From Gyromitra esculenta (taxonomy: Eukaryota > Ascomycota > Pezizomycetes > Pezizales > Discinaceae), in contig JBCAML010000001.1 of NCBI GenBank assembly GCA_038503075.1, positions 496,001-560,000 on the forward strand: a DNA stretch of 64,000 bases, given 5' to 3'. Positions 1 to 64,000 of the stretch are shown piece after piece. The first letter of the stretch is position 1. Each line of letters starts with the position of its first letter. The translations under genes and the position numbers were made by a program. The notes below the pieces were generated by a model. The model did not search any database, was not told where the DNA came from, and saw nothing but the letters and a program-made list of their open reading frames with translations.

Positions 1-418
1 ATAACCCTCCCTTTTGATTTTTCCCTCTTCCTCTAGGTTCCGTTCGCCGCTTCTCTGGTCCCCCACTCCCCGTTAAAAGACCTCTCGCTCGCTTCTTATC
101 CTTCTGTCGCTTCCTCTCCTCTCCTCTCCCTTTCTCCCCTCCCTTCTTTTTCTTCTCCGCTGCCTTGCCATTCTATGCCATAGCTTTTCGTGTGCCACTC
201 GCCTCAATCGTTGTTGCCTGTTCACCGTATCCAACCCAACCTCCAGGTCGTTGAGATCCTCCAACGTTAATACCGGATACCACCGTCACGCCCCACAATA
301 GTCCAAACAAACAAACTCGCTTCAAACCCTGTGTACAGTTTCCTCGCCAACCCAACCCCGGAGGGCTTGATCCTCACGCATATCCTCAAAGAGGGGTGTT
401 ATCGGCAGAAGTAGTTTC
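1..418 (+). promoter_or_regulatory. Promoter and 5' leader of the KH-protein gene
   Basis: No gene is supported here. A long pyrimidine-rich stretch (about 60-165, mostly CTCCTCTC-like) lies upstream of the ATG at 419, as is common in the core promoters and leaders of filamentous ascomycete genes. No clear TATA box is visible. The short minus-strand ORFs here are low-complexity shadows. Confidence 0.5.
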
Positions 419-3400
419 ATGATGGCCTTGTTCAACGGTCCCATTCACCACTCAGTCCATACCCTTCCACCAAAACCCGTTTTTGAACATACCCCAGCAT
501 CCTCTCTTCCGCCTATCCATGCTCCGAAACCCCGGGAAGATTCAACACTCAACTGCCTCAATTACTCGTTCTGCATTCCATTCACCATCATCCCGGGCCC
601 TGACCCCAATGACATAATAGTGGCCAGTGCAGGGGCGGTAGATAACTGGATTCATCCCCCAGGCTCTCCTCCGGATTCCCCTGCGTGTAAGCTGCCAGTG
701 CACACCAAGAACGTGGAGGCGTTGAAGAAGCTTTGCAAAGAAATCTCTGAATCCTTGGACTACAAATGTCGGGCAATGGTAGTTGTGTCTGAGCCAAAAC
801 ACGCATCTTTTCGAACGCGAAAACAGGGAGTTGTCACGAATGTATGGCTCGCTGGTGATTCAGATATAGTGTTGAGGGTCAAAGGCCATATTTTGCAGAG
901 TTCGCCTGTTGCACTAGTAAGTTTGGCCAGAAGGTTTTTGGAAATCAGAAAGAAGCAGTATAGTAATATAGTCTCTTCTACTTGGTACAGAGAACAGCCT
1001 GCGTGAATATCGATCGTGATCAAATCTTTCTTGATGGCGATCGGATTCGTCCCAGGTTTGTCGATCACTTGGAAAAGATTGCACAGTTCACGGGAACGGA
1101 TATCTTCGTGTTAAAACCCCCGGAACTAAGCCCGGATGCCGCGGTTGATCCGGGAAACGATACCAGCCAAAGAGATAGGATGCAGATAAAGATATACGGC
1201 GATTACGAGAGTGTCGAACATGCGAAGACGAGAATACTTATTATGATTGATGATTTGGTAAGTTGGTATCAGCCATAGTTGGCGCAACTAATTTGATGCT
1301 ATAATTCGGTTCTTATGGATTGACAATTCTATAGCTAGGTCAAATGATGGACGTCACGTATATCGAATTGTCACTACAAACCCTGATTTGTGGCCGTGGA
1401 CGAAAGAATGTTAAGCACATTGAAGCTTTAACGAGAACAGCAATTTATTTTCCTCCACCGTTTCCACGGATTTATGGTTACAAACCTCCTCATGTTCAAC
1501 CGCGGCAGCCGGATCAAATATTCATCACAGGTGCGAATCGCGAGGATATTCAGAAGGCCGAGAGAATGCTATCAAATCTTGTACTGTCAATACTCATTGC
1601 CTCCATTAACATGTGAACGAATTGCTAATTGATTCTCTAGAGCCGAACCACAAGGCTATACGTTAAGGACGTCGTGATGACGCTGACCAAGATCGATTAC
1701 ATTCTCTTACAGCGATTGGACGAAGTAAAGAAAATCATGGATACGAATGGAACCCATATTCAATTCCCTGCGCTTGGGTCATCGCAAACCATGATCAGGG
1801 TTCAGGGGCAAGAGACCCTCCATATTGAGCGCACGGTTCGGGGAATTATGGCCATCTGCGGACAATTCTACAATGCCTCCTGGTGGATTATGCCCGACAT
1901 CAATACCATTAGCCTTTCCAAACCACCAACTGCGCGCGAGATTCAACAAATGCTCACCGACATCTCGGCATTCAGTGGAGCTGATATCGCCTTCAACAAG
2001 CATGCCTTTGATATATGCGGCCCCGATGACAACGTAAAGTTAGCGTTACATATCCTGAACGAAGTACGCTTTGTCAACCAAAGTCCGTATCAGATCCGGG
2101 TTAAAATCGAACTGGCAAATGAGCATAAAGAATTCGTTTCCGGAAAGAAGAACGGTAAAATCAACAAAATCATGAGCCAATCGGGTATCCAAATCATTTT
2201 TGACGGATTCAACGAGTACAACTTCTTTATTGATGTCGTCGGCACCCACCACGACTCAACAATGGTAGGATTGCAGCTGGTTGAACATGAACTCCCGGCT
2301 TCGGTATCTTTCCACGTCCCGGATTCATATCATAAACGCATCATTGGGATCGGTGGTCAACACATCCAAAGGATAATGAAAAAATATTCCGTGTTTGTTA
2401 AATTCTCTAACGCGATGGAGAGGGGTACTGCAGGGAGAGCAGATAGCGATGATTCGAAGGTGGACAACGTTATCTGCAGGACACCGGCGAGAAATGCCAA
2501 GAACCTAGAATTGGTTAAATCGGAGATCATGGACATGGTTCAACAAGCGGATGCGGAGATTGTAGAGGAAAGTGTGATTGTTCCGCGGCTGTTGCATCGA
2601 ACTTTGGCTGCGGAGCGCCAAATATTAGACGAACTTGAGTCTAGATGGGGGTGCTCGATCATATTCCCAAGTACTGAGACGGCAAGCGATATTGTAAAAA
2701 TCAAAGGTCCTGAGTGGCAGATCCCTCAAGCTGTTAATGAGTTCTTGGTATGTGTCCCATTTTTATAGCAGCATGGATTCCTCTCTAACGTAGATAGGCT
2801 CTCATTCCTGAAACTCATAAAATCCAACTACCACGATCACCATTATTTGATACTTTGATTAGTGGGCTTCAAATCAGGAAGGAAGTTATTGAGCCTATGC
2901 GAACTCAGTTTGGAATTGACATGCATTTTGTGGATGACAATACGAAGGAAAATAGCCCGAATACCCAAGCAGTTTCTTTTACTTATACACGAAATAATGC
3001 TGGAGGCATTCGAGATGCCATAGAGATGTTGACCAGGTTTCTCGCCTCTCACGGGGCGCCAGCAGAGCCGGTTAAAGGAGCACTCCCGCGTCCAAAGTCG
3101 GATTCTTTTGAAGACTATGTTCCATTCTTTAACGCAGCTGTGCTCCAAAAGACGGACCCGTTCAGTGTTCCAGGAAATAGGCTCTCAGGGGATATGACTT
3201 CGGTTTTAGGCGAGCCTATTCAAAGCGATCCAGGTCCATTGACGGATGAGACTGAAGCGGCTTTTTATGAGGGGGGCAGGAAAGCTTCGATGGCGGAATC
3301 TGAGACTGGGGTGTCTGTACCTCGAAGTGGCTCGACGGCAAGCTCAATCGCTCGCCTCTCGATTGGTCATGGGAGGAATGGATCAATCGCATCTCTTGCG

Positions 3401-3499
3401 TGGGAGAATGGGGTGGAGGCGACTGGCTTGCCTGATGGTGAGGAGTGGACAAAGGTGGAGGGCAGATCTAGATCTGGTTCTTTGGTTAACTTGCATTGA
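419..3499 (+). CDS. Multi-KH-domain RNA-binding protein (five exons)
   Basis: Predicted exons are 419-916, 991-1257, 1335-1580, 1641-2747 and 2798-3499, all joined in phase 0, giving about 939 residues. Donors are GTAAGT, GTAAGT, GTACTG and GTATGT; introns are 74, 77, 60 and 50 bp. KH-type GxxG loops are visible: GRGR near residue 275, GKKNG near 505-509 and a classical GIGGQHI near 573. Further KH-like repeats without a clean GxxG surround them (for example residues 170-250 and 640-700). The C-terminus (after about 790) is Ser/Gly-rich and probably disordered. Such tandem-KH proteins bind RNA, usually in the cytoplasm, and resemble vigilin/BicC-type regulators, but at about 940 residues this is shorter than Scp160/vigilin. 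The exact orthologue is not recognised. The first ATG of an ATGATG pair is taken as start. The intron set is inferred from frame continuity and splice signals. Confidence 0.85.
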
Positions 3500-6400
3500 G
3501 TGTTTTTTTTCCGGCGTATAGTTCTTCAGGGGAGGGTTATTTATGTCTTGTTTATGAGTTTTTCTTTCTGTTCGTCTTATGATACCATCCCGGTCTTTAC
3601 ACATCCTGTTAACGTGTGTTGGTATGGAGCATTTCCTATGGGCCTTCTTTCTGGATTAAGTCTTATAAGGGGTTTTGGGGAGGGCAGTTTGTGTGATTTT
3701 GGCTTTCCCGCTTCTATTGATACCTTCCCCGATGCAAAATTTTGATTTCGGGTGTATTTTTTGATTTCATCCTTGGCGTTTTTTCGTTTATTTCAACATC
3801 ATATGTTTTTCTTCTCAATCACTCTATTCGGGGAAACAAGATTCGGCAAAGCAAAAGATTCATGCTTGGAAGTACTGTTAGTGTACTTTTTTTTCTCTTC
3901 TTAGAGTGGCGCTACACTTGTATGTGTTAGCCACTTGGCCGAGTACTTGGAGTTGTAAGCTAGAAATATAACGAGTCTTTTCAAAGCGTTACATCTGGTT
4001 ACTGGTACTCCATCCGCTTCCTTTTACTCAAAGCATCATAGAAAGGAGTGATCTCAAACAGATTATAGGTACAAGGTAAATTAATTGTCTCGAGCTTTGC
4101 ACCCCACATTAGCCAATAGTAGACTACATGTAGGTTGATGTAGGTTCCAGGTTTACCATTAATTCATGCTCGGTTACATACACTGAAGTAGCTAATAATT
4201 CTTCATGAAATATCACCCGGTATCACTCTAGTGATATATATAATAGACACGGAACAAGGAAATATATGAAATTAACAAGTAAAGCACATAAGAAATATAG
4301 AGCGTTATATATAACTATAGATACCTAAACCGAAAACCAACGACGCAGTACTCGGCGAGCTATCCAGACTTGCGCCAAGCGCTAACGAGTGATTTCCGAC
4401 GTGTGAATGCTATTTTCACTCACTCCCATTCATCCTATTTAGCACACAGGCAGCATCGTAAAACAGGAACCAGCCAACTTTCTGTTCGAGTCGGAAGCTA
4501 GAGAAAACTAAAAAGGCTAGCGAATGATTCGGTTGTCAGGGGCGAGGATTAAGGGCTCCAGCGAATAGGATACAAAGGAAGAGCTAAGAGCTGAGGAGAG
4601 GCTGCTCGTAATTGTACATCGTATCCTAGCAACCAGGGTTAGCTCGTACAAAGCTTTGACGTGGCATCCACAGCTCCATACGAATTGATATTTGCTAGTC
4701 TGGATAAACGACACCAATACAGGTAGTAGGAAGGCCTATTATATTAGACACAATATCTCTCGCGCCGTTATTGGAGGTGTGCTTCCTGGTTGGTGCTGCC
4801 TGGAATTGGCTCCAGGAGGTTTTGGGGTGAGATTGTGTATTTGGGAGGGCATTCAGAAGCATATTTGGTGATATGAATAGGACTACCCAACATATGCGGA
4901 GGCGTTTAGCCGGCGATAAACAATTGATACGATATATTTACATGTACGTAGCTACGTCATCATAGTTCAATATCTCCTGAAGCTACTTCTTTTCTTTCGC
5001 CCAGCGCGAAAGTCACTGCACGACAAAAGTCACAACCCAGGACGATGAAGGTGGATGCACTGCTAGTTTAATGGATCTCTATTGGTTCGCCTGGCTTTGA
5101 GTAGGGCTTGGAGCCTTATGTTGAGAGTCTATAGAGTTTTTTTTTTTATAAAAAGCAGCGAGTAACAGCTGCGCCCCCAGATAATTTAGAGAAGGCTGGT
5201 TGATGCGGTTTTGAAATATTTTTTGCACGAAGCTCCTTCTGTTCCTGTAGCGGGACTTGATTCCTATGAAGACTAGAAATCATTGTCTAGGACAGTCGCA
5301 TCATTTCTCTAGTGTCTATAGGTCGAGTGTGGCTTATACTAGATTAAATCATAGTTCTTGTTTTTTGTAACAGAATCTCCCTATCACTACCTCTCACGCA
5401 GGACGAAAAGGATTGACTACATGTATCAAGCTGTGCTGGTGTCACCACTAACAAGCATGACATATCCAGCATTAAATTTGGCCCCCTTTGCATACCCATT
5501 CTTGCTGATGCACTTAACCCTTTCGCATGATCTTTGACTTTTTGGAAGGCAGGGGTGTTTGTCTACATGTACCCATCACAACCGGTACCCTTAGGGTATT
5601 GTCACATGAGTTTCTCCCAGGCGTTGCTACACACGGAGTTACTCAACGGCGTGACAACACAAATAGGCCGAGAGCCGGCTCACTATAACGTCGTATGCAT
5701 TAAGTCTTACGTGGTACAAACGATTTATTACGTTACTTCTAACGGTTTAAATTATTAGATTTCTATTTTATTGGGCATTTAGCTCAAATGGTTTATTACA
5801 TGATACGCCGTGTCACTTAGGCTAATATATATATGAATTTCTTAACTATACGTGGCTTCAAGGCAATAACTCCCATAAAACCATAATTACATGTAGCTAT
5901 TTATTTTAACACCCTGGTATGTTATAATTACCATTAACATCAGTACCACCATCACAACTACATGTACAACATGTACTCATTAACGCTAAGGACTCAGTTT
6001 AACAAATATATCTGCCATCTTCTCTAGCCGGATACGAACAATAACAGTTTAGTGCTAGAAAAGCTTACTCTGTTTAACTGATGGCTTTATTAGTGTTTGC
6101 TATAAGCGCGTTGGAAAATTGAGTCTTGCCAGTAGCGATAAAAATTGCATGTATGTATTATCGAAACTAACCCATATGATCCCCGGATGAGCTGATCCTC
6201 CTAAGCCCAAAGCCATACCTACGTTTAGTGCAATTGAAATCTATCAAGTCTGGTCCTGGAAGAACGAATTCCAAAAGCACCGACACAAGATTTAGCCTCA
6301 CCCCGAGCGGCAGTTTCCGAACTAGGACAAGTTTAGACGGATTCTGGTGTCCAACCGCGAACACAAGGGGCGCAAATAAGGTTTCGGGGTGCCGTGTTTT

Positions 6401-8040
6401 GGACTCGTAATACTTGTGACACTACAACTTCACAAGCCTAGAACACCACAGCCATAGCAATTACCTAAACATAGCTGTTGAAAACCGGGTCGAGTGGTTC
6501 AGAGCCAAGAAAGTACATGTTGGATAGAGATTCATAGTCGATCAAAAACAAGCGCTGGAGAACTGAGCTGATACCAGATGAGTATCAGTTTCTCCATCCA
6601 GTACCTAATAGAACTAACATCCAATAAAACTCTCCCCAAGTCGCGTTACATACTCGTGGTCCAGGATAAGAACCTGAAAATATGGGTGGTGAACTTGTGT
6701 GGCGAAATATCCGTGCACCACTCCCCAGCATACAAAGCCACACATCCCATGTTTTCAGGTTCTTACCCTGGACCACGAGTACACACAAAACTGCTGATCT
6801 TGGTTCAATGTTCGTGACACGGTTTTTTCTTTTTTTTTCTTTGTTACGCAGTTTTAGGGTGCTATTTTTGGAGTTGTGCAACTATTTCAGGGGTTCTTAC
6901 CTCAAAAAATTACAAGTTTCAGGAAACATCAATGATTTGTATTTACTTTGGCTTTAGCTTTTCCGCTGAATCAAACCGCGGCCAGCTTATTGAAAAGACA
7001 CCGAAAACTGGTCAGGTGTGCTACTGTATCTGGGCCAACGAATTCCCTCTCTGGGAGAAAGATCTAGAAAAGAGTAATAGATTTACCCTCGCCTTCCTCC
7101 AACAAAGCCATCGAATGAATCTGTGCTATTTTATTTTGAGTGATTAAAGGACTAGTGATAGTGGTAATGATGTAGTATAGAAGTAGGGGTTGCATTAGGG
7201 TTAGGGATGATCGTCATCATGCACTTCGCCGCACGCACGAACCTCACGAACTTAATCAAATAAATAGCACCTCCGCACGAGGCAATGCCTGTCGGCAAAA
7301 CAAAGTAAAAAAAAACCCGAGGGCGGTTCGGTTTAGCCGGTTTAAGGCGATATCGACCCCGACATTGCTATCCAAGTATCATATCACTCGGATAGTACTA
7401 CAGGTGGTGATATATCCCAACGACATTTACATCTTCAATTTCACACCTTCGCTATTTCCCTCCCACCAATCTCCACGCTACCAAGGCATGGCAGAAAGGT
7501 AGATGGCAACCACTTAGGAGGAGGTAAACCATGTAATAATTAGAGATGGGAATGCGTCTTCGTGGACATGGGCGATCACTCAGTCTTACTGTAAGCATAC
7601 ATGTATATGCACTTGCTTTGTGAGTATACGGCACACAGCGCAGCAGAAGTATAATCTTACAGGACGACTCAACTATAAAGTAGAAGGGAGAGTACGCACT
7701 GAAAGTCAATATATTTAGTACCACTATCCACACGAATTTGTGTCCTACCATTTATTTAGTGCTCTTATCTCTTCGCTTTACGTCAATACCGTAGATTTAT
7801 TAGCTGAGCATAACCATAGATTCTGATATATGAAGATATATGGATGTAAATAATATGACTAAGGATCCACGAAGTTGCAAAAAGCCACCCAAGTGAATTC
7901 GAAGCTGAGAAGATCATAGGAAGGGATAACCGAGGCTTGGCATTATTCATCCTTGGCGTGCGCGCAACTAACGGTTGGCTGGTCCCAAAGAATTTTGCAT
8001 GCAGAGATAACATCCAGAGAAATTTCATGTGTAGGATGAA
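3500..8040. other. AT-rich intergenic region without a supported gene
   Basis: The first few hundred bases are the T-rich 3' flank of the KH gene. Beyond that there are many stops in all frames, and the short ORFs look random. Visible structure: six copies of the 8-bp palindrome TACATGTA between 4125 and 5966 and a seventh at 7598, a long hairpin at 6651-6781, and small AT-rich palindromes such as 4221-4236. No tRNA-like cloverleaf or recognisable transposon protein was seen. It may contain decayed mobile DNA. Confidence 0.6.
6651..6781. repeat. Hairpin with 36-bp inverted-repeat arms
   Basis: The left arm 6651-6686 and right arm 6746-6781 are reverse complements at about 34 of 36 positions, separated by 59 bp. 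Because of the symmetry, both strands can encode a similar short peptide containing SGSYPGPRV. No flanking direct repeat was identified. It could be a small fold-back element or MITE remnant, or a site of hairpin RNA formation; no protein function is claimed. Confidence 0.7.
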
Positions 8041-8280
8041 ATGAACTTAGATTCAGACCCAAAAAGAGAGCACTTTTGGTTGCCGTTGTCGGACGAATTC
8101 TCTTCATGCATTCAACTTGCCGAAGAAGCTTTCATCGTATTACCTCAGGACCAGATTTGCAATTTGTTTCATTTACTTGAAACGGCGACGGGTGTTTCGC
8201 CAGACGAGACAGATGAGATGCACAGGATAGTGGAATCTCTCATTGCTAGGGTATGCATTCGACTTAAGTGTGCCAATTAA
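8041..8280 (+). CDS. Orphan hypothetical small ORF (79 aa)
   Basis: An ATG-initiated 79-codon frame with non-repetitive, protein-like composition (acidic, Leu/Ile-rich, no low complexity). It lies alone in a non-coding region about 2 kb upstream of the LIM-RhoGAP gene. A GTATGC donor-like site near its 3' end could mean it is the first exon of a longer spliced gene, but no convincing following exon was found. No family is recognised. It could equally be a gene remnant or a chance ORF. Confidence 0.25.
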   Translation: MNLDSDPKREHFWLPLSDEFSSCIQLAEEAFIVLPQDQICNLFHLLETATGVSPDETDEMHRIVESLIARVCIRLKCAN

Positions 8281-10210
8281 CTTACTGATTGGCGATCAAA
8301 TAAATTGCGGATCACCTGTAGCGATAGAGCCAATATCTGGAAGATATGAGTCTAAATCTTTTTATCGTCGGGTGCATAATACTGTAAAGTGGGTAGTAAT
8401 AATAACAGTAATAGTAATAACAACAATACTAATAATAAAGGGTGAGTGCTAAAGCGTGCGTGTGAATTCTAGAAGTCACAATGGCATTAAATCGATGGGC
8501 TTTTTAACTATAAACAATCTGCTGCGCCTTCTTTACTATTGGGGAATGTTTGAAATCGGAGGATCCTTGGAGATCCTTAGATCGTGGCGCGTCTTGCGTT
8601 AGTCGCCATTACTGGACCACACTTGACGGTGCTTAGCTCGATGAAAAGGAGATTGTCGAGGGTCGAATGCGCTCTCGTGATACAGCCCAGCTTGTGCGCC
8701 TAGAATCGCACGTATGAGATCACAGAAACAAATGTGGCATAAATTGTGCATTAGAAAGAATATTCCAAGGTAGCAAAGAGTACCCCCACACAGCAACACA
8801 TGCCAATGAGCCAGTACTTTGCGAGACGCGTCGAAACGTTATACTGAAGCTACAGTAGTTCCTCGTATCCTATCCAGATACAGCAGACAAACAGTTTTAA
8901 GCGCGTATTGCACAAAACGGTCAACTAGGACCTCGAATGACTAGTTGCCAAGATGATTCCAGATCGATTGCGCTCGCCGACAGCCAGACAGACAGCCCCT
9001 GGATTCTTGGAACGCGGAACATGTGCTAGTGTTGCGAACTCGCTTCATGGTCCTTCCGCACCAGCGTCTTAATTTCAATAGCACGCAACTCCAGCATTCC
9101 AATGCCTCCTCAAAGCTCAGCTTATGGAGATTTCAGGTATACAAGTCTGAGGGCTGGTGGGTGGGAGGAAAAGACCATGACCGTTGGATACGTGAGGCAC
9201 AGAGATGACTATAGAAAACGTGACTGTGCTGCTCACATACCAGCGTCGTAGTAAGCATGGAGGGAGAGCAGTAGCTATTAATAAGAGTAATGATCTTCAG
9301 TCAAACATTCAGGGTGGGGTCAAAGCGAAAAAGGGGCATGGGGACGTTCCAGCTAGCCAGCGAGCGGTGCCGTGAGAAATTTGGGTGCCAGAGACCGAAG
9401 AGTGAGGTGGGTGAGTGGAACACCTGAAGTCCTCATCGACAAAGACTTGCTACGAGTATTGTGCTGTACCCCCTGCCCTACCAGCAGATTCAGCGCAGAG
9501 TTCCTGCCCAACACCACAGCCCTGAGAAGCAGCAGCAGAAACACCAGAGGAGAAGGAGCGACGGGAGAAAGAGGAATAGCAACTGGAAAACACATCTCGT
9601 TTCGCCCCAGCAGCAGCAGCAGCAGCAGCAACTGCCCTAAGGCGGCTGCAAGCGAAGCCTGCATTGTTCAAGCTTCCAGAGTTTTTATCTATACCTATAT
9701 TTTACTCTTCACGCTGTTCTCTCCCGTGGCCGTGTCTGTAGCCGTGGTCGGCCCGCTAGACTGGAATCCCGCACTCAACCTCCAAAAGAAGAAATAGGCG
9801 GCTGAGCAGATAGAGAGGCATCGCGGCTTTCTACGTGAAACCCCGTCCCTGGGCACCACTCCAATCTCCAGTCTCTTCCCATCATCAACGGGAATCCGGG
9901 GCGACACAAACAGGGCCAAAATAATAATAGTAATCTCCAACCTGCATTTCCATCGTTATCCATCCTTCAACAAGCGTGCTCCCTCACTGTTCCTCCTGCG
10001 TGCTCATCCTTCGCTGATCCTCTCGGCACATTACCAATTCGTTGCCCCCCCTTCAGAATACACCCACTGCTCACGAACCTCAACTGGAAATTTGGGGTTA
10101 TTCGTAAAGGACTCGACATCTACCATTCCGACATTCTGGCTCTGGACCGGATACCGCGAGCTGTAGATTTTGGTTTCTTGGGCGAGGTGCACAGGTAATT
10201 TGTGGTAATT
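8281..10210. other. Intergenic region and 5' leader of the LIM-RhoGAP gene
   Basis: No supported gene. It contains a TAA/AAT-rich simple stretch near 8395-8440 and seven tandem CAG triplets at 9608-9628. The last 800 bases are C/T- and CA-rich and look like a long fungal promoter plus 5' leader. The 141-codon frame across 9372-9797 is low-complexity (poly-Ser from the CAG run) and is not accepted as a gene. Confidence 0.5.
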
Positions 10211-13200
10211 ATGGATTCTCCAGATCACGATGAGCCTGCGTCGCCAGTCACAGAAGATGAAGACTCATGTTTTCCCTGCAAAGGATGTGGAAATGTACGG
10301 ACTGTCTACCGATATTAGCTTTTTGTTTTTGCTAACTGGTGGATAGATACTAGAAGAAGGCAAAGCTTTTGAGCTATGTGAGTGCATCTGAGCCCATTCA
10401 AACATCATCTCGTAGTCTTGGCTAACGTTATCGTAGCGGGGAATAGATGGCATATTGATTGCTTCCGATGCAATAAGTGCGACACACTACTAGACTCGGA
10501 TGCGAACTTGCTATTGCTGGGTGATGGCTCCCTCATCTGCAACAACTGCACCTATAGCTGCGCAGCTTGTAAGAGCAAGATCGAAGACCTCGCGATTCTT
10601 ACGGGAGACCAGGCGTTTTGCGCAGGATGTTTCAGATGCAGGAATTGTAAAAGGAAAATAGAGAATTTGAAGTATGCCAGGACGTCGCAGGGGATATTTT
10701 GTATGAGTTGCCACGAGACTATCATGGCCCGTCGACGGAAACGAAATAAACAGGTGAAGACACCGACGATAGGGAGTAATGCCCCGTCGCCGATGCTTTC
10801 ATTGGACAAATCTCTTCCTTCCCTCCCTGTGGAGGATGATGACCCTTCGGATGGCCATGTGACGCCCACAGAGTTGTCCCCACGGCCTCGACCACCAGTA
10901 AATAGAACAACTTCTTCAAGATCAGGTCATACTCCTGACCAATTGTCTCCACTTGCGTTTGTTCCTCCAGGTATACCTAATTCAATACTAACGTCCAGGA
11001 TGCATTGATTCTAACTTTGTACAGATAATCACCTCCGTACTCCTCGTTCCCATAAGCGATCCTCGCAAAATTCCCAAACTTCAGAGCATTCGGTAGAAAT
11101 CCCCCCCAATACTAGTTCTTTCGATCCGTATTCCCAGTTCATTCCCGTCGTACTCGACCCCTCACCACCTGCCCCAGCTCCTCTGCCCAGCACGTCATAC
11201 AGGCCTAATCGGTCGTCATCATATAATCTATATCATGATCTTCAAGGGCGAGATCAAGCTAGTAATGCCCGCCCAATGTTCGAACGCACTACATCAGATT
11301 CGTCGTCGTACCTGGATGCCGATAAAGGGAGACGATCACATGTCGCAGCTCAGATTGCAGCTCACGAGAGGCGTCAATATCTTGGTAATGGAGAGGGGCA
11401 GGATCTAGGAAGAAAATCTCACGATTCGGGTCGGGAGAGGGGGGAGAAGGAATATCTTTCTAGCGAGGCTTATGTCCCTTCGTCTTCGTATCACTCGAAA
11501 GAGACCGAAAATGTTAAAGTCCCATCACAAAGGCCCGGGATTTCGCCAAGTGTTCAGGAGAATGCACAGAAGCGAGAGAACTTCAAGCTTGGAGAGGTAC
11601 CGAGAGAAAGGAAAAAGTCGGGAACATTCAAAATTGGGGATGTGGAAGATGACCGATCACATGAGATCTCGATCTCATTTTCCCCGTTGGATTTGAATGT
11701 GTCGCCAGCTGCATCACAACCAGAGATACCGCCTAGAGGAGATTCATACAAGCCGCCTGTGACAACCCCAGCATCCGTTCACAAAAAGTCATTCGAATCT
11801 CCAGTCAATTCAACCTCCTCATCGGGTCGCTCTCAACGATCCCATGGCACATCAGGTTCCAATGCATCTGCAATAACTGCAGCAGAGTCGCCGGAGGTTG
11901 TGATTCCTGGGCCTCAAGAAGTTAGCGACACCAGACCCCAAGGCATCAAAATCAATACAAAGACTACAGTTACCAACATTAGCTATCAGCAGGACTCTCC
12001 ACCTACTGTATCTTCTACGAGCCAGCCGCACCCACCGACTAATTTTGTGTCGAAACCCGCTTCTTATCCTCGACCGTCAACTGCTCATGCAACTACTCGT
12101 AACCTGAGCCCTAATCATGCGGAGAGTTTGCATTTGCTGGGCAACTATGATCTTTCATCGTCAATTTTGCCACATCCTTTCAAGTCTCCAGTGAGCGATC
12201 TGAGCATGGAGGAAGATATTGCAAGAGTTTTTGGAGGAGGTGATACGTCGGCATCTATCCTCCGAAGAGTATCAAACGCAGTCAGGCATGGGCGAAGCTT
12301 CAGTGATTTGGCAGCTAGAACTAGCTCGTCCCCGAAATGGCCGAGGTCTCCGAGTGCCGGACATCCAGGATACATACCAGCTTTCAACACGGACTTCAAT
12401 AGCCCGAACCTGTCATTAGAGGGTAATGAGAACCTCGCTCTTAAACAAGAACTTCAACGTTCAAGACAAAAAGTTGCCGAGCTCGAAGCCAAGCTGAGTG
12501 TAGGTCAGCCTCCTGCTAAGGTTCTCTATTTTTTGCTAAAATGATTTATATGTAGCATGCGGGAACAGCAAAGGCTCTCGATTCAAATATCACAGAGAAA
12601 AGGAATACCGTGGCGTTGCTAGAGACTGAACGGGAAGCATTTCTGCGTGAGCTTATGGTAATCAAAGAGCGGGTTCATGCTGCCAAGGACGGGTTTGTAT
12701 CCCACAGTCAGATAGGGATGAGCATTTACTAACGGCCTATAGCCAACCTCTTAATATGGAAGAGCTGAAATCCGATCTCATTCGCGGAGTGACGCGGGAA
12801 CTAGAGGACCTTAAGGCGTCCCTTAAGTCGGAGATTCAAGCACTAGTAGCTGAAAGGGACCAGTTAGTTGAGGAAGTCGACATGTTCACTCATACACGTG
12901 AGCAAGCTATTCAAGAAACTGAACAGCTTAACCTAAAGAATGCTCAACTAGCTGATCTCAACAATGAACTAACGAGGCGGATACAAGGTCAATTCAAAGC
13001 TAATAAAACGCCCGTCAACGGGTTGGGTATTTATACTGGGAATCCAATGGAACTTCTAGAGATGAAAGACAACGACAAACGGCCTCCGACAGCCAACACT
13101 TCAGCATCTGTTGCAAGCATTTCAACCATCCCTGCCTTTGAGTATCAATCACAGCCATCTCAGCAATTACAGCATTCGTACACACATCAACACGTCAGTG

Positions 13201-14203
13201 ATGGTGCCGAAGTTCTAGTTGCTCAGAAAGTTACTACTCTGAAGAATGGCGCCCAGCCAAAGAAAACTTTCTGGAAGAAGGGAGGCGCTTCTATCATGAA
13301 AGGTGCTGGAAAAGGATTCAATAAAGTTGCCTCCGTAGCTCCGGATGCACCTGGGGCCAAGATTTTTGGCGCAAGGAAGGGTTGGGCGAAGGGTGGTAAA
13401 GGTAGCACGAACGGTATGAATGGAGCTGGATCTACACTTACCATCGGCGATACTGGCATCCGTGAGTGCTCTCATTCTTTTATTTTTTTCTCCCCGTCAG
13501 CTGACAATGAATAGTTCCGCTTTTTGGCACCGAACTCGAACATCGAGCTGAATATGAGGGTAATCGGATACCAAATGTTGTACAAAAATGTATACAGGAG
13601 GTTGAGATCCGGGGAATGGACTTTGAAGGGATCTACAGAAAGTCTGGGGGAGCATCACAGATGCGACAGATCCAAGACACGTTTGAAAGGGGCGACGATC
13701 CACAGTTTGATAGTAATGTCGATATCTGTGGAGTAACTAGCGTCCTCAAGCAATACTTCAGAAACTTACCAAATCCTCTGCTCACTTACGAAATTTATGA
13801 ACGTTTTGTTGACACGACGAGTATGTTCTCATCAAATTTCTTGCCCTAAGAGTTATTGCTAACTTCAATAGCCGTTCACGAGGAAGATAGACGAGTAAAT
13901 ATAGTGAAGGATCTTATAGATGAGCTTCCATCCATTCATCGGGACTGTTTGCAGTTTGTGATCTTCCATTTGGCAAGGTAAATTCGCCCTGTTTCATCGC
14001 TTCTTTCTCATTACAATTTGCTGACCGTATAATCCAGAGTCGCTGCGAGGAAAGAGGAAAATCTTATGACCACAAGGAATTTGGCTGTTGTTTTTGCGCC
14101 AACACTATTACGCCACACTACAGATGAACGTGAGATTAGTGATATGCATGCGAAAAACAACGCTATCCAGTTCCTTATTGACCACAATGAGGTCATCTTT
14201 TGA
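10211..14203 (+). CDS. LIM-domain Rho GTPase-activating protein (Rga1/Rga2-like)
   Basis: Nine predicted exons: 10211-10294, 10347-10377, 10437-10970, 11025-12499, 12556-12692, 12743-13461, 13515-13820, 13872-13977 and 14038-14203, giving about 1185 residues. Two LIM zinc-binding domains lie at about 20-77 (C23, C26, H44, C47, C50, C53) and 80-131. A long Ser/Pro-rich linker follows, then a coiled coil (about 720-880), a basic Lys/Gly segment, and a C-terminal RhoGAP domain from about 995 with the arginine finger in GIYRKSG (R1035). This domain order matches yeast Rga1/Rga2, which stimulate GTP hydrolysis by Cdc42/Rho at sites of polarised growth. The target GTPase is inferred from the family. 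A 31-nt second exon completes LIM1. Intron 4 is called as 12500-12555 (donor GTAGGT); the competing donor at 12521 would leave only 35 bp. Confidence 0.9.
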
Positions 14204-15474
14204 TTTACTTTTGACGAAATGGGGCAGAACTGGCTGCCAAATCGGCGTTCCGCATTTGAGCTTTTTTTCTTCGTTTTTATACTTCCTCTTCTTGCTGTAT
14301 TTTTTTTTCCCAAGTCTTTTTGATCGATTATCTATGCGAGAGCGGACAAAGGGGCGTTCTTTTTGTTTGTTAAATTTCCTACCCTGTTCCTTTTGAAAAT
14401 TACCCTATTGTCTTTGCCACGATCGCATGGGAACTGGAATTTTGCTATCGTTTCTTTACTATTTTTGGGGAGGAAGTGAAAGATGAAGATGATTAATTGC
14501 TTTTCGGGCTTTTACTGTGGTCGGTAATTTTTTCTTTCTTTCCCCTTCATACCCATAGCTGTGCTGTGCTGGTGTTGGTGATGTTCATGAGCATTGAGAA
14601 ACGAGAAGAACGTTCATTCTGTTTTTATTTTTTGTCTTTTTTTCGCAGACTTTAGTCATCTTGTCCTTCTCTACTCCTTCGGTCTTCAGGTTTTTGTATA
14701 CATTACCAAGACCTCCAGGTGTTTATTTGTCAATGCCTCTCGTTATTTTTCAGGTTTAAAATCATGGGCTATGGACATACCCAGCAATCGGGTTGCTCCC
14801 TATACGATTATCAGTGTTAGGGATGGTGGAAGGGTTACATATAGTATTGTATCGTTAGCTTCGAGTAGAGTTGACAGAAGGCTTTTTTAGGCTTGAGAAA
14901 TCGACTTGTAAATATTCGAAGACACTGACGGGACACGCTCGAATGATTGTGAGATTTAATTGTTTTTTCTATATGATTGAGTGTTTGGCCTATCGATAGC
15001 CGTGTTATACGAGTGATAGGTCATGAATATGTGTCGCACTAATTATCGTATGCCAACACGCCCATCCAGAATTGTTGGTTGGTGCTAGGGTAGTCTAGAC
15101 GAGCGGTAGGCTCGTTCCCATCCCTTACTGCCTGGGGCTGCCTACGGTACGCGGCAAGCCGTGCGAGGGGGCTGGACATGAGACTGTGCGAGCAGAGTCT
15201 TCCAAAACATGTTGTGGTCGGGTATGGTGGGCTTCGAGGACGTCAGCCGTCTATAACCGTTTCGCTCGGGGGGACATCTGGATGTCGGTCTGCCAAGATC
15301 AGCGGTGTAGAGGGTCTGCGTTTCCCTTCGCGGGAAATTCAAATCACGAAGCCAAAGTTGAAAACAGGGTGTCTATCAGCGATGCATTCTTGGCTTTGTT
15401 ATGAGAGATGATACAGTTTCTGGAACTACATGTATCTCTCCTCTCTATCGCAATTTACAAGCCTAATATTTTTG
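14204..15474. other. 3' flank of the RhoGAP gene; no gene seen
   Basis: T-rich 3' untranslated sequence follows the TGA at 14201-14203. The rest has only short random frames. One TACATGTA copy occurs at 15427-15434. Nothing else stands out. Confidence 0.5.
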
Positions 15475-15723
15475 TTACAGTTCTGTAGAAGCTTTAGAAT
15501 TATCACCAGACTTGATAGTATGGAGATTACAGTGGTGTAGTGGTACCTTTTCCCTCGATGCCTCGGACGGAGCCCAAGCAATCGATGGAGATAGGAGTCC
15601 TACAGGAGGAGTAAACCAAAAACTGTGCAACCTAGGAGACCCGTAGATCTCTAGCAAAAGCTCAGTCCCACGATGTGCAGTGTGGGCTTTGCCTCTGTGT
15701 ATTGGCCCTTCAGGAGCGGCCAT
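15475..15723 (-). CDS. Small ORF in the left arm of the palindrome (82 aa)
   Basis: Reads outward (leftward) from an ATG at 15723. Its first 39 residues, starting MAAPEGPIHRG, are the same as those of the plus-strand ORF at 15980 in the other arm, because the arms are inverted copies; the two then diverge. A TATATATA sequence and a C/T-rich stretch lie upstream of the ATG in both arms, so each copy has a promoter-like leader. No domain, signal peptide or membrane segment is recognised. It may be a chance frame in a repeat. Confidence 0.3.
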   Translation of the reverse strand: MAAPEGPIHRGKAHTAHRGTELLLEIYGSPRLHSFWFTPPVGLLSPSIAWAPSEASREKVPLHHCNLHTIKSGDNSKASTEL

Positions 15724-16162
15724 GACAGTCACAAGGTAAGTATGGGGAAGGAAACTGGAGGTCCGGGGGAGGGGAGCAGTATATATAGTAGATCGGAGCC
15801 GGGTGCCAAGCCATTTTTGGCCGCTTGACCTAACCGTTTCTACTCTAAGGGGCACGACCGAATACCGGATGTAGATGTACCTTGCATCGGCCAAATTTGC
15901 CTTGGCGTTCACTGCTATATATACTGCTGTTTCTCCCCAACCCTCCAGCTTTCTTCTCCATACTTACCTTGTGACTGTCATGGCCGCTCCTGAAGGGCCA
16001 ATACACAGAGGCAAAGCCCACACTGCACATCGTGGGACTGAGCTTTTGCTAGAGATCTACGGGTCTCCTAGGTTGCACAGTTTTTGGTTTACTCCTTCTG
16101 TAGGACTTTCTTCATTGATTGCTTGGGCTTTGTCCGAGGCATCGATGAAAAAAAAGAAACCA
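15541..16162. repeat. Long imperfect palindrome, arms about 250-285 bp
   Basis: The left arm (about 15541-15827) and right arm (about 15885-16162) are inverted copies with scattered substitutions and small indels, around a spacer of about 60 bp. The inner part of each arm has a TATATATA core (near 15781 and 15916). No flanking direct repeat was identified. Candidates are a fold-back/MITE element or a locus giving hairpin RNA. The outer limits are approximate, since similarity fades gradually. Confidence 0.75.
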
Positions 16163-16180
16163 TATAGTAACCGATTTTAA
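15980..16180 (+). CDS. Small ORF in the right arm of the palindrome (66 aa)
   Basis: Mirror copy of the minus-strand ORF at 15475-15723: same first 39 residues, then divergent and shorter. It is preceded by a TATATATA about 55 bp upstream and a C/T-rich leader. No family is recognised. Whether it is translated cannot be told from sequence. Confidence 0.3.
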   Translation: MAAPEGPIHRGKAHTAHRGTELLLEIYGSPRLHSFWFTPSVGLSSLIAWALSEASMKKKKPYSNRF

Positions 16181-16693
16181 ATTCGAGGTTGTCTGTTGGA
16201 ATCACCTTCTGCAAAGTTCATCCTCCTTTGCCCTCTGTGACGGAAAAAGTGTTGTTTGTCAAGGTTTGCTTTGCTCGTACGATCTGTCTGCTCTGCTTGC
16301 ACGACTAGCTCCTAGCCTTTTCTACAAAGACGTATGCAATTCAAACGCCACGGGAAGCAAACAAGCCGACAATGCTACCTGAAGCCCTAATCCGAGCACG
16401 GGCAGCCCGAAAGCAGGGGCTTACTCAGCTCCATACATGTGCCCGTGTCTCTGTAGGTATGGGGATTGGCTACTGGAACTACATAAATGAACTTCCTCCC
16501 CTGATTAGAGGGGGAACTGCATGTGGCGAGGAACATAGCTTCCGTAAGACGCGGTCTGGTGCAGATGCGGGTAAGAGCGTCCTGGAATCGAGTGATGCAG
16601 TGTGATTTGCACGTGCTTTCGTGCGAGACTGCGCTAACGATTTTGGGCGACCCCTCCGTAAGGAGCCGCAGCGCGTCAACGCCACGTCTTCCC
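16181..16693. promoter_or_regulatory. Upstream region of TOP3
   Basis: No gene is supported. The TOP3 reading frame stays open upstream of 16694, back to about 16523, but that part looks non-coding and contains another in-frame ATG that is not favoured. No obvious TATA box. Confidence 0.4.
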
Positions 16694-19191
16694 ATGAAAA
16701 TGATATTCCGGCGCGTTCCCCTTGCACGCTATCGTTTACTGCTGGGTTTGAGAACGAGAAATTTCTCCTCTCCTAGTCGCTCGATGCCTAGCAAAATTTT
16801 GTGCGTAGCGGAGAAGCCTTCTATTGCAAAAGCTGTGTCCGGGCACATGAGTGGAGGTCAAATAAATGTCCGTATTCCTTGTTCTGTGCCCCACAATCAG
16901 TCACTCACAAGCATCTTTAGGCAAGGAATACACGGAACAAGTATATCAAGAACTATGACTTCACCTATCGCTTCCCACAGCCTTGGGGAGAGTGTAATGC
17001 CACCATGACTTCTGTTCTCGGTCACACCGTAGAATGGGATTTCGACGAGAACCACAGGAAATGGAGCTCCTGCTCGCCAAGTGCTCTCTTCGAGGCTAGA
17101 ACGATACAGATGGTTCCCGTGAGCAGGTTTATAACTCTTATCAAGAGGATCCTGCTAATTTGGTCAAAGGAACGTACTAGAGACGTGGCGGCAAATATCG
17201 CTAGCGAAGCACGTAATGCTCGAGTACTTTTTATCTGGACTGATTGTGATAGAGAAGGGGAGTATATTGGCACCGAGGTAAGGGATATTGCTCTGAAGGC
17301 GAATCCAAATATCATAGTTAAGAGAGCCAAATTTTCGAACATTGAACGAGCACATATTCTTCGCGCTGCACAACACCCTGTAGACCTTGACGAGAGGCAG
17401 GCTGCGGCTGTTCGTGCTAGGATAGAGCTGGACCTAAGAATTGGGGCGGCGTTTACCAGATGGCAAACATATGCCTTGAAAGGGATCCAAGGACTTGAGG
17501 AAAGGGTTATCAGCTATGGTAGAGTTTTCACTTTACTTTTGGTTTTAGTGGGTAGCTGGCAACAGTAAAATTCCTGCTAACAATACATGGAATAGGTTCA
17601 TGCCAATTTCCAACACTGGGATTCGTTGTAGAGCGCTATAACCGAGTCAAAAATTTCGTCCCGGAGCCGTTTTGGAGCATTAAAGTCATGCATAAGAGAG
17701 ATGATATCAATGTTACTTTCAACTGGGACCGAAATAGGTTGTTTGATAGAATGAGTACAGTAATTCTATTTGAGAGATGCCTTGCAGCAAAAACCGCAAC
17801 CGTTACAGGAGTGGTAACGAAGCCGGCTAGGAAATGGTAGGTTAGTATTTTGGAATAAACGAGGAAGCGAATTACTGACAGAACCTTAGGAAGCCGTTAC
17901 CACTGACTACTGTCGAATTACAGAAGCAAGGGAGTAGGTTTCTAGGACTTTCTTCCCAATTAGTTATGACCGTAAGTTTAACTCTACTCTTAGTAGGGCA
18001 GCTAGGCGTGTTCTTGCTAATATCTTGAAATGAGCGCAGATAGCAGAAAAACTATATACATCGGGGTTCATAAGCTATCCAAGAACAGAAACCGATCAAT
18101 TCGATAAAGGCATCGATTTACGAGCACTTGTAGAAAAACAGACACCAAGCGAAACCTGGGGGCAATTTGCCCAAGGGTGAGCTTCCCCCGTTTTGCTTTT
18201 GAGGTTGATTGGTACTAATATCAAAACTAGACTTATGAACGGCGGCTTCTCCCAGCCTCGTATGGGTAAAAATAACGATAAAGCGCATCCTCCAATCCAT
18301 CCTGTCGTGTTCGTCGCACCTAACGCCCTCAACAGCCATGATGAACGTAGAGTGTATGAATTTGTTGTCCGTCGCTTCCTCGCCTGCTGTTCAGAGGATG
18401 CGATTGGTGAAACTACAACAGTGAACCTCTTATATGGTGACGAGGGATTCCACGCATCTGGACTTGTGGTACTGCAGAGAAATTATTTGGATGTGTATGT
18501 TTACGATCGTTGGGAGTCTTCGCAAATGCTACCACAGTTCCACCAGGGCGAAACGTTTGTGCCTACAGAAGCGAATATCACAGACGGGAAGACGACTGCT
18601 CCAGGGTATCTGACGGAGCCCGAACTGATTGCGCTGATGGATGCAAATGGGATTGGGACAGATGCTACGATGGCGGAACATATTGCGAAGATTATTGAGC
18701 GGCTATATGTTTTTGCATCACCTAGGGGTCGAGGTGGTGGCGGTGGAGAAGAAGAGGTTGAGGATGACGGAGGGGGAGGTAGAGGGCGAGGGCGAGGGCG
18801 GGGCCGTGGAAGAGGGGCAGCCAGAGGACGAGGGGGCGCTGCTGCTGCAGGTGGGGGAAGAGGCGGAATGCAGGAGTTTATTCCTAGTAACCTGGGTATT
18901 GCTTTGGTTGAGGGTTATGATTCAATTGGGTTCGATAACAGTCTGAGTAAACCATTTCTGCGGAAAGAGATGGAGCAGAGCATGAAGCAAATTTGTGAAG
19001 GCACTATGACAAGACAGGATATGGTGCAAGCTAGTATCGATCAGTATCGAGAAATGTTCATCAAGGCAAGCCGACAGGTTAACGTGCTGCAGACTGTAAG
19101 TTTCCCTAACATCAACCCTTTTGTTAATCGTTACTAACGATCGCTAATGTGACGTTTCCAGGCTGCAAAGAGGTATTTGACAGGCCAATGA
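16694..19191 (+). CDS. TOP3: DNA topoisomerase III (type IA)
   Basis: Predicted exons are 16694-16867, 16921-17518, 17596-17836, 17890-17971, 18040-18176, 18231-19095 and 19162-19191, about 708 residues. The toprim domain starts at KILCVAEKPS (from residue 34) and contains DCDREGE (166-172). The catalytic tyrosine is Y378 in ISYPRTET, with R380 beside it. The enzyme cleaves and passes single strands and, with a RecQ helicase and Rmi1, dissolves recombination intermediates. Starting at 16694 adds 30 residues rich in Arg and hydrophobics with no acidic residues before the internal Met31, which looks like a mitochondrial targeting peptide; Met31 (16784) would give a nuclear-type N-terminus. A Gly/Arg-rich insert of about 48 residues (576-623) follows the RLYV motif. 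Intron 1 uses a weak GTCCGT donor. Confidence 0.93.
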
Positions 19192-19395
19192 TTAAGCTAT
19201 ACAGTTTATGATGGAACTTGATGGGGTTTTCAAGCTGTATATATACTGGACAATTTTAGGAGGGTTAGGGCTCATGCTCCGTCTCCTCTACACAATTTTT
19301 TCTGAAAAACACCTTCCTATTCGGGAAAGACAACCTTCTCGCAAAACTCAAAATATCACCTTATCTCTCTAAAACCCAGCTTCACCGTAGCATTA
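19192..19395. other. TOP3 3' flank and presumed LINE 5' UTR
   Basis: About 200 bp between the TOP3 stop and the first LINE ORF. The LINE 5' end lies somewhere here, possibly near the run AGGAGGGTTAGGGC at about 19259, but cannot be placed without an empty site or another copy. Confidence 0.4.
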
Positions 19396-20919
19396 GTGAT
19401 GACTGATTCCTCAACCTTCTCGCCCTTTATCGGTGGCAGAAATCTTTCTACCACCTCCTTTCTCCCACCAGTCTCCTCTGCTCCTTCCAGGGTCAGCTCC
19501 CCTGTTAGGCCCTCAACGCCCACTCTCATCCCATCCGGCGTTTTGACCGGAATTCAAGAACTCCTAAACAAGCTCATTTCACAATCACCACTCGGACAAA
19601 CGGGTATTGCTCCCATCTTCGAAGATGTAGCACTAGCCGATCCTTCGCGCACCGAAGCCATCCTTATTTCTCTGGCCATCAACACAACTCATCTTCTTTC
19701 ATCTATGGACGCAAGACTTTCCAAAATGGAAGAAATTCTCTCCTCACCTTCATTACTTGGGGCACCAACCCAATCGCAGAACCCCGCCCAACTGAACCAA
19801 ATCCAAGCAGCTATCTCAAATCTGACGGACAAAGTCTCCTCTCAAGCCAAACGTTCCTCGGAACAATCCGGCCCCGCTCCACCCCCTCCCGCCAAAAAAG
19901 GAAAAAAAACCTTTGCCGAGGCGGCTAAATCTGCACCCGCAAAGACCAACACAGCAACTGCCAGCGCACCAAAGCCAGATGCAAGCAACCCAAAAAAAGA
20001 CACCAAGGAAAAAGCCGCCCGGCCCCTTCCAACGGCTGAAAGATGGTTCTTCGCTTCACGCTCTAGCGCCTGCCCATTTACTGAATCGGCTGTTCTTGCC
20101 GCATCACTCCCTGTTGCGGTTGGACGTGCTCTACGAGCCGCCCAATTCCCCAACTCTCACTCAGTTGCCCTATCCGTTACTGTTAACGATCGGGGAACCA
20201 TTACATTCACCGCAAATCCCTTCACCCCCGCTTCCGCATTCGTTCCCTACTTCGCCGCTATTCTCAAAACACTCAACGAAACATGTCCCATCGGCGACAA
20301 TCCATTTAACCCCGTCCGAACTGCGCCAACTGATGTCAACGTAGTCATCCATAACATCCCCACCTTCGCACTACCAGAGGAAGCAAAAGAACTGAGTTCT
20401 ACGCTATCCGAAGCTATCCTCTACGCCGCCGACGTACAAATCACCGGCGCACGTTACCTCAAAACCGACCCTGCCATCCGAGCAACAAAAAAAACTACCT
20501 CAATAGTAATTTCCTGCTCGGTCGATGATGCAAAAAAAATCGGCTCATCTATTAAACTCTTTTCGCGACCACGCAAAACCAATCTTATGTGGTCAGCCTC
20601 CCCTTCAACCCAATGCAAGAAATGCTGGGGCTTCGGCCATGCCACCGCCGGATGCAAATCACCAGACACTATCTGCCCTATCTGTTCAAACCACCACCCG
20701 CGTCACGAACACCGCTGCTCCATCCCAACCTGCCCCGGCGGCGAAGCAGAGAAAGCCATCATCAACTGCTGCGCAGTATCCCCATCAATCTGCATCAACT
20801 GCAACGGTAACCACACCGCTACAGACCTCCAATGCCCTACGCGCAAAGCGATCCAGGAGAAATCTAGTATTTCATCAGCTGTACCACCTCCAGCTGATAC
20901 CTCCATGTCGAGTGAATAA
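19396..20919 (+). CDS. LINE ORF1, zinc-knuckle nucleic-acid-binding protein (507 aa)
   Basis: The N-terminal half is Ser/Pro/Ala-rich, with a Lys/Ala-rich stretch. The C-terminus has cysteine-histidine knuckles beginning at C407 (CKKCWGFGH, a C-x2-C-x4-H-x4-C knuckle), then CPIC..., then a third ending near residue 487 (CINCNGNH). This is the usual layout of ORF1 in Tad/I-type LINEs, whose product binds the element RNA. It is open throughout. Its TAA is followed 2 nt later by the ATG of ORF2 (TAAATATG), suggesting translation of ORF2 by termination-reinitiation. Confidence 0.85.
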   Translation: MMTDSSTFSPFIGGRNLSTTSFLPPVSSAPSRVSSPVRPSTPTLIPSGVLTGIQELLNKLISQSPLGQTGIAPIFEDVALADPSRTEAILISLAINTTHLLSSMDARLSKMEEILSSPSLLGAPTQSQNPAQLNQIQAAISNLTDKVSSQAKRSSEQSGPAPPPPAKKGKKTFAEAAKSAPAKTNTATASAPKPDASNPKKDTKEKAARPLPTAERWFFASRSSACPFTESAVLAASLPVAVGRALRAAQFPNSHSVALSVTVNDRGTITFTANPFTPASAFVPYFAAILKTLNETCPIGDNPFNPVRTAPTDVNVVIHNIPTFALPEEAKELSSTLSEAILYAADVQITGARYLKTDPAIRATKKTTSIVISCSVDDAKKIGSSIKLFSRPRKTNLMWSASPSTQCKKCWGFGHATAGCKSPDTICPICSNHHPRHEHRCSIPTCPGGEAEKAIINCCAVSPSICINCNGNHTATDLQCPTRKAIQEKSSISSAVPPPADTSMSSE

Positions 20920-23023
20920 ATATGTCTCCCAGAAGAAATAAACCCTCTACCCTACCCTCACCTTCTTTTACTATCGTACAACACAACTGTGCTGGTAGCT
21001 CAAAGATTTTTCACACCCTTTTTTCCCAATGTAAACCAACACCCTCAATCGTTGCCATCCAAGATCCATATCTATGGAACAACAAACCTCTACAAGCACC
21101 CGGTTTTTATCTCTTAATTCCATCAATACTCCCAACACAAAAAATTCGAGTTTGTTTTTACATATCAATCCATTTTATCAACAGCCACCAAACGGAATTT
21201 TTAATCGAAGACCATTTTAGAGACGATATAATCTCTCTGTGTCTTACCTTTAAAAACCCTATTTTTAACTCCCCCTTTTACTCAATTAAAATCACAAACA
21301 TCTACAATCGTGCAAGAAGCAATTCCAGCAATCATCACATTCAACCTTCACAAATCTTTTCCTCCTCATCCATTCCCACCATTATCGTTGGTGACTTTAA
21401 TATTCACCATCCTTCCACAGACCCCCTCCGAATTATCTCCTCACAAGAGTTTAACGAAGGGGAAAAATACCACCTAACTGCTCAAAACCTATTATATACA
21501 TGCCTAAATACCCCTGGGATCTATACGCGCTTTCCCTACGACTCTCACACTAGACCGAGCGTCCTCGACTTAACCTTTTGCAACCACCTTGCATCAACCC
21601 TTATCAAAAAATGGGACGCCTCCTCCAATTCCACTGGATCAGACCATATACCCATTATCACACACCTCCATACTCCTCACCATGCAACGGCCATGCCATC
21701 ACCCAACTGGTCAAAAACCAATTGAAAAAACCTCACACCGCTAATCCAAAAAATCAAAATCCCTCCCCCTCCTCCGTCACCAGACCTTGATCGATGGTTC
21801 ACAAAATCACTCAACTTAGTGACCTCCCCGCTCATTCTGGAAACCCCAACCAAAAGACCTTCTGAATGGTCCAAAAAATGATGGAGCCCTCTGCTATCCG
21901 ACCTAAGAAGAATTTACCATTCAATCAACCGATCCCATCGCAACCAGTTTAAAGGATCGAAACCCCCCCCCTCCGCAGAAGTACGCAAAGCAAAATATGC
22001 CTACTTTCATGAAATCGCCAAATGCAAAAAGAACCACTGGAGCTCCTTTTTAGCGAACGCCTCACCCTCCGATATATGGGCTGCCAAAAGAATGAAAACC
22101 TCATCCTCTAATGATGTTTTTCCCAATCTTCTCAATATCAACACCCCCACACAACTTGCCTCTTCACTTATTCAACACTTTTTTCCCCCGCGTATCATAA
22201 AACCTCCGCCCCCCTATTACCTCCACGCAGATTTTAAAGAAATTGATTTCGACGAAATCTCTTCAGCTTTACGCGCCTCCTCCAACACATCTGCTCCCGG
22301 CCCAGATACTATTCCTTATAGCATCTGGAAAAAAATCAATAACATTAACCCAAATATCATCCATTCACTCCTAAATCCCCTAGCAGAGTACGGATACCAT
22401 CCACTCCAACTTAAAAAAGCCTTCGGGATTGTCCTCCCAAAACCAAACAAAGAATCTTATTCTTCAGCAACCTCCTTTAGAGTCATTGTACTACTAGAAA
22501 CCCTGTCAAAAATACTAGAACGTATTATCGCAACTCGTCTCGCCTACCTCTCCCGCTCAAACGGCCTCATTCATCCTAATCAATGTGGCTCACTTTCACT
22601 TATATCAACCGGAGATGCCGTCTCCGCACTCCTTCACGATGTCCAACTCCTCCAAGCAGCCGACAAGAAAGTCTCTACCCTTTTCCTGGATATCAAAGGC
22701 GGATTTGACAACGTCAACCCCCATATCCTGGAAAAGAGACTTCTTGATCACAATATTCCTCTTTATATGACCTCTTGGATCATATCCTTTCTCCACTCCC
22801 GCGAATGCGCCCTCTTATTCAAAGGGTCACCACGAAAATTTCTTCCCGTATCTGTAGGAGTCCCCCAAGGCTCACCTATATCTCCACTTTTATTTTGTAT
22901 TTACGTCGCCCCCCTCCATCTCAGTAACGCTTTTAAATTCACTTTTTCATATGTGGACGATTTTGCCATCACAGTCTTTTCGCACTCCAGTAGGAAAAAC
23001 GCTAGACTCTTAGAACAAGCAGC

Positions 23024-23429
23024 TTTCACGGATTAGAAATTGGGCATAGGGTTATGTTTCGGTTCGATGGTTGTTAAAGATCGCGGGTCGTTGTATAATG
23101 TTATTGTTTTTCAGTTGTTATCGGTTATGGGTTTCGTTAAGAAAAGCGGGGTATTTAAGGGGTGGATTTTGCTTGTGTTTTACCTTTCTTCTTTTCTTTC
23201 CTTAAGCAACGTTCTCGTTTACCTTCTCCTGTACTCATCGGAAATACTATCTCTTCTCTCTCTCGTAACTCGCTGTCGCTCGTTCACTTTGCTGCACCTA
23301 TCTCGCCTCGAGATAAAACCCATTGTAGAACCTGTAAACGCTGCACTCTTTGAACGCGTTGATACCTCATCAAGTAGACTGCTCACCTTCGTGATACTGA
23401 AGGGCTTGACAAGGGACTCGACCGTGAGA
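23024..23429 (+). repeat. Solo LTR inside the LINE
   Basis: A 406-bp plus-oriented LTR beginning TTTCACGG and ending CCGTGAGA, flanked by perfect 5-bp duplications GCAGC (23019-23023 and 23430-23434). No internal element sequence is present, so it is the product of LTR-LTR recombination. Removing it with one duplication restores the LINE reading frame. It has the same TATA, AAGCAACGT and hairpin layout as the full elements. Confidence 0.93.
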
Positions 23430-23881
23430 GCAGCCCGCGACATTAACATCGTGGGAGATGCCATTCAAGTTTCCTTCTCGATTCCAAAAACAGAACTCAT
23501 ACACTGGACAACAATCCATAACCAACTCCCCCCTACTCCAGGCGCTTCCATCACGCTTGATGGAAATACCTTTCTTCCACAATTATGTATTCGTTGGTTG
23601 GGTTTTTGGCTCTCCCATAATTTCAACACGAATACACACTTTCTCAAAAGGTTGTCATCTGCTCAAAAAGCATTCTTTGCAATCAAATCCTTATCAGCAT
23701 CCGGTTCAGGACTTACGGGCTCTAATGCCCGTAAACTTGCCATGGGCCTTATCCGACCAATACTTACATATGGAATGAACATACTTATTCCATCAACAAC
23801 AATCTTCAAAAAACTCGACCCGTTCTGGAACATTGTTCTCAGATGGATCACGAATTGCTTTTCATCCACAAACATTGGTGC

Positions 23882-24277
23882 TCTCACGGTTGAGTCCTCG
23901 TTAAGCCCTTCAGTACCCCTGAAGGTGAGCAGTGCTACTCAAGCGAGGTATACAACACGTTCAAAGTACGCGACGTTTCTACAAGTTCTACGAGGTCTAT
24001 CTCAAGGCGAGATAAGTGTGGCGAGATAGACAGCGACAGCGAGGTTCTGAGGTAGAACCGAGATAGTATTTTAATGACGACAGCAGAAGGTAAACGAGAA
24101 CGTTGCTTAAGGAAAGAAGAGGAAAAGAGACAAGAACAACCAAAATCCAACGCTTAAATACCCCCCTTTCCTTAACAAAACCTATAACCGAAAATAACCG
24201 AACAACAAAGAGATTGTACAACTACCATACGACCAACAACCCAACCACAACTCATTATCCGAAATTAATCCATGAAA
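23882..24277 (-). repeat. Element A 3' LTR
   Basis: 396 bp; on the minus strand it starts TTTCATGG and ends CCGTGAGA. The adjacent polypurine tract is at about 24278-24292 (read as AAGGGGGGAGCTAT on the minus strand). Confidence 0.9.
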
Positions 24278-24289
24278 ATAGCTCCCCCC

Positions 24290-27200
24290 TTCAAGCGTGA
24301 GCTCCTGCGAACACTAGGAGTAACCAACGTCGGGATAGCCAAAAGTATCTACAAGGTCCTCAGCGGGTTCCTGCGTAGGATGGCATAACCCGTCCATTCA
24401 ACAAGCGTATTGTTGTTTTTTACGGTATATTCGTTGGTCCAAGATTTTCTCGATGTAATATTCTTCTTGGTCATTGACAATAACGGGCGCCGGTGGAGGA
24501 ACGATTTGTCCCTAAGAAATCGCAGGTTTCAATAAAGAAACATGGAAGACAGGGTGGTACTTAACCGAGGATGGAAGGTCAACTTCATAGGCAAAAGGGG
24601 AAATTAGTCTCTTGATCGGATAAGGCCCCATCCATTTCCAGTCCAATTTCCTCGCATTACGGGTTGTTCGAATATTCTTCATTGACACGAAGACTTGATC
24701 ATTGATTTGGTACGCCGGGGCTGGTATCCGATGTTTATTCGTAGCTATCTCTTGAATGTCCTGCGCCGTTCTGATTTGAGTACGGAGGAAGTCGTTTAAT
24801 TCTTCCATCTTACTAACAAAAGATGCAGCATCTAAGCTCTGGGAAGCCGTTTTGATCGGAACGACGGAGGTATCGAAGCGTGGGTGATAGCCATAATTGG
24901 CAAAGAATGGGGAGACTTTAGTACTGGCCGATTCTTGGTTATTAGCAGAGAACTCGGCCATTGGTAACCATTTATTCCAATCTTCCTGTTGATAGGACAC
25001 ATAAGAACGAAGATACTGTTCCATCACAGCATTAAGTCTTTCGGTCTGTCCATCTGTTTCTGGATGAAAGGCTGTGGACATTCGAGGTTGAATCCCGAGG
25101 CGTTGGCAAAGTTCTTTCCAAAAATGGGCTGTAAATTGAGTCCCGCGGTCAGAGGTAACGTGCGAGGGTAACCCGTGGAGTTTCCATATATGTTGGAGAT
25201 ATAAATCAGCAACATCTCTGGAGTTGACCGTTGTATTACAGGGAATAAGATGTCGCATTTTTGATAAGCGGTCAACCACTACCATGATTGCATCGTACCC
25301 GTCTGATTCTGGAAGACCTGTTACGAAATCCATCGAGATTTCCTGCCAGGGGCGGTTTGGAATAGGGAGAGGGCGAAGGACGCCTTGAGTTCGCTGAGTC
25401 AATGGCTTCGCTTTTTGGCAGATATGACAGTTCCTGACGTATTTACCAATCGATTCTCTCATTTTGGGCCAGTAAAAGCTTCTAGACAGGAGTTCGAAAG
25501 TCTTATCCCGTCCAGGGTGTCCTGCCGCAGGGGTATCGTGATGTCTTCTGATTAGTTCCAATCGGAGGGGATCATAGTCTGGGACATAAAGGTTTCCTCG
25601 GTAATAGAGTTTATCATCTCTTTTAGTGCACTCGCTAAGGGTGATTTCCTTCGATTGTTGCTCCTTGTTCTCTAGTGCTAAAAGTATTTTTTTAGGAAAC
25701 TTATCAGCAATATATCCTTCTAGAAAGAGTTTTTCTAGGGGGGCGTCCAATTCAGCGGCTTCATTTGATAAAGAAGCCGACAACAAACTTAGCTGAGGGT
25801 CAATGTTCTCTTTTTTCAACACCACTTGGCTCTGGTGTGCCAATCTTTCATCCCCTTCCTTGGGGAGATCTCCTGATCTCCTGGTCAAAGCATCGGGTTT
25901 ACCTCCTTGGCTCCCTGGTCGGTATGTGATCACGAAGTCGAAGCGTGATAGGTATTCAGCCCATCTAGCTTGTCGACGGTTAAGTTGCTTGGTGCTCATA
26001 AAGTACTCAAGGTTCTTGTGGTCGCTAATGACATCGATGGGGTGCTTTGAGCCTTCCAGTTCCGGCCGCCATTCTTCAAACACTCGGATTATAGCCAATA
26101 ACTCCTTATCGTAAATCTCGTAGTTACACTCGGCAGGGGAGTGTTTCTTTGAGAAAAATGCTACCGGGTGTAATACTCCTGCATCATCGTATTGGGATAG
26201 TACTCCTCCGGACACGAAGTCTGAGGCGTCTGTTTCCACAATGATTTTCTTGTCTGGATCGAAATGGATGAGGATTGGGGCAGTGGTGAAGGCGTGTTTA
26301 AGGTTTTCGAATGCTATATCAGCTTCAACAGTCCATTCGAAGACAATGCCTTTCTTGGTAAGGGCGGTGAGCGGGGCAGCGAGTTTGGAGAATCCTAGGA
26401 TGAATCGACGGTAAAAATTGGCAAAACCTAGAAATGCTTGGACATCTTTTACGCTCTTTGGTGTCCCCCATTCTCGAACGGCTTTGAGTTTCTCCTCGTC
26501 CATGGTAATACCATTAGGGGTGAGGATAAGGCCTAGGTACTTAGTAGTTTGTACCTCAAACTCACATTTTTCCGGCTTTAGTAGGATATCATTGTTTTTG
26601 AGAGTTTGGAGAACCTTGCAGACATGAATTTGGTGCTCCGCGAAGGTATCGCTATAGATGAGAATGTCATCCAGATAGGCGGTGCAAAATATGTCTAGGT
26701 ATTCCTTCAGGCAATCGTTGACAAATCGTTGAAACGTCCCGGGTGCGTTAGTTAGGCCGAAAGGCATAACTTGATACTCATAGAGCCCATAACAGGTGCG
26801 GAAGGCGGTCTTCCACTCGTCCCCTTCAGCGATACGAATTTGATGGTAGCCATCTCGGAGATCGAGTTTGGTATACCATTGTGCTTTTGCTAATCGGTCA
26901 AGTGTTTCACGGATAAGGGGAGAGGTGTAACGGTCCTTGACTGTAATCGCATTAAGACCACGGTAGTCTACACATAACCGGAGGGAGCCATCAGCCTTTT
27001 TGACAAAGAGGACAGGGGATCCGGCAGGTGAAGAGCTGGCTCGGATAAATCCTTTCTCAAGATTATCCTCAATATACTTTTTTAAGACGATGAGCTCTTC
27101 CCGAGACATTCGGTACAGAGGGCCAAATGGTGCTTCTTTCCCGTCTTGAAGTTGTATTTTATGGTCATAGGGTCGGCGTGGAGATAGACCTTGAGCTTTC

Positions 27201-27937
27201 TTCTTATCAAACATATCTAAGTCGTGATATTCGGCGGGGATCCTGGCTCTCCATTCTTCCTTTGTGGTTTTCTCCTCTAGAATTCTATCAATCTCGTAGA
27301 GGGACATTGCATAAGCTTGTAGGGACCGTTTTCGAATGAGGGTCCTGAAGCTGGCGGCGTTGATGAAAGAAACGTTAAGCTTAATTGGGGCGGGGATCGA
27401 AGGGGCGGAAACAATAGCGGCATCAGCGGAACAATGGGTGGTGCAGAGTTTAGAATTAAACTCAATGCGCTTGTCGGCAAAGTGGAGGCGAACATCATGG
27501 TAATTCATCCACGGAATTCCTAACACCAAGGGGTAATGGCCCAACTGGGTTACAAAGCACGGGGCTTGTTCTTGATGCTGTTGGATGGATAGATTGAGAT
27601 TTACGATATGTGTGATGGCTCCTGAGGCGACAGGACGGCCATCTATGACTTCTAGTTGTCTGGGGGTTTTAAGAGGGGAGAGAGGTAGAGAATGGTGACT
27701 CGCAAATTCCTTATCGATGAAGGCGAATCCTGAGGCGCCAGTGTCCAATAGTGCGTGTGTTTTAATAATTTTATTGCTATGGGAAATGTTACAAGAAATA
27801 ACGAAATGTTCCCCATCCAATTGATCCTCCACGCACATATCCGACACTGAAAAACCCGAAATGGAAAACGCGGACAAAGGTAAAGAAAAAGGAACCGAAG
27901 CAGGGTCACTGGTCGACTTCGGTAAGACTAGTTTAAA
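24290..27937 (-). pseudogene. Element A pol (protease-RT-RNase H-integrase; chromodomain out of frame)
   Basis: Translation is expected by -1 frameshifting at 27937-27931. The open frame runs to 24512, about 1140 codons. In order: aspartic protease (LLDTGASG), RT with the YLDD box, RNase H, integrase with the HHCC zinc motif and DDE core ([25 protein letters not shown]). After LLKPAIS a small deletion relative to the other copies shifts frame, so the downstream chromodomain sequence (about 24290-24511) is not in frame and has further indels. The product would copy and integrate the element; without the chromodomain, targeting to histone marks would be lost. Confidence 0.88.
27894..27937 (-). 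promoter_or_regulatory. -1 frameshift signal, element A
   Basis: Slippery heptamer TTTAAAC (27937-27931) in gag phase T TTA AAC, followed directly by TAG, then a stem ACCGAAG (27923-27917) / CTTCGGT (27900-27894) with a 16-nt loop. The -1 frame continues into pol. Confidence 0.8.
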
Positions 27938-29250
27938 GCCTCCTCAGAGGCGCTTGGTGGTTCAAGAGCAAAAAACTGGGGAGGTAACGGTGGTGGTGGG
28001 AGAGACGAGGCGGGGGGAGTACGGTTAGCAGGAGGTGCAGTAAGGGCTCCTCTCATTGCTGGTTTTTTGGGGGCGGAAGGACAGTTGGCGTAGGAGTGGT
28101 CGGGGGCGGCACAGAACATACACTTGCCCGTGGAGCGGCGCCATTGTTTCTCTTCTTCCGAAAGCTTTCTTCGTCCGTTGACCATTGTGTACCGTTGGTC
28201 TTGAGGAGGGCGAGAAAGATTGCTAGTACGCCCGAAAGACAGGTCCATAGGGGCTAGTCCTCCTGGGGTAAAGGAGGAAGCAGGGGTGAAGGCGGCGGGG
28301 GCACTGAATTGTCCCATATTATCTCTGGCGTTTCCCCGTTTTTCTGCCTTGCGAGCTCGGATTCGGTTGTCCAGTCGGGTGAGGGTAAGAATCATTTCCG
28401 GGAGATTAGCAGGGGCTATGGGTGCGAACACCATTGCTTCCTTGAGTTCTTCCGACATGCCATGTTCCAGGGCATCCATCTTGGAGTTCTCGTCGAAGTT
28501 TAGTTGACCCATGATCCTTTGAAAATCGGCTAGATAAGCCGAAAAATCACGTTTTCCTTGACGGAGTTGGTGGAGTTCCCGTCGAGCGGTGCCAGTTGGG
28601 TCTGGATCGCCAAAGGCAGTTTCCAGGGCGGCGATAAGTTGCTCTGCGCTGGTCCAGGTGGTGAGGCCCGAGGGGAGAACGGTGTGCCGAACTTGTTCCA
28701 ACGCTGCCCCTTCTAGATGGTTGATGGTGTAGAGGATCATTGTGGTTTTGTTGGCAAAGCGATCCCTGTTGACAGTGAGTTTGGAGTGTAGTTGGAGGAT
28801 GAAGCCAGGGAGCTTGGTTCGAGACCCGTCAAATTTCTCTGGATCAGGCATCCGTTCCGAGCGATGGGAGTTCGTTGAGGGAGGTGGGGTGGCCGTGAGG
28901 TTAGGTGGAGCGGGAGGTGCTTGATTGACGGATCGAGCTTCATTTCGCTCTTGTCGTAACCGGGCGATTAGGCTAGCAGTCTCGTTGATCCGTTCATCTT
29001 GCTTTGCAGCATGGCGGAGGGCATTGTCAGTCTGGATTTGTGCTGTGCCGAGTTTTACCTCGGTTTCTCTTTCGTTCTCTTGGAGGACGTCGATTTGGTC
29101 CTCCAAGGCTTGATAGAGGTCCCTGAGGTGATTATACAACTCAGCGGTGTCTTCTCTCAGTGCTTGGGCGAAGGCTTCTCTGGTAGGGAAGCGTGGGGTG
29201 GCGACAGCGACTCCTTCGGTGGAGGGGCCAGCGGGAGCGGGTGAGCTCAT
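27928..29250 (-). CDS. Element A gag (440 aa)
   Basis: The ATG at 29250 aligns with the MSxPAP starts of elements C and F. An N-terminal coiled-coil-like segment precedes the capsid-like region (EGAALEQVRHTV), and a C-terminal CCHC knuckle is present (CMFCAAPDHSYANC). It is open to the TAG in the frameshift site. The frame also stays open upstream to 29448 without an ATG; that roughly 200-nt leader is longer than in C or F. It would form virus-like particles. Confidence 0.87.
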   Translation of the reverse strand: MSSPAPAGPSTEGVAVATPRFPTREAFAQALREDTAELYNHLRDLYQALEDQIDVLQENERETEVKLGTAQIQTDNALRHAAKQDERINETASLIARLRQERNEARSVNQAPPAPPNLTATPPPSTNSHRSERMPDPEKFDGSRTKLPGFILQLHSKLTVNRDRFANKTTMILYTINHLEGAALEQVRHTVLPSGLTTWTSAEQLIAALETAFGDPDPTGTARRELHQLRQGKRDFSAYLADFQRIMGQLNFDENSKMDALEHGMSEELKEAMVFAPIAPANLPEMILTLTRLDNRIRARKAEKRGNARDNMGQFSAPAAFTPASSFTPGGLAPMDLSFGRTSNLSRPPQDQRYTMVNGRRKLSEEEKQWRRSTGKCMFCAAPDHSYANCPSAPKKPAMRGALTAPPANRTPPASSLPPPPLPPQFFALEPPSASEEALN

Positions 29251-29453
29251 GATGTGGGTGTTGGGCGAGGAAAGGAGTTCTGGTGTAGGTATTCCTGGTC
29301 CAGCCACTCCGGAATGACTTCGACCAAGGTTTGTGGTTTTCGCAGTGTTAAGCAAGGGAAGATGCTTAGGATGGATTGGCGAAGTCGGGAAAGGATTTCC
29401 ATGCAACGGGTTGTTTTCTGCAGTAGAAGGTGTAGATGATGGAAGCAACGTAA

Positions 29454-29863
29454 TCTCACGGTTGAGTCCCTCGTTAAGCCCTTCAGTATCCCTGAAGGTG
29501 AGCAGTGCTACTCAAGCGAGGTAAACAACACGTTCAAAGTACGCGACGTTTCTACAAGTTCTACGAGGGGTCTATCTCAAAGCGAGATAAGTGTGGCGAG
29601 GTAGACAGCGACAGCGAGGGTTCTGAGGTAGAACCGAGATAGTATTTCAAGGATTACAGCAGAAGGTAAACGAGAACGTTGCTTAAGGAAAGAAGAAGAA
29701 AAGAACCAAGAACGATCAAAATCCACCGCTTAAATACCCCGCTTTCCTTAACAAAACTTATAACCGAACGATAACCGAACAACAAAGAGATTGTACAACC
29801 ATCCAAATCACCATACGACCAACAACCCAACCACAACTTATTATCCGAAATTAATCCATGAAA
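29454..29863 (-). repeat. Element A 5' LTR
   Basis: 410 bp. AAGCAACGT lies at 29684-29676 (minus sense), and its complement ACGTTGCTT lies next to the LTR at 29451-29443. Hairpins and TATA box as in the other copies. Confidence 0.9.
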
Positions 29864-30158
29864 CATTGGTGCTCTCACCCGAGAAGCAGCACTGCCTCCC
29901 ACACTGCCATACGCTAAATACCTCAGAAGACGCCATGCAGTACGCATAGCCACTCTACCTGTGTTATTTAACCCTGCATCTGCACGTCTCCCACCAAACT
30001 TCCAAGCAAATGGTACCCCTCTCCCTCTTCTCAGGAGCCATCTCAAGGGCCTCGGCCCTCGTAGACCGCGTCCCTGGAACTCCAACGCCAAATCACGCGT
30101 CAGACCTCTTATTATCGACGCTCTTGCACACGAAGCATGGAAATTCCTTCCATGCAAC

Positions 30159-30573
30159 TTTCACGGATTAAGGATTGGATAAGGGTTAGGTTTCGGTTCG
30201 AGGTTGGATATAGGCTATGGGGTTATTGTGCCATAATGCTATTGTATTTTTGGGTGTCATCGGCTATTGGGTTTTTGGTTGAGAAAGCGGGGTATTTAAG
30301 CGACGGATTTCTGATCACTCTTTGTCTTCTCTTCTTCTTTCTTTAAGCAACGTTCTCGTTTACCTTCTCCTGTACTCGTTGGAATACTATCTCGGTTCTA
30401 TTTCAGAATCCTCGCTGTCGCTGTCCACCTCGCTGCACTTATCTCGCCTAGAGATAGACCCGTTGTAGAACTTGTAGAAACGCTGCACTCTTTGAACGCG
30501 TTAATCTCTCATTAAGTAGCACTGCTCACCTTCGGGGATACCGAAGGGCTTAATGAGGGACTTAACCGTGAGA
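30159..30573 (+). repeat. Element B 5' LTR
   Basis: 415 bp, TTTCACGG...CCGTGAGA. TATA-like TATTTAAG at 30293-30300; AAGCAACGT at 30345-30353; U5 hairpin CCTTCGG-GGATA-CCGAAGG at 30529-30547; complementary ACGTTGCTT at 30576-30584, two bases after the LTR. Confidence 0.92.
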
Positions 30574-31066
30574 TTACGTTGCTTCCGTCATCTACACCTT
30601 CTACCCCTCGACCCACGTAACGTACATTCCCTCCATCCAAACTCACCAGGGCCGCTGTCGCCGCAAAACGCTTCCCTACCAGAGAAGCTTTCGCCCAAGC
30701 GTATCGAGAAGACCCAGCAGAGTTATACAACGAACTTAGAGACTTGAACCAAGCTCTTAATGACCAAATCGATGTCCTCCAAGAAAGCGAGCGAGAAAAT
30801 GAGGTCAAACTCAACACGGCTCGTATTCAGACAGACAACGCCCTCAGACACGCCACCGAACAAGACCAACGTGTCACGGAAGCGGCCAACTTGATCGCTC
30901 GGCTACGGCAAGAACGGAACGAGGCTCGCGCCACTGCTCAAGCACCTCCCGCTCCCCCAAACCTCAGTGCCACCCCACCACCATCCACGAACTCCCATCG
31001 CTCAGAACGCATGCCAGATCCCGAGAAATTCGATGGATCTAGAGCTAAGCTACCCGGTTTCATACT

Positions 31067-31488
31067 TTTCACGGATTGATAATTGGGTATAGGGTTAGGC
31101 ATTGACTTGTTGGTTGTTATGATTTAGGGGTTATGGTGAAGGAAGACAATGTTATTGTATTTCGGTTCTTTTCGGGTATTGGGTTTTGCTTATGGAAAAG
31201 CGGGGTATTTAAGGATGGGTTTTATGTCGTTTTATCTTCTTCTTTTTCTTTCCTTAAGCAACGTTCTTACTTTACTTCTACCGTATTGTTTTAATAATTA
31301 CCTCAGTTCTGCCTTAGAACTCTCGCGGTCGCTGTCGCTGTGAAAACTCCTATACTTAACTCGCCTTGAGTTGAACCCCTGTAGGACCTGTAGAAACACC
31401 GTAACGCTTATCGCTTGACCTCTCGCTTAAGTAGCACTGCTCACCTTCAGGGATACTGAAGGGCTTAACGAGAGATCAAACCGTGAGA
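31067..31488 (+). repeat. Element C 5' LTR
   Basis: 422 bp. AAGCAACGT at 31256-31264 and PBS complement ACGTTGCTT at 31491-31499. Hairpins: AGTTCT-GCCTT-AGAACT (31305-31321), TAACTC-GCCTT-GAGTTG (31357-31373) and CCTTCAG-GGATA-CTGAAGG (31444-31462). Confidence 0.92.
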
Positions 31489-32072
31489 TTACGTTGCTTG
31501 TCCTATCTACACCTCCTACGACGAAGTAACAATGAGCACCCCCGCCCCCATCACTTCCTCCTCTGAAGGAGCCGCTATTGCCACACCCCGCTTCCCCACA
31601 AAGGAAGCATTTGCCCAGGCCTATAGAGAAGACCCCGTTGAGTTATTTAATCGACTCCGGGAACTCAATCAAGCCCTTGAAGATCAAATCGATGTTCTAC
31701 AAGAGGGAACGCAGGAGCTAGAAATAAAGCTCAACACCGCCCAGATCCAAGCAGACAATGCCAACCATCACGCCCAACAACAGGACCAACGGGTCAGTGA
31801 CGCCTCAACCCTCATTGACCGACTACGTCGGGAACGGAACGAAGCCCGTACATCCCTTTCCCTGCCCCCGGCTCCCCCAAACCTCACTGCCACTCCCCCA
31901 CCGCCATCAAATACCACCCATCGCTCCGAGAGCATGCCGGACCCAGAGAAATTCGATGGATCCAGAGCAAAACTCCCCGGTTTTATCCTTCAACTCCGAT
32001 CAAAACTTGCGGTCAACAGAGACCGATTCGCTGATGAGAACACCATGATTCTCTATACCATTAACCGCCTAA

Positions 32073-32522
32073 TTTCATGGACTAACTTAGGGAAGGAATC
32101 GTGGTCAGGTTGTTGGTTGTGTTGTTCGTTGGGATGGTTGTACGAGTTCTTTATTTGTTCGGGTATATTTTGGTTGTTGGAATAATGTCTTTGTGTTTCG
32201 GTTGTTGTCGGGTTATTGTTGGTGTTACAGGGAAAGCGGGGTATTTAAGTGAAGGATTTGGGTCGTTTATGTCTTTCCTCTTCTTCTTTCCTTAAGCAAC
32301 GTTCTCGTTTACCTTCTGCTGTAATTGTTGAATACTATCTCGGTTCTACCTCAGAACCCTCGCTGTCGCTGTCCACTTCACTACACTTATCTCGCCTTGA
32401 GATAGACCCCTCGTAGAACTTGTAGAAACACTGCACTCTTCGAACGTGTTAGTACCTCGCTTAAGTAGCACTGCTCACCTTCAGGGATACTGAAGGGCTT
32501 AACGAGGGACTGAACCGTGAGA
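32073..32522 (+). repeat. Element D 5' LTR
   Basis: 450 bp, TTTCATGG...CCGTGAGA. AAGCAACGT at 32294-32302; PBS complement at 32525-32533. Hairpins: GGTTCT-ACCTC-AGAACC (32342-32358), TATCTC-GCCTT-GAGATA (32388-32404) and CCTTCAG-GGATA-CTGAAGG (32478-32496). Confidence 0.92.
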
Positions 32523-32591
32523 TTACGTTGCTTCCACCATCTACACCTTCTACCACCCCACCACCACAAGCATACCTAACACTCTTCCACC

Positions 32592-33893
32592 ATGGAAGGA
32601 GCCGCTGTCGCCGCCAAACGCTTCCCCACCAGAGAAGCTTTCGCCCAAGCATATCGAGAAGACCCAGCAGAATTATACAACGAGCTCAGAGACCTTAACC
32701 AAGCCCTCGAGGACCAAATTGACGTCCTCCAAGAAAGCGAGCGAGAAAATGAGGTCAAACTCAACACGGCTCGCATTCAAACAGACAACGCCCTCAGACA
32801 CGCTACCGAACAAGACCAGCGTGTCACGGAAGCAGCCAATTTGATCGCCAGGCTACGGCAAGAACGGAACGAGGCTCGCGCCACCACTCAAGCACCCCCC
32901 GCTCCCCCAAATCTTAGTGCCACCCCACCACCATCCACGAACTCCCATCGCTCAGAGCGCATGCCAGATCCCGAGAAATTCGATGGATCTAGAGCTAAGT
33001 TACCTGGTTTCATACTCCAGTTACGCTCCAAACTCACGGTCAATCGGGACCGCTTTGCCAACGAAACCACGATGATCCTCTATACAATCAATCGATTGGA
33101 AGGAGCAGCTTTGGAACAAGTCCGTCACACAGTTCTTCCCTCAGGCCTCACCACCTGGACCAGCGCTGAACAACTAATCACTGCACTGGAAACGGCATTT
33201 GGAGATCCCGACCCCACCGGCACCGCCCGACGAGAATTACACCAGCTTCGTCAAGGCAAACGGGACTTCTCAGCGTACCTGGCAGATTTTCAAAGAATTA
33301 TGGGACAACTTAATTTCGACGAAAACTCGAAAATGGATGCCCTTGAACATGGCATGTCCGAGGAATTAAAAGAAGCCATGGTTTTCGCCCCCGCCGTCCC
33401 CACAAACCTTAATGACACAATTCTCACCCTTACCCGCATGGATAACCGTATCCGAGCCCGTAAGGCAGAAAAACGAGGAAACACCCGCGATACCATGGGA
33501 CAATTCAGTGCCCCCTCTGCCTTCTCCCCTGTCTCCTCCTTTACACCCGGAGGATTAGCACCTATGGACCTATCCTTTGGCCGAACTAGCAATCTCCCTC
33601 GCCCTCCTCAAGACCAAAGGTATACCATCGTTAACGGAAGACGGAAGCTCTCCGAGGAGGAAAAACAGTGGCGCCGCTCCACTGGAAAATGTATGTTCTG
33701 TGCCGCACCCGACCACTCCTACGCCAACTGCCCTTCGGCACCAAAGAAACCAACCATGAGGGGAGCGTCTACAAATCTCGCCAATGCTCCTAATCCCCCC
33801 GCCTCCTCTGCTCGCCAACTTCCCCCTCCTCCGTTGCCTCCCCAGTTTTTTGCTATTGATGCACCAGGCGCCTCGGACGAGGATTTAAACTAG
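32592..33893 (+). CDS. Element D gag (433 aa)
   Basis: Starts MEGAAVAAKRF in a good context (CCACCATGG). N-terminal alpha-helical/coiled-coil segment, a Pro-rich linker, a capsid-like core (LEGAALEQVRHTV, LADFQRIMGQL), a basic/Pro-rich stretch and a C-x2-C-x4-H-x4-C knuckle (CMFCAAPDHSYANC). It is complete to the TAG in the frameshift cassette. Structural protein of the virus-like particle; the knuckle should bind element RNA. Confidence 0.93.
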   Translation: MEGAAVAAKRFPTREAFAQAYREDPAELYNELRDLNQALEDQIDVLQESERENEVKLNTARIQTDNALRHATEQDQRVTEAANLIARLRQERNEARATTQAPPAPPNLSATPPPSTNSHRSERMPDPEKFDGSRAKLPGFILQLRSKLTVNRDRFANETTMILYTINRLEGAALEQVRHTVLPSGLTTWTSAEQLITALETAFGDPDPTGTARRELHQLRQGKRDFSAYLADFQRIMGQLNFDENSKMDALEHGMSEELKEAMVFAPAVPTNLNDTILTLTRMDNRIRARKAEKRGNTRDTMGQFSAPSAFSPVSSFTPGGLAPMDLSFGRTSNLPRPPQDQRYTIVNGRRKLSEEEKQWRRSTGKCMFCAAPDHSYANCPSAPKKPTMRGASTNLANAPNPPASSARQLPPPPLPPQFFAIDAPGASDEDLN

Positions 33894-33927
33894 TTTCACC
33901 GAAGTCGACAAGTGACCCTGCTTTGGT
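33884..33927 (+). promoter_or_regulatory. -1 frameshift signal, element D
   Basis: TTTAAAC (33884-33890), TAG, then stem ACCGAAG (33898-33904) / CTTTGGT (33921-33927), which keeps pairing through one G-U wobble. The loop is 16 nt. Confidence 0.82.
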
Positions 33928-35194
33928 TCCTTTTTATTTACCTTTGTCTGCTTTTTCTATTTCGAGATTTTCAGTATCGGATATGTGCATGGAGGATCAG
34001 TTGGATGGGGAACACTTTGTTATTTCTTGTAACATTTCCCATAGCAATAAAATTATTAAAACCCATGCACTATTGGATACTGGAGCTTCTGGATTCGCTT
34101 TCATTGATAAAGAATTTGCGAGTCACCACTCTTTACCTCTCTCCCCCTTAAAAACCCCTAGACAACTGGAAGTCATAGATGGACGACCTGTTGCCTCAGG
34201 AGCCATCACCCATATAGCGAATCTTACTCTATCCATCCAACAGCATCAAGAGCAAGCCCCGTGTTTCGTAACCCAGCTAGGTCATTATCCCTTGGTGTTA
34301 GGAATTCCGTGGATGAACTATCATGATGTTCGCCTTCATTTTGCCGACAAACGCATTGAGTTTAACTCTAAACTCTGCACCACCCACTGCTCCTCCGACA
34401 CCGCCATCGTCTCCGCCCCTTCAATCCCCGTACCCGCTAAGCTCAATGTTTCTTTTATCAACGCCGCCAGCTTTAGGACCCTTACTCGAAAACGGTCCCT
34501 ACAAGCTTACGCGATGTCACTCTACGAAATTAACAGAATTCTAGAGGAGAAAACCACAAAAGAAGAATGGAGGGCCCGAATCCCCGCCGAATATCACGAC
34601 TTCTTAGATATGTTTGATAAGAAGAAAGCTCAAGGCCTATCCCCACGCCGACCCTATGACCACAAGATACAACTTCAAGACGGGAAGGAAGCACCATTTG
34701 GCCCTCTGTACGGAATGTCTCGAGAAGAGCTGATCGTCTTAAAGAAATACATTGAGGACAATCTCGAGAAAGGGTTTATCCGAGCCAGTTCTTCACCCGC
34801 CGGATCCCCTGTCCTCTTTGTCAAAAAGGCCGACGGCTCCCTCCGGTTATGTGTAGACTACCGGGGTCTTAATGCGATTACAGTCAAGGATCGTTATACC
34901 TCTCCCCTTATCCGTGAGACACTGGACCGATTAGCGAAAGCACAATGGTACACCAAACTCGACCTCCGAGATGGGTACCATCAAATCCGTATTGCTGAAG
35001 GGGATGAATGGAAGACCGCCTTCCGCACTCGTTATGGGCTCTATGAATATCAAGTTATTCCGTTCAGCCTAACTAACGCACCCGGGACGTTTCAACGATT
35101 TGTTAACGACTGCCTGAAGGAATATCTAGACATATTCTGTACCGCGTATCTGGATGATATTCTCATCTATAGCGATACCTTTGAAGAGCATCAG

Positions 35195-35614
35195 ATTCAC
35201 GGATGAGATCGAGTAATGGGTTGGAATAAAGTGGTTTGTAGTAATAGGGTTATTCGGTTATAATGGCTTTGTTGTTCGGTTGGGTTTCGGTTATCGTTGG
35301 ATTGTTGTTTGTGCGACGGGAAAGCGGGGTATATAAGCGGGGGAGTTCTGTCGTTTGTGTATTCTCTTTCTTCTTTCCTTAAGCAACGTTCTCGTTATCT
35401 TCTGCTGTAATTCGTCGAAATACTATCTCGATTCTACCTCAGAATCCTCGCTGTCGCTGTTTACCTCGCTGCATCTCTCTCGCCTTGAGACAAAGATATC
35501 CTCGTAGAACTTGTAGAACACGCTGCACTCTTCAAACGTGTTGTCACCTCGCTTAAGTAGCACTGCTCACCTTCAGGGATACTGAAGGGCTTAACCTGAG
35601 GCACAACCGTGAGA
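35195..35614 (+). repeat. Element E 5' LTR
   Basis: 420 bp, with TATATAAG before the presumed start; AAGCAACGT at 35381-35389 and PBS complement at 35617-35625. First hairpin stem is GATTCT/AGAATC with the ACCTC loop. Confidence 0.9.
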
Positions 35615-35688
35615 TTACGTTGCTTCCAACATCTACACCTTCTACCATCTGATCAACACCAAAACACCTCTCCCCCACCAACCTCATC

Positions 35689-36971
35689 ATGGAAGGAGCC
35701 GCCGTCGCCGCAAAACGCTTCCCCACTAGAGAAGCTTTCGCCCAAGCCTACCGAGAGGACCCCGCAGAGCTCTACAATGAGCTTAGAGATCTCAACCAAG
35801 CCCTGGAAGACCAAATCGACGTTCTCCAGGAAAGCGAGCGAGAAAATGAGGTCAAACTCAATACCGCCCGCATTCAGACTGACAATGCTCTCCGCCACGC
35901 CGCTGAACAGGACCAACGCGTCACGGAAACAGCTAGCCTAATTGCCCGGTTACGACAAGAACGAAACGAAGCTCGCGTCAGCCTTCAGGCCCCCCCCGCT
36001 CCACCAAACCTCAGCGCCACACCACCTCCAGCGATATCCCACCGTTCAGAACGGATGCCAGATCCCGAGAAATTCGACGGATCCCGATCCAAACTGCCAG
36101 GATTTATCCTACAACTGCGCTCTAAGCTCACGGTCAATCGAGACCGTTTTGCAAATGAAACTACGATGATCCTCTACACCATAAATCGACTAGAAGGAGC
36201 AGCTCTGGAGCAAGTCCGCCACACGGTACTCCCATCCGGCCTCACCACATGGACTAGCGCTGAAGAGCTGATCACCGCACTGGAAACTGCATTCGGAGAT
36301 CCAGACCCCACCGGTACCGCCAGACAAGAATTGCATTAACTCCGCCAAGGCAAAAGAGATGTTTCAATCTACCTGGCTGACTTTCAAAGGATCATGGGAC
36401 AACTCAATTTCGATAAGAACTCGAAGATGGATGCTCTGGAACATTGGATGTCAGAAAAGCTAAAAGAAGCTATGGTTTTTGCCCCCGCCGTCCCCACAAA
36501 CCTCAATGACACAATCCTCACTCTTACCCGAATGGATAATCGCATTCGAGCCCGCAAAGCAGAAAACGGGGAATAACCGGTATACGATGACAATTCAGCC
36601 GCCCCGCCTTCACCCCCGCCTCCTCTTTCACTCCCGGAGGACTAGCCCCTATGGACCTATCCTTCGGCCGTACCAGTAACACCTCTCGCCCTCCCCAGGA
36701 TCAACGATATAAAATGGTAAACGGAAGAAGGAAACTATCGGAAGAAGAAAAACAGTGGCGTCGTTCCACTGGAAAATGCATGTTTTGTGCGGCTCCAGAC
36801 CACTCATACGCCAACTGTCCCTCCGCCCCCAAGAAACCCACGATGAGAGGAGCCCTCACCGCACCACCGGCCCCCCGTACACCCGCCGCCTCCTCACTCC
36901 CACCACCACCTCTTCCTCCTCAGTTTTTTGCGTTAGAATCTGCAGACTCTTCCAACGAGTCTTTAAACTAG
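35689..36971 (+). pseudogene. Element E gag, broken
   Basis: Starts MEGAAVAAKRF like D and is open to 36339, where an in-frame TAA replaces the Gln codon found in the other copies (ELH-Q). The frame then continues with an unusual cluster of substitutions (KRDVSIYLADF, LEHWMSEKLKEA) and shifts again near 36570. The last part (36651-36971), with the CCHC knuckle and the frameshift site, is intact. No full gag can be made from this copy. Confidence 0.88.
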
Positions 36972-37006
36972 TCCAACCAAGGCTGACCAGTGACCCTGCC
37001 TTGGTT
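36962..37006 (+). promoter_or_regulatory. -1 frameshift signal, element E
   Basis: TTTAAAC (36962-36968), TAG, stem AACCAAGG (36975-36982) / CCTTGGTT (36999-37006), 16-nt loop. Confidence 0.82.
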
Positions 37007-40000
37007 CCCATTTCTTTACCTTTGTCGGTTTTTTCTATCTCGGGTTTTTCAGTGTCGGACATGTGTGTGGAGGACCAATTGGATGGGGAACATTTCGTTA
37101 TTTCATGTAACATTTCCCATAACAATACAATTATTAAAACTCATGCACTATTGGACACTGGAGCCTCGGGATTCGCCTTCATAGACAAAGACTTTGCGAG
37201 TCACCATTCCCTACCTCTATCCCCTCTAAAAAATCACCGACAACTAGAAGTGATTGATGATGTACGCAGTTTCACAGGGGACATCACTCACATTGCCAAT
37301 ATTCATCTCTCGATCCAACAACACCAAGAACAAGCCCCCTGTTTCGTTACCCAACTAGGACATTACCCCCTCGTTCTAGGAATTCCATGGATGAACTACC
37401 ATGATGTCCAACTCCACTTCGCCCAAAAACGCATCAAGTTTAATTCTAAACTCTGCACTACCCACTGCGCCCCCGGTTCCACTACTGTTTCCGCCCCCTC
37501 GATTGCAGCACCTCCTAAACTAAATCTATCTTTCATCGGTGCCGCCAGTTTCAGGACCCTCACCCGAAAACGTTCCTCCCAGGCTTACGCCATGTCGCTA
37601 TATGAGATAAACAAGATCATTGACGACAAGACAACCAACGAAGAATGGAAAGCAAGAATCCCTGCGGAATACCACGATTTTTTGGATATGTTTGATAAGC
37701 GTAAGGCTCAAGGACTTCCCCCTCGCCGATCTTATGACCACCGAATACAACTACAGGAAGGAAAGGATGCCCCCTTCGGACCCCTCTATGGAATGTCTCG
37801 AGAAGAACTCATCGTGCTAAAAAAGTACATCGAAGATAACCTTGAAAAAGGATTCATCCGCGCTAGTTCTTCTCCAGCAGGATCCCCGGTGCTCTTCGTG
37901 AAAAAGGCTGATGGATCCTTACGACTATGCGTGGATTACCGTGGCCTCAATGCGATCACTGTCAAAGATCGTTATACCTCACCTCTCATCCGAGAGACGC
38001 TAGATCGTTTAGCCAAGGCCCAATGGTATACCAAACTAGACCTTCGTGACGGATACCACCAAGTACGTATTGCGGAGGGAGATGAATGGAAGACCGCCTT
38101 CCGCACCCGGTATGGTCTTTATGAATACCAAGTTATGCCATTCGGCTTAACTAACGCCCCCGGGACCTTCCAACGTTTTGTAAACGATTGTCTCACTGAA
38201 TATCTGGATATCTTCTGTACTGCTTACCTAGACGATATCCTCATCTACAGTGACACTTTTGCTGAACATCAGATCCACGTTCGCAAGGTCCTTCAAACCC
38301 TTAAAGAGAATGACATTCTGCTGAAACCAGAGAAATGTGAGTTCAAGGTACAAACCACTAAGTACCTAGGCCTCATCCTCACCCCCGACGGCATTAAAAT
38401 GGAAGAAGAGAAACTCAAAGCCGTACGAGAATGGGGAACGCCAAAGAGCGTAAAAGATGTCCAAGCCTTTTTAGGTTTTGCCAACTTCTACCGTCGCTTC
38501 ATCCTCGGATTTTCTAAGCTTGCTGCTCCCCTCACTGCTCTTACTAGTAAAGGTATCGTCTTCGAATGGTCTGTCGAAGCCGATATAGCTTTTGAAAACC
38601 TTAAATACGCCTTCACCACCGCCCCCATCCTCATCCACTTTGATCCAGACAAGAAAATCATCGTGGAAACAGATGCCTCTGACTTTGTATCCGGAGGAGT
38701 GCTCTCTCAATATGATGACGCTGGAGTCTTACACCCAGTCGCTTTTTTCTCGAAAAAACATTCACCTGCTGAATGCAATTACGAGATATATGACAAGGAG
38801 TTACTAGCCATCATCAGAGTATTTGAAGAATGGCGCCCAGAACTCGAAGGCTCTAAACACCCCATCGACGTAATCAGCGACCATAAAAATCTCGAATATT
38901 TTATGAGTACGAAACAGCTGAACCGACGGCAAGCACGATGGGCCGAATATCTTTCCCGCTTCGATTTCGTGATTACCTACCGTCCAGGTAGCCAAGGAGG
39001 AAAGCCAGACGCATTGACCAGAAGATCAGGAGATCTTCCCAAGGAAGGGGATGAACGATTGGCACATCAAAGCCAAGTGGTATTGAAGAAGGAAAACGTA
39101 GATCCTAAGCTAAGTTTGTTATCGGCTTCTTTGTCAAATGAAGCCGCTGAACTGGACGCCTCCCTAGAACAACTCTTCCTAGAGGGATATATTGCTGATC
39201 AATTTCCGGAAAAGATTCTTTTAGCACTAAGGAATAAGGACCAACGATCAAAAGAAATCACCTTAAGCGAATGCAAGGAAAAAAATGGAAGACTCCGATA
39301 TCGAAACGCCATCTATGTCCCTAACTTCGATCCTCTTCGTCTAGAACTCATCCGAAGGCACCATGACAGCCCCGCAGCGGGCCATCCAGGACGAGATAAA
39401 ACCTTCGAACTCCTTGCTAGGAACTTCTACTGGCCCAAAATGAGAGAATCTATCAAACAATATGTGCGTAATTGCCATATCTGTCAGAAAGCGAAGCCAG
39501 TCAACCAGCAGACTCAAGGAGTTCTTCGTCCGTTACCTATTCCAAACCGCCCTTGGCAAGAAATCTCGATGGACTTCGTTACAGGCCTCCCGGAATCAAA
39601 CGGCTATGACGCCATTATGGTGATAGTAGACCGCTTATCGAAAATGCGACATCTTATTCCCTGTAATACTACGATTAATTCACGAGATGTCGCAGATCTT
39701 TACCTTCAGCATGTGTGGAAACTTCATGGCTTACCGACATATGTCACATCCGATCGAGGCACCCAATTCACCGCTCACTTCTGGAAGGAACTCTGTCAAC
39801 GCTTAGGTATCCAAGCTAGGATGTCAACGGCCTTCCATCCTGAAACCGATGGGCAAACCGAACGACTGAACGCCGTTATGGAACAATATTTACGCTCCTA
39901 CGTGAATTACCAACAAGGAGACTGGAGTAGTTGGTTACCGATGGCTGAGTTCTCGGCTAATAACCAGGAATCCGCAAGTACCAAGGTTTCCCCCTTTTTC

Positions 40001-40672
40001 GCTAACTACGGTTATCATCCTCGATTCGATACCTCGGTTATTTCCCCGAATACCACCGCTCAAAGCCTAGACGCGTCTAAGTTCACCATTACTATGCAAG
40101 AGTTATACGACCATCTTAAGACGCAGATTCGAACAGCTCAAGACATTCAGGAAACTGCTACGAACAAACATCGAACTCCAGCTCCAGCTTATCAAGTTAA
40201 AGATCTAGTATTTGTATCCATGAAAAATATCCGAACAGTTCGCAATGCTCGGAAACTCGACTGGAAGTGGATGGGACCTTATGCTGTGAAGAAGATTGTA
40301 TCACCTTTTGCATATGAGATCGACCTTCCCTCCTCAGTCAAGTATCATCCTGTTTTTCATGTTTCGCTCCTAAAACCCGCTGCCAATGATCCTCTCCCAG
40401 GACAAGTGGTACCCCCTCCATCCCCAATCGTTGTTAATGAACAAGAGGAATATTTCATTGAGAAAATCCTCGAACAACGGACTTATCGCGGACAACAACA
40501 ATACCTTGTCGAGTGGACCGGTTATGCTCACCCTACATGGGAACCCGCCAAAGACCTTCAAGATACTGCCGCCCTCGATGTCTTTTTAAATACGACGATT
40601 ATAACTAGTCCCAAGGTTCGCAGGAGCTCACGTTTGAGACGGGGAGCTACTTTCACGGATGAGATCGAGTAA
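36962..40672 (+). CDS. Element E pol polyprotein (about 1236 aa), open
   Basis: A single open frame from the frameshift site to a stop inside the 3' LTR: protease (LLDTGASGFAFID), RT with TAYLDDILIYS, RNase H, integrase zinc finger (HH...CHICQKAK) and DDE core ([27 protein letters not shown]), and a C-terminal chromodomain (EEYFIEKILEQ...WTGYAHPTWEP). Reverse transcribes and integrates the element; the chromodomain is expected to read methylated histones. A local altered stretch after the protease (VIDDVRSFTG) looks like a compensated frameshift. Expression would need frameshifting from a gag that is itself broken. Confidence 0.92.
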   Translation, partial: FKLVQPRLTSDPALVPISLPLSVFSISGFSVSDMCVEDQLDGEHFVISCNISHNNTIIKTHALLDTGASGFAFIDKDFASHHSLPLSPLKNHRQLEVIDDVRSFTGDITHIANIHLSIQQHQEQAPCFVTQLGHYPLVLGIPWMNYHDVQLHFAQKRIKFNSKLCTTHCAPGSTTVSAPSIAAPPKLNLSFIGAASFRTLTRKRSSQAYAMSLYEINKIIDDKTTNEEWKARIPAEYHDFLDMFDKRKAQGLPPRRSYDHRIQLQEGKDAPFGPLYGMSREELIVLKKYIEDNLEKGFIRASSSPAGSPVLFVKKADGSLRLCVDYRGLNAITVKDRYTSPLIRETLDRLAKAQWYTKLDLRDGYHQVRIAEGDEWKTAFRTRYGLYEYQVMPFGLTNAPGTFQRFVNDCLTEYLDIFCTAYLDDILIYSDTFAEHQIHVRKVLQTLKENDILLKPEKCEFKVQTTKYLGLILTPDGIKMEEEKLKAVREWGTPKSVKDVQAFLGFANFYRRFILGFSKLAAPLTALTSKGIVFEWSVEADIAFENLKYAFTTAPILIHFDPDKKIIVETDASDFVSGGVLSQYDDAGVLHPVAFFSKKHSPAECNYEIYDKELLAIIRVFEEWRPELEGSKHPIDVISDHKNLEYFMSTKQLNRRQARWAEYLSRFDFVITYRPGSQGGKPDALTRRSGDLPKEGDERLAHQSQVVLKKENVDPKLSLLSASLSNEAAELDASLEQLFLEGYIADQFPEKILLALRNKDQRSKEITLSECKEKNGRLRYRNAIYVPNFDPLRLELIRRHHDSPAAGHPGRDKTFELLARNFYWPKMRESIKQYVRNCHICQKAKPVNQQTQGVLRPLPIPNRPWQEISMDFVTGLPESNGYDAIMVIVDRLSKMRHLIPCNTTINSRDVADLYLQHVWKLHGLPTYVTSDRGTQFTAHFWKELCQRLGIQARMSTAFHPETDGQTERLNAVMEQYLRSYVNYQQGDWSSWLPMAEFSANNQESASTKVSPFFANYGYHPRFDTSVISPNTTAQSLDASKFTITMQELYDHLKTQIRTAQDIQETATNKHRTPAPAYQVKDLVFVSMKNIRTVRNARKLDWKWMGPYAVKKIVSPFAYEIDLPSSVKYHPVFHVSLLKPAANDPLPGQVVPPPSPIVVNEQEEYFIEKILEQRTYRGQQQYLVEWTGYAHPTWEPAKDLQDTAALDVFLNTTIITSPKVRRSSRLRRGATFTDEIE

Positions 40673-41063
40673 TGGGTTAGGATAAAGTGGTTTGTAGTAA
40701 TAGGGTTATTCGGTTATAATGGCTTTGTTGTTCGGCTGTGTTTCGGTTATCGTTGGATTGTTGTTTGTGCGACGGGAAAGCGGGGTCGGGGAATTCTGTC
40801 GCTTGTATTCTTTTCTCTTCTTTTCTTAAGCAACGTTCTCGTTACCTTCTGCTGTAAAATCATCGGAATACTATCTCGATTCTACCTCAGAATCCTCGCT
40901 GTCGCTGTTCACCTCGCTGCATCTGTCTCGCCTTGGGATAAAAGATATTCTCGTAGAACTTGTAGAACACGCTGCACTCTTCAAACGTGTTGTCACCTCG
41001 CTTAAGTAGCACTGCTCACCTTCAGGGATACTGAAGGGCTTAACCTGAGGCACAACCGTGAGA
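40651..41063 (+). repeat. Element E 3' LTR, TATA box deleted
   Basis: 413 bp. Compared with the 5' LTR, the TATATAAG segment after GCGGGG is missing (about 40786). Other differences are scattered. Polypurine tract GGGGAGCTAC at 40641-40650. Confidence 0.9.
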
Positions 41064-43446
41064 GTCAGATCCATGTTCGCAAGGTCCTCCAAACCCTCCA
41101 AGATAATGATATCCTGTTAAAACCGGAGAAATGTGAGTTTGAGGTACAGACTACTAAGTACCTTGGTCTCATTCTCACCCCCGATGGTATCAAAATGGAC
41201 GAGGAGAAACTTAAAGCCGTCCGAGAATGGGGGACACCAAAGAGTGTAAAAGACGTCCAAGCATTTCTAGGCTTTGCCAATTTTTACCGTCGATTCATCC
41301 TAGGATTCTCTAAACTCGCTGCCCCGCTCACCGCCCTCACCAAAAAAGGCATTGTCTTCGAATGGACTGTGGAAGCTGATATAGCATTCGAAAACCTTAA
41401 ACATGCTTTTACCACTGCCCCAATCCTCATCCACTTCGACCCTGACAAAAAAATCATTGTGGAAACCGACGCCTCCGACTTCGTATCCGGAGGAGTGCTA
41501 TCTCAATACGATGATGCAGGAGTATTACACCCGGTAGCCTTTTTCTCAAAGAAACACTCCCCCGCCGAGTGCAACTATGAGATTTACGACAAGGAGTTAT
41601 TGGCCATAATCCGAGTGTTTGAAGAATGGCGACCGGAGCTAGAAGGCTCAAAGCACCCCATCGACGTCATTAGCGATCATAAGAACCTTGAGTACTTCAT
41701 GAGTACTAAGCAACTGAACCGTCGACAAGCCAGATGGGCTGAATACCTATCACGCTTCGACTTCGTGATCACATACCGACCAGGGAGCCAAGGAGGAAAA
41801 CCCGACGCGCTGACCAGGAGATCAGGAGATCTCCCCAAGGAAGGGGATGAAAGATTGGCACACCAGAGCCAAGTGGTGTTAAAAAAGGAGAATATTGATC
41901 CTAAGCTAAGTTTGTTGTCGGCTTCTTTGTCAAATGAAGCCGCTGAATTGGACGCCCCCCTAGAAAAACTCTTTCTAGAAGGATATATTGCTGATAAATT
42001 CCCTGAAAGAATACTTCTAGCATTAGAGAACAAGGAACAACAATCGAAGGAAATCACCCTCAGCGAGTGTACCAAAAGAGACGATAAGCTCTATTATCGA
42101 GAAAACCTTTATGTTCCAGATTTTGATCCTCTCCAATTGGAACTGATTAGAAGACATCACGATACCCCTGCGGCAGGACATCCCGGACGAGATAAGACTT
42201 TCGAACTCCTCTCCAGAAGCTTTTACTGGCCCAAAATGAGAGAATCGATTGGCAAATACATTAGGAACTGCCATATCTGCCAAAAAGCGAAGCCTCTGAC
42301 GCAGCGTACTCAAGGCGTCCTCCGACCCCTTCCTATTCCAAATCGTCCCTGGCAGGAAATTTCGATGGATTTCGTAACAGGTCTTCCAGAATCAGACGGA
42401 TATGATGCAATCATGGTAGTGGTCGACCGTTTATCCAAAATGCGACATTTGATTCCTTGTAATACAACGGTCAATTCCAGAGATGTTGCTGATCTATATC
42501 TCCAACATATATGGAAACTCCACGGATTACCCTCGCATGTTACCTCTGACCGCGGGACTCAATTTACTGCCCATTTTTGGAAAGAACTTTGTCAACGCCT
42601 CGGGATTCAACCTCGGATGTCCACTGCCTTCCATCCAGAAACAGATGGGCAGACCGAAAGATTCAATGCCGTGATGGAACAATATCTTCGTTCTTATGTA
42701 TCCTACCAACAGGAAGATTGGAGTAAATGGTTACCGATGGCCGAGTTCGCTGCTAACAACCAAGAATCGGCCAGTATAAAAGTCTCCCCCTTCTTTGCTA
42801 ATTATGGTTATCATCCACGCTTCGATACCTCCGTTGTTCCGATCAAAACGACTTCCCAGAGCTTAGATGCTGCATCTTTTGCTAGTAAGATGGAAGAATT
42901 GAACGATTACCTCCGTACTCAAATCAGAACAGCACAGGATATCCAAGAGATAGCAACAAACAAACATCGGATACCAGCCCCAGCGTACCAGATAAATGAC
43001 CAAGTCTTCGTGTCGATGAAGAACATCCGAACAAACCGTAATGCGAGGAAACTGGATTGGAAGTGGATGGGACCCTATCCGATCAGAAAAATAGTTTCCC
43101 CCTTTGCCTATGAAGTTGACCTTCCGACCTCGGTTAAGTATCACCCTGTCTTCCACGTTTCTTTATTGAAACCTGCGGCCCATGACGCTTTCCCAGGACA
43201 AATCATTCCTCCACCGGCGCCTGTCATTGTCAATGACCAAGAGGAATATTACATCGAGAAAATCCTGGACCAACGGATTTATCATAAGAAGCAACAATAC
43301 CTCGTTGAGTGGACCGGTTACGCGCATCCTACCTGGGAACCCGCTGAAGACCTTGCAGATACTTCGGCACTAGAAAAGTTTCTAGCTATCCCAATGTTGG
43401 CTACTCCTAGTATTCGCAGGAGCTCACGCTTGAAGGGGGGAGCTAC

Positions 43447-43897
43447 TTTCATGGATTAACTTAGGGAAGGAATCGGGGTCAGGTTGTTGGTTTGTTATTT
43501 ACTTGGATGGTTGTATGAGTTCTTTATTTGTTCGGGTATATTTCGGTTGTTGGAATAATGTCTTTGTGTTTCGGTTGTTGTCGGGTTGTTGTTGGTGTTA
43601 CAGGAAAAGCGGGGTATTTAAGTGAAGGATCTCGGTCGTTTATGTCTTTTCTCTTCTTCTTTCCTTAAGCAACGTTCTCGTTTACCTTCTCTTGTAATTG
43701 TTGAATACTATCTCCGGTTCTACCTCAGAACCCTCGCTGTCGCTGTCACCTTCGCCGCACTTATCTCGCCTTGAGATAGACCCCTCGTAGAACTTGTAGA
43801 AATACAGCACTCTTCAAAACGTGTTAGTACCTCGCTTAAGTAGCACTGCTTACCTTCAGGGATACTGAAGGGCTTAACGAGGGACTGAACCGTGAGA
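43447..43897 (+). repeat. Element D 3' LTR
   Basis: 451 bp, preceded by a polypurine tract (GGGGGGAGCTAC ending 43446). Close copy of 32073-32522 with scattered differences. Confidence 0.92.
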
Positions 43898-44689
43898 CCT
43901 AGAAGGAGCCGCTCTGGAACAGGTTCGACACACGGTCCTCCCCTCTGGCCTCACAACCTGGAACAACGCCGCCGCCCTCATCGCCGCCTTGGAAACTGCC
44001 TTCGGAGACCCCGACCCCACTGGCACAGCACGACGAGAACTACACCAGCTCCGCCAAGGCAAACGCGATTTTTCCGCCTATCTGGCTGACTTTCAACGCA
44101 TCATGGGGCAACTAAACTTTGATGAAAACTCAAAGATGGACGCCCTTGAGCATGGTATGTCAGAAGAGTTAAAGGAAGCTATGGTCTTCGCCGCCGCTAT
44201 GCCCGCTACCCTCAACGACATGATCCTAGTGCTCACCCGGATGGACAATCGTATCCGAGCCCGCAAAGCAGAGAAACGAGGAAACGCCCGAGAGAGTATG
44301 GGACAGTTTAGCGCCCCAACCAACGCAATGACTCCTTTTGTTCCTGCCTCCTCGTTTGTCCCAGGAGGCCTTGCTCCTATGAACCTCTCTTTCGGACGCA
44401 CCAGTAACCTTTCTCGCCCCCCTCAGGACCAAAGATACACAATGGTCAATGGACGAAGGAAGCTATCAGAAGAAGAAAAGCAATGGCGCCGTTCTACCGG
44501 CAAATGCATGTTTTGCGCCGCCCCCGACCATTCCTACGCCAATTGCCCCTCCGCCCCGAAGAAACCCACAATGAGAGGAGCCCTCACTGCCCCACCCGCT
44601 AGCCGCACACCTCCAGCCTCCTCCCTACAGCCACCACCTCTCCCACCTCAGTTTTTCGCCCTGGAATCCGCTAGCGCTTCAGGAGAGAA

Positions 44690-44734
44690 TTTAAACTAGT
44701 TCAACCAAGGCTGACCAGTGACCCTGCCTTGGTT
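44690..44734 (+). promoter_or_regulatory. -1 frameshift signal, element C
   Basis: TTTAAAC (44690-44696), TAG, stem AACCAAGG (44703-44710) / CCTTGGTT (44727-44734), 16-nt loop. Confidence 0.82.
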
Positions 44735-47370
44735 CCAATTTCTTTTCCTTTGTCTGCATTTTCAATTTCCGGGTTTTCAGTCGATAGTATAAGCGTGGAG
44801 GATCAATTAGATGGAGAACATTTTGTAGTTTCGTGCAATATCTCCAATAATAATAAAATCATTAAAACACACGCTTTGCTAGACACTGGAGCCTCTGGAT
44901 TTGCATTCATCGATAAGAATTTTGCGAGTCACCACTCTATTCCCCTTATTCCCCTCAAAACACCCCGACAACTTGAAGTAATCGATGGCCGACCAGTAGC
45001 CTCAGGAGACATTACTCACATCGCCAACATCAACTTGTCTATCCAACAACATCAGGAACAGGCCCCCTGCTTCGTCACCCAACTGGGGCATTATCCACTA
45101 GTACTAGGAATCCCTTGGATGAACCACCATGATGTCCACCTTCACTTCGCCAATAAACGCATTGAATTTAACTCTAAATTCTGCACGACCCGTTGTGCCC
45201 CTCATCAAGCTACCGTATCCACACCCTCGATCCCCGCTCCTCCCAGACTAAATTTGTCATTTATTGGCGCTGCCAGCTTCAGGACACTTACTCGAAAACG
45301 CTCCTCCCAAGCCTATACCATGTCCCTTTACGAGATTAATAAAATCTTAGAAGAAAAGACCAGCAAAGAAGAATGGAAAGCAAGGATACCTGCTGAGTAC
45401 CATGAGTTTTTAGATATGTTTGACAAAAGCAAAGCTCAAGGCTTACCTCCACGGCGCTCATATGACCATAAAATACAGCTGATGGAGGGGAAGGACGCAC
45501 CGTTTGGCCCTCTCTATGGGATGTCGCGAGAAGAACTCATTGTCCTCAAAAAATACATTGAAGATAATTTAGAGAAGGGTTTTATTCGCGCTAGTTCTTC
45601 TCCCGCTGGATCTCCCGTCCTCTTCGTAAAGAAAGCTGATGGCTCCTTAAGACTCTGCGTGGATTATCGAGGACTAAATGCGATTACGGTTAAAGACCGA
45701 TATACCTCCCCCCTTATCAGAGAAACACTAGATCAGCTAGCCAAAGCACAATGGTATACCAAGCTAGACCTTCGTGACGGTTATCATCAAGTATGCATCG
45801 CCGAAGGAGATGAGTGGAAGACAGCTTTCCGCACCCGTTATGGTTTATATGAATACCAGGTCATGCCATTTGGCCTGACCAATGCCCCCGGAACCTTTCA
45901 ACGATTCGTTAATGACTGCCTTACCGAATATTTGGATATATTCTGCACAGCTTACCTAGATGATATCCTGATCTACAGTGATACATTTGCGGAACACCAG
46001 ATTCACGTACGAAAAGTACTCCAAACGCTTAAGGACAGCGACATCCTGCTTAAGCCGGAGAAATGCGAGTTCGAAGTACAAACAACCAAGTACTTGGGCC
46101 TTATCCTCACTCCCGACGGCATTAAAATGGACGAAGAAAAACTAAAAGCCGTCCGGGATTGGAATACCCCAAAAAGTGTTAAGGATGTACAAGCCGTCGG
46201 TTTATCCTAGGGTTTTCCAAACTCGCTGCGCCCCTCACCACCCTCACTAGAAAAGGCATCACCTTCGAATGGACTATCCAAGCTGACATAGCCTTCGAAA
46301 ACCTAAAACATGCCTTTACCATTGCCCCCATTCTTATCCACTTTGACCCCGATAAGAAAATCATCGTGGAAACAGATGCTTCCGACTTCGTATCCGGAGG
46401 AGTACTCTCACAATATGATGATACTGGAGTACTCCACCCGGTGGCGTTCTTCTCGAAAAAACATTCACCCGCTGAATGTAATTACGAGATTTACGACAAG
46501 GAACTGTTGGCTATTATCCGAGTATTTGAGGAGTGGCGCCCGGAGCTCGAAGGTTCCAAACACCCTATTGACGTAATCAGCGATCATAAAAACCTCGAGT
46601 ATTTTATGAGCACGAAGCAATTGAATCGACGCCAAGCACGATGGGCGGAGTATCTTTCCCGCTTTGATTTCGTAATCACCTATCGCCCGGGTAGTCAGGG
46701 GGGAAAACCGGATGCATTGACCAGAAGATCAGGAGATCTTCCCAAGGAAGGGGATGAACGGTTGGCACATCAAAGCCAAGTGGTATTGAAGAAGGAAAAT
46801 ATAGACCCTAAGCTAAGTTTGTTGTCGGCTTCTTTGTCAAATGAAGCCGCTGAACTGGACGCCCCCTTAACCAAACTATTCCTAGAAGGATATATCGCTG
46901 ACAAGTTTCCTGAAGAAATACTCGAAGCACTAAGGAATAAAGATCAACAATCAAAAAAGATCACCTTAAGTGAATGTACCGAGAAGAATGGAAGACTATG
47001 TTACCGAGATCGTATCTACGTTCCCGATCTGGATGCCCTCCGCCTGGAAATAATCCGGAGACACCACGATGTACCAGCAGCAGGACACCCTGGCCGTGAT
47101 AAGACCTTCGAACTCCTTGTGAGAGATTATTATTGGCCAAAAATGAGAGAATCGATCAATAGATACGTTCGCAACTGCCATATCTGCCAAAAAGCAAAGC
47201 CAGTTACTCAGCGAACCCAAGGTGTCCTCCGCCCTCTCCCTATCCCGAACCGTCCTTGGCAGGAGATTTCAATGGACTTTGTTACAGGTCTCCCAGAGTC
47301 TGACGGTTACGATGCTATAATGGTCGTGGTCGACCGCTTGTCAAAAATGCGACATTTAATCCTTGCAATA

Positions 47371-47777
47371 TTTCACGGATGGAATGATGGGTTAGGGTTC
47401 GGAGAGTAACGGTTGCAACGGATGATGGTTTCTTTATAATGTCTTTGTTGTTCGGCTGTGTTTCGGTTATGAGTCATGAGAGAAATTGCGGGGTATATAA
47501 GGGACGGATTTTAGACGGCTGTTATGGTTTTCTTCTCTTTCTTTAAGCAACGTTCTTACTTTACTTCTACTGTATTGTTTTAATACTATCTCGATTCTAC
47601 CTCAGAATCCTCGCAGTCGCTGTCACTGTAGAACATCCTCACACTTAACTCGCCTGGAGTTAGACCCCGTAGGACCTGTAGAAAACTTCGTTACTCTTAT
47701 CGTAACGATTCTTGTTTAAGTAGCTCTGCTCACCTTCTGGGATACAGAAGGGCTTAAACGAGGATCGAACCGTGAGA
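47371..47777 (+). repeat. Element F 5' LTR
   Basis: 407 bp. AAGCAACGT at 47545-47553; PBS complement at 47780-47788. Hairpins GATTCT-ACCTC-AGAATC (47593-47609), TAACTC-GCCTG-GAGTTA (47646-47662) and CCTTCTG-GGATA-CAGAAGG (47733-47751). TATATAAG box upstream. Confidence 0.92.
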
Positions 47778-47820
47778 TTACGTTGCTTCCTCATCTACAC
47801 CTCCTACGCCAAAAGCAACA

Positions 47821-49158
47821 ATGAGCTCCCCCGCCCCCGTCACCTCCTCCTCTGAAGGAGCCGCCGTCGTCACACCTCGCTTCCCTACAAAAGAAGCATT
47901 TGCCCAGGCCTATAGGGACGACCCCGTTGAGTTGTATAGACAACTCCGGGAACTCAACCAGGCCCTCGAAGATCAGATCGATGTCCTACAAGAAGGAACG
48001 CAGGAGCTAGAAATAAAGCTCAACACCGCTCAAATCCAAACGAACAATGCCAACCATCACGCTCAACAACAAGACCAACGAGTCAGTGATGCCTCAACCC
48101 TCATTGAACGACTACGCCGTGAACGAAACGAAGCCCGCGCAGCCCTCTCCCTTCCCCCAGCTCCACCAAACCTTACTGCCACTCCTCCACCGCCATCAGC
48201 CACCACCCATCGCTCCGAACGAATGCCGGATCCAGAGAAATTTGATGGATCCAGAGCAAAGCTCCCTGGTTTTATCCTCCAACTTCGCTCGAAACTTGCG
48301 GTCAACCGAGACCGATTCGCTGACGAGAATACCATGATTCTCTACACCATCAACCGCTTGGAAGGGGCAGCCCTGGAGCAAGTTCGACACACAGTCCTCC
48401 CCTCAGGCCTCACAACTTGGACCAACGCTGCCGCCCTCATCACCGCCCTGGAAACCGCCTTTGGTGACCCTGATCCCACCGGTACCGCTCGTCGAGAACT
48501 ACATCAACTCAGACAGGGCAAACGAGACTTTTCTGCCTACCTGGCAGATTTCCAGCGAATCATGGGGCAATTAAACTTTGATGAAAACTCAAAGATGGAT
48601 GCCCTCGAACATGGTATGTCAGAAGAACTAAAGGAAGCCATGGTCTTCGCCGCCGCTACACCCACAACCCTCAACGACATGGTCCTAGTTCTCACCCGAA
48701 TGGACAACCGCATCCGAGCTCGCAAAGCAGAGAAACGGGGAAGCAATCGCGAGAGCATGGGACAGTTCAGCGCCCCTACCAATGCAATGACCCCTTTTGT
48801 CCCTGCTTCGTCGTTCGTACCAGGTGGCCTAGCCCCCATGGATCTCTCTTTCGGACGTACCAGCAACCTTTCTCGCCCCCCTCAGGACCAACGATACACT
48901 ATGGTCAACGGCAGGAGAAAGTTATCAGAAGAAGAGAAACAATGGCGCCGCTCCACGGGCAAGTGCATGTTCTGTGCCGCCCCTGATCACTCCTATGCCA
49001 ACTGCCCTTCCGCCCCAAAGAAACCAACGATGAGAGGGGCTCTCACCGCACCACCCGCTAACCGCACACCTCCGGCCTCCTCTCTACCACCACCACCTCT
49101 TCCACCCCAATTTTTTGCTTTAGAATCTGCAAACGCCTCAAATGAGGCTTTAAACTAG
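47821..49158 (+). CDS. Element F gag (445 aa)
   Basis: Complete. Starts MSSPAPVTSSSEG; helical N-terminus, capsid-like core (EGAALEQVRHTV), CCHC knuckle (CMFCAAPDHSYANC), Pro-rich tail, ending in the frameshift site with TAG. Shares its N-terminal type with elements A and C. Confidence 0.93.
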   Translation: MSSPAPVTSSSEGAAVVTPRFPTKEAFAQAYRDDPVELYRQLRELNQALEDQIDVLQEGTQELEIKLNTAQIQTNNANHHAQQQDQRVSDASTLIERLRRERNEARAALSLPPAPPNLTATPPPPSATTHRSERMPDPEKFDGSRAKLPGFILQLRSKLAVNRDRFADENTMILYTINRLEGAALEQVRHTVLPSGLTTWTNAAALITALETAFGDPDPTGTARRELHQLRQGKRDFSAYLADFQRIMGQLNFDENSKMDALEHGMSEELKEAMVFAAATPTTLNDMVLVLTRMDNRIRARKAEKRGSNRESMGQFSAPTNAMTPFVPASSFVPGGLAPMDLSFGRTSNLSRPPQDQRYTMVNGRRKLSEEEKQWRRSTGKCMFCAAPDHSYANCPSAPKKPTMRGALTAPPANRTPPASSLPPPPLPPQFFALESANASNEALN

Positions 49159-49193
49159 TCCAACCAAGGCTGACCAGTGACCCTGCCTTGGTT
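49149..49193 (+). promoter_or_regulatory. -1 frameshift signal, element F
   Basis: TTTAAAC (49149-49155) in phase GC T TTA AAC TAG, 6-nt spacer including the stop, then stem AACCAAGG (49162-49169) / CCTTGGTT (49186-49193) with a 16-nt loop. Confidence 0.85.
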
Positions 49194-51732
49194 CCAATTT
49201 CTTTTCCTTTGTCTGCATTTTCAATTTCTGGGTTTTCAGTTTCCGGTGTAAGCGTGGAGGATCAGTTGGATGGGGAACATTTTGTAGTTTCGTGCAATAT
49301 TTCCCATAGCAATAAAATCATCAAAACACACGCTTTACTGGACACTGGAGCCTCTGGATTTGCATTCATTGACAAGAATTTTGCGAGTCACCATTCCCTG
49401 CCACTCTCTCCTCTTAAGACACCCCGACAACTTGAGGTCATCGACGGTCGTACTGTCGCCTCAGGAGATATTACTCATATCGCCAATATCAACTTATCCA
49501 TCGACCAACACCAAGAACAAGCCCCCTGTTTCGTAACCCAACTCGGACACTACCCCCTCGTGTTGGGAATACCATGGATGAACCATCATGATGTCCATCT
49601 ACACTTCGCCGATAAACGCATTGAGTTTAACTCTAAACTCTGCACCACCCGTTGCGCTCCCCACCTGCCCGTTATATCCACCCCCTCAATCCCTAATCCT
49701 CCTAGGCTAAACTTATCATTCATTGGTGCTGCCAGTTTCAGGACTCTTACCCGAAAACGTTCCTCCCAAGCCTATGCCATGTCCCTCTATGAAATTAATA
49801 AAATCATAGACAACAAAACTAGCAAGGAAGAATGGAAATCACGTATTCCTGTTAAATATCACGATTTCCTCGACATGTTTGACAAAACCAAAGCACAAGG
49901 CCTACCACCTCGCCGATCTTACGACCATCAGATACAACTCCAAGAAGGAAAAGACGCCCCGTTTGGGCCACTGTACGGAATGTCCCGTGAAGAACTCATT
50001 GTCCTGAAAAAATATATAGAGGACAATTTAGAGAAAGGGTTTATCCGCGCTAGTTCTTCCCCTGCGGGATCCCCCGTCCTCTTTGTTAAAAAAGCTGATG
50101 GCTCTTTACGATTATGTGTCGACTATCGGAGCCTAAATGCCATCACAGTCAAGGACCGATACACCTCTCCTCTCATCCGAGAAACGCTCGATCGGCTAGC
50201 AAAAGCGCAATGGTATACTAAGCTAGACCTTCTTGACGGCTACCACCAAGTCCGCATTGCCAAGGGAGACGAATGGAAGACAGCCTTCCGCACCCGATAC
50301 GGTCTATATGAGTACCAGGTCATGCCATTCGGCCTAACCAACGCCCCCGGCACGTTCCAACGCTTCGTAAACGACTGCCTCACCGAGTATTTGGACATCT
50401 TTTGTACGGCCTATCTGGACGATATCCTTATCTATAGTGATACCTTCGCCGAACATCAGACCCACGTACGAAAAGTTCTCCAAACACTCAAAGACAATGA
50501 CATCCTGTTGAAACCAGAGAAGTGCGAATTTGAAGTGCAAACCACGAAGTATTTGGGTCTTATCACTCACCCCTGATGGCATCAAGATGGACGAGGAAAA
50601 ACTGAAAGCAGTCCGAGAATGGGGAACACCAAGAAGCGTTAAAGACGTCCAAGCCTTCCTAGGTTTCGCCAACTTTTACCGCCGGTTTATCCTAGGATTC
50701 TCCAAGCTTGCCTCACCCCTTACAGCACTCACAAAAAAGGGGGTAACTTTCGAATGGACGGTTGAGGCAGATGTTGCTTTTGAGAACCTCAAATATGCCT
50801 TCACCACCGCCCCTATCCTTATTCACTTCGACCCCGACAAAAAGATCATCGTAGAAACGGACGCCTCCGATTTTGTATCGGGAGGAATCCTATCCCAATA
50901 CGACGATAATGGCGTCTTACATCCAGTAGCCTTCTTCTCGAAGAAACATTCCCCCGCGGAATGCAATTACGAGATTTATGATAAGGAACTGCTGGCAATC
51001 ATCCGAGTCTTCGAGGAATGGCGCCCTGAATTAGAAGGATCTAAACACCCCATCGACGTGATCAGCGATCATAAAAACCTTGAGTATTTTATGAGTACTA
51101 AACAGCTAAATCGCCGTCAAGCACGATGGGCTGAATACCTCTCTCGCTTCGACTTCGTGATTACGTATCGACCAGGTACTCAAGGAGGAAAGCCCGACGC
51201 ACTGACAAGGAGATCAGGAGATCTCCCCAAGGAAGGGGATGAAAGATTGGCGCATCAGAGTAAGTGGTATTAAAAAGGAGAATATTGATCCCAAGATAAG
51301 TTTGTTGTTCTTTGTCAAATGAAGCCGCTGAATTGGACGCCCCCCTTTTTAAACTTTTTCAAGAAGGATATATCACTGATAAGTTCCCGGAAAAGATACT
51401 CGCGGCATTGAAGAATAAAGAACAACAATCCAAGGAAATTACCTTAAGTGGATGCAGTAATAAGAATAATCTATTACGCTACCGAGATTGTCTCTATGTT
51501 CCCAACCTTGACCCTCTCCGACTGGAACTTATCCGAAGACACCATGATACCCCAGCGGCAGGCCATCCAGGACGCGATAAGACCTTTGAACTCCTAGCCC
51601 GGAACTTTTTTTGGTCCAAAATGCGAGAATCAGTCAGCCGGTAAGTACGAAACTGCCATACGTGCCAAAAAGCCAAACCAAACACCCAACGAACTCAAGG
51701 TGTCCTTCGCCCCCTACCAATCCCTAACCGTC

Positions 51733-52151
51733 TCTCAAGGGGCGAGATTCTCGTCAAGCTCTCAGGTATCCCCCGAGATAAGCAGTGCTACTTGAACGAG
51801 AAACTAACAACAGGAGAATGCGCGAAAACTCTACAGGCTCTACCAGTGGTTCAAGTTATGATGACTTGAAGACGGCGACGACGAAAGATTACGAGGTGTA
51901 ATCTAAGTTTGTATTTGTGAGGTACAATGAGTGTGCAATAGAAGACGTTGCTTAAAGAAAGAAGAAGGAAAAGTACAACAAGAGGGGAATGCCCTTCGCT
52001 TATATACCACATTCCAACTCGTTTGATGACAAAGACTTGACTCACTGCAACGAAAACCTAAAGAAACACAAGGAACGACAACGTAACACAATAGCCTTAT
52101 ACCCTTGTACCCTTGTACCCAACGAACCAACGAGAATAGTTATCCATGAAA
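51733..52151 (-). repeat. Element G 3' LTR
   Basis: 419 bp. It keeps AAGCAACGT (minus sense, 51953-51945). It differs from the 5' LTR by roughly 10% or more by eye, largely through indels. Confidence 0.9.
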
Positions 52152-52163
52152 GTACCCCCTCCC

Positions 52164-55100
52164 TTATAGCCGTGAGCTCCTGCGAACGCTAACCAGACCT
52201 TCCTTGGGTTTACTCGGATATTGTTGGTGAAAGACATCTACCGCTTCAGTCTCCATATGGTAATCAGCTGGTTCCCACGTAGGTAAGGCATAACCTGTTC
52301 ATTCAACCAGGTATTGCAATTTTCCATGGCGAATACGAGAATCTAGGATACTCTCGACAAGATATTCCTCATGATCGTTGACTTGAACTGGGGGTGGTGG
52401 TAGAATAATTTGACCCGGGAGTGGGTCAACAGGAGCGGCTTTGATTAGTGAAACGTGAAATACCGGATGGTATTTCATAGATGATGGCAGGTCCACTTCA
52501 TAGGCATGCGCCGAGATTATCCGTTTCACGGGGAAGGGACCGCTCCACTTCCAGTCCAATTTCCTCGAATTCCTGGTCGTCCTCATGTTCTTCATAGATA
52601 TGAAGACTTGGTCATTGACTTTGAATGAAGGGGCGGGGGTGCGGTGCTGGTTAGCACTAGTCTCGAAGATATCTTGTGCTGTCCTCATTTGAACTCGAAG
52701 AAAGTCTCTAAGTTCTTCCATCTTAGAGGCGAAGTCATTGGCATCGAGGGTTTGGGGAGAGCGGTCATTAGGAATGACGGAGGTATCAAAACGAGGATGG
52801 TATCCATAATTGGCGAAGAAGGGTGTAGCTTTTGTACTAGCTGATTCCTGGTTGTTGGCAGCGAACTCTGCAATAGGTAGCCATTTTGTCCAGTCGTCTT
52901 GTTGGTACGAAACATAGCAACGAAGATATTGTTCCATAACGGCATTAAGACGTTCGGTTTGGCCATCTGTCTCTGGGTGGTAGGACGTTGACATTCGAGT
53001 GGAAATATTCAGGCGTTGGCAAAAGTGTTTCCAAAACTTAGCGGTAAACTGCGTTCCTCTATCCGAAGTGATATGGGAAGGTAGTCCATGAAGCTTCCAA
53101 ACATTCTGAAGGTAGAGTTCTGCCGTCTGCTCAGCGTTGACGGTCGTATTGCATGGGATAAGGTCGCATCTTCGAGAGTCGATCACTACGACCATAATAG
53201 CATCAGCCGTTGGATACTGGGAGGCCGGTGACGAAGTCCATTGATAGCTCTTCCCAGGGGCGATTAGGAATAGGGAGGGGTTTTAGGACGCCATGGGTGC
53301 CGAGGGTACTTGGTTTAGCTCGTCGACAGGTATGGCAGTTTCGTGTATAACGGCCAATATATTCTCTCATCTTTGGCCAATAAAAATGCCTTGAAATAAG
53401 TTCGAAGGATTTTTCGCGTCCTGGGTGGCCAGCTGAGGGGGCATCATGATATCGTTGTAGAATGAGGAGACGGAGAGGGTCATGATCAGGGATATAGAGT
53501 TTTTGCCGGTAATAAAGGCGGCCGCTGACTTCGGTACAGTCTCCTAGGGTGATTTCTTTAGATTGCCGTTCACCATTTCTGAGCGCTAGGAGGATTTTTT
53601 GTGGGAATGGGTCAGCATTATATCCATGATTCATTAACGTATCAAGGGAGGCATCCAGTTCAGCGGGTTCATTTGATAAAGAACCCGAAAACAAACTCAA
53701 CTTAGGATCAATGTTTTTCTCTTTTAAGACCACTTGGTGTTGGTGTCTTAGTCTTTCATCCCCTTCTTCAGGGAGATCTCCTGATCTCCGAGTCAGTGCG
53801 TCCGGTTTTCCTCCTTGTATTCCTGGTCTATAGGTAATGACGAAGTCAAAACGTGAAAGGTATTCGGCCCATCTGACTTGTCGTCGATTAAGTTGCTTGG
53901 TGGTCATGAAATATTCCAAGTTCTTATGGTCAGTAATAACTGAGATGGGTAGTTCTGATCCTTCAAGCTCTGGTCTCCATTCCTCGAAGCAGCGTATAAT
54001 AGCAAGAAGTTCCTTATCGTAAATCTCGTAGTTGCATTCAGCTGGTGAGTGCTTTTTGGAGAAAAAGGCTACAGGGTGAAGTACGCCGTTATCGTCAAGT
54101 TGGGAGAGGACACCACCGGAGACGAAGTCAGAAGCATCGGATTCCACGAAGATTTTCTTTCGAGGGTCGAAGTGGATGAGAACGGGGGCTTTTGTAAAGG
54201 CATCCTTCAGCGCTTCAAATGCGAGTTCCGCCTCAACTGTCCATTCAAAGACAACACCTTTTCTTGTAAAAGCAGTAAGGGGGGCGGCTAATCGGGAGAA
54301 TCCTAGGATGAACCGTCGGTAAAAATTTGCGAAGCCAAGGAAGGCTTGTACGTCTTTAATTGATTTTGGGCGGTTCCAATCCCGGACGGCTTTGAGTTTA
54401 TCGTCGTCCATCTCGATGCCATCAGGGGTAAGAATTAGGCCGAGGTATTTGATAGACTGTACGTGGAACTCACACTTCTCGGGTTTGAGAAGGATGTTGT
54501 TGGCTTTAATGAGTCGAGACCTGTTTGACATGTACCTTGTGCTCTCAAAGAGTATCACTATAGATAAGAATATCGTCGGCGAGGCCGTGCAAAAGAGGTC
54601 TAAATATTCTCGGAGAGAATCATTGACAAAGCGCTGGAAGGTACCGTGGGCATTGGTGAGGCCGAATGGCATAACCATATACTCATAAAGACCGTAACGA
54701 GTCCTAAAAGCGGTCTTCCATTCTTCTCCCTCTGCGATACGGATTTGGTGAAATCCATCCCGAAGGTCTAGTTTGGAATACCATTGTGCTTTAGCGAGGC
54801 GATCGAGGGTCTCTTTAACGAGCGAGGTATATCGGTCCTTGATGGTAAGGGCATTAAGGCCTCGATAGTCTACACAAAGGCGTAGAGATCCGTCGGGTTT
54901 TGCGAAAAGGACGGGGAATCCGGCAGAAGATGAACTAGCACGATAAAACCCTTCTCTGGTTGTCCTCGACGTACTTCTAGCGACTAGAAGTTCATCTCGT
55001 GACATACCATAGAGGGGACCGAATGGTGGTTCCTTACCTTCTTGGAGGGTGATGCGCGCGATCATAGGGGCGACGGGGAGGGGAGTCCTTGGGCCTTTGC

Positions 55101-55827
55101 TTTATCAAACATGTCCAGGTACTCGCGATACTCACGGTATTCTTTGTCTCCATTCCTCTTTAGCTGGTTTTGCTATCGATGACTTTATTTATTTCGTATA
55201 GAGACATTGAATAGACCTGAATACCTTTTTTCGAGCGAGTAAGCGGAAACTGGCGGCTCCAATAAAGGCGGCGTTAAGTTTAATTTGGAGGCGATGGCAT
55301 GGCGAGACGATATAGGTTGTTTAAAAGACAGTGGTGGTGCAGAATTTAGAGTTAAATTCAATGCTCTTGTTGGCGAATTGTAGGTGGACATCATGGAGGT
55401 TCATCCATGGGATACCGAAAGACTAGGGTAATGTCCTGGTTTGGTGACGAAGAAGGAGCTTTCTCATTATGCTGTTGAATTGAAAGCTCCAAGTGGCAAA
55501 GGTTGGTGATATCTCCCGAGGCAATTGTTCTGCCGTTAATGACTTCCAATTGGTGAGGGGTTTTGAGGGGATATAATGGTAAGGAATGGTGACGCACAAA
55601 GTTTTCATCAATGAAAGCGAACCCTGAGGCTTCAGTGTCAAGAAGTGCGTGTGTTTTTATGACTTTATTTTGGTGGGAAAGGCTACATGAAACTACAAAA
55701 TGTTCACCATCCAAATTATCCTCCACACACACATCCGACATTGAAAACCCAGAAATAAAAACGCTGACAAAGAAGAAAAAGAAACCAGAGCAGGGACACA
55801 AGGCGACTCTGGTTGAACTAGTTTAAA
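52164..55827 (-). pseudogene. Element G pol, multiply broken
   Basis: Protease (55801-55391), RT/RNase H (55065-53203, with locally scrambled stretches that look like compensating frameshifts, including the YLDD region), integrase (53195-52299) and chromodomain remnant. The chromodomain frame has TGA at 52301-52299 where the sister copies have Trp (YLVE-W-TGYA). It continues open after that to 52164. Expected start is the frameshift site at 55827. Confidence 0.85.
55783..55827 (-). promoter_or_regulatory. -1 frameshift signal, element G
   Basis: TTTAAAC (55827-55821), TAG, stem AACCAGAG (55814-55807) / CTCTGGTT (55790-55783), 16-nt loop. The stem differs at two paired positions from that of C, E and F, with both sides changed. 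Confidence 0.82.
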
Positions 55828-57053
55828 GACTCAACTGAGTCTGCTGCATCGAAGGCAGGAAAGCGAGAGTGAGAGGCGGCGGAAAAACAGAAGGCTGGGC
55901 AGCGGCGGCATGGTAACGGCTCCCCTCATGGCGGGCGCTTGGAGGCAGAGGACAATTTGAGAAGATATGCCCTTCCCCGGCGCAGAACAAGTTAGCGGTT
56001 ATTGGTTTGTCTCCAAGATTTCTCTTCAGGAGACAGTTTTCTTCTCCCGTTTATTTGAACATATCGTTGTTCAGGGGCGGGACGAGAGGTGGAGGTACGA
56101 CCGAAGGAGAGATCCATGGGGACAAGTCCTCCGGGGGCAAAGGAGGAGGATGCGGGAGTAAAGGCGGCGGGGGCGGCGGCAGGGGCGGCGAACTGTCCCA
56201 TGGTGTTGCGGACGGCGTTTTTCTTCTCCTCTCTTCTTGCTCGGATTCGATTATCCAGGCGGAGGAGGAAGGCGCAGAGGGACGTAAAGGTGGTGGGGAA
56301 ATCGGCAACGGTTACTACCGCTTCTTTCAGCTCGTCCGACATGCCGAATTCTAGAGCGTCGTTCTTGGCTGACTCGTCGTAATTGAGGCGTCCCATGATG
56401 CGTTGAAAGTCGGCAAGGTAGGCGGAGAAATCTCGCTTTCCTTGTCGGAGTTGATGTAGCTCGCGGCGGGCGGTGCCGAGAGGGTCGGGATCGCCGAAAG
56501 CTGTTTCCAAGGCGGTAATCAGATCGGCAGCGGAGTTCCAGGTGGTAGTTCCGTCAGGAAGGACGGAGTGGCGAACTTGTTCGAGGGCGGCTCCCTCGAG
56601 ACGGCTGATAGCATACAACACCATGTTGTTGCTGTTGGAGAAACGGTCGGCGTTAACCGAGAGCTTTGATCTGAGTTGCAAGACGAACCCTGGGGAGTTT
56701 ATCGCGAGACCCGTTGAACTTACCTGGGTCAGGCATTTTGTCCGAGCGGCCTCCTTGAGTGTGAGCAGGAGGGGGTGGCGGCGATGGTGCAGGTGGTGGG
56801 GGAGCGACGTTTTGGAGGCGGGCGATTTCTGCTTCAGCTGCCTGCAACTGGGATTGGCAGGTATTGAACCTAGCCGTCATGTTGTTTCTTTCTTGAGTGG
56901 CTTCCTCAAGTTGCAGGTCTGCGTAAGTGAGGTTATCTACTCGCTGTTGGTAGCGAGACGGATTTCATAGGCGGAAGCGAGGTCGGCATTGGCGGCGGCT
57001 TGGAAGTTCTCAAAGGTGGGGAAGGTCCAAGGGGCAGGGGCAGGGTTGCTCAT
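55818..57053 (-). pseudogene. Element G gag, broken
   Basis: ATG at 57053 (MSNPAPAPWTF). A stop occurs near 56939 and frame changes near 56880 and 56700. The capsid-like core (ISRLEGAALEQVRHSVLPDG) is open from 56681 to 55992, then shifts before the CCHC region. The gene is recognisable but not expressible as it stands. Confidence 0.82.
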
Positions 57054-57111
57054 GGTGGCGTCGAAAAGTAAATGGGTAAGGGTAGAGAGTGTAGATAGGG
57101 AAGCAACGTAA

Positions 57112-57513
57112 TCTCAGGGGAGCGGGATTCTCGTCAAGCTCTCAGGTATCCCCCGAGATAAGCAGATCTTTCTTGAGCAGCTAGCGACAGGAGAGTGTGC
57201 GAGGATTCTACAGGCTCTCTGAAAGCGGTTCAAGTTGTGATGACTTGAAGACGGCGACGAGAAAGATTACGAGGTGTAATCTGAGTTTGTATTCGTGAGA
57301 TACAATGAGTGTCTGATAGAAGACGTTCTTAAAGAAAGAAGAAGGAAAGTACAACAAGAGGGGGAATCCTCGACATATACTGCGTTCAACTCGTTTGATG
57401 ACAAAGACTTGACTCACTGCAACGACACCAAAGAAACGCAGAACGACAACGTAACGCGATAACCCTATATCTGCTTATACTTAACGAACCAACGAAAACA
57501 GTTATCCATGAAA
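57112..57513 (-). repeat. Element G 5' LTR
   Basis: 402 bp. H1-like hairpin AGATTAC-ACCTC-GTAATCT (minus sense, about 57287-57269) and H3 TCTCGGG-GGATA-CCTGAGA (57158-57140). PBS complement ACGTTGCTT at 57109-57101. The 9-mer within this LTR has lost two bases (ACGTTCTT on the plus strand). Confidence 0.88.
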
Positions 57514-58605
57514 CCGTCCGCAAGAGATTTCGATGGACTTTGTTACAGGCCTATCTAACGGTATGATGCTATCATGGTTGTTGTCGACCGATTATCAAGA
57601 TCGACATCTAATCCCATGCAACACTACGGTTAATTAAGATGTGGCCGAGCCTCTATTTGCAACATATCTGGAAGGCTACACGGTTTGCCTACACATGTCA
57701 CCTCCGATCGAGGCACCCAGGTTCACGGCTCATTTTTGGAAGGATCTTTGCAAACGACTGGGAATTCAAGCTCGGATGTCCACAGCCTTTCACCCGGAAA
57801 CCGATGGACAAACGGAACGACTGAACGCAGTCATGGAGCAATACTTGCGCTCTTATGTTTCCTATCAACAGGATGATTGGAGTAAATGGTTGCCGATGGC
57901 CGAGTTCTCCGCTAACAACCAGGAATCAGCCAGCACTAAGGTCTCCCCCTTTTTCGCCAATTACGGCTACCACCCTCGTTTCGATACTACCCTTTTTCCT
58001 ACTCGAAATACATCTCAAAGCTTAGATGCGGCTTCATTTAGTCAAACCATGCAAGAGTTATACGATTATCTACGGACGCAAATAAGGACGGCCCAAGATA
58101 TCCAAGAAGTCGCAACGAATAAGCACCGAACTCCAGCCCCGGACTATCAAATCGGCGATCAAGTCTTCGTTTCCATGAAGAATGTCAGAACCGTGCGTAA
58201 TGCCAGAAAACTAGACTGGAAATGGATGGGGCCTTACTCGGTCAAGAAAATCGTGTCTCCCTTTGCTTATGAGATTGATCTTCCTGTGTCAGTCAAGTAT
58301 CACCCTGTGTTTCACGTTTCTTTGTTGAAACCCGCTGCCAACGACTCTCTACCCGGACAAGTTATACTCCCTCCTTCACCCGTGATAGTTAATGAACAAG
58401 AAGAATACTTTATCGAAAAGATTCTCGAACAAAGAACCTATCGTGGACAGCTACAATACCTTGTCGAGTGGACCGGATACGCCCATCCCACCTGGGAACC
58501 TGCGGAAGATCTACAAGAGACCTCTGCTCTCGAGATCTTCTTGAACCAAACGACGGCCATCACTCCTAGTATACGCAGGAGCTCACGCTTAAGAGGGGGA
58601 GCTAC

Positions 58606-59013
58606 TTTCACGGATGGAATGATGGGTTAGGGTTCGGAGAGTAACGGTTGCAACGGATGATGGTTTCTTTATAATGTCTTTGTTGTTCGGCTGTGTTTCG
58701 GTTATGAGTCATGAGAGAAATTGCGGGGTATATAAGGGACGGATTTTAGACGGCTGTTATGGTTTTCTTCTCTTTCTTTAAGCAACGTTCTTACTTTACT
58801 TCTACTATATTGGTTTAAATACTATCTCGATTCTACCTCAGAATCCTCGCGGTCGCTGTCGCTGTAGAACATCCTCACACTTAACTCGCCTTGAGTTAGA
58901 CCCCGTAGGACCTGTAGAAAACCTCGTTACCCTTATCGCGACGATTCTTGTTTAAGTAGCTCTGCTCACCTTCTGGGATACAGAAGGGCTTAAACTAGGA
59001 TCGAACCGTGAGA
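58606..59013 (+). repeat. Element F 3' LTR
   Basis: 408 bp; the first 200 bp or so are identical to the 5' LTR, with all differences in the second half. Polypurine tract ends at 58605. Confidence 0.92.
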
Positions 59014-60000
59014 CAATACAACAGTAAACTCCAGAGACGTAGCTGATTTATACCTCCAATATATCTGGAAACTTCATGGGCTACCCTTATACGTTACATC
59101 AGATCGCGGAACTCAGTTCACGGCCCATTTCTGGAAGGAACTTTGTAAACGTCTCAGAATCCAAGCTAGAATGTCTACTGCCTTTCACCCGGAAACAGAT
59201 GGACAAACAGAAAGACTCAATGCGGTAATGGAACAATATCTTCGTTCCTATGTATCGTACCAACAGGAAGATTGGAGTAAATGGCTACCGATGGCCGAGT
59301 TTTCTGCTAATAATCAGAGATCCGCCAGTACCAAAGTCTCTCCCTTCTTTTCGAACTATGGTTACCATCCAAGATTCGATACTTCTGTTATCCCAGCCCA
59401 GACTACCCCCCAAAGCTTAGATGCCGCTTCTTTTACTAGCAAGATGCAAGAACTAAGTGATTACCTCCGTACTCAAATTCGAATAGCACAAGATATTCAG
59501 GAAACGGCTACCAATAAACACCAAACCCCCGCCCCGGCTTACCAGGTTAACGATGAAGTCTTCGTATCCATGAAGAACATCCGAACAACCCGTAATGCGA
59601 AGAAATTAGACTGGAAATGGATGGGCCCGTATATGGTAAAAAGAATTGTTTCCCCTTTTGCTTATGAGATTGATCTCCCCGCTTCGGTTAAATATCACCC
59701 TGTTTTTCATGTTTCCCTTCTTAAACCTACCCCAAACGATGCTCTTCCAGGACAAATTATTCCGCCCCCAGCCCCAGTTGTTGTAAACGACCAGGAAGAA
59801 TACTTCATCGAAAGAATTCTCGACCAACGAACTCATCGAGGACAATTGCAATACCTCGTGAAGTGGACTGGCTATGCTCATCCTACTTGGGAACCTGCGG
59901 AAGATCTTCGAGACACCACGGACCTCGACGTGTTTCTAAATACAACGATTACCACGGGGCCTAAGGTTCGCAGGAGCTCATGCTTAAGACGGGGGGCTAC

Positions 60001-60418
60001 TTTCACGGATTGATAATTGGGTATAGGGTTAGGCGTTGACTTGTTGGTTGTTATGGTTTAGGAGTTGTGGTGAAGGAAGACAATGTTATTGTATTTCGGT
60101 TCTTTTCGGGTATTGGGTTTTGCTTATGGAAAAGCGGGGTATTTAAGGATGGGTTTTATGTCGTTTTATCTTCTTCTCTTCTTTCCTTAAGAACGTTCTT
60201 ACTTTACTTCTACCGTATCGTTTTAATAACTACCTCAGTTCTGCCTTAGAACTCTCATGTCGCTGTCGCTGTGAAAACTCCTATACTTAACTCGCCTTGA
60301 GTTAGACTCCCGTAGGACCTGTAGAAACATCGTAACACTTATCGCTGACCTCTCGCTTAAGTAGCACTGCTCACCTTCAGGGATACTGAAGGGCTTAACG
60401 AGAGATCAAACCGTGAGA
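60001..60418 (+). repeat. Element C 3' LTR
   Basis: 418 bp, starting directly after GGGGGGCTAC. The AAGCAACGT motif here has lost bases (CTTAAGAACGTT near 60188). Confidence 0.92.
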
Positions 60419-61290
60419 ATACTCCAATTACGCTCCAAACTCACGGTCAATCGGGACCGCTTTGCAAACGAAACGACAATGATCCTCTATACAATCAATC
60501 GATTGGAAGGGGCCGCTCTGGAGCAAGTCCGTCACACAGTTCTTCCCTCAGGCCTCACAACCTGGACCAGCGCCGAACAATTAATCACTGCACTGGAAAC
60601 GGCATTTGGGGACCCTGACCCCACCGGCACCGCCCGACGAGAGCTACACCAGCTTCGTCAAGGCAAACGGGAGTTCTCAGCGTACCTGGCAGATTTTCAG
60701 AGAATCATGGGACAACTTAATTTCGACGAAAATTCGAAAATGGATGCCCTCGAACACGGCATGTCCGAAGAATTAAAGGAAGCCATGGTGTTCGCCCCCG
60801 CCGTCCCCACGAACCTAAACGACACAATTCTCACCCTTACCCGCATGGACAACCGTATCCGAGCCCGTAAGGCAGAAAAACGAGGAAACACCCGCGATTC
60901 CATGGGACAATTCAGTGCCCCTTCTGCCTTCTCCCCCGTCTCCTCCTTTACACCTGGAGGATTAGCCCCCATGGACCTATCCTTTGGCCGTACTAGCAAT
61001 CTCCCCCGACCTCCTCAAGACCAAAGGTATACCATCGTTAACGGAAGACGAAAGCTCTCGGAGGAAGAAAAACAGTGGCGCCGCTCCACTGGGAAGTGTA
61101 TGTTCTGTGCGGCACCCGACCACTCCTACGCAAACTGTCCCTCCGCACCAAAAAAACCCGCCATGAGAGGAGCGTCTACAAATCTCGCCAATGCTCCTAA
61201 TCCCCCCGCCTCCTCCGCTCGTCAACTTCCCCCTCCTCCGTTGCCTCCACAGTTTTTTGCTATTGATGCACCAGGCGCCTCAGACGAGGC

Positions 61291-61334
61291 TTTAAACTAG
61301 TTCCACCGAAGTCGATCAGTGACCCTGCTTCGGT
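61291..61334 (+). promoter_or_regulatory. -1 frameshift signal, element B
   Basis: TTTAAAC (61291-61297), TAG, stem ACCGAAG (61305-61311) / CTTCGGT (61328-61334), 16-nt loop. Confidence 0.83.
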
Positions 61335-64000
61335 TCCTTTTTCCTTACCTTTGTCTGCGTTTTCTATCTCGGGGTTTTCAGTATCGGATATCTGCATGGA
61401 GGATCAGCTAGATGGGGAACACTTCGTTATTTCTTGTAACATTTCCCATAGCAATAAAATTATTAAAACCCATGCACTATTGGACACTGGAGCCTCTGGA
61501 TTCGCTTTCATTGATAAGGAATTTGCGAGTCACCACTCCTTACCTCTCTCCCCCCTAAAAAACCCTAGACAACTGGAAGTCATAGATGGACGACCTGTTG
61601 CCTCAGGAGCCATCACACATATAGCCAACCTCAATCTATCCATCCAACAGCACCAAGAACAAGCCCCGTGTTTTGTAACCCAGCTAGGTCATTACCCCTT
61701 GGTGTTAGGAATTCCGTGGATGAACTATCATGATGTTCGCCTCCATTTCGCCGACAAACGCATTGAGTTTAACTCTAAACTCTGCACCACCCACTGTTCC
61801 TCCGACACCGCTATCGTCTCCGCCCCCTCAATCCCGGCACCAGCTAAGCTCAACGTGTCTTTTATCAATGCCGCCAGCTTTAGGACCCTTACTCGAAGAC
61901 GATCCCTACAAGCTTATGCGATGTCACTCTACGAAATTAACAGAATTCTAGAGGAGAAGACCACAAAAGAAGAATGGAGAGCCAGAATCCCTACCGAATA
62001 CCACGACTTCTTGGATATGTTTGATAAGAAGAAAGCTCAAGGTCTATCTCCACGCCGACCCTATGACCATAAAATACAACTTCAAGACGGGAAAGAAGCA
62101 CCATTTGGCCCTCTGTACCGAATGTCTCGGGAAGAGCTCATCGTCTTAAAAAAGTATATTGAGGATAATCTTGAGAAAGGATTTATCCGAGCCAGCTCTT
62201 CACCCGCCGGATCCCCTGTCCTCTTCGTCAAAAAGGCCGACGGTTCCCTCCGGTTATGTGTAGATTACCGTGGTCTTAATGCGATTACAGTCAAGGATCG
62301 TTACACCTCTCCCCTTATCCGTGAAACACTTGACCGATTAGCGAAAGCGCAATGGTACACCAAACTCGATCTCCGAGATGGCTACCATCAAATCCGTATT
62401 GCTAAAGGGGATGAGTGGAAGACCGCCTTCCGCACCCGTTATGGGCTCTATGAGTACCAAGTTATGCCGTTCGGCCTAACTAATGCACCTGGGACGTTTC
62501 AACGATTTGTCAACGACTGCCTGAAAGAATATCTAGATATATTCTGCACCGCGTATCTGGATGACATTCTCATCTATAGCGATACCTTCGCAGAGCATCA
62601 GATTCATGTCCGCAAGGTCCTCCAAACCCTCCAAGATAACGATATCCTGTTAAAACCGGAGAAATGCGAATTTGAGGTACAGACTACTAAGTACCTTGGT
62701 CTTATTCTCACCCCCAACGGTATCAAAATGGACGAGGAGAAACTGAAAGCCGTCCGAGAATGGGGGACACCAAAGAGTGTAAAGGATGTCCAAGCATTTC
62801 TAGGTTTTGCCAATTTTTACCGTCGATTCATCCTAGGATTCTCCAAACTCGCTGCCCCACTCACCGCCCTCACAAAAAAAAGCATTGTCTTCGAATGGAC
62901 TGTTGAAGCTGATATAGCCTTCGAAAACCTCAAATATGCCTTCACCACTGCCCCCATCCTCATCCACTTCGATCCAGACAAGAAGATTATTGTGGAAACA
63001 GACGCCTCCGATTTCGTATCCGGAGGAGTACTCTCCCAATACGATGATAACGGTGTCCTACACCCGGTAGCCTTCTTCTCGAAGAAACATTCCCCGGCGG
63101 AATGCAACTATGAGATTTACGACAAAGAGCTATTGGCCATCATCCGTGTTTTCGAAGAATGGCGCCCAGAGCTTGAGGGATCAAAGCACCCGATCGACGT
63201 GATTAGTGATCACAAAAATCTTGAATACTTCATGAGCACTAAACAACTCAATCGACGTCAAGCTAGATGGGCTGAATACCTATCCCGTTTTGACTTTGTA
63301 ATCACGTACCGACCAGGGAACCAAGGAGGAAAACCCGATGCACTCACTAGAAGATCAGGAGATCTTCCCAAGGAAGGGGATGAAAGACTGGCACACCAGA
63401 GCCAAATAGTGTTGAAGAAAGAGAACATTAATCCCAAGCTAAGTTTGTTGTTGGCTTCTTTGTCAAATGAAGCCGCTGAACTGGATGCACCCCTAGAGAA
63501 ACTCTTTCTAGAAGGATATACCGCTGACAAGTTCCCTGAGAAAATACTTCTAGCATTGAAGAATAAAGAGCAACAGTCAAAGGAAATCACCCTAAGTGAG
63601 TGTACCAATGAGAACAATAAGTTATGCTATCGGGGAAGTCTTTATGTACCAGACTTCGACCCCCTTCGCTTGGAACTTATCAAAAGACATCACGACAGGA
63701 CATTCGGGACGAGATAAAACCTTCGAACTTATAAGTAGAAGGTTTTACTGGCCAAAGATGAGGGAAACAATTAGTCGTTATGTACGCAATTGCCACATCT
63801 GCCAGAAGGCTGCTCGGTCACCCAACGTACGCAAGGTGTTCTCCGTCCTCTACCCATCCCTAATCGTCCATGGCAGGAAGTGTCTATGGATTTTGTTACA
63901 GGCCTCCCGGAGTCGAACGGTTATGACGCTATTATGGTAGTAGTAGATCGCCTATCGAAGATGCGACACCTTATCCCGTGCAATACTACTGTTAATTCAC
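61291..64000 (+). pseudogene. Element B pol, frameshifted and cut by the window end
   Basis: Open from the frameshift site to 63717: protease, RT (YLDD), RNase H, start of integrase. A deletion of about 11 nt near 63697 (in the HH of the zinc finger, relative to D) shifts the frame. Integrase sequence continues out of frame to the window edge with a further small change near 63811. The remainder lies outside the window. Confidence 0.9.

Follow-up and report, generated by a model that had tools for sequence, protein, structure and literature searches.

A candidate pseudoknot-stimulated −1 frameshift cassette at the gag-pol junctions of a chromodomain Ty3/gypsy retrotransposon from Gyromitra esculenta

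How is pol translated from a retrotransposon in which gag closes with a stop codon and pol continues in another frame? This question is raised by a stretch of 64,000 nucleotides from Gyromitra esculenta (contig JBCAML010000001.1, positions 496,001 to 560,000; hereafter the window), in which a gag-pol junction of this kind recurs at 27937(-), 33884, 36962, 44690, 49149, 55827(-) and 61291. All seven sites, listed in a sequence-only reading of the window, proved to be real junctions, and at each of them gag ends, as that reading had claimed, with T TTA AAC TAG. The copy with its junction at 49149 is referred to below as the named copy. Positions are numbered from the first T of the heptamer (+1); alignment column numbers omit +48 to +50, which are absent in one subfamily, so that 3 must be added to columns beyond +47 to obtain the position in the named copy.

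The retrotransposon, its copies and its reading frames

The retrotransposon is a multi-copy chromodomain Ty3/gypsy element (chromovirus), since the frame at 36713–40672 carries Pfam matches to a protease, a reverse transcriptase, an RNase H, an integrase and a chromodomain, in the order RVP_2, RVT_1, RT_RNaseH, H2C2, rve, SH3_Tf2-1, Chromo. In the named copy, the gag ORF (47776..49158, + strand) matched Retrotrans_gag and DUF4939, and the pol frame (49146..50576, + strand) matched RVP_2 and RVT_1, with the protease preceding the reverse transcriptase. Among the matches listed, the named proteins matching the pol protein came from Morchella and Podosphaera; with those matching a nearby KH-domain gene (see below), they point to a filamentous ascomycete as the probable host. 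A protein from Morchella sextelata (P0011) was 53% identical to the pol frame of the named copy over its full length, and its N-terminal stretch was strikingly similar to that of this frame (LSAFSISGFSV, followed by VEDKLDGDHF). The scan of viral contigs with the pol protein yielded no relative, and a tRNA scan of the window was empty.

All the DNA compared came from one genome of 47.1 Mb in 23 contigs. The pattern TTTAAACTAG occurred seven times in the window, exactly at the seven junctions (0.20 occurrences expected from shuffles), and at 588 places genome-wide, versus 169 for a reversed control pattern. From the first 100 of these 588 places we fetched the 93 lying outside the window, on contigs 1 to 3; 81 of them corresponded to the same junction and 12 were chance occurrences. 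The 81 pattern-picked junctions, together with the seven of the window, make up the set of 88 copies used below. A second set of 60 loci, for which the pattern was not used, consisted of the best 30 of each search with two window junctions. Altogether, 148 junction sequences were fetched from 139 distinct places (nine were fetched twice), and 134 had distinct 400-mers. Identical 400-mers around the junction were found at different places in two trios (L005/L006/L007 and L008/L009/L010), a finding that points to recent transposition. Among the matches listed, the TTTAAACTAG places on contigs 1 and 2 were densely clustered (for example, 6 within 22 kb, 7 within 33 kb and 8 within 41 kb) and separated by long, sparsely populated stretches, as if the element inserted into itself or into fixed regions.

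At these junctions, a heptamer of the X XXY YYZ type stands in the zero frame and the downstream ORF is in the −1 frame. The earlier claim that pol is open in the −1 frame held at the junctions, but not for the whole of the copy at 55827(-), in which the frame is broken soon after the junction. The gag and pol frames overlap by as little as 13 nt in the named copy and by 16 nt at 27928–27943. The slippery heptamer (49149..49155, + strand), read as T TTA AAC in the gag frame and as TTT AAA C in the pol frame, was present in 148/148 fetched junctions, and none of its seven columns showed a change in the 134 copies. It is directly followed by the gag stop codon TAG (49156..49158, + strand; from the ORF list). 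In the 60 similarity-picked loci, which were not selected by TAG, this codon was TAG in 58 and TAA in two.

It has to be considered whether pol might instead be expressed by splicing, reinitiation or readthrough of the stop codon, in which case the heptamer would be a relic. We regard this explanation as highly improbable, given that TTTAAAC was kept in 60/60 of the similarity-picked loci, which were not selected by the heptamer, and that readthrough would stay in the gag frame, where the next stop after the TAG lay within 333 nt in 84 of the 88 copies. The pol frame was open over its first 345 nt in 70 of these copies and the third frame in none (0/88); gag was open in 76 over the 350 nt considered upstream of the junction, and gag and pol were both open in 63. 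Furthermore, a pol-frame stop was found no more than 15 nt 5' of the heptamer in 32 of the 88 copies, leaving little room for another shift site.

Stem S1 and the inserted rod

The sequence-only reading had also described a stem beginning about 6 nt after the heptamer and closing a 16-nt loop, with changes between copies that preserve the pairing, and had taken it for a selected RNA structure. Arms, spacer and loop were found as described at all seven sites, and the tally of stem types (three, two, one and one copies) was correct, although the copies were lettered A to G in an order that differs from that of the listed sites. The arms of this stem, hereafter S1, are AACCAAGG/CCTTGGTT at 36962, 44690 and 49149 (+ strand), ACCGAAG/CTTCGGT at 27937 (- strand) and 61291 (+ strand), ACCGAAG/CTTTGGT, with a G-U wobble, at 33884 (+ strand), and AACCAGAG/CTCTGGTT at 55827 (- strand). 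Further forms, such as AACCTGAG/CTCAGGTT and AACCGGAGT/GCTCCGGTT, were found elsewhere in the genome, together with G-U intermediates. With one additional inner pair (C-G, U-A or U-G), S1 comprises 9 bp and a 14-nt loop; in the named copy, stem and loop occupy 49162..49193 (+ strand), with 49162–49170 pairing with 49185–49193. The pair 23:36, once counted in S1, was unpaired and was dropped.

The covariation check in more copies set by the same reading was carried out by parsimony on the 88 copies, with a tree inferred from the flanks outside the cassette and with controls in which the 3' partner was slid by 1 to 15 columns either way. S1 had 16 compensatory changes, versus a maximum of 2 and a mean of 0.4 for the slid pairings, and 97.1% of the cells of its nine pairs were paired. 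The claim of a selected RNA structure at the gag-pol junction is therefore supported. Event counts are inflated by recombination among copies. Since the copies may recombine, the changes were recounted on a conservative tree for which the cassette region was used. Such a tree absorbs recombination and limits, but does not remove, this inflation; S1 retained six compensatory changes, versus a maximum of 2 and a mean of 0.23 for the slid pairings. In a separate alignment of 30 sequences (the seven window copies and 23 loci chosen by eye), two-sided changes were observed in three of the nine pairs. S1 is thus a covarying structure situated 6 nt after the heptamer, as a downstream stimulatory structure would be. 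A screen of all column pairs for covariation, without a pairing rule, revealed none beyond the tree-simulated null, the best value (E = 0.25) being that of the S1 pair 20:39.

High-ranking pairs of this screen, none of them significant, fell on one antidiagonal and at third codon positions, and pointed to a longer structure. This structure was absent from the sequence-only reading, as were the pseudoknot helix S2 and the hairpin 5' of the heptamer described below. Within the beginning of pol, a long imperfect hairpin (49200..49378 in the named copy, + strand) emerged both when the seven window copies were folded singly and when 134 copies were folded with RNAalifold. This inserted rod (stem 3), about 180 nt long and with 55 pairs, begins 3 to 6 nt past S1 and lies between the 3' strand of S1 and that of S2. 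A first consensus structure, obtained without RIBOSUM, was rejected, its 19 pairs beyond S1 having no compensatory change versus up to 3 when slid; the RIBOSUM-scored structure that replaced it was then tested against nulls and with alignment tools.

In the 88 copies, the rod had 55 compensatory changes over its 55 pairs (slid pairings: maximum 9, mean 3.3), with 92.4% of its cells paired (slid maximum 52.4%), and the conservative tree left 33 changes versus a maximum of 6. In the 134 copies, 63 compensatory changes were counted for 58 pairs, of which three lie beyond the rod, versus 2 to 8 for slid pairings, including the codon-preserving slides of 3, 6, 9 and 12. Since the structure had been chosen by covariation from a set including the same copies, we also simulated 100 alignments on the tree, each column being given as many changes as had been observed in it, and re-folded each of them. 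The energy from RNAalifold was −80.9 for the observed alignment versus a mean of −38.1 and a minimum of −53.9 for these nulls, and the 63 observed changes compare with a mean of 3.8 and a maximum of 9. Control windows gave 7, 2 and 12 compensatory changes, the last overlapping the 3' arm of the rod. In the alignment of 30 sequences, 19 of the 46 predicted pairs had a compensatory change; for S1, S2 and the rod taken together there were 118 two-sided cells, versus 43.4 after shuffling (0/500 shuffles reached this value) and 3 to 19 for slid pairings, and 18 pairs with a two-sided change, versus 14.0 (2/500). The number of further pair types was not raised in these 30 sequences (46 versus 49.2, with 493/500 shuffles at least as high). 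The folding energy of the rod was moderately below that of controls in the seven copies (z from −1.5 to −3.9 with codon-usage resampling and from −1.4 to −4.5 with codon shuffling), and other windows folded about as strongly in the three copies scanned; folding energy alone is the weaker argument.

The rod region encodes the N-terminus of pol and the protease, which are conserved in relatives such as the Morchella sextelata protein, and protein constraint where gag ends and pol begins might be proposed to explain the conservation, with the pairings as by-products of the codons. There is very little to recommend this explanation, because many compensatory changes are at third codon positions, on both strands, because the slides that preserve codons recover so few of the 63 changes, and because the bases of S2 are fixed while the amino acids change (see below).

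Along the 88 pattern-picked copies, the drop in the number of third-position changes was deepest at +3 to +45 (about 4), with values of about 5 to 15 in the rod and 12 to 23 beyond +243. A third-position profile over 3 kb in the 60 similarity-picked loci stood at about 9 changes per codon for the greater part of gag and fell to 1.1–3.1 in +3 to +225; we do not lean on it, because the loci were picked by similarity to part of the region, and its gag half, in which the frame was lost through indels, was left unused. Within the rod, the third positions at alignment columns +105, +108, +162, +165 and +174 had 0 to 2 changes and are mostly unpaired in the model, columns +162 to +165 lying within an A-rich stretch. 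These near-invariant silent sites possibly reflect tertiary contacts.

Helix S2, the proposed mechanism and the upstream hairpin

The sequence-only reading had called for a search for a pseudoknot partner of the S1 loop, and a candidate, GUCAC, was found 3' of the rod. When the loop was compared with +46 to +347, only one of 2,970 windows of 5 bp was fully paired in at least 90% of the 88 copies, namely GUGAC/GUCAC (95.5%). In the named copy, the 5' strand GUGAC is at 49177..49181 and the 3' strand, (G)xGUCAC, at 49385..49391 (both + strand). Another pairing, between the loop and a GGGUU stretch about 45 nt downstream, was rejected: it was not kept in all window copies and its window pairing was below 90%. 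The pairs of S2 were formed in 98.3% of cells and show no covariation, because the bases hardly vary. Over the 88 copies, no change was found at the wobble columns +30 and +33 of the 5' strand and 2, 0 and 1 changes were found at the third positions +234, +237 and +240 of the 3' strand, whereas the comparison third positions from +243 to +345 had a minimum of 5 and a median of 18. Codon +28–30 is AGT in 64 copies, TGT in 21 and CGT in 3 (88/88), and codon 235–237 is AGT in 59 and CGT in 26 (85/88); the amino acids therefore vary while the GU stays, and the constraint at the S2 strands, as judged from these codons, is at the nucleotide level and not at that of the protein. Codon 232–234 is GCG in 55 copies and GTG in 28 (83/88); GCG accounts for 10% of the 208 alanine codons in three window pol frames, and C35 of the loop can pair with the G of this codon. 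A 5-bp match is short and its complementarity alone could be due to chance; S2 is thus put forward as a candidate helix on the combined grounds of conservation, complementarity and position.

The whole cassette, from the heptamer to the 3' strand of S2, was also recognized by sequence and pairing in the other window copies, at 27695..27937 (- strand), 33884..34126 (+ strand, upstream hairpin with 4/5 pairs), 36962..37204 (+ strand), 44690..44932 (+ strand, upstream hairpin with 3/5 pairs), 55589..55827 (- strand) and 61291..61533 (+ strand). In the copy at 55827(-), the one with the broken pol frame, the loop pentamer has a one-base mismatch.

We consider it likely that this cassette is a −1 programmed ribosomal frameshift element of the chromodomain Ty3/gypsy retrotransposon, stimulated by an H-type pseudoknot. 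Most ribosomes would stop at the UAG directly after U UUA AAC, with release of Gag, and a minority would slip back by one base, from U UUA AAC to UUU AAA C (tandem slippage), and continue into pol to give Gag-Pol. Slippage would be promoted by the pseudoknot starting 6 nt past the heptamer, made up of S1 (9 bp) and S2 (GUGAC/GUCAC); the 55-bp rod, lying between the 3' strand of S1 and that of S2, would bring the distant strands of S2 together. The sequences show how the frames are arranged and that the heptamer is conserved, and they reveal S1, the rod and a nucleotide constraint on both S2 strands. We infer that S2 would form in the cell, that the rod would play a role in frameshifting and not in some other RNA step alone, that the upstream hairpin would modulate frameshifting and that frameshifting itself would occur.

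A simpler arrangement would be a −1 site stimulated by a hairpin, with only the heptamer and S1 involved and with the rod and GUCAC serving another purpose, for instance dimerisation, packaging of the genome or reverse transcription. Passages of PMC7618472 describe stem-loop stimulators, and by this analogy S1 and the heptamer could suffice; S2 lacks covariation, parts of the rod are distant from the site, and the rod could act in packaging or dimerisation. We nevertheless find this arrangement unlikely, since the one conserved complement of the loop in the tested windows lies at the place required for a pseudoknot, both S2 strands are constrained at the nucleotide level, and the rod begins only a few nucleotides after S1.

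The pseudoknot may be accompanied by a hairpin directly 5' of the heptamer, GCCTC-AAAT-GAGGC in the named copy (49135..49148, + strand), which has 5/5 pairs in 78 of the 88 copies and takes the form GACTC/GAGTC, with a 4- or 7-nt loop, in other copies. The pair involving 3' position −2 alternates between A-U and C-G, with seven compensatory changes, or three on the conservative tree. When the 5' arm was moved by 3 nt, 5/5 pairs were still formed in 55% or 34% of the copies, because the forms with 4- and 7-nt loops differ by 3. Given just two main states and the likelihood of recombination, we consider a hairpin abutting the 5' side of the heptamer to be probable rather than proven. Nine of the 10 copies without the full hairpin keep at least 7/9 S1 pairs and both S2 pentamers. 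Four of the 88 copies (44690 in the window, L071, L079 and L108) have only 3/5 pairs of the upstream hairpin and retain S1 (7 to 9 of 9 pairs) and both S2 pentamers; they constitute a natural test of whether this hairpin matters. With the heptamer in the decoding sites, the upstream hairpin would scarcely be able to stay folded, and it may slow or insulate.

Known frameshift systems and other features of the window

No description of this element, or of such a pseudoknot in a Ty3/gypsy element, was found among the titles and abstracts listed in searches of the open-licence literature, and no Rfam family matched the window at the gathering score. Passages of PMC8168617 describe the SARS-CoV and SARS-CoV-2 site as U_UUA_AAC followed by a three-stemmed pseudoknot, whose Stem 1 has 9 bp and which includes a Stem 3; an attenuator loop is proposed on the 5' side. 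Table 1 of PMC3835772 gives a spacer of 5 for this site. The cassette described here shares with it the heptamer U UUA AAC, a 9-bp S1, a third stem and a probable 5' hairpin. However, the inserted stem is much longer here (about 180 nt, 55 bp), S2 has only 5–6 bp, the loop strand before S2 is 6 nt long, the upstream hairpin adjoins the heptamer, a zero-frame stop directly follows the heptamer, and the host element is an LTR retrotransposon rather than a nidovirus. Its spacer and long insert fit the UUUAAAC pseudoknots of the same table, in which spacers range from 3 to 7 and HCoV-229E has an L2 loop of 164 nt. The resemblance to coronaviruses is one of layout (heptamer, spacer, S1, inserted stem, S2), which we would read as convergence, and no homology is claimed. 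The chances seem to us evenly balanced that a fungal LTR retrotransposon has independently evolved a three-stem pseudoknot of the coronavirus type, with the same heptamer, a 55-bp rod over the start of the protease and, immediately 5' of the heptamer, a hairpin. A ribosome entering pol must unfold the rod, so the frameshift rate may be coupled to the fate of the RNA as mRNA or as genome (packaging or dimerisation).

The combination of UUUAAAC with a very long insert also recalls the "elaborated" pseudoknot of HCoV-229E (164 nt; PMC3835772, Table 1), but the latter pairs through apical loops, as kissing stem-loops (according to passages of PMC5009743), whereas the proposed partner here is the strand that immediately follows a closed rod on its 3' side. 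Rous sarcoma virus has, as is proposed for our element, a long-looped pseudoknot at the gag-pol junction of a reverse-transcribing element, with a stem 3 that is said to matter (passages of PMC5009743), but its heptamer is AAATTTA, with a spacer of 2, an S1 of 13 and an L3 of 52 nt (PMC3835772, Table 1). Saccharomyces Ty3 belongs to the same Ty3/gypsy superfamily and has a gag-pol frameshift, as predicted here; it shifts by +1 at GCGAGUU, where a context sequence is postulated to work through its primary sequence (passages of PMC11381356). The junction studied here is not of this +1 type, pol being in the −1 frame. In this respect it resembles many animal LTR elements, which combine a −1 pol frame with classical tandem shift sites (a 2003 survey cited in PMC5009743), and the Ty3-derived gene PEG10, for which passages of PMC5009743 mention a pseudoknot stimulator. 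For fungal LTR elements, the same passages report a less skewed ratio of +1 to −1 and give no structures.

Many diverged copies of one junction in one genome amount to a natural mutational scan, in which covariation suffices for a complete frameshift RNA to be read from sequence. Should the pseudoknot prove real, a fungal transposon would offer a convergent counterpart to the coronavirus element, workable in simple reporters, and the roles of the inserted third stem and of the abutting 5' hairpin would become testable.

The window also contains a non-LTR (LINE-like) retrotransposon at 20916–23036 (+ strand), perhaps extending over 19306–24029, with endonuclease and reverse transcriptase domains; it is preceded by a 537-aa ORF without a Pfam match, in a C-rich stretch (GC skew −0.42, 20–22 kb). 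A DNA topoisomerase gene, probably with introns, was found in pieces at 16921–19137 (+ strand; Toprim, Topoisom_bac). A LIM-domain ORF (10382–11008) and a KH-domain ORF (1641–2768) are likely to be host genes. Among the 120 matches listed for the KH-domain gene, the named proteins came from Glarea, Aureobasidium, Pyrenula, Penicilliopsis and Bacidia, all of which, like Morchella and Podosphaera, belong to the Pezizomycotina.
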